Part shown: piece after piece, positions 1 through 30,793 of the stretch
Position numbering within the stretch: the first letter of the stretch is position 1
How the letters are laid out: each line of letters begins with the position of its first letter
Source of the DNA: a virus
Reading direction: 5' to 3' (one strand)
DNA: 30,793 nucleotides
Virus record (IMG/VR): IMGVR_UViG_3300009374_000025
Span: 1-30,793 of that record
Program-made: the position numbers and the translations under genes
The notes under the pieces: model-generated
Database searches by the model: none
What the model was told of the DNA's origin: nothing
Seen by the model: only the letters and a program-made list of their open reading frames with translations

Positions 1-1
1 G

Positions 2-484
2 GCAGCGGTCGGCGGATTTGCGATTGGCGGACCTGTTGGTGGTATCCTTGGAGCTATTCTTGGGGCATTTTTTGGTCCGCAGATTGCGGCCGCATTAGGT
101 TTTACGGTTCCAAGTTCTGAAGAATCATTTGCTGCTGCTCAGGGCATGTTTGGTGGCTTTACAGGGATGGAAGGCGTTGCTGAAGGGCTTGCGGGGTTAA
201 GTGAAGCGCAATCCCTCGGGGCGCTGTTCGATAGGGGCGGAAAAATAATGGGTCAAGGTCAACACGCCTTGGTCGTTGGAAAGCCCGGTGAAGTTGTTTT
301 AACTGAAAAAATGGTTGAGCGGATCGTTGAGGCGTTGTCTGGGTCCGGGAGAGGGGCAGAGCAGATCAACGTATTTGTCGGAAATGAGCAACTGGACGCC
401 CGGATTGAAAGAGTATCTTCCAACCGGATAGTTCGGGCAAATAAACGGGACATGGGAACATCCAGACAGTTTTTAGGTTTCTAA
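2..484 (+). CDS. C-terminal end of tail tape-measure protein (partial)
   Basis: The reading frame is open from the left edge, so the start lies outside the window; the first internal ATG is at 146. The visible 160 residues begin with a Gly/Ala-rich hydrophobic stretch (GGFAIGGPVGGILGAILGAF), then Ala/Gly-rich helix, then a segment with FDRGGKIMGQGQHALVVGKPGEV. Hydrophobic Gly-rich stretches and a late 'GG...GE' segment of this kind are typical of the C-termini of siphovirus and myovirus tape-measure proteins, which set tail length and interact with the tail tip. The stop codon directly abuts the next ATG. The assignment rests on composition and on its place upstream of tail and lysis genes; a different tail protein is possible. 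Confidence 0.6.
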   Translation, partial: AAVGGFAIGGPVGGILGAILGAFFGPQIAAALGFTVPSSEESFAAAQGMFGGFTGMEGVAEGLAGLSEAQSLGALFDRGGKIMGQGQHALVVGKPGEVVLTEKMVERIVEALSGSGRGAEQINVFVGNEQLDARIERVSSNRIVRANKRDMGTSRQFLGF

Positions 485-1450
485 ATGTTACTTGTTGAAG
501 CATCAATACCGGCGTTGAATCGATTGAGCCAAGAAGGGATTGCGCTTGCTAATTATTGGGATGCCAAGGTGATGCAGTTTGACGATCTCCCGCAGCGGAA
601 GATGGCCTTTGACCACGGTGGATACGTGAAGCTGGGATACGGCGATATCAAGTTTTTCCCGGATCTTTTTAGTGACGTTCCGCCAGTTGAAATCGATCTG
701 AGTATATATTACACAGCTACCACGGAAGCAGCCAAAGAGAAACTATTTGACGCTAAGGGTTGGCTGGATACAATGAATCGGGATGGTGTGTCGTATAATT
801 TATACGGGGAGAAGTTCACAGACACGATTGCGGACAATACGGCTTACAACGGAACATTGGTCAGTTTATTTACAACGTGGACGGGGGCAGGGGCGCTGAA
901 TTTGACTTTAGATTCCAGCGCGGCCAGAAACCCTTCGCCCAATGTTCTTCATACGACAACCGGAGAACAGCTCACAATTGATCTGGCTTCAAAAATAGCG
1001 GCGTTCTATTCGCATATATTTTATATTGATTCCGGCACTTTGTATCTCGTGGATATGTTGGCTGATAACGGTTCGTCCACATATACAGAATTCGATTATT
1101 TCCCCAGTCATTATGATTGGCTTGTCCCGGTTTCGATTTTGAGTTCAGGTGGACGGGCGCGCACATCCGCTTATCCATATGGCCGGGAATTATCTCTGAC
1201 GGCATATCACGATACCGGGGCAAACATCGATGATGCATTAGATGATATTCTAACAACACTGAATTCAGCCCGGTCCCGGTTCCAGATTCCGTTCCTTGGA
1301 AGTATCCCTGTGCCGGGAGAGGGCCTGGGATGGACAGATGATAGTTTGCCTTGGACTGTGGTGTCAAGTATCCGGGCCAGAACAATCCAATACGATTTCG
1401 ATGGTGAAGTAGTGATTATCGAAGGAGAAGGAACGGTGGCTGGTGTATGA
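485..1450 (+). CDS. Putative minor tail / distal tail protein
   Basis: A 321-residue acidic protein rich in beta-forming residues with no signal peptide. It starts at the ATG that follows the tape-measure stop codon without a gap, and its own stop overlaps the next start (ATGA at 1447-1450). I recognise no catalytic motif. The order tape-measure, then two proteins of about 320 and 260 residues, then a fibre-like gene matches the usual order of tail-tip genes in siphoviruses, so a baseplate or distal tail role is likely. The call is from gene order and protein character, not from a recognised domain. Confidence 0.5.
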   Translation: MLLVEASIPALNRLSQEGIALANYWDAKVMQFDDLPQRKMAFDHGGYVKLGYGDIKFFPDLFSDVPPVEIDLSIYYTATTEAAKEKLFDAKGWLDTMNRDGVSYNLYGEKFTDTIADNTAYNGTLVSLFTTWTGAGALNLTLDSSAARNPSPNVLHTTTGEQLTIDLASKIAAFYSHIFYIDSGTLYLVDMLADNGSSTYTEFDYFPSHYDWLVPVSILSSGGRARTSAYPYGRELSLTAYHDTGANIDDALDDILTTLNSARSRFQIPFLGSIPVPGEGLGWTDDSLPWTVVSSIRARTIQYDFDGEVVIIEGEGTVAGV

Positions 1451-2229
1451 AAATAATATACGATTCAACAAACAAAATATCGGCGTTGTCTGCTGACTCG
1501 GAAGATGGGAGTTATCCAGTTGAGAATCTGGAAGACGAGCATCCAAAGAAATTGTGGAAGGCAGCAAGTGGAGTTACAAGGGCCACGTTGACTTTGACGA
1601 TGTTGCCGAATGCGTCTGGGGTGGCGTTGTTTAATACGAATGCTACATCAGTCACCGTTACTGTTTCTACAGGGTTGCCGATCTCGTGGGGTGGGTCTAC
1701 TGTGTGGGGAGGAGATACAGTGTGGGCCGGTGTCGATTTGTCCACGGATTTGTTCGATTTGTCGCCCAGCAATGTAGGAAGTATGTGGGCTGAATATACA
1801 GAGAAGACCGGCCCACACGTAATTCAAATAACACTTGAGGGAGATTCAACCCTTCAAGCCGGTATCCTTCGAGCAGGAACGGTTTATGAGTTCAATGATC
1901 CAATGTTGGGGATTTTCGAGACGTTGCGAGATTTTTCCATTGTTATGGAATTGAATAACGGGGCCACCTATATTCGCAAACGGGATATTGTGCGCCAGTT
2001 CAACTTTCGGGTTCCAATCCTTCGCCAGCAGGCAAGCGCAAATGATTTTTACACATTTCTCCTTGATATCATTCAACAGCGAGGGCCGTTGGCGTTGCCT
2101 TGGAGGATCTCGTCAAATTCAGATGATACGGAATGGATTGTGTATGCAAGACCGGCTGTTATGCCGGGTGGTGATCATAGTTCTAAGGAATATACTTTTG
2201 TTGATGTGACTCTTTTGGAGGTACTCTAA
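1447..2229 (+). CDS. Putative minor tail protein
   Basis: A 260-residue protein that starts in a 4-base ATGA overlap with the previous gene, so translation is probably coupled. The first half is Thr/Ser/Val-rich beta-type sequence with a short Trp/Gly repeat (SWGGSTVWGGDTVWAGV, residues about 79-95). The second half is a mixed alpha/beta region. It has no signal peptide or membrane segment. It ends directly before the next ATG, with GGAGG at 2217-2221 serving as ribosome binding site for that gene. Function is inferred only from its place in the tail-tip gene series. Confidence 0.45.
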   Translation: MKIIYDSTNKISALSADSEDGSYPVENLEDEHPKKLWKAASGVTRATLTLTMLPNASGVALFNTNATSVTVTVSTGLPISWGGSTVWGGDTVWAGVDLSTDLFDLSPSNVGSMWAEYTEKTGPHVIQITLEGDSTLQAGILRAGTVYEFNDPMLGIFETLRDFSIVMELNNGATYIRKRDIVRQFNFRVPILRQQASANDFYTFLLDIIQQRGPLALPWRISSNSDDTEWIVYARPAVMPGGDHSSKEYTFVDVTLLEVL

Positions 2230-2802
2230 ATGTCTGAAGCAAGATACGCAACCGGGTTAACGGGCGGGACAGCCACAGATCTGGATTTCATCGACGGAGA
2301 CGAATTGAGCAATGATGATTTCGCTTTCACTCTCGTGGGATCTCTTTTGTATGTTCATAAACTTGACGCAACATCCGGGGCGGCAGAAAGTTCACCGGAT
2401 GTAATTGCGCCAGATACCAATCCCGGAAATAAGCGATGGTTGTTACAGCGAGTATTTGGTGCGGATTTGTCTGCTCAAGTTTCGAATAAAACGGGCGATT
2501 TCGTTTTGACTTCTTCTGAACTTGGGAAATCTGTTAGGATGAATTCTTCTGACGACAAAACATTTACTTTTCCAAGCGTAGGGGCGGACGAAGACGGAAA
2601 CCGTATGACGCTTTCAAGGATCGGGACGGGAAAGCTAACTTTACAAATGGTGGACAGCGATATTATTGGAGACTCAAACGCAACAGGCACTTTATTTATT
2701 CCGGCAAATACCGGGTTGGCTTCCATAACAGTTGAATATGTCCATGCGATTGTGACTTGGGTAATAGTCTCATTTGCCGGGGCCGGTTATACGACAACAT
2801 AA
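2230..2802 (+). CDS. Small structural protein, fibre- or tip-associated
   Basis: A 190-residue beta-rich protein with no signal peptide. The start is well supported by GGAGG about 8 bases upstream. The sequence is rich in Gly, Thr, Ser and Asp. A segment near residues 85-120 (KTGDFVLTSSELGKSVRMNS) resembles beta-sandwich tail-fibre or head-decoration modules in which short strands alternate with charged turns. No catalytic residues are visible. It sits between tail-tip genes and the large adhesin-like gene, so a small fibre or fibre-attachment protein is the most likely role. A capsid decoration protein is less likely from its position. Confidence 0.4.
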   Translation: MSEARYATGLTGGTATDLDFIDGDELSNDDFAFTLVGSLLYVHKLDATSGAAESSPDVIAPDTNPGNKRWLLQRVFGADLSAQVSNKTGDFVLTSSELGKSVRMNSSDDKTFTFPSVGADEDGNRMTLSRIGTGKLTLQMVDSDIIGDSNATGTLFIPANTGLASITVEYVHAIVTWVIVSFAGAGYTTT

Positions 2803-2814
2803 GGAGATCTAAAA

Positions 2815-5181
2815 ATGAAAAAACAATTAATGGGGTTCTTTTTTATTTTGCTTGCGGCGTTTTTGGTTCTTGCTCCAAGCACGGTTCATTATGGCAAAGA
2901 GGACGTCAGTCACAATCTCAAGCACCTCCTCTACCCCACCACCTACAACAACCTCTACAAAGCCGGTTGGGAGCCAGCTTTTTTCAACCAGCAGTGGGGT
3001 GGAGCGCATGGTGGGGAGCAACCTCATGGTGGTGGTGCTGATGTTTGGTTTGAGACAGGTTATATTCCAAATGACGGAACTGTTGGCAATTCTCTTGGTC
3101 ATCATGCCTCTGGTACTTGGGCGGCTCAGTCTTTTAAGGTGTCTCAGGCTATAACGGTAAATGCTGTTTGGGTTAAATTATTTAAGGAAGGAAATCCACA
3201 AAAAGATGCAGAGCCACTAATAGCTTATCTTGCTTCTGCAATTCCAAACGGATCTTCTCCGACTCTTGTAACTAATGGCACGAGTAATGCTATTAACGGC
3301 CATGATCTGGTGACTGCTGAGAATTGGCCGATTACAAGCAATAATGACGGCGAATGGTACAAGTTTACTTTTGCAAGTAACCCCTCCTTATCTGCTAACA
3401 CAACTTATTATCTGGTTATGAAAGCGACAGGAGCTGACGCAGTAAACTATTTCAGATGGAAATTTGAAGTAACTTCGGGTGCAGCTGTTGCGAGCTATCC
3501 ATTTGGAACTCGCTGGACAGGTGATGATGCTACACCTACTACATGGTCAGCAGACGCTAACCGTGATTTGAACTTCCTCATCGAAGCCACCGCAGCCACT
3601 CAAATGATCCAAGCATCCGGTGAGTTCGCAAACAAGATTAATTTCGTTGAGGGCAATCCACTCAATCAGTCTCAGGCACTCAGTCAACCGTATGTGAACT
3701 TCTCCGATCCTGACGAGTTCACGATGCGCTGGATTGTAGATGCTGGCATGACCGCAAGCAAGACCTTCATTGATATCCACTACGGTATGGATCACGATAG
3801 AATCAGGGTCTATACTGATGCAACCCCAAATCTCTGTGTAGAAGTTACAGAATCAGACGGTACTCAGCATACCATTACTGACGGTGATGATGATGTGAGT
3901 TCCGGTAAGCATGACTTCATGGTGTCTGTGCGCCACATGAATGACGGTTCGGATCATGTTAAGCTGATTATAAACGGTGCTGCTGATGGTACTCAAGTCT
4001 CAGACCAGTCGATAGGGATGGATGATAATTTCGCACAACTTGCTACCTATCACATGGGCGGTGGGTTTCCTGCGGCGCCGACTTGGACAGATGATCAGAG
4101 CATGGCGGCATTGCCGAGTGCTGACCCTGATTGGGTGTGGGACGTTGACGCCGGTACTCCAACTGAAGCAAACGGCATGACCGTTCAAAACAACAAACTA
4201 TACCAGAATGGTGTCGCTTATGCAAACGATTACGGAAGATATTATGCAGCAGCACCGACATTTACTAATGCTGCTGGATGGGTAATTACATGGAAGCAGA
4301 GAATAATTGAAGCCAGTAACACACTTGACGCACAAGCCCATGTTGTTAATGTGGCAGATGATACTATTGGTGCTATAATTGCCATGCATGAATATTATGT
4401 TCAGGATGTCAGCAATCTTAATACAGAATACCAGATAGATTTAACTGATAAGGAACACACATTCCTTCTTATGGGTAAGGGTTCGGATTATTTTCTTTAC
4501 ATAGACGGAAGTCTCATCTTTGACGGGACGGCAAACTTTATAACTGCTAATGCGACTGATTCTATCTATTGGGGAGATAATAGCAATGGTGCTGGATTGG
4601 ACGCTGATGTAGTAACTGATTATTTCAAGTTCTACAATACTGCATGGCTCCCCTACGAAGTCAACGACTGCACCATCTCCGAGTTCTCCTATTGGAGCGG
4701 AGACATGACCGGCCTTGCAGCAACGGCTTATAACTCAGGCTCACCGAAATCAACGAAGCAACTGGCAGGGGTGAAGGAAGATGTTGTAAAGGTGGTGCTT
4801 AAAAGCGTTCATTTGCGAGGGATTACCCGAGACCCAACAACCACAAGTACATCTCCTGTGTTACTTACAGACATGGAGCACTTTGTTTTAACTCATAATA
4901 CATTCAATATAGACTTTCATCATACAACATACAATAGTGGGGCAGGAAACGAGTGTGGTCTTATGAGCTTTATTGATGGCGCTGATAGGAACAAAGAGCC
5001 AGTTGGTGGTGTAGGTACTTTCGGTCATAGCGCACATGGAGTTTCAAAAAATGAAACACTCGGTTACAGCGATGAAATAAAACCTTTGACGGGTTTGCAT
5101 AAATACGAAGTAAGATGGGAAGTCAATGCTGGAACTCAAACTTCTTCATTGTGGAGAAGGACATTGGATATTTTGCAATAG
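2815..5181 (+). CDS. Secreted adhesin-like protein with lectin-like modules
   Basis: A 788-residue protein, start preceded by AGGAG. The N-terminus (MKKQLMGFFFILLAAFLVLA) is a clear Sec signal peptide. Residues about 90-235 look like a beta-sandwich 'choice-of-anchor' type domain (GTWAAQSFKV..., NTTYYLVMKATG). Two further stretches, about 285-400 and 450-620, look like LamG/concanavalin-type beta sandwiches (TLDAQAHVVN, YFLYIDGSLIFDG). The rest is also beta-rich. A tail fibre or host-binding protein is likely from position. However, phage fibres normally have no signal peptide, so it may instead be exported to the host surface (a moron-like product). Codon choice changes sharply within the gene: around 2910-2990, 3590-3800 and 4640-4700, codons ending in C dominate, whereas flanking parts favour T and A endings. 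This suggests a mosaic assembled by recombination. Confidence 0.55.
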   Translation: MKKQLMGFFFILLAAFLVLAPSTVHYGKEDVSHNLKHLLYPTTYNNLYKAGWEPAFFNQQWGGAHGGEQPHGGGADVWFETGYIPNDGTVGNSLGHHASGTWAAQSFKVSQAITVNAVWVKLFKEGNPQKDAEPLIAYLASAIPNGSSPTLVTNGTSNAINGHDLVTAENWPITSNNDGEWYKFTFASNPSLSANTTYYLVMKATGADAVNYFRWKFEVTSGAAVASYPFGTRWTGDDATPTTWSADANRDLNFLIEATAATQMIQASGEFANKINFVEGNPLNQSQALSQPYVNFSDPDEFTMRWIVDAGMTASKTFIDIHYGMDHDRIRVYTDATPNLCVEVTESDGTQHTITDGDDDVSSGKHDFMVSVRHMNDGSDHVKLIINGAADGTQVSDQSIGMDDNFAQLATYHMGGGFPAAPTWTDDQSMAALPSADPDWVWDVDAGTPTEANGMTVQNNKLYQNGVAYANDYGRYYAAAPTFTNAAGWVITWKQRIIEASNTLDAQAHVVNVADDTIGAIIAMHEYYVQDVSNLNTEYQIDLTDKEHTFLLMGKGSDYFLYIDGSLIFDGTANFITANATDSIYWGDNSNGAGLDADVVTDYFKFYNTAWLPYEVNDCTISEFSYWSGDMTGLAATAYNSGSPKSTKQLAGVKEDVVKVVLKSVHLRGITRDPTTTSTSPVLLTDMEHFVLTHNTFNIDFHHTTYNSGAGNECGLMSFIDGADRNKEPVGGVGTFGHSAHGVSKNETLGYSDEIKPLTGLHKYEVRWEVNAGTQTSSLWRRTLDILQ

Positions 5182-5190
5182 GAGAATAGC

Positions 5191-5700
5191 ATGAAAAAAT
5201 TACTCATAATCATAGCAATACTGGCCTTTACGGTCACGACACAGGCAGGAACGCTCACTTTCACAAAGAAAGACGACCAAGGCGTGGGGGACTTTGTGGC
5301 ATGGAGTCCAGGTATTTTACAGGAGGAACTCACCACAGCTATTGGAGCATCCGGTAGTCCTCAGAATTGGACTATTAATGGTAGCAAGCAGAGGATCAGG
5401 ATCAATCTCCGTGATAGTTTCCACACTCCTCAAATCGAGCAAGATGTAACCGATGCTGTTCTTCTTCACGGTACACAGGCCAAAGTCGATGAACGGGCAC
5501 AAGCAAAAGTAGATTATGCTCAGAAACAAGTTGATGCTAAAAGTCAGCTTTCATTGAATGATCTCTCTGATAAGACATATGCTCAAGCAGAATCTTGGAT
5601 TGAGAATAATGTTACGGATATTGCTTCAGCAAAAGCAGTCTTAAAAAAGATGGTTAAGATCATTTTGGCGATACTTAAAAAGGGTGATTTCAGCGATTAA
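5191..5700 (+). CDS. Secreted hypothetical protein with helical C-terminal half
   Basis: A 169-residue protein with a Sec signal peptide (MKKLLIIIAILAFTVTTQAG, likely cleaved after QA or QAG). Residues about 20-85 are beta-type with GTLTFTKKDDQG and WSPGILQEEL. Residues about 90-165 are Ala/Gln/Lys-rich helix with coiled-coil character. The start has GGAG about 8 bases upstream, and the gene follows the adhesin-like gene by 9 bases. Two consecutive genes encode exported products here, which suggests they form an envelope- or surface-directed pair. I do not recognise a family. Confidence 0.5.
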   Translation: MKKLLIIIAILAFTVTTQAGTLTFTKKDDQGVGDFVAWSPGILQEELTTAIGASGSPQNWTINGSKQRIRINLRDSFHTPQIEQDVTDAVLLHGTQAKVDERAQAKVDYAQKQVDAKSQLSLNDLSDKTYAQAESWIENNVTDIASAKAVLKKMVKIILAILKKGDFSD

Positions 5701-5715
5701 TAAAAGGAGTAAGTC

Positions 5716-6105
5716 ATGCCAAATCGAAGAAGGAATGAATCAGCGAAACGGGTGGCGTGGGTAGCAGGGTCGGCAACATTAGTTGGGATGGCAATTGCGC
5801 TTATTGGATTTATCGGTTCCGGGTTTGACGTTAAAGCAAAAGCTGAATCAGCGTACAAATTCGTTGAAGATAACCGGGCGCTGCCGACACGTGTAGAACA
5901 ATGTGAAAAGGAGTCTGAAGAACTGAAGACAGATTTCAAATCCGTTCCGACAGATATTGCGACGATGAAGGGGCAGATAACCGCTTTGGTGGGTGTGGTA
6001 GGAACGCTGGCCAAGCATCTTGAAACGTTAAGCAAAAACGTAACAGATCATATTATTCAAAATAATCGGCACGCAAAAGTTCCAGTGGGTCCGGGCGGTG
6101 GCTAA
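5716..6105 (+). CDS. Small membrane protein, holin or inner spanin candidate
   Basis: A 129-residue protein with a basic N-terminus (MPNRRRNESAKR), one membrane segment (about residues 14-34, VAWVAGSATLVGMAIALIGF) and a long helical coiled-coil-like region after it. GGAG lies about 10 bases upstream of the ATG. It is directly upstream of, and overlaps by 8 bases, the endolysin gene. A small one-helix membrane protein at this place is usually a holin or an inner-membrane spanin. The coiled coil on the distal side of a single N-terminal helix fits an i-spanin somewhat better, but the overlap with the endolysin fits a holin. I cannot decide from sequence. Confidence 0.4.
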   Translation: MPNRRRNESAKRVAWVAGSATLVGMAIALIGFIGSGFDVKAKAESAYKFVEDNRALPTRVEQCEKESEELKTDFKSVPTDIATMKGQITALVGVVGTLAKHLETLSKNVTDHIIQNNRHAKVPVGPGGG

Positions 6106-6400
6106 ACAACAACCACTACAAAGCAGGTTTGTTGTAATGATCGGCATGCTTATCGCTTATGCCACATTGCTTGGTTACGAATTGACGTTTGGAGACTCGT
6201 GGTCAAAGCCAAAGTACAAATCTCACCGGAGGGGCAGTTTTCATTTTAAGCGATTGGCTCAGGATTTCAATTTGTTTAAAAATGGAGTTTGGTTAAAGTC
6301 AACAAAAGCACATGAACCATTAGGAATATTTTGGGAGTCTATCGGCGGAACGTGGGGTGGTCGATGGGGAGATGGAAACCACTATTCATATGGTGAATAA
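6098..6400 (+). CDS. Endolysin, M15-family peptidoglycan peptidase
   Basis: A 100-residue protein with a GTG start at 6098 that overlaps the preceding stop. It matches the compact M15 (VanY/L-alanoyl-D-glutamate peptidase-like) phage endolysin fold. Residues 10-32 form the usual first helix and strand ending in GYELTFGDSW. Residues 47-60 carry the zinc site H49-X6-D56 (SFHFKRLAQDFN). Residues 83-97 carry the closing GGTWGGRWGDGNHYS with H95. All three expected zinc ligands (His, Asp, His) are present. The hydrophobic stretch near the N-terminus belongs to the fold and is not a membrane anchor. There is no cell-wall-binding domain, as is usual for endolysins of phages infecting Gram-negative hosts. 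It should cleave the peptide stem of peptidoglycan. Confidence 0.85.
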   Translation: MAKQQPLQSRFVVMIGMLIAYATLLGYELTFGDSWSKPKYKSHRRGSFHFKRLAQDFNLFKNGVWLKSTKAHEPLGIFWESIGGTWGGRWGDGNHYSYGE

Positions 6401-6401
6401 A

Positions 6402-6806
6402 ATGAAAAAACTTATTTTGATATTATTTATGTTGACAATATTTCCGGGCTTACTTTTTGCTAAAGGTGAGCCGGTTTCTAAAATAGGCCATATTGAGTTG
6501 GATCAATTGTTCTGGGAAAAAAAACTTGATCATCAGCAATATGAAAACTTTCTGGTTACAACGTTTCTATATCCAGATGCGACGATTAAAATTGTTCAAG
6601 TATTTTGGGCACTACATGAAGATCACGTTGACATTCTTCTTACTCGTTATTTGAAAGATGGCGATTTATATATTTGGAAGTTGAGTGAAAACGAAAAGAA
6701 GTATGAAAGGACTTATCCTCCAACACCAGACGCGAAACTTAAAGTGCTAAAGGATCTAATTGCCTTTCATAAATATCTTGTTCGACTTCAAAAGAAAACA
6801 AGGTGA
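6402..6806 (+). CDS. Secreted or membrane-anchored small protein in lysis cassette
   Basis: A 134-residue protein if it starts at the ATG at 6402. In-frame ATGs at 6357 and 6390 are open but lie inside the endolysin gene and would put extra residues ahead of the signal sequence. The chosen start gives a textbook signal peptide (MKKLILILFMLTIFPGLLFA, then KGEP). The mature part is charged and mostly helical, with several Tyr, Trp and Lys residues. It ends 4 bases into the next gene. If the hydrophobic N-terminus is not cleaved, this could be the inner-membrane spanin partner of the small lipoprotein at 7188-7331. No family recognised. Confidence 0.5.
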   Translation: MKKLILILFMLTIFPGLLFAKGEPVSKIGHIELDQLFWEKKLDHQQYENFLVTTFLYPDATIKIVQVFWALHEDHVDILLTRYLKDGDLYIWKLSENEKKYERTYPPTPDAKLKVLKDLIAFHKYLVRLQKKTR

Positions 6807-7210
6807 AAATGATAGTTCCAAAACTTTACGCGCCAGCACATCGTAAGTACGGAGATCAGCCGTGTTGTTATCATGACGCAACACCGGAAGCAATTGCGGC
6901 GGTAGCAGGTGGATGTGGTCCGGGCGGTGTAGGTGATTTCCTTGTCCCGGATACGATGTGGTTGTTAAGTGTGAAACCGGCTTGTTCGATCCACGATTAT
7001 ATGTATCGATGGGGGTTAACTGAAGAAGATCGGGCGCTGGCGGACGAAGTATTTTTCAATAATATGGTTCGAATTATCAAAGCGCAAAAGTCGTGGAAGT
7101 GGTTAGAAAAGAAACGTTTGAAACGAGCAGAATTGTATTATAATATGGTCAGCAAATACGGGTCAGCGGCGTTCTGGAATAGTAAAAATGAGCTTCATGA
7201 GATGGCTTAG
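6803..7210 (+). CDS. Phospholipase A2-like CxxHD-motif protein
   Basis: A 135-residue protein that starts in a 4-base overlap with the previous gene (GTGAAAATG region). The core is CGPGGVGDF (residues 38-46) followed by KPACSIHDYMYRWG (58-71) and an Asp in LADEVFF (about 80-84). The C-x-x-H-D-x-x-Y pattern with a downstream Asp is the active-site helix pattern of the phospholipase A2 superfamily, where the His-Asp pair and a second Asp activate water. The Gly-rich loop before it could be the calcium loop. It has no signal peptide. Its place in the lysis cassette suggests membrane damage during lysis, but this is inference. The same motif also occurs in uncharacterised phage proteins with no shown lipase activity. 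Confidence 0.5.
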   Translation: MKMIVPKLYAPAHRKYGDQPCCYHDATPEAIAAVAGGCGPGGVGDFLVPDTMWLLSVKPACSIHDYMYRWGLTEEDRALADEVFFNNMVRIIKAQKSWKWLEKKRLKRAELYYNMVSKYGSAAFWNSKNELHEMA

Positions 7211-7331
7211 TTTGATTGTTGTTTGTTTGGTGTTAACGGGTTGCGAGATTATAGCCAAACAACGGGTTGATTACGGTCCGGGCCGGGCGGCGGAATGTTC
7301 TTCATCGATTGAGTGTCGGCTGACTTTTTAG
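7188..7331 (+). CDS. Small lipoprotein, outer-membrane spanin candidate
   Basis: A 47-residue reading frame starting at the ATG at 7188, with a second in-frame ATG at 7197. It begins MSFMRWLSLIVVCLVLTGCE, which has a charged N-region, a hydrophobic core and a perfect lipobox L-T-G-C with the acylated Cys at residue 19. The mature part is only 29 residues with two more Cys. It overlaps the preceding gene by 23 bases. Size, lipobox and place at the end of a lysis cassette fit an Rz1-type o-spanin, which links to an inner-membrane spanin and fuses the outer membrane to the inner one. It lacks the Pro-rich segment common in Rz1 proteins. Its TAG stop overlaps the TAA stop of the convergent minus-strand gene. 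Confidence 0.55.
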   Translation: MSFMRWLSLIVVCLVLTGCEIIAKQRVDYGPGRAAECSSSIECRLTF

Positions 7332-7957
7332 ATCTCCTCCACATAACTTATTTCATCTCGTTTTTCCACCCGGAATACTTTGTCTGAGTTTTCCCGGATC
7401 TCCTCTAATGAAGCCCGTTCGTCGCTAACCATTATAATTTGAAGATCCAGCTGCCGGGAGATTTCCCGGATCATAGTCAGCGCCCGGAGGTTGTCTGCAG
7501 CGCCTTTGATATGCTTGAACGGTTCGTCGTCTATAAGCGTATTGCGGGGCCGGGGTTGGCTAATACTCCAACAAGCTGTTTTCAGGCCCAGGGCGGCAAT
7601 ATCTGCTGTGCCTCCGCCTGATTCCTTCAAGGGGTCAAACTCTTTTCCGGCACGCTCAAAAAATAGATCACACTTTGTATTCCCTTTCCCGGTAATGTCA
7701 AACGTTACATTCAGTGTGTACGGATCGTTGAAGACAGATTCCAATCCCAGCGTTGCGATCTCGGACAGTCTGTATTCCAATTCCTGCTGCGTAGTCCGAG
7801 CCACCATTTGTATTACTTTCTGCGCCCGTTCTGAAATTTCAATTTCGTCTTCTTGATCTTTGATCTGAAGGTTGTACCGGGAGATCTGCGCTTCAGCTTC
7901 TTCCCGCTTTCCTTTTGCCCGTTCGACGGTTCGGCGGATCTCTGAGAGTTCGGTCAT
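7328..7957 (-). CDS. C-terminal half of a split SbcC/Rad50-like ATPase
   Basis: A 209-residue protein starting at the ATG in a TAATG junction with the preceding gene; an open frame extends further upstream but lies inside that gene. Residues 1-65 are coiled coil. Residues 70-209 form the C-terminal ATPase lobe of a Rad50/SbcC-type protein: ABC signature ESGGGTADIAALGLKTA (112-128), Walker B NTLIDDEPFKHI (139-150) and a late strand IIMVSDE. It has no Walker A. The missing P-loop half is encoded at 9250-10323, upstream in the same operon. The two should join to make one ATP-binding head that works with the SbcD-like nuclease at 8211-9131 in end processing or recombination. Confidence 0.75.
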   Translation of the reverse strand: MTELSEIRRTVERAKGKREEAEAQISRYNLQIKDQEDEIEISERAQKVIQMVARTTQQELEYRLSEIATLGLESVFNDPYTLNVTFDITGKGNTKCDLFFERAGKEFDPLKESGGGTADIAALGLKTACWSISQPRPRNTLIDDEPFKHIKGAADNLRALTMIREISRQLDLQIIMVSDERASLEEIRENSDKVFRVEKRDEISYVEEI

Positions 7958-8214
7958 TATGTCCTCATTGGCGCTGCTTCTCCGGGCGGTTTCATTTTCT
8001 CTTTCAATTCCAATATTCCGTCGTCCAGCTTGTCCTGATTTGTTGCGACTTCTTCCCTCCAACCCTGAAGTTTCTTTTCCGCTTGTTCGAGATCCGCAAC
8101 ACCGAATTCATCGCTCATGTTTTTATAGTGGGTTTGTAATTCCCCTTCCAGCCGGTTGACTGATGTTTCTGCTTCCGAGATCTCGTTTTTGATTCTCAAT
8201 AATTCATCGCTCAT
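7957..8214 (-). CDS. Small coiled-coil protein
   Basis: An 85-residue protein starting at MSDELLRIKN, where ATGA overlaps the stop of the SbcD-like gene. GGGAG is 8 bases upstream. Almost the whole sequence is charged helix with heptad-like spacing (ISEAETSVNRLEGEL, LEQAEKKLQGWREEV). It lies between the nuclease and the C-terminal half of the SbcC-like ATPase. It may supply part of the coiled-coil arm that a complete SbcC would have in this position. That role is inferred from position only. Confidence 0.6.
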   Translation of the reverse strand: MSDELLRIKNEISEAETSVNRLEGELQTHYKNMSDEFGVADLEQAEKKLQGWREEVATNQDKLDDGILELKEKMKPPGEAAPMRT

Positions 8215-9131
8215 TCGATTGTCTCCCACACTCGATCCTTGATAGGTTTCCTCACTCGGTTATTATCAAAATGGATTTCCATATTTTTCCTGAAGTCAAT
8301 CTCTCCGGTCATGTCCTGTTTGCTATGACGAACGAATGCTTGAAGCCGTTTGTCCTTTTCATTCTTTGGGTCTATGTGGTCACGGGTTACAGCGTTTTTA
8401 TTGATGGGTATGTATACAGGTTCAACTTCGTTCGTCTCAGCGTCCCACAAATAGACGCGGGGCCGGTGGTCGATTTGTTCTGCGGTCTGTCTCATAAGCG
8501 ATCCGGGATTGACTAACAACCGCCCTTTGTGTTCGACGACGAACGGGTTGTGATTGTCTCCGGTCAATATTAGATCGTAACAGGGCCATTTTTTTAATAG
8601 GGCGTGTCCTTTCGGGGCGTTCTGGCCGGGCCAAAGCGGTTTGTTTTCGATAACCATCTGGTGAGACATGGCGACGTTTCGTTTCATCCCTTTCCCGTCC
8701 ACCCGTTTTTGTGAATCCCTGTGTTCAATTTCTATTCCATATGGAAAAGGATGAACGTCGAAATATCCGCAGGGATAGTTTTCAGCAGATTTCCAAACAG
8801 ACCCACAAGACATTAACACGCCCAGCCCAGATTCATCCAATCGGTCCAGTTGATGATTCGGGAGATCGTGTTGGCCGGGAATTACAACAATATGTTTGTT
8901 GTGAAATAGACTAATTATCCACTCAAGAAGCCAGCAGGGCCAACCCATTTGTCCGTGGGGTTTATTTCCTATGTCTCCAGCTATCAGGATTGGAATATGA
9001 TCGTATTGAGCGGATAGATTTAAAACGAATTTGACTTTTTCAATCATAGTGTCAACGAATTCATCCGTGCGACAGATCGGTGTATCCGGGCGCAGGTGCC
9101 AGTCAGCTGTTAGTATGGCGCGGGGATTCAT
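8211..9131 (-). CDS. SbcD/Mre11-like nuclease (metallophosphoesterase)
   Basis: A 306-residue protein. I chose the ATG at 9131 because it overlaps the preceding TGA (ATGA); a TTG at 9140 is also in frame. Calcineurin-type phosphoesterase motifs appear in order: ADWH (D10, H12), GDIGNKP (52-58), PGQHD (85-89, with Gln where the family usually has GNHD), MSHQM (about 153) and TGDNHNPF near residue 190. The C-terminal third looks like the capping region of Mre11/SbcD. With the two ATPase halves on either side it should form an SbcCD / T4 gp46-gp47-type complex that resects DNA ends or opens hairpins. Confidence 0.85.
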   Translation of the reverse strand: MNPRAILTADWHLRPDTPICRTDEFVDTMIEKVKFVLNLSAQYDHIPILIAGDIGNKPHGQMGWPCWLLEWIISLFHNKHIVVIPGQHDLPNHQLDRLDESGLGVLMSCGSVWKSAENYPCGYFDVHPFPYGIEIEHRDSQKRVDGKGMKRNVAMSHQMVIENKPLWPGQNAPKGHALLKKWPCYDLILTGDNHNPFVVEHKGRLLVNPGSLMRQTAEQIDHRPRVYLWDAETNEVEPVYIPINKNAVTRDHIDPKNEKDKRLQAFVRHSKQDMTGEIDFRKNMEIHFDNNRVRKPIKDRVWETIE

Positions 9132-9253
9132 TTGGGGCAACGTCCTGTGTTTTTATCTCGGTTGCGGCGTCTGTTATTTGAGATTCGGCGGCGCTCTTTG
9201 AATTCGTGATACGTTTCGTTCACATAACGTTTTCCAACTTTAGGTTTTTTCAT
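9128..9253 (-). CDS. Very small basic protein
   Basis: A 41-residue protein starting at MKKPKVGKRYVNETYHEFKE, with the ATG overlapping the stop of the upstream ATPase gene (ATGA) and a strong GGAGG 6 bases before it. The C-terminal half is very basic (ERRRISNNRRRNRDKNTGRC). Both ends are coupled to neighbours by ATGA overlaps, which supports translation. It could be a nucleic-acid-binding accessory of the SbcCD complex, but no family is recognised. Confidence 0.5.
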   Translation of the reverse strand: MKKPKVGKRYVNETYHEFKERRRISNNRRRNRDKNTGRCPK

Positions 9254-10323
9254 GTTCTCCTCCGTCGCGTTGTTTTCGTTTTCAATGGGCACGGTTGATC
9301 GTAAAAAGGGCAGATCTCTGGGGCCAGTCGTTCGAATTCTTTTTTGTTCCACGCCAGTTTTTCTTTTGTTTTTGTCAATGTTTTTTCGGTCAGATCGATA
9401 TTGATTTTCATCTTTTTAAGCAGATGGATTTCGTTTGTTAGATCTTCGCAAAGCGTCTGTTGGAGTTTTAATGTTTCGAGATCCGGTTTGAGGGCGGCTA
9501 TTCGGGCGGATCTCTCTTTTGATTTTTCATTTTCCCGGATCTGTAAAACAAATTGTTTCAATCGGACGCCTTTTTGTGTTCTATTTTCGATTGATTCCTT
9601 GAGGACAAGTAAAGACGCTAATTTATCTTTTGCTTGTAACCTCGGTGTTAATTCGGCCACTTTTTTATCGATTTCGGCAATATTCTCTGTTGTCGTTTTT
9701 AATATCTGGATATTTCGGTGGGTCTGATTAATAGTTTGCTGAAGGGTTTCCAGTTCTGCAAGGTATCCGTCAGCTGAATCAATCCATTTATATCCGTTCA
9801 GTTTTTCCTTATTCTCATTCAGCAAATAAATCGTATTCAACCGGGCGTCATTTTCTTTTTTCAATCGGGATGCGATACGGGAAAGGGATTCATCTATGAC
9901 CTCAATGTTCACCAGCTTGTTAATGAATTTTGCCCGTTGACCGTTGGTATCGCTCAGGAGAAAAAAGCCGTCAAATTGATGGCGAATTGTTAACCCGGAA
10001 AAGCGCAGGGCGGCTTGTACAGGGTCAGGGACGGATGCGCCCACCGCTTTCATAGATTTTCCATTCAGCCGGTACTCATTCAGCGTCTTCGTTTTAATCC
10101 GGGAAACCGTATCACCTTCAGAAGTCTTCACAATAACTTCAGCAGAGTCTTCCCGGAGCATCCGAGAGTTCACCGGGCGGTTGTACGCCACCCATTCAAA
10201 GGCCCAGATGATGCTGGACTTCCCGTGATCAGTTTCGCCTACGATGACGTTGACTCCCGGATCGAAAACAAATGTCTGATTTTCATAACTTCGAAAGCCG
10301 ATGAGTTGGACGGACTCTATCAT
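9250..10323 (-). CDS. N-terminal half of a split SbcC/Rad50-like ATPase
   Basis: A 357-residue protein that begins like Rad50/SbcC: MIESVQLIGFRSYENQTF, then Walker A GETDHGKSS (29-37), then a Q-loop region QFDGFFLLSD (about 115-124). Residues about 145-335 are coiled coil. The end carries CPFYDQPCPL (C338 and C345), where a zinc hook would be expected, but the spacing is C-X6-C, not the C-X-X-C of standard hooks. There is no Walker B or signature motif; those are in the separate protein at 7328-7957. The last codons CGA CGG AGG AGA ACA give an RRRRT tail and also form the ribosome binding site of the next gene. Start is an ATGA overlap with the preceding gene. Confidence 0.8.
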   Translation of the reverse strand: MIESVQLIGFRSYENQTFVFDPGVNVIVGETDHGKSSIIWAFEWVAYNRPVNSRMLREDSAEVIVKTSEGDTVSRIKTKTLNEYRLNGKSMKAVGASVPDPVQAALRFSGLTIRHQFDGFFLLSDTNGQRAKFINKLVNIEVIDESLSRIASRLKKENDARLNTIYLLNENKEKLNGYKWIDSADGYLAELETLQQTINQTHRNIQILKTTTENIAEIDKKVAELTPRLQAKDKLASLLVLKESIENRTQKGVRLKQFVLQIRENEKSKERSARIAALKPDLETLKLQQTLCEDLTNEIHLLKKMKINIDLTEKTLTKTKEKLAWNKKEFERLAPEICPFYDQPCPLKTKTTRRRRT

Positions 10324-10511
10324 ATGATATATCCGCCATCTATTTTAGTACAGTGACAAGGATTCAATTCGCAATCTCGGCAAGGTTCAAAGTCAAAGCC
10401 GGGACACGGACATTCGTCCATGGCCATAGCACAGTTATCAGGATCGAGTCTCCAAGTACAATAATCGCATTGAATACAATTTTCGCAAAATCTTTTGTTT
10501 AATTCATTCAT
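10320..10511 (-). CDS. Small Cys-rich, probably zinc-binding protein
   Basis: A 63-residue protein starting at MNELNKRFCENCIQCDYC; the ATG overlaps the stop of the RuvC-like gene. It holds 11 Cys, in pairs such as CENC, CDYC, CPC, CRDC and CHC, enough for two or three zinc sites. Its stop overlaps the start of the SbcC-like N-half gene. It is probably a zinc-knuckle accessory for the recombination genes on each side. A metal or DNA-binding role is inferred from composition. Confidence 0.6.
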   Translation of the reverse strand: MNELNKRFCENCIQCDYCTWRLDPDNCAMAMDECPCPGFDFEPCRDCELNPCHCTKIDGGYII

Positions 10512-11017
10512 ACAAATTGTCTCCGGCACCAGTCAGCAATTAGTAGGGCGTCTGCCCGTCCGTCTTTTCCTCCGCCGCGTGGGCCGTATAATTCAGCGCC
10601 CGGAAACATTCTGCCGGCAGCGGCAAGTTTGGGTTGTTGGTCCTGGGCTTTATGTAAAATTCCCTTTTGCCAAGTTTGCGGGGCCGGGAGAAGGAATGGG
10701 ATTTCAAGTGTCGCCAATATCCCTCTCCAAATTCCGAAGTTTGTTCCAAATGAAAACATAGATCGGACGCCTTGACCGGGCATAGAATGGACTTTTTCAA
10801 TTGCACCTTTCAGATTAGAGTCGCCACACATTAGTTTTCCTAAAATAACTATTTGCGCAGCTTGTAGTTCGTCTCCAGGCCAATCTCTTAATTGGATAAT
10901 ATTTTGGAGCGGATCTATGAAAGCGATTGCGCCAATTGCGCCTGGATCGATACCGATGAAAATCAGGTCCGATTTAGAATGGTCCGTCTCCGTTTGTCCT
11001 CTTTTGAACTTTCCCAT
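10508..11017 (-). CDS. RuvC-like Holliday junction resolvase
   Basis: A 169-residue protein from the ATG at 11017, which has GAGGAG just upstream. An ATG at 11029 is also open and would add four residues. RNase H-fold motifs are visible: first strand with catalytic Asp FIGIDPGAIGAIAF, the Glu strand AIEKVHSM followed by FSFGTNFGIWRGIL, and the C-terminal GRADALLIADW with the closing acidic residue. This is the layout of RuvC and of phage RuvC-like resolvases. It should cut four-way junctions left by recombination-dependent replication. It overlaps the upstream small gene by 44 bases and the downstream Cys-rich gene by 4. Confidence 0.85.
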   Translation of the reverse strand: MGKFKRGQTETDHSKSDLIFIGIDPGAIGAIAFIDPLQNIIQLRDWPGDELQAAQIVILGKLMCGDSNLKGAIEKVHSMPGQGVRSMFSFGTNFGIWRGILATLEIPFLLPAPQTWQKGILHKAQDQQPKLAAAGRMFPGAELYGPRGGGKDGRADALLIADWCRRQFV

Positions 11018-11201
11018 TATTCTCCTCATGTCTCTTTGCTACAAAGGTTTGGCATTCTTCGTATAGATCGTAAAATGCCTGTTGGTACGATCTCTCATCG
11101 TCGTCTTTTAAGTCCTCTATGATTTCGGCGTTGATCTTTTCCGATTCATAGTTGCCAAGATTGAATGTTTTTGCGTATGAAACCGTTATCGTGATTCCCA
11201 T
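10974..11201 (-). CDS. Conserved-type small phage protein (GNYES motif)
   Basis: A 75-residue protein. Its ATG overlaps the stop of the RecA-like gene (TAATG), with GGAG about 9 bases upstream. It begins with a beta hairpin-like TITVSYAKTFNLGNYESEKI and continues as a charged helix. Small proteins with a 'NLGNYES' start are common next to recombination and ssDNA-binding genes in phages, though I know no assigned function. Its last 44 bases are shared with the next gene in another frame. Confidence 0.6.
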   Translation of the reverse strand: MGITITVSYAKTFNLGNYESEKINAEIIEDLKDDDERSYQQAFYDLYEECQTFVAKRHEENNGKVQKRTNGDGPF

Positions 11202-12319
11202 TATTCAAATCTCCTTTTTCGCCCTAAATGTAATCCTTCTTCCTTCAACCTCCAGATTCCACCTGTGAGCGCCCGGAGATCCGTCAAGCAATTGTTTTTT
11301 TCGATATAGCGTATCAATGAGTGCCGGGTGCCCTTGAAATCAAGTTCCTTCGCTAATATGGTTTGCTTCTCCGTCTTCCAGTGTTTTGTTTTGGTTAGGA
11401 AGTCAATACAAGATCCAATATCATCCACGCCATAATCTTCGAAGATATCAAAACGGACGTTTCGACGTTTCCCGGTGGACTTGTTTTTCATCACTCTGGC
11501 TTCCACTTTGTTTCCAATTTTCTCTTCAATTCCCATGCTTGTCTTTGTAATTTGTTGAAGGATTTTTAACCATGGGCGTTGACTGGAATAAAAAACCGGG
11601 GCATGTCCTCCACTGGTTGTCTTTGCTCCTGGTATCCTGCTTTTGAAATCATCTCGTTCTTGCTGTACTATGAAAAGACCGCTTTCACTTTTCGCCATCT
11701 TGTTAGTGACCATTCTCAACACCTGTCCTAATCCCTTGGCAATTTCGGCGTTGTATGACCCTTTGATCTCCTTGCGCTCCTCTTCACTTTTAGATTGGTT
11801 TAACGCTTTCAGATATTCCTTTTTTAATTCCTCTTCAGACGATAGAGAATCCAGCGAATCCATAACGTATATGAAAGGGCGTCCGGTATCACAACGAAGC
11901 AATATGTTGGCTTTTAGATCCTGAATTGTTTCTGAATAAATGGGCGATCCTTCTTTGTCTTTTCGGGGCGGTTCCAATCGTTGCGCCAAACGGGGGCCAA
12001 AGATCTTGAGAATATTGAATGAATTGCTTTCCTCTCCATCGTCGTACACGAGGTCATACGGATCGAATCGGGGATCAATAGAGCATTCGGCCAACATAGT
12101 AAGCATCAGCAAAGTTTTCCCGGCTGCTGATTGTCCCGGAACGGTAGCCATTTTCCCGAATTTGTACGCACCTTCAATATGATCTGTACAGGCTAAATTG
12201 AGAAGGGTGGAACCGGAATGTATTAGCTTTTCCGGGTCAATAGGATCGTCGTCAACTTCTGGTTCTTCAGTGCCTTCTTCGATCTCATCAACCAGTTCAG
12301 TGGTGCGGCGTCTTTTCAT
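11201..12319 (-). CDS. RecA/UvsX-like recombinase
   Basis: A 372-residue protein starting at MKRRRTTELV, where the ATG overlaps the preceding stop (ATGA). Walker A is GQSAAGKT (62-69). Walker B is FIYVMDSLDSL (about 149-159), followed by LFIVQQERDD, a strand with polar residues that may correspond to the RecA L1 region. This is the RecA/UvsX core. An acidic N-terminal stretch (EIEEGTEEPEVDDD) precedes it. The C-terminal region ends in LGRKRRFE and includes what looks like a small helical DNA-binding unit. It should catalyse strand exchange in recombination-dependent replication with the ssDNA-binding protein, the resolvase and the SbcCD-like complex of the same operon. Confidence 0.85.
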   Translation of the reverse strand: MKRRRTTELVDEIEEGTEEPEVDDDPIDPEKLIHSGSTLLNLACTDHIEGAYKFGKMATVPGQSAAGKTLLMLTMLAECSIDPRFDPYDLVYDDGEESNSFNILKIFGPRLAQRLEPPRKDKEGSPIYSETIQDLKANILLRCDTGRPFIYVMDSLDSLSSEEELKKEYLKALNQSKSEEERKEIKGSYNAEIAKGLGQVLRMVTNKMAKSESGLFIVQQERDDFKSRIPGAKTTSGGHAPVFYSSQRPWLKILQQITKTSMGIEEKIGNKVEARVMKNKSTGKRRNVRFDIFEDYGVDDIGSCIDFLTKTKHWKTEKQTILAKELDFKGTRHSLIRYIEKNNCLTDLRALTGGIWRLKEEGLHLGRKRRFE

Positions 12320-12546
12320 TCGGGTGTTCCTTTTTCCAAAAATCGTTTGAATCGGGCCTTGTCCACCTTCCACCGGCCACCGATCTTCTTGCCCAGTGCG
12401 TAGTCCCTCAGCCATTTGTGAAGAGTTACCCGGCTGACGTTCCCGTATCCAGCTTGGAATACGAGTTTCATTGCGGCGTTAACGTCAATGTATTCGATAA
12501 CAACCGGCTGAGGATCGGTGTTTAGTGGTGGAAACGAATTAGCCAC
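12316..12546 (-). CDS. Small helix-turn-helix DNA-binding protein
   Basis: A 76-residue protein from a GTG start at 12546 (MANSFPPLNT). The start is decided by GGAG 8 bases upstream and an 8-base overlap with the previous gene; the longer open frame would run far inside that gene. The segment IDVNAAMKLVFQAGYGNVSR-VTLHKWLRDYALGKKIGGRWKVDKARFKRFL looks like an excisionase/MerR-type winged helix: a first helix, the turn, a recognition helix and a 'GGRW' wing. It could be a regulator or a DNA-architecture factor. It ends in an ATGA overlap with the recombinase gene. Confidence 0.7.
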   Translation of the reverse strand: MANSFPPLNTDPQPVVIEYIDVNAAMKLVFQAGYGNVSRVTLHKWLRDYALGKKIGGRWKVDKARFKRFLEKGTPE

Positions 12547-13678
12547 GGCGGCGTCTCCGATTAGTTTGGGGTGGCGCTTGATCAGCGCTATCAGGCGCTG
12601 CTCCCGGTCTTTGACGACGATTTTGCGATGATCCCGTCTCATTTTCCGATGGCGGCGTTTCATTTTCCGGTCCTCCAACAGAGTCTTTTGAAATTCGGTC
12701 CTGCTCTATGGAACAAGCCCGGAATGTTTTTTCATCGCAATCGGACTGACAAGCCGGTATACTCCCACAATCTTTTCCCCAATTTCCACCGTGAGGACAG
12801 CCAGCGGGTTCATCTGGGGGCAGGTCTGTTTGTGCGTCTCCTCCGGGGCGGCGTCTCCGGGTTGTATCCGGGCTGTTGGGTGGTTCCTGTCCTTCTCCAT
12901 CGTCTTCCATGTGAAGCATCATAGCGGCTATATCGGAATATGAAGCGATCACCAGACAGGCGTCAAACGAAACAGCGGAGTCGATTATGTCATCGTTGTA
13001 CGGTTCTCTTTTAAGAAACGTGAACGAGTGGGCTTCATTGAATTTGTTTTTTCCAATGGATTTTTCTTTTGCAAGGAACTGAACTGTTTTCCCTTCTTCG
13101 GGATCAGAGAACATCTCTAACCCTTCTTCTCCAACTTCGAGTGCTTCCATTAACATTTCTTCAAAGTTGGACCACGCGCAATGCCACAACTGGATGTCTT
13201 TTTCTTGATCGTCGTAATCAAAAACGTTGTAGAAACAGCGCCAGGAGGGCTTCAGGGCGTTTATGACTTTGTCATCCTGCTTGTCCTTGTCTTTGTCCCA
13301 TTCTTCAAATAGTCCTTCGCACAACGGGCACTTTTTCCCGAAAGCAAGCCGAAGACAGACAACAATGGCGTTGTCTTCTCCCACGTTAAAATGAACAGGG
13401 ACTTCCAATTTGTAGTCTACATATCCGGGCGGAAGTTCGGTGGGAGAACCGGAATGGGTGCGCATTCTTTGATACCATTCCTGTGTAACTTCCCAAGGGA
13501 TAATGTCGATCAAGTTTTTCTTATTAGACGACATATCATATTTCTGGGGTTTCTTTTCGATCCCGGCCAAATCCAGGATTTGTTTACGTCCGAGTCCGGT
13601 CTGGCCTTTTTCATCTACTGCTCGTTTGGTTCGGGTTTTGAGCTTTTTTCGTCTCTCTTCAGCGGATACTCTTGACAT
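12539..13678 (-). CDS. Single-stranded DNA-binding protein, gp32-like
   Basis: A 379-residue protein; AGGAG lies 9 bases before the ATG. The basic N-terminus (RRKKLKTRTKR) would serve in cooperative binding. The core includes VPVHFNVG (H96) and CPLC (C117, C120), the zinc-site pattern of gp32-type OB-fold proteins, then FYNVFDYDD. After about residue 265 comes a long disordered acidic and Pro-rich tail with a Cys cluster (GCPHGGNWGKDCGSIPAC, then two more Cys), like the C-terminal Cys motif of many phage ssDNA-binding proteins. It ends NRRRRRG, where the Arg codons also form the ribosome binding site of the next gene. It protects single strands for the replisome and loads the recombinase. Confidence 0.75.
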   Translation of the reverse strand: MSRVSAEERRKKLKTRTKRAVDEKGQTGLGRKQILDLAGIEKKPQKYDMSSNKKNLIDIIPWEVTQEWYQRMRTHSGSPTELPPGYVDYKLEVPVHFNVGEDNAIVVCLRLAFGKKCPLCEGLFEEWDKDKDKQDDKVINALKPSWRCFYNVFDYDDQEKDIQLWHCAWSNFEEMLMEALEVGEEGLEMFSDPEEGKTVQFLAKEKSIGKNKFNEAHSFTFLKREPYNDDIIDSAVSFDACLVIASYSDIAAMMLHMEDDGEGQEPPNSPDTTRRRRPGGDAQTDLPPDEPAGCPHGGNWGKDCGSIPACQSDCDEKTFRACSIEQDRISKDSVGGPENETPPSENETGSSQNRRQRPGAAPDSADQAPPQTNRRRRRG

Positions 13679-13800
13679 TTTGCCTTCTCCTTTTCTTCAT
13701 AAATTGTTTTGACTATTATTTTTACAACCATTCTTACCAATATTAATATCAGTGGAATAGCAATTCCAACCGCTATTAAGAATTCAACTTTTTCTTTCAA
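13615..13800 (-). CDS. Small single-pass membrane protein
   Basis: A 61-residue protein with a TTG start inside a TTGA overlap with the preceding stop; GGAG is 6 bases upstream. Residues about 6-30 (FLIAVGIAIPLILILVRMVV) form one membrane helix, followed by a charged tail. Its 3' part overlaps the ssDNA-binding protein gene by 64 bases in another frame. A TTG start and a long overlap make it less certain, but the ribosome binding site and clear membrane helix support it. Function unknown. Confidence 0.5.
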   Translation of the reverse strand: MKEKVEFLIAVGIAIPLILILVRMVVKIIVKTIYEEKEKAKCQEYPLKRDEKSSKPEPNEQ

Positions 13801-14318
13801 CTTTGTCTCCGTCTTCTGTTTTGGATCGCAGCGTTTCCTGCTTCCCGGACAGCGGAAGACATATCATCAATTCGATCACGGGCCAATTTTAATATGTCAT
13901 GAAGGTTGCGGGGTTCGTTCGGTCCCTCGAACCAGTCCTGCTTTAACAGCTCAATAGCGCCTTCCAATGAATAGCGACGGTCAACCATAGCGTATGTTGC
14001 GCCTTCAAGTACTCCTTCTTCGTATTCAGCTTGGATCAACCGCCTGATCACCCGGATATAGCGTTTGTCCAGACGATATGCAGCTTCAACTTTCGTGTCG
14101 GTGGGTTTGACCCCTTGGCCCAGAAATAGGATCGGGTTGTTGTTGATTTCCCGGATGAGCTTTGACCGTATAGTTTTCTTTTTCTCTTCAAAAAACTTTT
14201 TGCGCTTTTGTGCTTTCCGGTATTCTTTAATGTACTTGAACCGAAGTTCGGGCTGGGCCAGAAGTTCCACGTCAAGGTTTTCTACGTCGATTGAAGCATC
14301 AATTTTGAATTCGCTCAT
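13797..14318 (-). CDS. Conserved-type phage protein next to ssDNA-binding protein
   Basis: A 173-residue, mostly helical and charged protein, with AGGAG upstream of the ATG. The middle (EYRKAQKRKKFFEEKKKTIR) is a very basic helix, and the C-terminal half is mixed alpha-helical. The protein ends NRRRRQS, where the Arg codons are the ribosome binding site of the next, TTG-started gene. The gene stands directly before the ssDNA-binding and recombinase genes, so a recombination mediator or replication accessory is plausible. No family motif is visible. Confidence 0.55.
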   Translation of the reverse strand: MSEFKIDASIDVENLDVELLAQPELRFKYIKEYRKAQKRKKFFEEKKKTIRSKLIREINNNPILFLGQGVKPTDTKVEAAYRLDKRYIRVIRRLIQAEYEEGVLEGATYAMVDRRYSLEGAIELLKQDWFEGPNEPRNLHDILKLARDRIDDMSSAVREAGNAAIQNRRRRQS

Positions 14319-14363
14319 TTTGTAGTCTCCTGTTAGATTATAAGGTCAAACGGGCAAAACCTA

Positions 14364-15308
14364 TTAGTCAGAATACACCAGCGCGCATGCCCGGACTAAT
14401 CCAGGAAAGCCGGTGTTGTAAAACGGTTCATTAAAACAGTCCAGTACCAGTATGGCCTTGGGCTCCCAATTCTTTAAAAGGGCGGTTTTCATAAATGCCA
14501 GAACCAGACGCCTAATGCCTTCAGGATCTTCTTTTTCAAGATCCTTTAAAATGGGGGCAACGTCATTAGTCCAAATGCCCGGATTGATTAGAGCTTTGGC
14601 AAGATCAAACGCCTTTTTTCGGGTGTCCGAAAAGCTGACGATGGATTCCATTCGGGCGTCTGGTTCAACATCGATCACTTGATCCAGCATTACGAGTGCT
14701 TCCCGTGGGCATCCTTCGCAGGTATCAGCAATTTGTGAGATCTCGTCACCAGTAAAGTCTTCCACGCCTTCACTCGCAAGGATCTCTGTTATCAGCCGCA
14801 TGATTAATCCTTCACGCAGCGGCTTGACTTCATATTTGGAACAGCGGTTTTTAATTGTCTTGAGAAGTTTAGATGGATCTGTGGTACACAAAAGAAAGTA
14901 TACGTGATCAGGGGTGTCTTCCAACGCTTTTAACAGAGAATTCTGGAAGTCCTTCGTGGCCTGATGACATTCGTCAAGTATATATACACGGCATTTGCTG
15001 GCGGTGTTCACCGGGGCAAAATTCATTGTCTTTAAGATTTCACGGGCCGTATCGATACCGCGCATATCACTGGTATTGATTTCCTGAAAATCCAGATTAG
15101 CGGCTTTGTTTATCTTGGGAGGGCAACCGAGTGCGGCGGATACGATCCGGGCCAGCGTAGTTTTCCCGCAACCGCTCGGACCGACAAACATCCAGGCGTG
15201 GGGCCGGTCCTCATCTCTGGCCAATATAGATTTAATGGATTTGATTGTTTCTTCATTTCCCAATATCTCGTCGAAGTCTGCGGGCCGGTAATCAATGTGT
15301 AGTGGCAT
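14364..15308 (-). CDS. DNA polymerase III clamp-loader subunit (DnaX/RFC-like ATPase)
   Basis: A 314-residue AAA+ protein starting at MPLHIDYRPADFDEILGNEE, preceded by AAGGA; a TTG further upstream is in frame but has no good site. Walker A GPSGCGKTT (43-51), Walker B YILDECHQ (109-116, DECH in place of DEAH/DExx), sensor-1 LLCTTDPSKL and NRCS (154-157, the arginine-finger SRC motif). The C-terminal part is a helical collar-like domain. The zinc module of cellular DnaX is absent, as is the long tau extension. It should load the beta clamp of 19268-20314. It overlaps the upstream small gene by 17 bases. No second clamp-loader gene (delta-like) is visible in the window. Confidence 0.85.
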   Translation of the reverse strand: MPLHIDYRPADFDEILGNEETIKSIKSILARDEDRPHAWMFVGPSGCGKTTLARIVSAALGCPPKINKAANLDFQEINTSDMRGIDTAREILKTMNFAPVNTASKCRVYILDECHQATKDFQNSLLKALEDTPDHVYFLLCTTDPSKLLKTIKNRCSKYEVKPLREGLIMRLITEILASEGVEDFTGDEISQIADTCEGCPREALVMLDQVIDVEPDARMESIVSFSDTRKKAFDLAKALINPGIWTNDVAPILKDLEKEDPEGIRRLVLAFMKTALLKNWEPKAILVLDCFNEPFYNTGFPGLVRACALVYSD

Positions 15309-15519
15309 CTTTTTTCCTTTCGTCAAGGGCTTTGTTCATGGCGGTTTTGACTTCTTCTTCAGTTAATAGGTCAATCGTTTTTCCAATGGATGCGGCGTGT
15401 TCTTTTAAGACTGCCACAGCGAATTCGGCATATTGCTTTCCCATTTCCTGCGCCAGCTGTTCCATAAATACGGTGAATGCCTCTTCAATTGTTTTACAAT
15501 CTTTGTAAGCGTCTTTCAT
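15292..15519 (-). CDS. Small helical protein
   Basis: A 75-residue helical acidic/basic protein (EEAFTVFMEQLAQEMGKQYA, LTEEEVKTAMNKALDERKK). The ATG overlaps the preceding stop (ATGA at 15516-15519), and the 3' end overlaps the clamp-loader gene. Position suggests a clamp-loader accessory, but nothing in the sequence proves it. Confidence 0.5.
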   Translation of the reverse strand: MKDAYKDCKTIEEAFTVFMEQLAQEMGKQYAEFAVAVLKEHAASIGKTIDLLTEEEVKTAMNKALDERKKDATTH

Positions 15520-15695
15520 AAGTTCCTTCTTAATACTTTGTAAAAGTGTTCTTCATATGTATCCCGTTCGTTGTATTCCTGGTCGGCAGCAGTTGCCAGT
15601 TCGTCTTCATCCCAATTGGCGGCTACCCACCGGAGATATTCAGATGGGATTTGTTCCAACTCCTCTCCTTGATACTTTCCGTGAGGCATTTTCAT
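15516..15695 (-). CDS. DUF3820-like small protein, copy 2
   Basis: A 59-residue protein starting at MKMPHGKYQGEELEQIPSEY. The start overlaps the preceding stop (ATGA), and the end overlaps the next start (ATGA). 'P-H-G-K-Y-x-G-E-x-L...IP-x-x-YL-x-W' is the hallmark of DUF3820-type small proteins. It is clearly a paralogue of the gene just upstream: shared positions include G-x-Y/F-Q-G-E, Q-x-P-S, A-x-x-EYN-x-R, EHFY and VL-x-R-x-L. The molecular function of the family is unknown. Confidence 0.65.
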   Translation of the reverse strand: MKMPHGKYQGEELEQIPSEYLRWVAANWDEDELATAADQEYNERDTYEEHFYKVLRRNL

Positions 15696-15886
15696 CGTTT
15701 TAAATACCTTTTCAAAACGTTTCCATAAAAATGTTCGCCGATTTCAGTCCTCCGGTTGTATTCCGCCTGGGCTGCTTTCCCAATGGCGTCCTTATATTGC
15801 TTGTAATAAAGTAGGTGATTTGATGGAAGTTGATCCATGTATTCACCTTGAAATTGACCGTCCGGGGCTTTTACAAGTTGATTCAT
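15692..15886 (-). CDS. DUF3820-like small protein, copy 1
   Basis: A 64-residue protein (MNQLVKAPDGQFQGEYMDQL at the start, EYNRRTEIGEHFYGNVLKRY towards the end). It pairs with the following gene as a tandem duplication. The duplicates differ through most of the middle but keep the ends. Both its start and its stop are ATGA overlaps with the genes on either side, which supports a coupled operon. Confidence 0.6.
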   Translation of the reverse strand: MNQLVKAPDGQFQGEYMDQLPSNHLLYYKQYKDAIGKAAQAEYNRRTEIGEHFYGNVLKRYLKR

Positions 15887-16083
15887 TTGATTATATACTC
15901 CTCAGCTGTTCTTACGTCCCGTCTGAATTCTTTCATCGTTCGTTTGAATTTCGAAGACAGGGAAAGATAACAAGTCAAAATTGTGACGCTATATACTATC
16001 ACCATCAAAACAATTAGCGGCATCAGTGCTTTTGATATCTTCTCCCGGCGCATTTCCCAAATCCATTCGTTCAGCGTCCTCAT
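15883..16083 (-). CDS. Small single-pass membrane protein
   Basis: A 66-residue protein with a basic N-terminus (MRTLNEWIWEMRREKISK), one membrane helix (about residues 19-41, ALMPLIVLMVIVYSVTILTC) and a basic tail. GGAG is found 7 bases before the ATG. Its first 95 bases lie inside the gene for the 117-residue protein in a different frame, and its stop overlaps the next gene by ATGA. Function unknown. Confidence 0.5.
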   Translation of the reverse strand: MRTLNEWIWEMRREKISKALMPLIVLMVIVYSVTILTCYLSLSSKFKRTMKEFRRDVRTAEEYIIK

Positions 16084-16342
16084 CCTTTTTCTCCGGGTTG
16101 TATCCGTCTAACAACTTATCTAAGGCAGTCATATGAGTTAGACTTCCTTTGTATCGCAGAAATCGGCGCTCAATGGAATCTGATTTGACCATTGTGGTCC
16201 GGTACATAGTCCTTTTTGCGCCACCTGTCCAATCTTCCAAAAATCTGCTTAAATCGAAGTCAACGTCAGACGGGATAAGATCGAAATGGGGCAGTGTGAT
16301 CCGTCTTCCATCCAACGGTCCTCCCACGCACAACGCTTTCAT
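15989..16342 (-). CDS. Phage protein with VGGPLDGRRI motif
   Basis: A 117-residue protein starting at MKALCVGGPLDGRRITLP. The start is preceded by GAGGTG, and the upstream gene ends just before it. The N-terminal 'VGGPLDGRR' motif followed by a long variable region is a recurring phage small-protein pattern with no known function. The C-terminal third is shared, in another frame, with the membrane-protein gene at 15883-16083. Confidence 0.55.
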   Translation of the reverse strand: MKALCVGGPLDGRRITLPHFDLIPSDVDFDLSRFLEDWTGGAKRTMYRTTMVKSDSIERRFLRYKGSLTHMTALDKLLDGYNPEKKDEDAERMDLGNAPGEDIKSTDAANCFDGDSI

Positions 16343-16345
16343 TTA

Positions 16346-16525
16346 TCACCTCACAGGTATCGGTCCGCCATATGGTACCGGGGCACCGCCCACCTGAACG
16401 ATGTTTACCGGCTGGGCGCTGAGGGCGGTTGCTTCATTTGTGGTATCAGTCCACAGTGAAAATAACTGGCACATGGCGATTATGAAAAGAAAAATGATTA
16501 TCCAGTCTCCTTGTTCTCTTGACAT
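16346..16525 (-). CDS. Small membrane protein
   Basis: A 59-residue protein starting at MSREQGDWIIIFLFIIAMCQ; GGAG lies 8 bases upstream. One membrane helix spans about residues 8-25. A short periplasmic or external tail rich in Val, Gly and Pro (VGGAPVPYGGPIPVR) follows. It starts just after the DNA polymerase gene. The last codons (GTG AGG TGA) form the ribosome binding site of the next gene. Function unknown. Confidence 0.5.
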   Translation of the reverse strand: MSREQGDWIIIFLFIIAMCQLFSLWTDTTNEATALSAQPVNIVQVGGAPVPYGGPIPVR

Positions 16526-16526
16526 T

Positions 16527-19271
16527 TTATTTTCTCCAATTGTGACGATTTCGTTTTATAGTCGTTGTGTTTGTTTCGGGTGCTGGTTCTTGGTTCGGCA
16601 AAGAGAATGAAAAGTATGTAGAGATCATCTTTGAATCTGGCTTAAAATCCACCTGATTCGCACGTATTTCCAATGCAATCCGTCCCAGCTGGGTCTTCCT
16701 ATCTAATACGGGTTTGACGTCGAAAAAACCGTCATTTTTCCCTTCTGATTGTCCGCATAGTTTTTTGGCTGCTTCTTCTCCCACGTTGTTGATTTCGATG
16801 AACGGTACATAAAGTTTATTTTCCCGGACGGTCCAGCGGATCGGGTCAGATAGATCGGTTTTCGGAAATACAATCTCCATGCCGAGTTTGATCGCGTCGT
16901 TTATGAGGGATTGCTTCTCATCCTTCTTGGCGTAGGTTAAAGACGCACAGACAAATTCAGCTGGATAGTTTACTTTACACCACGCGGTCCAGTACGCCAG
17001 CATTGCGTATTCGACGGAATGGGAGAGATTGAAGCCATAGCTGGCCCACTTCAAAAGTCCGTCCCAGAATTCGTTGCCCTCTTTTTGGGAAAGGGTTTGC
17101 TGTTTTGCGCACCCTTCGAGAAACTGTTTTTTGTACTGCTCAAACTCTTTTGGATCTCGTTTCTTGCCGATCACTTTGCGGATCTTATCGGCGGTGCCCT
17201 CCGGGAGTCCGGCAACCCGGCTAATGACCTGCATCACTTGCTCCTGATAAACCAAAAGCCCGTAAGTGGTCTTTGTTACATTTTCATAAATTTCGTTCAT
17301 CGGTTTCCAGTCCGCCCCATGTTTACGCTGGACGTACTTTTCAGTCATTCCACTTCCATACGGTCCGGGCCGGGCCAAAGCAACCACGGCCACCATATCG
17401 TCGAAAGATTCAATCTTCATTTCTTGAGCAAGACGGGCGGTGGCGTCTCCCCACTGGAATATCCCGGCTGTGTTTCCTTTTGTTATTTCACGGAAGATCT
17501 TTGGATCATCAAGCGGCAAATCTTCAAAATTAAAATCGTCTTTGGTCAGTCGTTTATGTTCAGCTAAAACGGATAATGTAGAAAGCCCTAAAAAGTCCAG
17601 CTTCATCAATCCGCTGAATTCGGCGTCTTCCATATCCCAACAGGAAGTTACAACGTCCGGTTTCCCTTTGTCCTTATACTTTTGAATGCGCAGGTTTCCA
17701 CGTTCTCCCTGTGTCAAATCGCTGTTAGAAATGACGACTGCTGCCGGGTGAAGGCCAAATCCTCTCAGTTGTCCTTCTAATCGCATAGCCAGCCGTGCTT
17801 CTTCTTTATGATCAGCAAAAAACTTTTGGCCTTCTTTGGTTCCTTCGAACGTGGCCTTGAGCAGATTCTTTTTATGTTCTTTTTCATCGATGGCTTTGGT
17901 CACCGGGGAGATCTCGAAAGCCGGGATACCAAATACACGGCCAACGTCCCACATTGTGTTCTTTGCTTTCATTCTCATATCGGTGGAGATCCCACAAACG
18001 TTATTCACTCCATAAGTTTTCTCCACATGTTGTCGGACCAGCGTCCGTTTGTGATCTTCAAAATCGATGTCGATGTCTGGCCAATCGATTCTGTCCTCAG
18101 ATATGAACCGAGCGAATGAAAGCCCGTAACTAATAGGATCAAGTTTGGTGATTCCTAACAGGTAGGCAATCAGACAACCGCCCACGCTGCCTCTGCCCGG
18201 TCCATACATTATATCATTTTCCCGGCACCATCGTAAGATCTCGTACACAAGTAGGAAGTATCGGGCAAATTTCTTCTTTTTGATTAATTGGAATTCTTTG
18301 TCAAATCGTTCCGGGTATTCGGACGGGATTGGGCCGTCAAGAAACAGTTTGGCCATCCCGGTCACGCATAGGTCTTCAAGTGTTTCCAGTTCGTGCGTTT
18401 CGCTTATTCCCATTAAAGGTAGGTCAATTTTCATTTTCGGGATACGGAAGTCAGTGCATTCTTTTGCGATCTGAATTGTATTGGCCATCGCGTCTTCGAT
18501 CTCGTTGCTTTCAAATAATACTCCATATTTAATTGTTTGTTTTTTAAAAGCCATAAGCATTTCTTGCTCAGATCGAAGATGAAGCCCTGTGAATCCAAAT
18601 CTCCAGCGTTTGGGATCTTCCCACGCGGCGTTTCTCTGAATGGCCAGAAGGACTTCTTGAACTTTCCAATCGGATCTTTCGATATAGTGGCAATCGTTTG
18701 TGGCGACAAGATCCGCTATCCCGGAGTTCTGCCATTTTGCTATTAGTTCATGGTGCCTATCTTGAACGTCGATCAGGTGCGGCATGATTTCGAGATATAC
18801 TCTTGCCCGGTCCGTAAGTTCGTTGAAAAACTTTACAGCGCCCGGCAGCGTTAAAAAGGATCCAGCGCACCCAGTTAAGATTATCCACCCGGAAAGATCT
18901 GAATTCAATATCATTTCGTATGAGACACGGGGCTTTCCGTGAAATCCTTCGAGGTTGGCCATTGTTAAAAGCCGACAAAGTTCCGTCCATCCTTTTAGAT
19001 TTCGAACGAGTACTGTCATATGGCCAGGTTTGATCTTTGTGTTTTCGAGATCCGGGACCACGTACAGTTCACAGCCGATCACAGACTTGATTCCCTGCTT
19101 GTCGCATTCCTTCTGGAATTTGATACAGCCAGTGACGTTTCCGTGATTCGTTAGGCCCAGATATTCAAAGCCCATTTCTTTGGCTTTCGTCACGTACTGT
19201 TCGGCGGTCCCATACCCGTCCAGTTGCGAGTACTCATTATGTACATGAAGGTGCGCGAAATTTTCATTCAT
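16527..19271 (-). CDS. dnaE: DNA polymerase III alpha subunit (C-family replicative polymerase)
   Basis: A 914-residue C-family polymerase. The PHP domain (1 to about 270) keeps the metal-ligand set expected for an active site: H9, H11, D19, H43, E68, H84, C135, D193, H195. This suggests built-in proofreading. The palm has YGPGRGSVGG (356-365) and PDIDIDF (398-404) with the two catalytic Asp; the third catalytic Asp is in LMKLDFLGL (about 559). The fingers contain HPAAVVIS. The protein ends soon after the helix-hairpin-helix region (about 810-830) and lacks the OB and tau-binding domains of the roughly 1160-residue bacterial enzyme. It is the main replicase, coupled (ATGA) to the beta clamp gene upstream. 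No dnaQ-type exonuclease is seen here. Confidence 0.92.
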   Translation of the reverse strand: MNENFAHLHVHNEYSQLDGYGTAEQYVTKAKEMGFEYLGLTNHGNVTGCIKFQKECDKQGIKSVIGCELYVVPDLENTKIKPGHMTVLVRNLKGWTELCRLLTMANLEGFHGKPRVSYEMILNSDLSGWIILTGCAGSFLTLPGAVKFFNELTDRARVYLEIMPHLIDVQDRHHELIAKWQNSGIADLVATNDCHYIERSDWKVQEVLLAIQRNAAWEDPKRWRFGFTGLHLRSEQEMLMAFKKQTIKYGVLFESNEIEDAMANTIQIAKECTDFRIPKMKIDLPLMGISETHELETLEDLCVTGMAKLFLDGPIPSEYPERFDKEFQLIKKKKFARYFLLVYEILRWCRENDIMYGPGRGSVGGCLIAYLLGITKLDPISYGLSFARFISEDRIDWPDIDIDFEDHKRTLVRQHVEKTYGVNNVCGISTDMRMKAKNTMWDVGRVFGIPAFEISPVTKAIDEKEHKKNLLKATFEGTKEGQKFFADHKEEARLAMRLEGQLRGFGLHPAAVVISNSDLTQGERGNLRIQKYKDKGKPDVVTSCWDMEDAEFSGLMKLDFLGLSTLSVLAEHKRLTKDDFNFEDLPLDDPKIFREITKGNTAGIFQWGDATARLAQEMKIESFDDMVAVVALARPGPYGSGMTEKYVQRKHGADWKPMNEIYENVTKTTYGLLVYQEQVMQVISRVAGLPEGTADKIRKVIGKKRDPKEFEQYKKQFLEGCAKQQTLSQKEGNEFWDGLLKWASYGFNLSHSVEYAMLAYWTAWCKVNYPAEFVCASLTYAKKDEKQSLINDAIKLGMEIVFPKTDLSDPIRWTVRENKLYVPFIEINNVGEEAAKKLCGQSEGKNDGFFDVKPVLDRKTQLGRIALEIRANQVDFKPDSKMISTYFSFSLPNQEPAPETNTTTIKRNRHNWRK

Positions 19272-20314
19272 TTCTTTAGCCCTATAACGTGCGAAAAAGT
19301 CTGACCTTCAAACACCATAGCTCGGTCTGTGATTTTTACTTCTTGAATTTCGTTCAATATAGCGGCGAGCAGATCCGGGTTGATCATCACGTCCGGTATC
19401 TCCTCCGAGTTATCGATGTCCAGCCGTTCTTCAATCCAGCCCACTTTTTCCGTCTCCGCTTTACAGACCAGATGATCTTTGCCGAATTCCAAAACAACCG
19501 TTTTGTTATCTTTGTCGGTCATGATCTCCGCTTTCTTCAGAACGGCTTTCAGATTCTTGGGCAGTATGATCTTTTTATACTCATCAATCTCGAACAGTCC
19601 CATAACGTTCGGCCATTCTCCTGTCATTGTCCGGCAGCTGAACGTCACGCCTTCATCGTTCTTAAAATGGATCCATGAATCATTGGCGGCCACTTCCACC
19701 GGGTTGTATTCCGAGAGATCCTTGGCGGCGGTCCGGGGAACGATTAGGTCAATAGCAATCTCAGTGGAAAGATCTCGGACGGTGGCCTGATAATTGTTAC
19801 ATGAGATAACCGCTTGTTTTTCGACTTTTAGGCAATTGAGAATTCCCTTTTTGGGATCGGTGGCGGCAGACGGAAGACAGAATTCAATCGCTTCACAAAA
19901 GTCCTTCGGGAGTTCGATCCAGTGAATCACTTCGTCCAGCCCTATGTCCGGGATAGGAACGTCCGGGACCGTGTAAAAACCAGCGGTGGTGTTTCCTGCG
20001 GTAATGATCAGCTGGTTCTTTTTGTCTTTAGTGGCGTTGGAAAGCTCAATCTCATCCTCTCCTATCTTCTGGAGGAGTTTGAACAGTTCTTCGACAAATA
20101 CGCCACATTGCTGGCCTGTTTTAAAGGGATAGCTGACGGAGATCTCGTCATTGAACCCGTACAATCGTTCACCGTCCATCATCAGCAGATCGGCCTGTTC
20201 CACTAATGCTCCGCTGCTAATTCCGGGCCGCACCCGGTTTATGGCTTCAATGAATTCGTTCCGGTTAATTGTCGGCGTGTCTTTCGGGGCGTTGTCCGTT
20301 CGTCTTCTTGCCAT
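19268..20314 (-). CDS. dnaN: DNA polymerase III beta sliding clamp
   Basis: A 348-residue protein close to the length of DnaN (about 366). It has three similar clamp domains: KTGQQCGVFVEELFKLLQKI in the first, ELPKDFCEAIEFCLP in the second, and IILPKNLKAVLKKAEIMTD in the third. The end of the third domain (ITDRAMVFEGQTFSHVIGLKK) fits the final clamp strands. GGAG about 12 bases before the ATG overlaps the end of the previous gene. It forms a ring that tethers the Pol III alpha subunit, whose gene is next and overlaps by 4 bases. Confidence 0.8.
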   Translation of the reverse strand: MARRRTDNAPKDTPTINRNEFIEAINRVRPGISSGALVEQADLLMMDGERLYGFNDEISVSYPFKTGQQCGVFVEELFKLLQKIGEDEIELSNATKDKKNQLIITAGNTTAGFYTVPDVPIPDIGLDEVIHWIELPKDFCEAIEFCLPSAATDPKKGILNCLKVEKQAVISCNNYQATVRDLSTEIAIDLIVPRTAAKDLSEYNPVEVAANDSWIHFKNDEGVTFSCRTMTGEWPNVMGLFEIDEYKKIILPKNLKAVLKKAEIMTDKDNKTVVLEFGKDHLVCKAETEKVGWIEERLDIDNSEEIPDVMINPDLLAAILNEIQEVKITDRAMVFEGQTFSHVIGLKK

Positions 20315-20317
20315 TGG

Positions 20318-20473
20318 TTAGTCTCCTTTTTTATTTATCAAACTTATTGCCAATCCACGTAATATATTTTTATTCATCCTCTCAATACGTTTGTCGCAAA
20401 ACGGTATTCTGAATTTTCTGAATTCTACAAATTTATCAGTTTTATTATCACAATCGATTGTGGAACAATCCAT
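20318..20473 (-). CDS. Very small hypothetical protein with three Cys
   Basis: A 51-residue frame starting MDCSTIDCDNKTDKF, 1 base after the preceding stop; AAGG is upstream. Its last codons (AAA GGA GAC TAA) carry the ribosome binding site of the beta clamp gene. C3, C7 and C26 could hold a metal. Without this gene there would be a 160-base gap in an otherwise fully packed operon, which is the main support. Confidence 0.4.
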   Translation of the reverse strand: MDCSTIDCDNKTDKFVEFRKFRIPFCDKRIERMNKNILRGLAISLINKKGD

Positions 20474-20474
20474 T

Positions 20475-21308
20475 TTACACCTTCCAGCTAAACACAGGCC
20501 GAGCGTACAACGGGTTCAGCTTTCGTTTGAATCTTTCCAGCGCATCGTCTCCCAGACAACCGCCATCGTTGATCAGTTTTGGCTGATTGGACATATCCAG
20601 CATAAATAACAGCCGCATATATTCGCTCAGATACGGACGATTGTGGCAAATACAATATCGGTAGTTGATAAATTTATAGTTTTCATCCCAGATGTTCAGG
20701 CCGTGTATAACTCCTTCACGGTCTATTAATACCGCTCGGTTTTTGCCGTGAAAGAAGTATTCAGTCATGGTTATGCCGTCCTCAATATCGTTCCAGCTGA
20801 TATTGTCCAGCCACTTCTTTAGAAACCGCTGGAGGGCGTCGGCGTCACCCATTCCCGTCTTTACGTTCCTATATTCGAGATCAAAATGCTCACGTGGATA
20901 CTTCCGGGAATTCTTACGGAACGTTGACCACTTGCCGCCCTTCATATTCATAAATGCTTTTGGGTCATATATGAATTCATAGTCCAAAAAGGTTTTGACC
21001 CCTTTCATTGGATTGTAGCCGGTGAAATCTGACCAGATGTCTTCGTCAACAACTTCATCAGCCCAAACCCGTCCATATTCTAAAGACGCTGGCGGAAACA
21101 TCATCTGATGAGAACCATCTTTGACCGCAACGTATTTTCCACCCTTAAATGGAACGCTTTGATACAACATTTCAACAAATTTAGCTTTCTGGAAATATTC
21201 GTCCGAACACCAGAAGTTCGGTGTGATACCTTTGCTCTTTAACAAGCGAAGATATTTAGAATCCAAACCCGCCATCTTTTCCGTCGTCTTTTGATTTGTC
21301 TCGTTCAT
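20475..21308 (-). CDS. Acyltransferase-like protein (GNAT fold, DUF2156-type)
   Basis: A 277-residue protein. The ATG at 21308 has AGGAG six bases upstream; a GTG at 21311 is possible. The central pattern FDLEYRNVKTG, 'GGKWSTFRKNSRKY' (about 124-137) and VLIDREGVIHGLNIWDENYK followed by FINYRYCICHNRP is the layout of the GNAT-like phosphatidylglycerol-lysyltransferase / FemX type acyltransferases, which transfer acyl or aminoacyl groups from acyl-CoA or aminoacyl-tRNA. The end has PKLINDGGCLGDDALERFKRKL. Acetyl- and acyltransferases of GNAT type are among the enzymes that finish thymidine hypermodifications in some phages, and here the gene is close to radical SAM and PLP genes. The substrate cannot be told from sequence. 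Confidence 0.5.
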   Translation of the reverse strand: MNETNQKTTEKMAGLDSKYLRLLKSKGITPNFWCSDEYFQKAKFVEMLYQSVPFKGGKYVAVKDGSHQMMFPPASLEYGRVWADEVVDEDIWSDFTGYNPMKGVKTFLDYEFIYDPKAFMNMKGGKWSTFRKNSRKYPREHFDLEYRNVKTGMGDADALQRFLKKWLDNISWNDIEDGITMTEYFFHGKNRAVLIDREGVIHGLNIWDENYKFINYRYCICHNRPYLSEYMRLLFMLDMSNQPKLINDGGCLGDDALERFKRKLNPLYARPVFSWKV

Positions 21309-22159
21309 CACGTTCTCCTGCGCCTTTTTGGGGTTTCGCTTTCGGGTTTGTCTGTTGATTCATTATCCGCTTGATCAGCTGCTTGCTCATCGTTCCGCCT
21401 TTTCGACTTTTGCCTCCCATTGCTGTCCTCCTTTGATGTTGAGACTTTTCCCATCTCATCGTACACACAGTGAGACAGGACGCCTTGCATACTAAATTTA
21501 TCGGCTAATATTAAACAATAATCAGCCGGAGTATTATCTTCTGTGAAGTATAGTTTCAGTTCATCGTGAAACATGAATAGCGCCAGCAGGTCGTTTGTTC
21601 TGATTCCTACCGGGCCGAAGTCCGATTTCAAGTTGTCGGCGTTCAGGTTGAATCCCAGATCCTCTTTTTTGGTTATCTTGATAGTTGCTCCGCTGTAAAT
21701 ATCTTTCTGGACGATAACCGGGCTGAGGTTTTCCGAATAGATTTCAATATGGGATAATCCTTCATCTAACAGCTGAACAATACTGGAGTCCAGCGAAATG
21801 GTGTTGTTGTGTTTGTTTTTCACATCGTCGTCTAGATACGCCTGATACAGCTTTTCTACTTCGCCAAACGTCTTCTCCACGCTGGAGCAGGTTTTCTCCC
21901 GGCGATAAGAACCGGAGACAGTCGTGAACTTCATTCGTCCGTCTTCGATCTTCATATCAAATGATTCATAGTCGTTGGCAGCAAAAGCGATCTCCCGGAA
22001 ATCCGGTTCACGGGCCGGGATACTGAACCGGAGCAGAATTGTCTTATCGGTATTCAATATGAATACGGTGTGGTTTTTAGCATAGATGGTGTTTTTCATC
22101 CGCCCGGATTGTTGAAGGGCGGCGGCGTGTGCGAAGATCGTTTCAACGAATGCGCTCAT
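21308..22159 (-). CDS. Possible clamp-like protein, basic tail
   Basis: A 283-residue protein with AAGGAG upstream of the ATG. It is mostly beta-rich in two parts. Segments such as FDMKIEDGRMKFTTVSGSYR and LKLYFTEDNTPADYCLILAD with SMQGVLSHCVYD resemble strands of sliding-clamp (DnaN/PCNA) domains, and there may be two domains. After residue 245 comes a low-complexity polar tail ending PKRRRRT. The Arg codons are the ribosome binding site of the next gene. If it is a clamp, the phage has a second one beside the DnaN-like gene. The resemblance is weak and structural modelling is needed. Confidence 0.35.
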   Translation of the reverse strand: MSAFVETIFAHAAALQQSGRMKNTIYAKNHTVFILNTDKTILLRFSIPAREPDFREIAFAANDYESFDMKIEDGRMKFTTVSGSYRREKTCSSVEKTFGEVEKLYQAYLDDDVKNKHNNTISLDSSIVQLLDEGLSHIEIYSENLSPVIVQKDIYSGATIKITKKEDLGFNLNADNLKSDFGPVGIRTNDLLALFMFHDELKLYFTEDNTPADYCLILADKFSMQGVLSHCVYDEMGKVSTSKEDSNGRQKSKRRNDEQAADQADNESTDKPESETPKRRRRT

Positions 22160-22168
22160 GGTTTCTCC

Positions 22169-22696
22169 TTATATGTTAGCTTGATAAAATATTTTGTTTT
22201 CGGCTTTCCCGGCTTTCTCAATACTCATAGATGGATATGGCTCACAACCCGTTGACTTTTTTAAATACAAAGGGTGTTTAGGTTGTTTGTTTTTAGTAAG
22301 TCCGAAATGATACGGGGCATTAAGTCGATGAAGGACTTCTTCGCCACGCCCAAAAAGATCGCCATAAAATCCCCAACAAGCCACGACCAGATTTGCTTCT
22401 ATTTGGGCATCTTTAATGTATTTGTCATTTAGTTTACCAATAGGATCTCCTCGAAATAATTTCAATTCTTTTGGAGAACGAGCACAAAAGGCAAACAGGT
22501 TAACCATCAACAATCTCCCGTATCCCCAGTCATTAACAAATCGCATACACCGATTGATTGTTGGATCGTCGAAGTTTTCGTCCGCAGTCGAAGGATTCAG
22601 CCCGACAAAAACAGCTGTTGCCAATTTGGGTTTCCATTCCCTTTCAAGAAAATATCTGTACACCCGGTCTTCTGAAAATATCGCTGAACGTTTCAT
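22169..22696 (-). CDS. DUF1643-family protein
   Basis: A 175-residue protein with the family signature: VFVGLNPSTADENFDDPTIN (about 29-48) followed by W-G-Y-G-R-LLMVNLFAF-CARSPKEL, and a later VVACWGFYGDLF. DUF1643 occurs in phages and bacteria and shows a resemblance to the uracil-DNA-glycosylase fold, but no biochemical role has been settled that I know of. It begins 3 bases after the preceding stop and lies among radical SAM genes. This makes a nucleotide- or base-related role plausible but unproven. Confidence 0.8.
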   Translation of the reverse strand: MKRSAIFSEDRVYRYFLEREWKPKLATAVFVGLNPSTADENFDDPTINRCMRFVNDWGYGRLLMVNLFAFCARSPKELKLFRGDPIGKLNDKYIKDAQIEANLVVACWGFYGDLFGRGEEVLHRLNAPYHFGLTKNKQPKHPLYLKKSTGCEPYPSMSIEKAGKAENKIFYQANI

Positions 22697-22699
22697 AAT

Positions 22700-22885
22700 T
22701 CACCCATAATGGAGAATGGTGTTACTAAGTGCCTGTAATTCGTTTGCTTTCATTTGGAAGTTTTCTTCATCGTAGGCAATTGTTTCATCTCTCGCAAGTC
22801 TGTATTGATTCAAGGCGATCATCCCTTGTATTTCGGCGTTCACGGCATATATTTGAGCCAACTGCGCAACCAACCAACTTTCCAT
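22700..22885 (-). CDS. Small helical protein
   Basis: A 61-residue, mostly helical protein (MESWLVAQLAQIYAVNAEIQ). The start is in a TAATG junction with the stop of the upstream radical SAM gene, and DUF1643 follows 3 bases after its stop. It probably forms a coiled coil or partner subunit. Function unknown. Confidence 0.5.
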   Translation of the reverse strand: MESWLVAQLAQIYAVNAEIQGMIALNQYRLARDETIAYDEENFQMKANELQALSNTILHYG

Positions 22886-24345
22886 TATAATAATCCTTCA
22901 ACAATGTTTTCTCTGAAGTCTGTCTCCGGGTTCCAGCGCCAGATAATTCCGCCATCATCGTATCCAACAGCTTCCATGCCTTTGGCCCAGTCAATACGGA
23001 AAGCGTTGTTGCCCTCTCCGTTCCAAAGCCGATGGACTGCTTCCCGGAGTTTGTCTGAAAGGAAACCGCCCATTTTGTTTACATAATTTTCAAAATCCTT
23101 CCATCGGACCATTCCGTCAGCTTCTGTGAATCTAATTTTGTCGTCAATGGTATTACCTATATTAAGTTTTCCGACAATATAGGATTGTTGTTTGATATAT
23201 AAGATTGCTCCAATCGCGCAACCCCAATTGAAACCGGCGTTCTCAAAAGCGTTTCCGACTTCACAACATATTGGATCGTCATTTTCCGGGACGTTTCCGA
23301 GATCGAACGTGGAACAGCTGAATCCTTTTGCCCGGAACAACTTCATGAATTTGCTCAATAGCAGAGATCCGATTGGCTGGCTGTCCGTAGTCAATAGGAA
23401 CATTCTCTCAAAGTCGTACTCTCGTTCATAGAAATTTCGGCGGATACCGGGATTGTTGGCGCTGTATGAATAAGTATCAAACGTGATATGGCGACACCCG
23501 GTGGCCCATACGTCTTCGATATATCCTTGAACCATTGCCTCATCATCGTTGATAAATACCATGTACGGTTCGATTCGAGCCACGACTCTCACACCGGCGT
23601 CCGAAAGCATTTTCATTGTCTTCAAGCGTTCTTTGTAAGTGGGGGCGGCTGGTTCCAGATCCTTCAGGATCTTATCGTCTGATGAAATCAGCGTCATGTG
23701 AACTGCCGCCCCACCAGAATTGTTCGCCAACGCCTGAACATAGTCTCCACGACCTACAAGGGCAGATTTGGTATTGATCATTACTGGATAACCAGCTTCA
23801 GCGAGGTATTTCAAGAGGTACAGGCTGATTTCCTTCTTCCCTTCTATGGGCAGAAAGTCTTCGAACCGGATACCGAAACGCAACGGGATACCCATTGAGA
23901 TAGCCCGTTGCACTTCGTTCCCTTTTGGGGCGGCCCCCCAGTTCTTTAAAAGTACATCTAGTTCTTTGGCGTAATATATCGGGTTACAGTGGCGAAGACC
24001 CACGCTCTTGCTGTTATCGAAGAATGACGTGTATAAGGATGCACGAAAATTATCTGCGTAGCAGTATCTGCAGCCGAAGCCACATCTCAATCCGTCCCAA
24101 ACGTCGATGTTTAGCGGCATAGGACAGGCGGACGCTCGAAGACTCACTTCAGCAAAAGAGTTGATCTCCTCCGTATTCAATAATCGCTCGTGCTTCAGCC
24201 AATGTCTGTGTTCTATATTGAATTGGTGATAGTTGGATTTTCTGCCCTTTTCCCGGATTGCGCCTTTGCCAAAAACACCGGCTTCAAGTTGAGTCCTCCG
24301 GGGCACGAAGTTTTTGATCTGGCTTCTGAGTTCGTAATAATTCAT
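22885..24345 (-). CDS. Radical SAM enzyme, spore-photoproduct-lyase-like
   Basis: A 486-residue protein. The cluster motif CGFGCRYCYA gives C88, C92, C95 (CX3CX2C), which binds the 4Fe-4S cluster that cleaves S-adenosylmethionine. SPL-type features follow: VMINTKSALVGR (188-199), LISSDDKILKDLEPAAPTYKER (219-240) and AGVRVVARIEP (250-260), where the 'EP.AP...R' pattern is typical of the SPL-like family. C-terminal Cys C360, C361 and C376 might bind an extra cluster or metal. SPL works on thymine in DNA, so a DNA-base substrate is plausible here. The gene starts in an ATGA overlap with the small zinc-ribbon gene. A second SPL-like protein is encoded 1.6 kb upstream. Confidence 0.8.
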   Translation of the reverse strand: MNYYELRSQIKNFVPRRTQLEAGVFGKGAIREKGRKSNYHQFNIEHRHWLKHERLLNTEEINSFAEVSLRASACPMPLNIDVWDGLRCGFGCRYCYADNFRASLYTSFFDNSKSVGLRHCNPIYYAKELDVLLKNWGAAPKGNEVQRAISMGIPLRFGIRFEDFLPIEGKKEISLYLLKYLAEAGYPVMINTKSALVGRGDYVQALANNSGGAAVHMTLISSDDKILKDLEPAAPTYKERLKTMKMLSDAGVRVVARIEPYMVFINDDEAMVQGYIEDVWATGCRHITFDTYSYSANNPGIRRNFYEREYDFERMFLLTTDSQPIGSLLLSKFMKLFRAKGFSCSTFDLGNVPENDDPICCEVGNAFENAGFNWGCAIGAILYIKQQSYIVGKLNIGNTIDDKIRFTEADGMVRWKDFENYVNKMGGFLSDKLREAVHRLWNGEGNNAFRIDWAKGMEAVGYDDGGIIWRWNPETDFRENIVEGLL

Positions 24346-24557
24346 TGATTGCCTTTTTGGTGATTTCTAATAACTTCCAAAAGATCTATTCTTAACTTTT
24401 TTGCGCAACTTTCGTGACAACATAATTTGGCCATTTCGTTGGAATGTCCCCATCCTTCTTCGTCTCGGTTTCTCCCTTCGCAATGAATATTTATATATTC
24501 AGGATTTAATGGATCTTCGATTTCTTGTTGACAAATATCACAAAACCATTTGATCAT
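24342..24557 (-). CDS. Small zinc-ribbon-like protein
   Basis: A 71-residue protein starting MIKWFCDICQQEIED, overlapping the preceding stop by ATGA. CDIC and CCHESC plus one more Cys and two His (NIHC, GHSNE) suggest a zinc site. Longer open frame upstream is inside the previous gene and was not used. It ends in an ATGA overlap with the second radical SAM gene, so they should be made together. It may be a small accessory or DNA-binding subunit of this enzyme group. Confidence 0.55.
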   Translation of the reverse strand: MIKWFCDICQQEIEDPLNPEYINIHCEGRNRDEEGWGHSNEMAKLCCHESCAKKLRIDLLEVIRNHQKGNQ

Positions 24558-25147
24558 TTTAGTATCTCCCGGACTTTTTCGATTGCGTTCAGTCCCTCTT
24601 GGACGATCTGCTCCCAGTCCTTCAGCTTGAATTCCTCGAATAACTGGCCTCTGATTCCACCATCTCCGTGATGGTCCGGGAATTCGCACAACATATAATT
24701 CCTACCACTGAAAAACCATTCGAATCCATATTCCAATATCCCTCTGGAAAAGGAGTAATGATACATGTATCCTTGTTTCTCCCGGTCCAGTATACCGATG
24801 AAATAGAATTCAGCTAATACGTGGGCCACAGCGGTCCGGGGCTGGCTTCCGCCCTTGATATCGAATACGGTTGTGGCTAAGGTTTCTTTGTGGATATAAT
24901 CGAAACAATCCCGCATTAGAAATTCAAACAGGTAATTGTCGATGGATGGATCATGGTACTTTTCGTACAAAAAGAGAAATGCCGCCCAGCGTACACCCAT
25001 TGAATCCGGGGAAAGTATCAGCCCATGATACCCTTCTTCCCAATCCCTAAGCCCAGATTCCGGGCCAACGGGTTTCCGGGCACGGTGGGTTTCCTTGCTC
25101 CACTGTCCGGGGCTGGGATATTTTTCACGGTCTTCTCTGTCGCTCAC
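24554..25147 (-). CDS. Unknown protein within the radical SAM / PLP group
   Basis: A 197-residue protein from a GTG at 25147 that forms a GTGA overlap with the stop of the PLP gene and has GGGAG 6 bases upstream. A TTG at 25168 is also in frame but has no good site. The middle (RWAAFLFLYEKYHDPSIDNY) is helical and aromatic. A later segment, SGRNYMLCEFPDHHGDGG, holds Cys, two His and two Asp that might bind a metal. I do not recognise a family. Its place between the PLP enzyme and the zinc-ribbon and radical SAM genes makes it a part of the putative pathway. Confidence 0.5.
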   Translation of the reverse strand: MSDREDREKYPSPGQWSKETHRARKPVGPESGLRDWEEGYHGLILSPDSMGVRWAAFLFLYEKYHDPSIDNYLFEFLMRDCFDYIHKETLATTVFDIKGGSQPRTAVAHVLAEFYFIGILDREKQGYMYHYSFSRGILEYGFEWFFSGRNYMLCEFPDHHGDGGIRGQLFEEFKLKDWEQIVQEGLNAIEKVREILK

Positions 25148-25977
25148 GCCATTCTCCCGATATTCCAAAACAAAATTGGTTTGTCCAGATATTGAATATT
25201 ATTACAAAGCCATTCCCACGCTTTCAGATCGTAATACGGGTGACTGGGAAATGGGGAATGTATTCTTGCTGGTTCTGTGTATTCGTAACCAGAGTCATGG
25301 ACAGTGAGGTTTAGATAACGCCCTAAAAGCCCACCAAATTGAATGCCAGACTTTTCCTTGATGGATTTCGTCTTTTTGTATATGCTCCCGGTTCGGCCCA
25401 TAATTCCAAATATCATGGGCTTGGACATTCCTTTTAATAGCCCGGCACAAATTGTCCCGCTGCCAACGTTCACTACAACGGTGGTGTACTCCTTGTTATA
25501 TATTCGAGAGATCCGGGAAGTTGCCCGGATTGTTTCTTCAAGTGGCAATCCGAGTTCAAGCATATGAGCATCTTTGTATTTTTCATGAAGTTGACGGGCG
25601 GCAACGTAAAAATTAACCTTAGCCATCCCGGCTTTAATCGGAATTGTTTCTGCGCCATTGTCTAACCATTTGGCTCGGTGGAAGTCTAACAATTTGGGAT
25701 ATTTGTGTTTGTATATCGGATCAAATATCACCGCTCTCAATCCGATCTCTTTTGCTATCCAGCTAACCGCCCATCCAGCCATCGATACAGAGGTTTCAAC
25801 ATATCCTACGGTTTTAATCCCGTGGTTCTTTAGGGTTTCGAGATGCTTCAATACTCCCCTGACTTTGGAGAACGGAGGGCCGGGCGGTTGTACACATCCG
25901 TCTTCCCGTTTAACAAAAACTTCATGTCCATAAATTTTATATTTTTCAATCGGTGTATCGTCAATGATTTCTATCAA
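25144..25977 (-). CDS. Fold-type-II PLP-dependent enzyme (ACC-deaminase-like)
   Basis: A 277-residue protein. The start is TTG in a TTGA overlap with the radical SAM stop; GAAGGG lies upstream. The pattern matches 1-aminocyclopropane-1-carboxylate deaminase / D-cysteine desulfhydrase-type enzymes: EVFVKREDGC (19-28), then FSKVRG (36-41) in which K38 should be the PLP Schiff-base lysine, then ETSVSMAGWA (61-70) at the cofactor-contact loop and VGSGTICAGLLKG (171-183) as the phosphate-binding Gly loop. The usual GGNK before the lysine reads PPFSK. Family length is about 330, so this is a short version. A metabolic role or an amino-group reaction on a modified base are both possible; context favours the second. 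Confidence 0.75.
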   Translation of the reverse strand: MIEIIDDTPIEKYKIYGHEVFVKREDGCVQPPGPPFSKVRGVLKHLETLKNHGIKTVGYVETSVSMAGWAVSWIAKEIGLRAVIFDPIYKHKYPKLLDFHRAKWLDNGAETIPIKAGMAKVNFYVAARQLHEKYKDAHMLELGLPLEETIRATSRISRIYNKEYTTVVVNVGSGTICAGLLKGMSKPMIFGIMGRTGSIYKKTKSIKEKSGIQFGGLLGRYLNLTVHDSGYEYTEPARIHSPFPSHPYYDLKAWEWLCNNIQYLDKPILFWNIGRMA

Positions 25978-27050
25978 AACAACAACCCTTCTTTTTCTCC
26001 TACAATTAGCCCGGCGTCAGCCATTGTGTACATCTTTTTTGATTTCCCGGAAAGGATCTTCATGCCCTCATCCCGGTTGCCAATCCCGTCCCACGTTTTT
26101 TCGACGATTTCCCCAGCAGATTTGCCGCTCCTCACAAGTTCACGCCATGTGTGTGTATTATACGTGCTGGGGTTCATAACATCGATACCGCAGCACGTAT
26201 TGGAACGGTTGATCCAGGCCCGTCCGACGTTAACAAAATCCGGGCATCCAAGTACAATATTATATTTCAAAGCGATGTCGCATAATTTTCGTTGGATTGG
26301 CCGCCAACCCTGGTCCTGATTTTCCCTCCATATTGTTTCTATGTTTATGCCAATGGCGGCCAATCGTTTGAACACAAAATCGTTTGCATGGAGATTGTAC
26401 ACGTTGTAACTTTTGATCCCGGCTGATTTTAGCCGTTTGATTATATCTTCGAACTGTTTGATTGTATGATATCCGGGAATGAACGGTTCACCATTAACAC
26501 CAACTTGAAGCCCGTATTTTTTTGATTTCATAAGGATCTTCATGTGCTCAAATCGATCCGGGATTGGGGTGGTGCGTTTCCTTTCTAATATTTCCCAGTC
26601 AGACTCGGCACCAGGGCTAATAGTCGGCAGGATTATGGCCGGATTGGCCGTATTACACAGTTGATCTTCATACTCCATAAGAAGATGTGTACACTGAGTT
26701 TGGATAACGTAATTCCAGCGCAGATCAATTAAAACGTCGATCATCCGTTTGGTAGTTCGATATTTTAATTCAGCCGGTTGGAAAGGATCGTTTTTGTCGC
26801 CAAGGCGGATTGTCTTTTTTTGTTTGATGGCGTATGCAATGGAGGATTTGGGCTGAGGATTTTTTAGCCCGTTAGTCAGCTTGCGGCGAAGATCTTCCGG
26901 GTCGTTTGGGGCAAAGTCCCGTTTCCAGACGTAATTGAGACGCCTACAATAGCAGTGCCAGCAATCGATCTGGCAATCATTGTAGGCGTCCAGGGAAAAG
27001 GAAAGGGGACAGTATAGACTGTCCCCACGTATGTGTAGCCCGTGAGACAT
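25974..27050 (-). CDS. Radical SAM enzyme, SPL-like, upstream member
   Basis: A 358-residue protein. CQIDCWHCYC gives C26, C30, C33 (CX3CX2C). Next, IRLGDKNDPFQPAELKYR (81-98) and VIQTQCTHLL (115-124) fit the SPL-like pattern (GD..DPFQPAE, then a 'TKS'-like strand). Later strands include GLQVGVNGEPFIPG. C269, C286 and C287 near the end may bind an auxiliary cluster or metal, as in the other SPL-like protein. It starts after a short gap from the 176-residue gene, with only a weak ribosome binding site (ACGGGC). The downstream PLP gene overlaps it by 4 bases, so the two are probably made together. Confidence 0.8.
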   Translation of the reverse strand: MSHGLHIRGDSLYCPLSFSLDAYNDCQIDCWHCYCRRLNYVWKRDFAPNDPEDLRRKLTNGLKNPQPKSSIAYAIKQKKTIRLGDKNDPFQPAELKYRTTKRMIDVLIDLRWNYVIQTQCTHLLMEYEDQLCNTANPAIILPTISPGAESDWEILERKRTTPIPDRFEHMKILMKSKKYGLQVGVNGEPFIPGYHTIKQFEDIIKRLKSAGIKSYNVYNLHANDFVFKRLAAIGINIETIWRENQDQGWRPIQRKLCDIALKYNIVLGCPDFVNVGRAWINRSNTCCGIDVMNPSTYNTHTWRELVRSGKSAGEIVEKTWDGIGNRDEGMKILSGKSKKMYTMADAGLIVGEKEGLLF

Positions 27051-27059
27051 TTAGCCCGT

Positions 27060-27590
27060 CTAAATGCTCAGCTGGCCATCGTTATCGGTTAATAGTCCAC
27101 AGGCATCCAGGGAATTGACAACCATGTTCGTGGCCCACTTGGATTCCTTTGGGTTAGACTTGCCGCCCTTGTCAGCAAAAACAGCGTCCGCTTCACCTTC
27201 CAGTTCGGACTTTGTGATGCCCTTTTTGCCGGCTTTCTGAAGTACCTGACCCACAGCCATAATCCGGGTGAACCGGGGTGCTGCGGGATCTTTTTTCTTT
27301 GCCGGGGGCTTGCTGCTGTTGCCGCCCTTCTTGTTAGAAGATCCGCTTTTGCCCGGATCGGCAGCAGGTTTCTCCGGGAGTTTGATGCCAATGGCGGTCA
27401 GGGCTTCAACGGCGTCCTTGGAAACCTTGTCGTTGAGCGTGAGTTCCACAGCAGCTTCCACGAGATCCTTTTCCAACTCCGCTTTTGTGATTTTGCGCCC
27501 GGTGGGAATGGGTGGCTCAAGTTTCATGATCTTGTTAAACTCGGCTGCGACGTTTTCCAGAACTTTCTTTGTAACATCATCCTTTTTCAT
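27060..27590 (-). CDS. Two-module protein with winged-helix-like C-terminus
   Basis: A 176-residue protein with GGAG 6 bases upstream. The first 75 residues are helical. A flexible Pro/Lys/Gly/Ser linker (about 76-103) leads to a C-terminal module: RFTRIMAVGQVLQKAGKKGI, then KSELEGEADAVF and SLDACGLL near the end, the usual three-helix and wing layout of a winged helix. It resembles phage proteins with repeated winged modules of unknown role. It is the first gene after the helicase and a 100-base gap, so it may head its own transcript. A DNA-binding regulator is a fair guess. Confidence 0.55.
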   Translation of the reverse strand: MKKDDVTKKVLENVAAEFNKIMKLEPPIPTGRKITKAELEKDLVEAAVELTLNDKVSKDAVEALTAIGIKLPEKPAADPGKSGSSNKKGGNSSKPPAKKKDPAAPRFTRIMAVGQVLQKAGKKGITKSELEGEADAVFADKGGKSNPKESKWATNMVVNSLDACGLLTDNDGQLSI

Positions 27591-27647
27591 TTTGTTCTCC
27601 TTTGGTTAGTGATTAATATTTGATATTGGAATTATATCCTCTGTATG

Positions 27648-27674
27648 ATTATAAGATTCAAACCAATTTATCAA
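27648..27674 (-). promoter_or_regulatory. Candidate sigma70-type promoter in the 99-base gap after the helicase
   Basis: On the minus strand, TATAAT (plus 27648-27653) is preceded by TTGATA (plus 27669-27674) with a 15-base spacer, shorter than the optimal 17. The region 27591-27689 is the only gap near 100 bases in the minus block, and it is AT-rich. It would drive the 176-residue gene and the radical SAM/PLP group. No hairpin terminator was seen for the helicase gene. Confidence 0.35.
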
Positions 27675-27689
27675 AACTTTTTCTCATAA

Positions 27690-29219
27690 TCACATTATAC
27701 ACGAATCCAGATATGGGCGTCCGATTTTAAGTTGATGGAGCACTTTAACTTTATCAATTAAGGAATAGTCATCATCACGGGCTTTCAGTACGCCACACCT
27801 GTACAGCCCGTCCCGTTTGTCCTCCGGGGTTTGATTGATAGCGAATCCACCGTCAATCTCTCCCAGCTTGCGAATATCTTCTGCCCAATCGCCCTGCTTG
27901 ATATCTTTTCCGGTTCGGGCCGTGTTCGACTGACTGGCTGTAACTACAAGTGCGTGCTTCTCCTGAGCAATAGCTTTATGGCCCATCCATACTTCGTTGA
28001 TCCCGTGCCGGTATTCATTGCTGTATCGTTCTGATTTGAATTTGTCCGCCATATCCGTAACAATTACGTCCGGGACAAAATTATCATAATACTCCAGATT
28101 GCTAAGGTAGGTTTTGAAAGCTGGAATTGTTATTGTGTCGGATGGTTCGGCCACCAATCGAAAGCGATCCGGGCGAATCAACCCGGACCTTTCTAATTCA
28201 TTCAATTTCTTCACAACGGCCTGTGTGTCCATCGGGTTTGGCCGGTCTGCTATTTTGAACCACGTGGAAGGGACAAACGATCTTGTCCCGCGACATTCAG
28301 AACAAAGCCGGTATCCGGTCGGTGTATCTCTAATGTCCGGTTTCTCTCCATCATCATTTACCAATCTGACTTTCCCAGCCCTATTAGTTTGGGCGCATTC
28401 CCCTGTTTGATTATGCTCGCAATCGAACACTGGTATTGGAATGCGCCCAGCCCACCTTTTCGAAGGCAATCCGGTTAACCATTTTATGATACGCAAGATC
28501 ATCTGGCGCTCGCTCATCTCCAGACTGAGAAAAAGGACTTTGTGCCCAGTCATTAGCGCCCGGAGAGCTATCAACATCAGCCACCACGACTTCCCCACGC
28601 CCTGAGACGCTACAACAGCGAACAGCTGCCCTCGTTCGAAGTGACCAATGGACGTTCCCAAGTTTCCGTATAAACGGAACAGCCGGTCACCAGAGTCTTC
28701 GTCTAATGCCGAGATGATTTTCTGGCGGTTGAAGAATGGGTCAATGCCTTTTGTTTCTATCCGGGCAACCCGTTGGAAGTTTCCAATCAGTGCTTCTCCG
28801 TCCTCCGTCCGTCCTCCGGTGATACATTGCGAAAGTTCCATCCGCATGTTTTCCAGAGACGCCAGCCTGAAATACTTTTCGGTTTTATCGGCTTCATATT
28901 GGGCGTTGAACTTGCTGGCCTGTTCGTGCTCGGAGGAAATCCCAGCTAAAAATTCCTCTATCAGTTCCGCAGTATCCGGGGCCATACCGTTGAGCTTTTG
29001 TTCTTGGAAGATCTCCTGAATGTTCGCTTTTGGGGCGGTCTTGTAATGAGTGTAAAATTCCATGCACCATTCGGCAACGATCCGGGCGAAATCCGCACGC
29101 AAACATTCAGGCTTGTATAAGGACTGTACTGAGCGGATGAAGTCGTCAGATACGATCAATCCGGTTACAATCTGGCGCTCTATTCGAGCATCTACGGGCT
29201 TTCGTCTAATGATGGTCAT
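27690..29219 (-). CDS. dnaB: DnaB-type replicative helicase
   Basis: A 509-residue protein. The N-terminal domain (1 to about 155) is helical, as in DnaB. The motor domain has Walker A SQGVGKS (205-211), LFLSLEMS (229-236) with the conserved Glu, Walker B VIVTDMADKF (385-394), and VVTASQSNTARTGK, the equivalent of the DnaB 'SQLNR' motif. Between Walker A and B is an insert of about 60 residues with C267, H269, C275 and CSEC (C306, C309), which looks like a zinc knuckle. It should unwind DNA ahead of Pol III. It overlaps the methyltransferase stop by ATGA. A primase was not found in the window. Confidence 0.88.
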   Translation of the reverse strand: MTIIRRKPVDARIERQIVTGLIVSDDFIRSVQSLYKPECLRADFARIVAEWCMEFYTHYKTAPKANIQEIFQEQKLNGMAPDTAELIEEFLAGISSEHEQASKFNAQYEADKTEKYFRLASLENMRMELSQCITGGRTEDGEALIGNFQRVARIETKGIDPFFNRQKIISALDEDSGDRLFRLYGNLGTSIGHFERGQLFAVVASQGVGKSWWLMLIALRALMTGHKVLFLSLEMSERQMILRIIKWLTGLPSKRWAGRIPIPVFDCEHNQTGECAQTNRAGKVRLVNDDGEKPDIRDTPTGYRLCSECRGTRSFVPSTWFKIADRPNPMDTQAVVKKLNELERSGLIRPDRFRLVAEPSDTITIPAFKTYLSNLEYYDNFVPDVIVTDMADKFKSERYSNEYRHGINEVWMGHKAIAQEKHALVVTASQSNTARTGKDIKQGDWAEDIRKLGEIDGGFAINQTPEDKRDGLYRCGVLKARDDDYSLIDKVKVLHQLKIGRPYLDSCIM

Positions 29220-30196
29220 GCGATAGGTTTTTTAAACACTTCAAGGTATTCGTGATTGCGGATTAACAAGTGATTTCCTTTTTCAAAATTTCCCACACGA
29301 CGTAATGCGCCTGTGGTATTTTTATTCCAATTTAATATAACTTCTTCTTTATGAAAAAAGCCACATTCTTTATGAATACGAGATATGTCATTTGGAATAT
29401 GTAGTAGTTCTCCTCTTTTATCCCGGTGAAGCCCAATAACCCAACAAGCAATCGATCCGGGTTTTAATATTTGAAAAGTTTTTGCTATAACTTTTTTCAT
29501 TCCTTTCAAAAAATCATCGTATGTTTCAGCGCATGACAAATCCGCTATTCCGCCTTCATATGTTTCCATGTTATAATAAGGCGGGCAAGTGATTAGAAAA
29601 TCCGCACTTTCAGAATTGATTTTTATCGTTTGGCTATCTCCGTGAATTATTTTGGCTATTACGTTATTGTTTTTCAACCTTATATTTATTGCTTCAACTT
29701 CTTCAATGCGACATTCTATGCCTGTATATTTTAATCCTTTTTTTACAGCAACAATTGCTCTTGTTCCGCCACCAGCAAACGGATCATAAACAATCCCAGA
29801 TTTAGGCCCAAATAAATTAAATATCCACATGGCGACAACAGGGTTAAATATAGATTCGGAAATTCTGCCACCACAAGTTGATTGGCCAATTTCTTTTCTG
29901 TTATCAAAACAACCTTTTCTTTCTGATTGTTTTGTTTGGTATCCCAAATTACCACTGTTCAGCCGGGCTGAACATCCGTCGCCTACAGCTTGTTTTAATC
30001 CTTTCAAAATAGGATCTGAAAAATCGCAATTCCAAACTGTAACCGGCCAAACTCCATATTTGTCCAATGCCGTTTTAAATATATCCGGGGCCACGCCTAA
30101 ATTTCCATCGTTGGTCGAAAGCTGGTGACGCCATCCAGCTTTCGACCTTTCACGCCCTTTTTCGCTTGGAAAACTTCCTCTCCCACCTTTTCTCAT
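29216..30196 (-). CDS. DNA methyltransferase (N6-adenine or N4-cytosine type)
   Basis: A 326-residue protein. Motif order is DPFAGGGT (138-145, the SAM-binding loop), the acidic turn GIECRIEE (about 159-166), GDSQTI (186-191) and the catalytic TCPPYY (203-208). The last is a DPPY-type motif with Cys in place of Asp, Asn or Ser. This layout is the D12/beta-type amino methyltransferase. No restriction enzyme gene is beside it, so it is probably an orphan phage methyltransferase used for anti-restriction or regulation. Target sequence unknown. The start is an ATGA overlap with the upstream gene; the first 100 residues before motif I are unusual and may hold a specificity region. Confidence 0.85.
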   Translation of the reverse strand: MRKGGRGSFPSEKGRERSKAGWRHQLSTNDGNLGVAPDIFKTALDKYGVWPVTVWNCDFSDPILKGLKQAVGDGCSARLNSGNLGYQTKQSERKGCFDNRKEIGQSTCGGRISESIFNPVVAMWIFNLFGPKSGIVYDPFAGGGTRAIVAVKKGLKYTGIECRIEEVEAINIRLKNNNVIAKIIHGDSQTIKINSESADFLITCPPYYNMETYEGGIADLSCAETYDDFLKGMKKVIAKTFQILKPGSIACWVIGLHRDKRGELLHIPNDISRIHKECGFFHKEEVILNWNKNTTGALRRVGNFEKGNHLLIRNHEYLEVFKKPIA

Positions 30197-30793
30197 GATG
30201 CCGCCTTTCGAACGTCGTGACCGTAGAATTCATCTTTGAGGTCTTCTGCGAATCTGTGGAATAACTTTGTGTGGGGGCCGAAGTTGAGTTTGTCGAAATC
30301 TTCAATCCAATCCTGATTGGAAATCCACCGGGCGTACTCTGTACAAAACCGGGTTGAGGTTTTTACCCGGTCCCGGATCGATCCAATGTTTTTGGGCACT
30401 TTTATATTGGTTTGGTAATATTCAATCAGAAGTCCGATCTGCTCCTTGTTCTCAAACGTCATGTTTCCGTTGATCACTTCATATCGGCGAAAAGCATCGA
30501 TGGCGTTCTTTAGGGCCGGTTCGGTCCTCCGGGTTGGTTCAAGTTCAAGTTCATCGTTCCAGCGATGCTGGTTTATCCACGTGGTCAAATGCGGAATGTA
30601 TTTGGGATTTTTCCATTGGCGGGATTTCTTGTGCGCTTTTAGCGCCCGGAGAACATCCTCAATTGGAGGGGCTGAAGCATTATGTTTAGACCAGCTTTGG
30701 TAGGCCGCTTGTTTATTGATACGTCTTTTGGAAGGGTATTCATCCCAAAGTAATTGGAAGTTATCTGTTGTTTTGAACTGGAAGGGGGGGTTA
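30193..30793 (-). CDS. Phage replication protein C-terminal part (cut by right edge)
   Basis: The frame is open through the right edge. A TTG at 30588 is in frame but the sequence upstream is clearly part of the same protein. Before it reads FQLLWDEYPSKRRINKQAAY, then IPHLTTWINQHRWNDELE. The layout 'W..YP.K...K..A...W ... P...TW.NQ.RW.DE' is shared by many phage replication-initiation/DnaD- or DnaT-like proteins. After it come about 115 charged helical residues. With the DnaB-type helicase two genes downstream, a helicase-loader or initiator role is likely. Confidence 0.6.
   Translation of the reverse strand, partial: NPPFQFKTTDNFQLLWDEYPSKRRINKQAAYQSWSKHNASAPPIEDVLRALKAHKKSRQWKNPKYIPHLTTWINQHRWNDELELEPTRRTEPALKNAIDAFRRYEVINGNMTFENKEQIGLLIEYYQTNIKVPKNIGSIRDRVKTSTRFCTEYARWISNQDWIEDFDKLNFGPHTKLFHRFAEDLKDEFYGHDVRKAAS

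Follow-up and report, generated by a model that had tools for sequence, protein, structure and literature searches.

In the accepted view, a Rad50/SMC protein is one polypeptide that folds back upon itself. The viral record IMGVR_UViG_3300009374_000025, the entire 30,793 nucleotides of which form the window analyzed here, raises the question of whether such an enzyme might also be assembled from two separately encoded proteins, and at what point its chain would then be cut.

The two halves of the ATPase and their gene neighborhood

The original prediction, that an SbcC/Rad50-like ATPase is encoded here by two genes around an SbcD-like nuclease, is confirmed, with all the features that it named at their expected coordinates on the minus strand. 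The locus is laid out as follows:

10508-15326, minus strand: upstream recombination genes with PHROG matches, which are context outside the split enzyme
9250-10323, minus strand: N-half of the SbcC/Rad50-like ATPase, 357 aa, with lobe I (Walker A and Q-loop), a helical arm and a C-terminal Cys hook
10216-10239, minus strand: Walker A GETDHGKS (N-half residues 29-36); G29, G34 and K35 in 56/56 homologues
9313-9876, minus strand: helical arm of four 47-residue repeats (N-half residues 150-337), from autocorrelation and AF2 helices
9289-9312, minus strand: hook CPFYDQPC (CX6C, C338-C345; N-half residues 338-345); C338 in 56/56
9128-9253, minus strand: 41-aa basic protein, between the N-half and the nuclease
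8211-9131, minus strand: SbcD/Mre11-like nuclease, 306 aa, with a family profile matching Mre11 and SbcD
7957-8214, minus strand: 85-aa two-helix protein, a conserved partner with homologues in the equivalent position at nearly every locus
7328-7957, minus strand: C-half of the SbcC/Rad50-like ATPase, 209 aa, with a short coil, signature, Walker B and D-loop
7610-7621, minus strand: ABC signature SGGG (C-half residues 113-116); G114 and G116 in 60/60
7523-7540, minus strand: Walker B TLIDDE (C-half residues 140-145); D144 and E145 in 60/60

Profile comparisons assign both halves to Rad50 with matches far stronger than chance would give. The N-half matches Pfam AAA_23 (8.8e-18) and phrog_16465 (3e-28), while the C-half matches phrog_15167 over its full length (6.9e-15), as do 60/60 members of its family. 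The N-half family profile matches the N-segment chains of P. furiosus Rad50 (1II8_A and 1F2T_A) and the C-half family profile the C-segment chains (3QKR_B, 1.3e-9; 1II8_B, 4.1e-9); the two profiles hence match chains A and B, respectively, of the same crystals. Further, an inspection of the motifs showed that: 1) the N lobe, whose AF2 model resembles Rad50/SMC lobe I, bears the Walker A motif (GETDHGKSS, residues 29-37) and the Q-loop, with Q116 invariant alongside G29, G34 and K35 in the 56 sequences. 2) The C lobe bears the signature and Walker B (LIDDEPF, residues 141-147), with the four invariant residues listed above. 3) The H-loop (switch) histidine is replaced by Asp in 58/60 C-halves and is His in the C-half of vB_BboS-125.

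The nuclease encoded between the ATPase halves has a family profile that matches Mre11 (1II7, 5.4e-9) and SbcD (7DOG, 5e-7). Among 57 sequences D10, D53, H88, D89, H157 and H194 are invariant and H12 is present in 45; with respect to the metal-ligand motifs DxH, GD, GNHD, SH and GHxH, the third becomes GQHD in 31/57 and the last GDxH in 43/57. The 85-aa protein is predicted by AF2 (pLDDT 92) to form two helices, at residues 3-37 and 42-73. The 41-residue basic protein that had been noted between the halves is present, but it has no homologue in the related loci and probably lies outside the machine.

Adjoining genes of the window overlap by ATGA or TAATG, with Shine-Dalgarno (SD)-like sequences 5' of some, as expected of a translationally coupled operon. 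The PHROG matches of the upstream genes are to a Holliday junction resolvase, a UvsX-like recombinase, a single-strand binding protein, a UvsY-like mediator and a clamp loader, by which the neighborhood of the split enzyme is a T4-like recombination set.

Conservation of the split across phages

No fused N+C ORF occurs in 228 related loci, in which no N-half is longer than 480 aa and no C-half longer than 280 aa. All four genes, i.e. those for the N-half, nuclease, small protein and C-half, are found in 141 distinct loci, and numerous phage contigs, as well as several more distant phages, keep the same gene order and strand. The original prediction had proposed looking for the same order in related phages, where it was indeed recovered, and its view that these are separate genes free of decay, rather than products of a frameshift, is borne out by this conservation. 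The window does depart from its family at D143 of Walker B, where 55/60 C-halves have Leu, and at Y341 of the hook, as might be expected were the gene decaying, frameshifted or misassembled in this contig. However, such an explanation retains practically no probability, being already refuted by the 141 distinct loci that share the split; moreover, the catalytic Asp144 and Glu145 are retained, the CX6C hook is common to four relatives, and other conserved genes separate the halves.

The same split is seen in the cultured Bacillus phage vB_BboS-125 and in the huge phage LR745208. In phage Magritte the N-half (gene 155) has no CxxC and the halves are about 39 kb apart; gene 4 of this phage, a candidate N-half by its name 'ASCE ATPase', reads as a clamp loader. 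The C-half was not recognizable within the sequence examined at 19 loci that have the N-half and nuclease. The distribution of the split indicates that it is no accident and is carried by at least one laboratory-grown phage besides many uncultured ones. A similarity search of phage DNA with 5 kb of the window and tblastn searches of named phages with the C-half and nuclease gave no match, vB_BboS-125 was the sole match among named phages in tblastn with the N-half, and a scan with the window N-half alone recovered no relatives. A literature search for a split Rad50/SbcC found no relevant report.

A second full-length Rad50-like gene was the first finding that the original prediction had named as evidence against itself. 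In each of 23 phage records of up to 87 kb there is one AAA_23 match above the cut-off, which is the N-half itself, and one C-half; two more distant phages similarly have one N-half and one C-half. As no full-length Rad50 is present in these 25 records, this objection no longer stands for the family; the record that supplies the window is only a 30.8 kb fragment. One could conceive of the halves as not forming one head at all, with the N-half serving on its own as an arm or clamp and the C-half regulating the nuclease, in line with the independent change of arm length relative to the other pieces and the distant location of the two genes in Magritte. Yet the ATP-site residues borne by each half are invariant, for which there would be no reason if the halves acted apart, and every genome searched has exactly one copy of each half; we hence regard separate functions as improbable. 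Distances among the N-halves correlate with those among the C-halves (r 0.82; the highest value under permutation was 0.14), though simple co-inheritance would give the same result.

The arm and its putative zinc hook

Autocorrelation of the window arm peaks at 47 and 94, and across the family the arm length is quantised at 175, 222, 269 and 316 residues, with the small protein and C-half remaining constant. Such a 47-residue repeat arm of quantised length is, on these comparisons, new here. The AF2 model of the N-half has helices at residues 140-177, 180-277 and 279-333. With the N and C lobes on separate chains the coiled coil is, by construction, not intramolecular, and because its length steps by 47 residues while the other pieces stay constant, the arm is unlikely to be a simple antiparallel hairpin of fixed length. 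The 85-aa protein, a conserved helical protein whose gene directly precedes that of the C-half, could in principle combine with the C-half coil to rebuild the descending strand, giving a three-piece Rad50 of ordinary shape. This variant, differing from our main explanation in the role of the small protein, appears rather unlikely: the 47-residue steps of the arm against a constant small protein and C-half argue against full pairing, and in profile comparisons the small protein has no significant match to either the C-half coil or the arm.

A CxxC is present near the C-terminus in 161/168 N-halves, and in nearly all loci the N-half ends 7-25 residues past the hook with an ordinary stop codon; by position, the cut site is the putative zinc hook. 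The CX6C that had been pointed out at the end of the first half, in place of CXXC, is real, the relatives normally having CPLC. It is shared with four relatives (L162, L163, L164 and L167), which do not group with the window in the tree, and their CPIFDVPC-type hooks speak against its origin by one-base decay of a CxxC. That the cut has an equivalent structural position in every member would also be compatible with joining of the pieces after transcription or translation, by trans-splicing or protein splicing, into a working protein of a single chain. Such joining is highly improbable in view of the ordinary stop codons just past the hook, the gene overlaps and SD-like sequences described above, the location of the nuclease gene between the halves, and the absence of any intein family among the Pfam, PHROG and NCBIfam matches.

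A proposed DNA-end-processing machine

Taken together, the four conserved genes very probably specify one DNA-end-processing machine of the SbcCD/Mre11-Rad50 type, in which the ATPase occurs naturally as two pieces divided at the zinc hook. Its N-half would contribute Walker A and the Q-loop, and its C-half the signature, Walker B and D-loop; because the ATP site is divided between the halves, we infer that they pair in trans. The ABC head thus formed is predicted to dimerize around ATP and control the SbcD nuclease. The N-half arms of 47-residue repeats may link two complexes via a metal ion held by the CxxC hooks (here CX6C) at their free C-termini, and the two-helix protein may be a further subunit, probably packed on the arm. 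The machine would act with the UvsX-, UvsY- and SSB-like proteins and the resolvase in recombination-dependent replication. Most likely, then, the N- and C-halves come together in trans as a single ATPase head that drives the nuclease in T4-like recombination. Weighing against this view are the Asp at the H-loop position, the stepwise change of arm length with the other pieces constant, the widely spaced halves of Magritte and its lack of a CxxC, and the 19 loci with no recognizable C-half. More tentatively, the enzyme might be an open-ended rod in place of a hairpin, in which a modular array of 47-residue repeats, freely gained or lost, ends in a half-hook (CxxC or the recurrent CX6C), the head is closed by the C-half, and the return strand is replaced by the small helical protein, of which each arm might carry several copies. 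Were the head built in this way from subunits that can be exchanged, the length of the arm and the type of hook could evolve and leave the C-half untouched.

The SbcCD and Mre11-Rad50 complexes of E. coli and P. furiosus share with this system the ABC head motifs, the Mre11-type nuclease and a long helical arm, with CxxC at its end in most of the phage family; in contrast, the phage Rad50 is two proteins cut at the hook, has Asp for the H-loop His and a repeat arm of quantised length, and is accompanied by an extra conserved two-helix protein. T4 gp46/gp47 is a phage SbcCD functioning in recombination, as is predicted for the present locus, which adjoins UvsX-, UvsY- and SSB-like genes; in T4, too, small ORFs lie between genes 46 and 47 (PMC5105663). 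However, both ABC lobes of gp46 belong to a single chain (PMC5105663), where we find two chains. In the P. furiosus constructs 1F2T, 1II8 and 3QKR the head is also made of separate N and C polypeptides, but these are laboratory-made and cut at the coil base, whereas the phage split is natural and at the hook. In jumbo phages, subunits of DNA polymerase III and RNA polymerase occur in split form (PMC7824862), which similarly presents a normally single-chain subunit in pieces, in enzymes unrelated to Rad50.

Our results would also account for two phage protein families of different name as the two parts of a single enzyme: every N-half scanned matched phrog_16465 ('exonuclease') and every C-half scanned phrog_15167 ('ATPase'), with gp32 and gp35 of vB_BboS-125 among the matches, and we saw no mention in these two entries of halves of one enzyme. 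The nuclease gene can sit unannotated beside members of both families, as it does in vB_BboS-125. A widespread natural Rad50 with its cut at the hook would demonstrate that the enzyme can dispense with a covalent return of the chain. In such a two-gene system head assembly, arm length and hook chemistry may each be changed independently, and the 47-residue steps would provide a set of natural rulers with which to address the long-standing question of the function of Rad50 arm length.

A two-gene Rad50-like ATPase with its nuclease

As originally predicted, the window encodes the two parts of an SbcC/Rad50-like ATPase (N-half and C-half) as separate proteins, and the genes between them are those for the nuclease and for proteins of 41 and 85 residues:

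9250-10323 (-): N-half, first translated of the five genes
9128-9253 (-): 41-aa basic protein, between N-half and nuclease
8211-9131 (-): Mre11-type nuclease, between the 41-aa and 85-aa proteins
7957-8214 (-): 85-aa protein, between nuclease and C-half
7328-7957 (-): C-half, last translated of the five genes

ATGA start/stop overlaps occur at the N-half/41-aa, 41-aa/nuclease and nuclease/85-aa junctions, and a TAATG overlap joins the stop of the 85-aa protein to the C-half start. Upstream lies a 69-aa Cys-rich ORF (12 Cys; 10320-10529, minus strand) whose stop overlaps the N-half ATG; its product may bind metal and be coupled to the operon. The window record (30,793 bases, a complete virus record) is, or may be, a phage genome fragment.

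The N-half matches Pfam AAA_23 (8.8e-18) and PHROG 16465 'exonuclease', and PHROG 15167 'ATPase' covers the C-half end to end. In comparisons with solved structures, using profiles built from 18-20 relatives, the N-half recovered N-segment chains of P. furiosus Rad50 (1II8_A, 6e-12; 1F2T_A, 1.6e-10), and the C-half recovered C-segment chains, including those of the same entries (3QKR_B, 1.3e-9; 1II8_B, 4.1e-9; 1F2T_B, 1.3e-7); the nuclease profile matched Mre11 and SbcD. Modelled with AF2 (pLDDT 85), the N-half comprises lobe I (residues 1-137) and helices at 140-177, 180-277 and 279-333, and aligns with SMC, RecF and Rad50 heads with Z scores of 10-13 over ~115 residues. As SMC and RecF heads score equally with Rad50, the fold alone does not single out the latter, and the assignment is decided by the hook (the C-terminal Cys motif of the N-half), the nuclease and the sequence profiles.

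Homologue alignments showed near-invariant Walker A, Q-loop, signature and Walker B motifs. The H-loop histidine position (C-half residue 179 in the window) is Asp, in the context SDER, in 58 of 60 C-halves, and the window is alone in this set in having Asp143 in Walker B. In the nuclease, Gln replaces Asn of the GNHD motif in 31 of 57 sequences and Asp replaces His of the GHxH motif in 43 of 57.

Conservation of the split

A search with the C-half recovered 24 viral contigs, and one with its alignment 67. A pattern scan of 85,000 prokaryote genomes yielded a single relative, located in an Ignavibacteriales MAG on a contig of 7 kb. The suggested check for the same order in related phages was positive in this first set: N-half, nuclease, small protein (the counterpart of the 85-aa protein) and C-half follow one another on one strand in 52 distinct loci, and 5 more lack only an HMM match for the small protein, which is evident on reading in 4 of them. 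Alignment searches with the N-half (327 stretches matched) and the nuclease (at least 541) each contributed 80 loci; all four genes are present in 141 distinct loci out of 228, none of which has an ORF containing both halves. In 19 loci with N-half and nuclease no C-half was seen within the DNA examined, for which a contig end or C-half divergence could account. At L037 (2138-3329) a frameshift or a sequencing error splits the N-half into two frames that overlap, of which the second ends CPLC.

A second full-length Rad50-like gene, the finding named beforehand as contrary to the split, was absent from 23 phage records, each of which has one AAA_23 match over the cut-off, namely the N-half, and exactly one C-half; additional weak matches are confined to the Walker A region, a small portion of the model. 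The same pattern holds in actinophage Magritte and the 485 kb phage LR745208.

Among named phages, Bacillus phage vB_BboS-125 encodes the N-half as gp32 (471 aa, ending CPLC), the small helical protein as gp34 and the C-half as gp35; its SbcD-like nuclease ORF (L001 8247-9227) is unannotated, falling where the published annotation leaves a gap. Between C-half and nuclease lies gp36 (L001 7879-8235; 118 aa), which begins MCIKC and might carry a second Cys pair. In LR745208 the N-half (455 aa) ends CPVC and the C-half has 211 aa; the set also includes a nuclease, an ORF for a small helical protein and a gene resembling a clamp. In Magritte the N-half is gene 155 ('hypothetical', without CxxC) and the C-half gene 2 ('exonuclease'), ~39 kb away if the record ends are joined. 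The vB_BboS-125 genome paper (PMC6375668) does not mention SbcC, and we found no report of a two-gene Rad50/SbcC in the largely open-access literature searched.

Hook and arm of the N-half

CxxC occurs 7-25 residues from the C-terminus in 55 of 58 distinct first-set N-halves and 42 residues from it in one more, the remaining two being the window and the frameshifted L037; in the larger set it is present in 161 of 168. The CX6C noted earlier in the window (CPFYDQPC, 9289-9312) resembles the CPIFDVPC-type hooks of four other loci (L162, L163, L164, L167), and L198 shows yet another variant. A tree of N lobe, nuclease and C-half does not unite the CX6C members in a single clade; since the window stands apart from L162-L164, CX6C seems to have had more than one origin, unless there was a return to CxxC.

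The arm, the helical region between lobe I and hook, was measured in 165 N-halves as the distance between the Gln of the Q-loop and the first Cys of the hook, and falls into length classes of ~175, 222, 269 and 316 residues (28, 116, 19 and 2 arms); 67% of the arms deviate by at most one residue from a series centred on 222 with steps of 47. Among steps of 35 to 59 none outperforms 47, although 46 and 48 are nearly as good. Independently of the length classes, arm self-similarity is best at offset 47, then 94 (z 17 and 11); among 48 arms less than 40% identical, z is 16.7 and 47 is the top offset in 26. The LR745208 arm has offsets of 44 and 88. As 47 is no multiple of 7 or 11, the repeat is not plain heptad periodicity. 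Repeat number changes several times in the tree, and lengths of small protein and C-half are constant across all arm classes.

Head assembly and genomic setting

In ABC dimers the ATP site is built of Walker A from one head and the signature from the other. With these motifs on different proteins, each head would require an N-half and a C-half to come together in trans, and such two-chain heads are feasible, because P. furiosus Rad50 crystals contain the protein as two polypeptides. The head of Mre11-Rad50 is closed by ATP, hydrolysis releases the nuclease, and two arms are joined through the hook.

Elsewhere in the window, two proteins (22885-24345 and 25974-27050) match the same unknown family, phrog_13321, and between them lies a threonine dehydratase-like protein (phrog_7093; 25144-25977).

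Genes upstream of the operon match a resolvase, a UvsX-like recombinase, SSB, a UvsY-like mediator and a clamp loader, and further on lie a DNA polymerase, a processivity factor and a DnaB helicase. Given that this neighborhood is a recombination-replication gene set of the T4 type, the machine is likely to carry out DNA-end resection for recombination-dependent replication.

Follow-up and report, generated by a model that had tools for sequence, protein, structure and literature searches.

A 30.8-kb metagenomic contig fragment (IMG/VR record IMGVR_UViG_3300009374_000025, positions 1–30,793; the whole of it is called the window here) comes from an uncultured virus of bacteria and carries a gene cassette that, in our judgement, has a reasonable likelihood of being a DNA-base hypermodification system that modifies the DNA of the phage itself, either at the replication fork or close behind it. 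Its core set would consist of two SplB-group radical SAM enzymes (rSAM1 and rSAM2), a dedicated clamp-fold protein (p283) and an aminoacyltransferase of the DUF2156/FemX fold, with a slot that in this phage is filled by a PLP enzyme of the M6-gp52 type. Through this conserved gene set amino-acid-derived groups probably decorate the bases of phage DNA, and the system is probably independent of a kinase and a pyrophosphorylase and directed at thymine. Direct support comes from homology, predicted folds, synteny, co-occurrence and the absence, across the searched contigs, of entry enzymes that can be recognised as M6-type.

A conserved cassette within the replication block

From rSAM2 through the DNA polymerase, all genes lie on the − strand and overlap or almost touch (Table 1), in agreement with the first-pass annotation, which had described a coupled operon adjoining replication genes. 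The same order, rSAM2–variable slot–rSAM1–p283–acyltransferase, is found in about 45 IMG/VR contigs. At all 45 well-flanked rSAM1 anchors, p283, the acyltransferase and a second rSAM lie no more than 7 kb away, and rSAM1 and the acyltransferase accompany p283 at all 42 of its well-flanked copies. This conservation of the operon is far beyond chance. In all loci the cassette sits inside the replication block, beside replication genes; the replication clamp forms a conserved cluster of its own (c3, in 37 loci). As far as searched, the cassette is confined to phages: a screen of 84,980 bacterial and archaeal genomes recovered it only in three small MAG contigs. Homologues sitting with metabolic genes had been named beforehand as a finding that would speak against hypermodification, and no such arrangement was encountered among the loci.

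Table 1. Genes of the cassette and its borders in the window.
Feature	Coordinates	Strand	Remark
176-aa Lys/Pro-rich protein, directly upstream of rSAM2	27060..27590	−	
rSAM2, 358 aa, SplB-group radical SAM enzyme, core gene	25974..27050	−	
PLP enzyme, fold type II, 277 aa, phage M6 gp52 homologue, tailoring-slot gene	25144..25977	−	
197-aa protein, optional slot gene	24554..25147	−	winged-helix-like by eye
78-aa zinc-ribbon-like protein	24342..24578	−	Cys pairs in sequence
rSAM1, 486 aa, SplB-group radical SAM enzyme, core gene	22885..24345	−	
61-aa ORF, unconserved	22700..22885	−	
DUF1643 protein, 175 aa, accessory, outside conserved core	22169..22696	−	PF07799 E 1e-38
p283, 283 aa, predicted two-domain sliding-clamp-fold protein, core gene	21308..22159	−	
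Acyltransferase, 278 aa, tandem-GNAT DUF2156/MprF/FemX fold (predicted), core gene	20475..21311	−	
Replication sliding clamp (DnaN-like), cassette border	19268..20314	−	PF02768 E 2e-5, just under cut-off
DNA polymerase	16527..19271	−	

Comparison with the relatives redraws the membership of the cassette. The genes listed in the first-pass annotation are all present, and its DUF1643 assignment was correct, but it did not list p283, which belongs to the core. Three other genes were rejected as core parts for want of conservation: DUF1643 recurs only in two relatives (L010 and L098), distant from the cassette, the zinc-ribbon-like protein has no homologue in the relatives, and none was found for the 61-aa ORF in Pfam or the relatives. 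The 197-aa protein has no Pfam match and no tblastn match in cultured phages; its homologues lie within or adjoin the same slot in three loci (L112, L193 and L108). Homologues of the Lys/Pro-rich protein precede rSAM2 in many loci. Elsewhere in the window, a 309-aa and a 357-aa gene are SbcD/SbcC-like.

Families and predicted folds of the cassette proteins

Judged by sequence, both rSAMs fall within the SplB/'DNA repair photolyase' group, with matches to PHROG 13321 (E 7e-20 for rSAM1, 6e-15 for rSAM2) and to the NCBIfam PA0069 family (E 3e-18 and 1e-10, respectively). The CX3CX2C motif that had been read in each is invariant, at residues 26–33 across 35 homologues of rSAM2 and at residues 88–95 across 29 homologues of rSAM1 (52–64% identity). 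In hhalign comparisons the two match each other at 98.8%; rSAM2 matches the M6-type rSAM (gp53 family) at profile level (97%, E 9e-11), and rSAM1 matches the M6 rSAM weakly (55%, E 1e-4). With tblastn, neither rSAM matched phage M6, and rSAM2 found no counterpart in cultured phages. A profile search of the PDB with alignments A4 and A5 returned no match, the solved SPL included, as was also the case for the M6-type rSAM. Single-sequence scans of IMG/VR with rSAM2 and with the PLP enzyme returned nothing; relatives of both were recovered when alignments (A5 and A1, respectively) were used as queries instead.

The PLP enzyme was rightly assigned to fold type II (PALP; Pfam E 8e-8, PHROG 7093 E 4e-47), but the suggestion that this fold sets the cassette apart from known versions was wrong. 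The enzyme is 35.8% identical to phage M6 gp52 over 98% of its length (E 4e-44), with the motifs GPPFSK (K38) and SGT (173–175) in common, and gp52 is the PLP member of the cassette by which M6 hypermodifies thymidine. All cultured phages examined that carry a gp52-type PLP gene have an SPL-like rSAM close to it, and apart from the present loci the family occurs in cassettes for phage DNA hypermodification or adjoining DNA methyltransferases. The gp52 homology and the PLP–rSAM neighbourhood support an M6-related pathway, as first proposed. The slot holds the PLP enzyme in 22 of 45 rSAM1-anchored loci; the alternatives are an amino-acid-oxidase-like flavoprotein (DAO) with an aldo/keto reductase (AKR), as in loci L099 and L104, a DUF362 protein or an amidoligase, the substrates of DAO, AKR and DUF362 being read from family names. 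PLP-bearing relatives in the same replication neighbourhood that have no rSAMs also lack p283 and the acyltransferase.

The AlphaFold2 model of p283 (pLDDT 85, pTM 0.77) predicts a sliding-clamp fold distinct from the replication clamp. The best 50 PDB matches listed are all clamps of the beta or PCNA type (best E 1e-8, TMq 0.42–0.53), whereas a profile search of the PDB gave no match, and hhalign gave no significant match to the phage's own replication clamp. Some rSAM2 proteins end in a GLLF-like C-terminal tail, a candidate clamp-binding peptide.

The acyltransferase, which had been set apart as a GNAT/FemX-like protein 1 kb further on, is a member of the cassette, and its model (pLDDT 89, pTM 0.87) supports the fold named for it. 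It is predicted to adopt a tandem-GNAT fold nearest to the DUF2156/MprF/FemX aminoacyl-tRNA-dependent transferases: Foldseek matches were 2hqy (E 1e-9, with a profile match at E 3e-5), MprF (2e-8), the aminoacyl-tRNA-dependent peptide synthase Sbb17 (4e-8; Sba18 is also among the matches) and FemX (2e-5), viral matches being weaker. FemX-fold proteins are also able to work with acyl-CoA. No acyltransferase homologue was found in cultured phages by tblastn; another phage has one in the vicinity of a TET-associated DNA glycosyltransferase (TAGT, E 5e-40). The 206-aa neighbour of a lone acyltransferase in locus L141, picked by eye as a clamp, was unsupported (2.5 bits).

A proposed pathway and its alternatives

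From this evidence we infer the substrate base, the chemistry, the order of steps, the tethering to a clamp and the use of aminoacyl-tRNA as follows. p283 would tether the cassette enzymes to DNA, where the rSAM pair would build an alpha-amino-acid side chain attached to the base by a carbon link, with position 5 of thymine or uracil the likeliest site. The PLP enzyme would then strip the carboxyl group from this side chain, leaving a base with an aminoalkyl group, comparable to 5-aminoethyl-dU in M6 DNA, whereas relatives with the flavoprotein and the aldo/keto reductase would make keto- and hydroxy-acids instead. The FemX-fold enzyme would transfer an acyl or aminoacyl group: it may donate the amino acid in the first step, or it may cap the amine in the last. 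The product would shield phage DNA against host nucleases. A cassette-tied clamp-fold protein would explain how a bulky modification keeps pace with replication, and from the interchangeable slot one would expect several bases still to be discovered, with well-defined gene sets available for expression.

A narrower version, which we offer as a tentative and rather doubtful one, has the SplB-group pair work on thymine that DNA already contains, activating its methyl group and coupling to it an amino acid that the FemX-fold enzyme supplies from aminoacyl-tRNA, the assembly riding its own sliding clamp. Such direct activation would make hydroxymethyl-dUMP, the kinase and the pyrophosphorylase unneeded. 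Spore photoproduct lyase is thought to proceed via a thymine methylene radical. To our knowledge, all known thymidine hypermodification begins with 5-hydroxymethyl-dU and a kinase, and tRNA is not known as an amino-acid donor to DNA.

The main competitor is an ordinary M6-type pathway, in which the hmU synthase, hmU kinase and attaching enzyme have diverged beyond recognition or are encoded in genome parts that the contigs lack, and the rSAMs and PLP enzyme act afterwards as in M6. The PLP enzyme is homologous to that of M6 and rSAM2 matches the M6-type rSAM at profile level, and every contig may be a fragment, so that unrecognised hmU enzymes may exist. The first-pass annotation had likewise placed the kinase, the attaching enzyme and a thymidylate-synthase-like enzyme (TS) outside the window, but the relatives argue otherwise. 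The 5-hmdU DNA kinase (PF18748) is absent from 42 cassette contigs of up to 172 kb, with M6 as positive control, and HMUDK_hel/aGPT-PPlase1 (PF18723) and ADDT/aGPT-PPlase2 (PF18724) are absent from 48, with M6 and another M6-type contig positive. TS-family genes (PF00303) occur in three of the 48 (one full-length, one short and TS-like, one degenerate; two are intact); their place beside the cassette in two contigs, in one as the short form, speaks for such a pathway. More distant M6-type loci still reveal their kinase, HMUDK_hel and ADDT genes by simple blastp, and neither the FemX-fold nor the clamp family seen here is represented in the M6-type cassettes examined. We regard this explanation as unlikely. 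As for individual candidates, a conserved protein considered as a hidden TS (c9, ~300 aa, 24 loci) is primase-like (Toprim/DNAG_N), the PHROG 15167 'ATPase' protein (7328–8062) considered as an hmU kinase shows no kinase family in Pfam, and Tet_JBP, sought as a thymine hydroxylase, gave no match in a search run with no positive control.

The cassette could instead act on RNA (a tRNA) or on a small molecule or peptide: rSAM, PLP and aminoacyl-tRNA-dependent transferases all take part in natural-product pathways and in the modification of RNA, and among the FemX-fold matches are peptide synthases. SplB-group rSAMs are known in further roles, and DUF362 proteins and amidoligases occur elsewhere too. 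This is made improbable by the predicted DNA-clamp fold of the strictly cassette-linked p283, by the constant position within the replication block and by the company that the PLP family keeps in other phages. Still further down the scale, we give little credence to SPL-like repair, in which the rSAMs would reverse pyrimidine lesions at the fork with help from a clamp; the SplB group and the clamp and replication surroundings fit it, yet as mere neighbours the constant acyltransferase and the exchangeable PLP/oxidase–reductase/amidoligase slot would go unexplained. A widespread phage cassette that keeps late M6-type enzymes with no recognisable entry enzymes implies an alternative route for amino-acid groups onto DNA.

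Comparison with known systems

Spore photoproduct lyase (SplB) shares the rSAM group and CX3CX2C motif, but the cassette rSAMs sit in a biosynthetic gene context. The closest pathway is the 5-(2-aminoethyl)-dU pathway of Pseudomonas phage M6 and Yuavirus (gp51–gp58), whose DNA bears 5-aminoethyl-dU (PMC6449724) and whose cassette contains an rSAM and a PLP enzyme (PMC9476957). In both systems a fold-II PLP enzyme has an SplB-group rSAM as its neighbour, and replication genes adjoin the pair. The present cassette departs from M6 in having no recognisable HMUDK kinase, HMUDK_hel/aGPT-PPlase1, ADDT/aGPT-PPlase2 or Nmad5, in the rarity of TS, and in its additional genes, which encode a FemX-fold transferase, a clamp-fold protein and two rSAMs different from that of M6. 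CmoA/CmoX/CmoY of Synechococcus phage S-B43, a carboxymethylcytosine-glycine system, likewise gives an amino-acid-bearing base in phage DNA without a 5-hydroxymethyl pyrimidine (PMC12783734), but it uses carboxy-SAM transfer and an asparagine-synthetase-like ligase, and the text of that paper mentions no rSAM, PLP or GNAT enzyme. MprF, LPG synthase, FemX and Sbb17 have the fold predicted for the cassette acyltransferase, but their targets are lipids, peptidoglycan and small molecules. Finally, T4 alpha-glucosyltransferase binds the gp45 clamp (PMC13216743), a DNA hypermodification enzyme bound to a sliding clamp as we propose for the cassette enzymes; T4 uses its replication clamp, whereas the cassette travels with a separate, predicted clamp-fold protein.

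Cassette genes and their largely fixed order

The minus strand of this 30,793-base IMG/VR virus fragment carries a replication block of T4 flavour (DNA polymerase, clamp loader, UvsX, UvsY, gp32-like SSB, SbcCD-like pair, Holliday-junction resolvase, DnaB-like helicase, N4/N6 DNA methyltransferase and replication initiator), and no tRNA genes were found in the 30,793 bases. The cassette lies within this block, flanked by helicase and clamp, and its gene ends overlap. All genes described in the first-pass annotation were found, including two radical SAM proteins with CX3CX2C as described, at residues 26-33 in rSAM2 and 88-95 in rSAM1, motifs that are invariant in 35 rSAM2 and 29 rSAM1 homologues. 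Both proteins match PHROG 13321 and the NCBIfam PA0069 family. The DUF1643 assignment is secure (Pfam) and the PLP enzyme is indeed of fold type II (PALP; PHROG 7093 'threonine dehydratase'), while the 197-aa, 283-aa (p283) and acyltransferase-like proteins have no convincing family in Pfam, PHROG or NCBIfam. On the plus strand, a separate gene block encodes a 788-aa protein that matches no PHROG, and the other genes of this block have few or no matches.

Coordinates of window features and of genes at related IMG/VR loci (L-numbers)
Feature	Position	Strand
DnaB-like helicase, one border of cassette	27690-29219	-
rSAM2	27050-25974	-
rSAM2 C-terminus, ...EKEGLLF	26000-25974	-
PLP enzyme	25977-25144	-
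197-aa protein	25147-24554	-
rSAM1	24345-22885	-
DUF1643 protein	22696-22169	-
p283	22159-21308	-
Acyltransferase-like protein	21311-20475	-
Replication clamp, other border of cassette	19268-20314	-
Plus-strand gene block	2-7210	+
Conserved ~300-aa gene	L108:5716-6597; L119:4293-5225	
Second GNAT/FemX-like gene	L135:1663-2481; L165:1831-2772	
Acyltransferase homologue and TET-associated glycosyltransferase of L151	L151:4710-5852; L151:7022-7840	

IMG/VR scans, in which loci were annotated with family HMMs, yielded 80 loci with the PLP alignment as query, 33 with rSAM1, 47 with the acyltransferase and 62 with rSAM2. Gene order is largely fixed: DnaB-like helicase, often a 176-aa-like protein, rSAM2, a variable tailoring slot, rSAM1, p283, acyltransferase, replication clamp and DNA polymerase; a small number of loci have PLP ahead of rSAM2. 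Of the rSAM1 genes, 45 distinct ones have flanks long enough to judge; every one lies no more than 7 kb from p283, the acyltransferase and another rSAM, and 22 of these 45 have the PLP gene. Among 84,980 bacterial and archaeal genomes, rSAM1 was found only on three short MAG contigs (3.6-13.4 kb), which carry cassette genes as far as each extends and look like phage contigs binned with their hosts. At four loci (L016, L022, L118, L119), rSAM1 is split by HNH-type homing endonuclease-like genes or is about 612-618 aa long, perhaps containing an intein. The conserved ~300-aa gene adjoining some cassettes has no Pfam family and is glycosyltransferase-like by eye. The short hydrophobic tail of rSAM2, with counterparts in several relatives (KGLLF, RGFLI, RGKLL), is a possible clamp-binding peptide. 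No published description of such a cassette was found in the open literature searched.

The tailoring slot

Where PLP is missing, other genes sit between, or ahead of, the rSAMs: (i) an oxidase of the FAD-dependent DAO family (PF01266, E 1.5e-14) paired with an aldo/keto reductase (PF00248, E 1e-31), (ii) an aldo/keto reductase with a methyltransferase-like protein of cluster c15, which has no family assigned, or (iii) a DUF362 protein (PF04015, E 8e-36). One group of loci has an amidoligase (PF12224, E 4.5e-7) alongside PLP, and the 197-aa protein recurs in or beside the slot in L112, L193 and L108. Two loci have a second GNAT/FemX-like gene in the slot. If the rSAM pair yields an alpha-amino acid C-linked to the base, the PLP enzyme would decarboxylate this product, and the oxidase and reductase would convert it to a keto-acid and then a hydroxy-acid. 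Judging by family chemistry, a single alpha-amino-acid intermediate would thus account for the exchange of PLP for oxidase/reductase.

A predicted clamp-fold protein and an acyltransferase

The predicted model of p283 (pLDDT 85, pTM 0.77) has only sliding clamps among its 50 best PDB matches. As p283 gives no profile-level alignment with the phage's own replication clamp, its putative sliding-clamp identity depends on this predicted fold. Four contigs (L027, L028, L029, L040) have the PLP gene and the same replication neighbourhood, with DNA methyltransferases replacing the rSAMs, and all lack both p283 and the acyltransferase; p283 is therefore linked to the cassette and not to the replisome. 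There, the PLP gene, which resembles gp52 of Pseudomonas phage M6, lies between DnaB and clamp with one or two N4/N6-type methyltransferase-like genes, whose products might transfer a larger group, e.g. aminocarboxypropyl. In L086-L089 (contigs of 18-39 kb), a distant PLP homologue (about 24%) lies immediately 3' of a DNA methyltransferase. Clamp-coupled hypermodification has a precedent in T4 alpha-glucosyltransferase, which binds gp45, an interaction that does not set the T4 glucosylation ratio (PMC13216743).

For the acyltransferase model (pLDDT 89, pTM 0.87), the nearest PDB structures (E 1e-9 to 2e-5) are the DUF2156-like 2hqy, MprF/LPG synthases, FemX, and Sbb17/Sba18, which are peptide synthases dependent on aa-tRNA; an independent profile search also matched 2hqy (E 3e-5). 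Aminoacyl-tRNA is the substrate of most members of this group. In L151, an acyltransferase homologue adjoins the clamp without rSAMs or p283, and ~1.2 kb upstream of it is a gene for a TET-associated DNA glycosyltransferase (TAGT, E 5e-40). This proximity is an independent link of the acyltransferase to DNA hypermodification, and the pair is perhaps another acylated-base system.

Comparison with the M6 pathway

The fold-II PLP enzyme had been put forward as a mark of difference from M6, which is wrong. A tblastn search with it against 50,697 phage records matched 66, the best being M6 gp52 (E 4e-44, 35.8% identity over 98%), and because M6 itself has a homologous enzyme, the feature is not distinctive. 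The PLP gene lies near a SplB-like rSAM in M6, SN1, Bordetella phage CN2, Stenotrophomonas phage Bhz59, Rhizobium phage RHph_I72, Pseudanabaena phage Pam3 and EKU1, accompanied wholly or largely by kinase, aGPT-PPlase, Nmad5 and TS genes. Lee et al. (NAR, 2021) reportedly found that the M6 rSAM shifts a glycyl group from N- to C-linkage, after which the PLP enzyme decarboxylates it. The M6-type thymidine modification pathway described for SN1 consists of the kinase, aGPT-PPlase, Nmad5 and TS genes just named together with the PLP-dependent enzyme and rSAM (PMC9476957). M6 DNA contains 5-(2-aminoethyl)deoxyuridine, by a route thought to pass via 5-hmdU and 5-hmdU DNA kinase (PMC6449724). In hhalign profile comparisons, rSAM2 groups with rSAM1 (98.8%, E 8e-17) and with the M6-type rSAM (97%, E 9e-11); the direct match of rSAM1 to the M6 rSAM is weak (55%).

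A search for the M6-type entry enzymes across the full length of the cassette contigs (18-172 kb, possibly incomplete) found HMUDK_hel in 0/48, ADDT in 0/48 and HMUDK kinase in 0/42, and both positive controls, M6 and a second M6-type contig, were matched. Thymidylate synthase (TS) occurs in three of the 48 possibly incomplete contigs: full-length immediately 3' of the acyltransferase in L205, a short TS-like form whose gene closely follows that of the clamp in L135 (a contig whose slot has a gene named dCMP-deaminase-like by eye), and a degenerate TS in the third. TS adjoining the cassette hints at a uracil or thymine substrate, short of proof.

We consider it highly probable that the cassette attaches amino-acid-derived groups to bases of the phage DNA. 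Thymine is the likely substrate. A route in which radical chemistry acts directly on the methyl group of thymine, and tRNA donates the amino acids, is attractive and unproven, and we regard it as rather improbable. The cassette probably has the late M6 chemistry in common, and the balance leans towards its working without the M6 kinase/PPlase entry.
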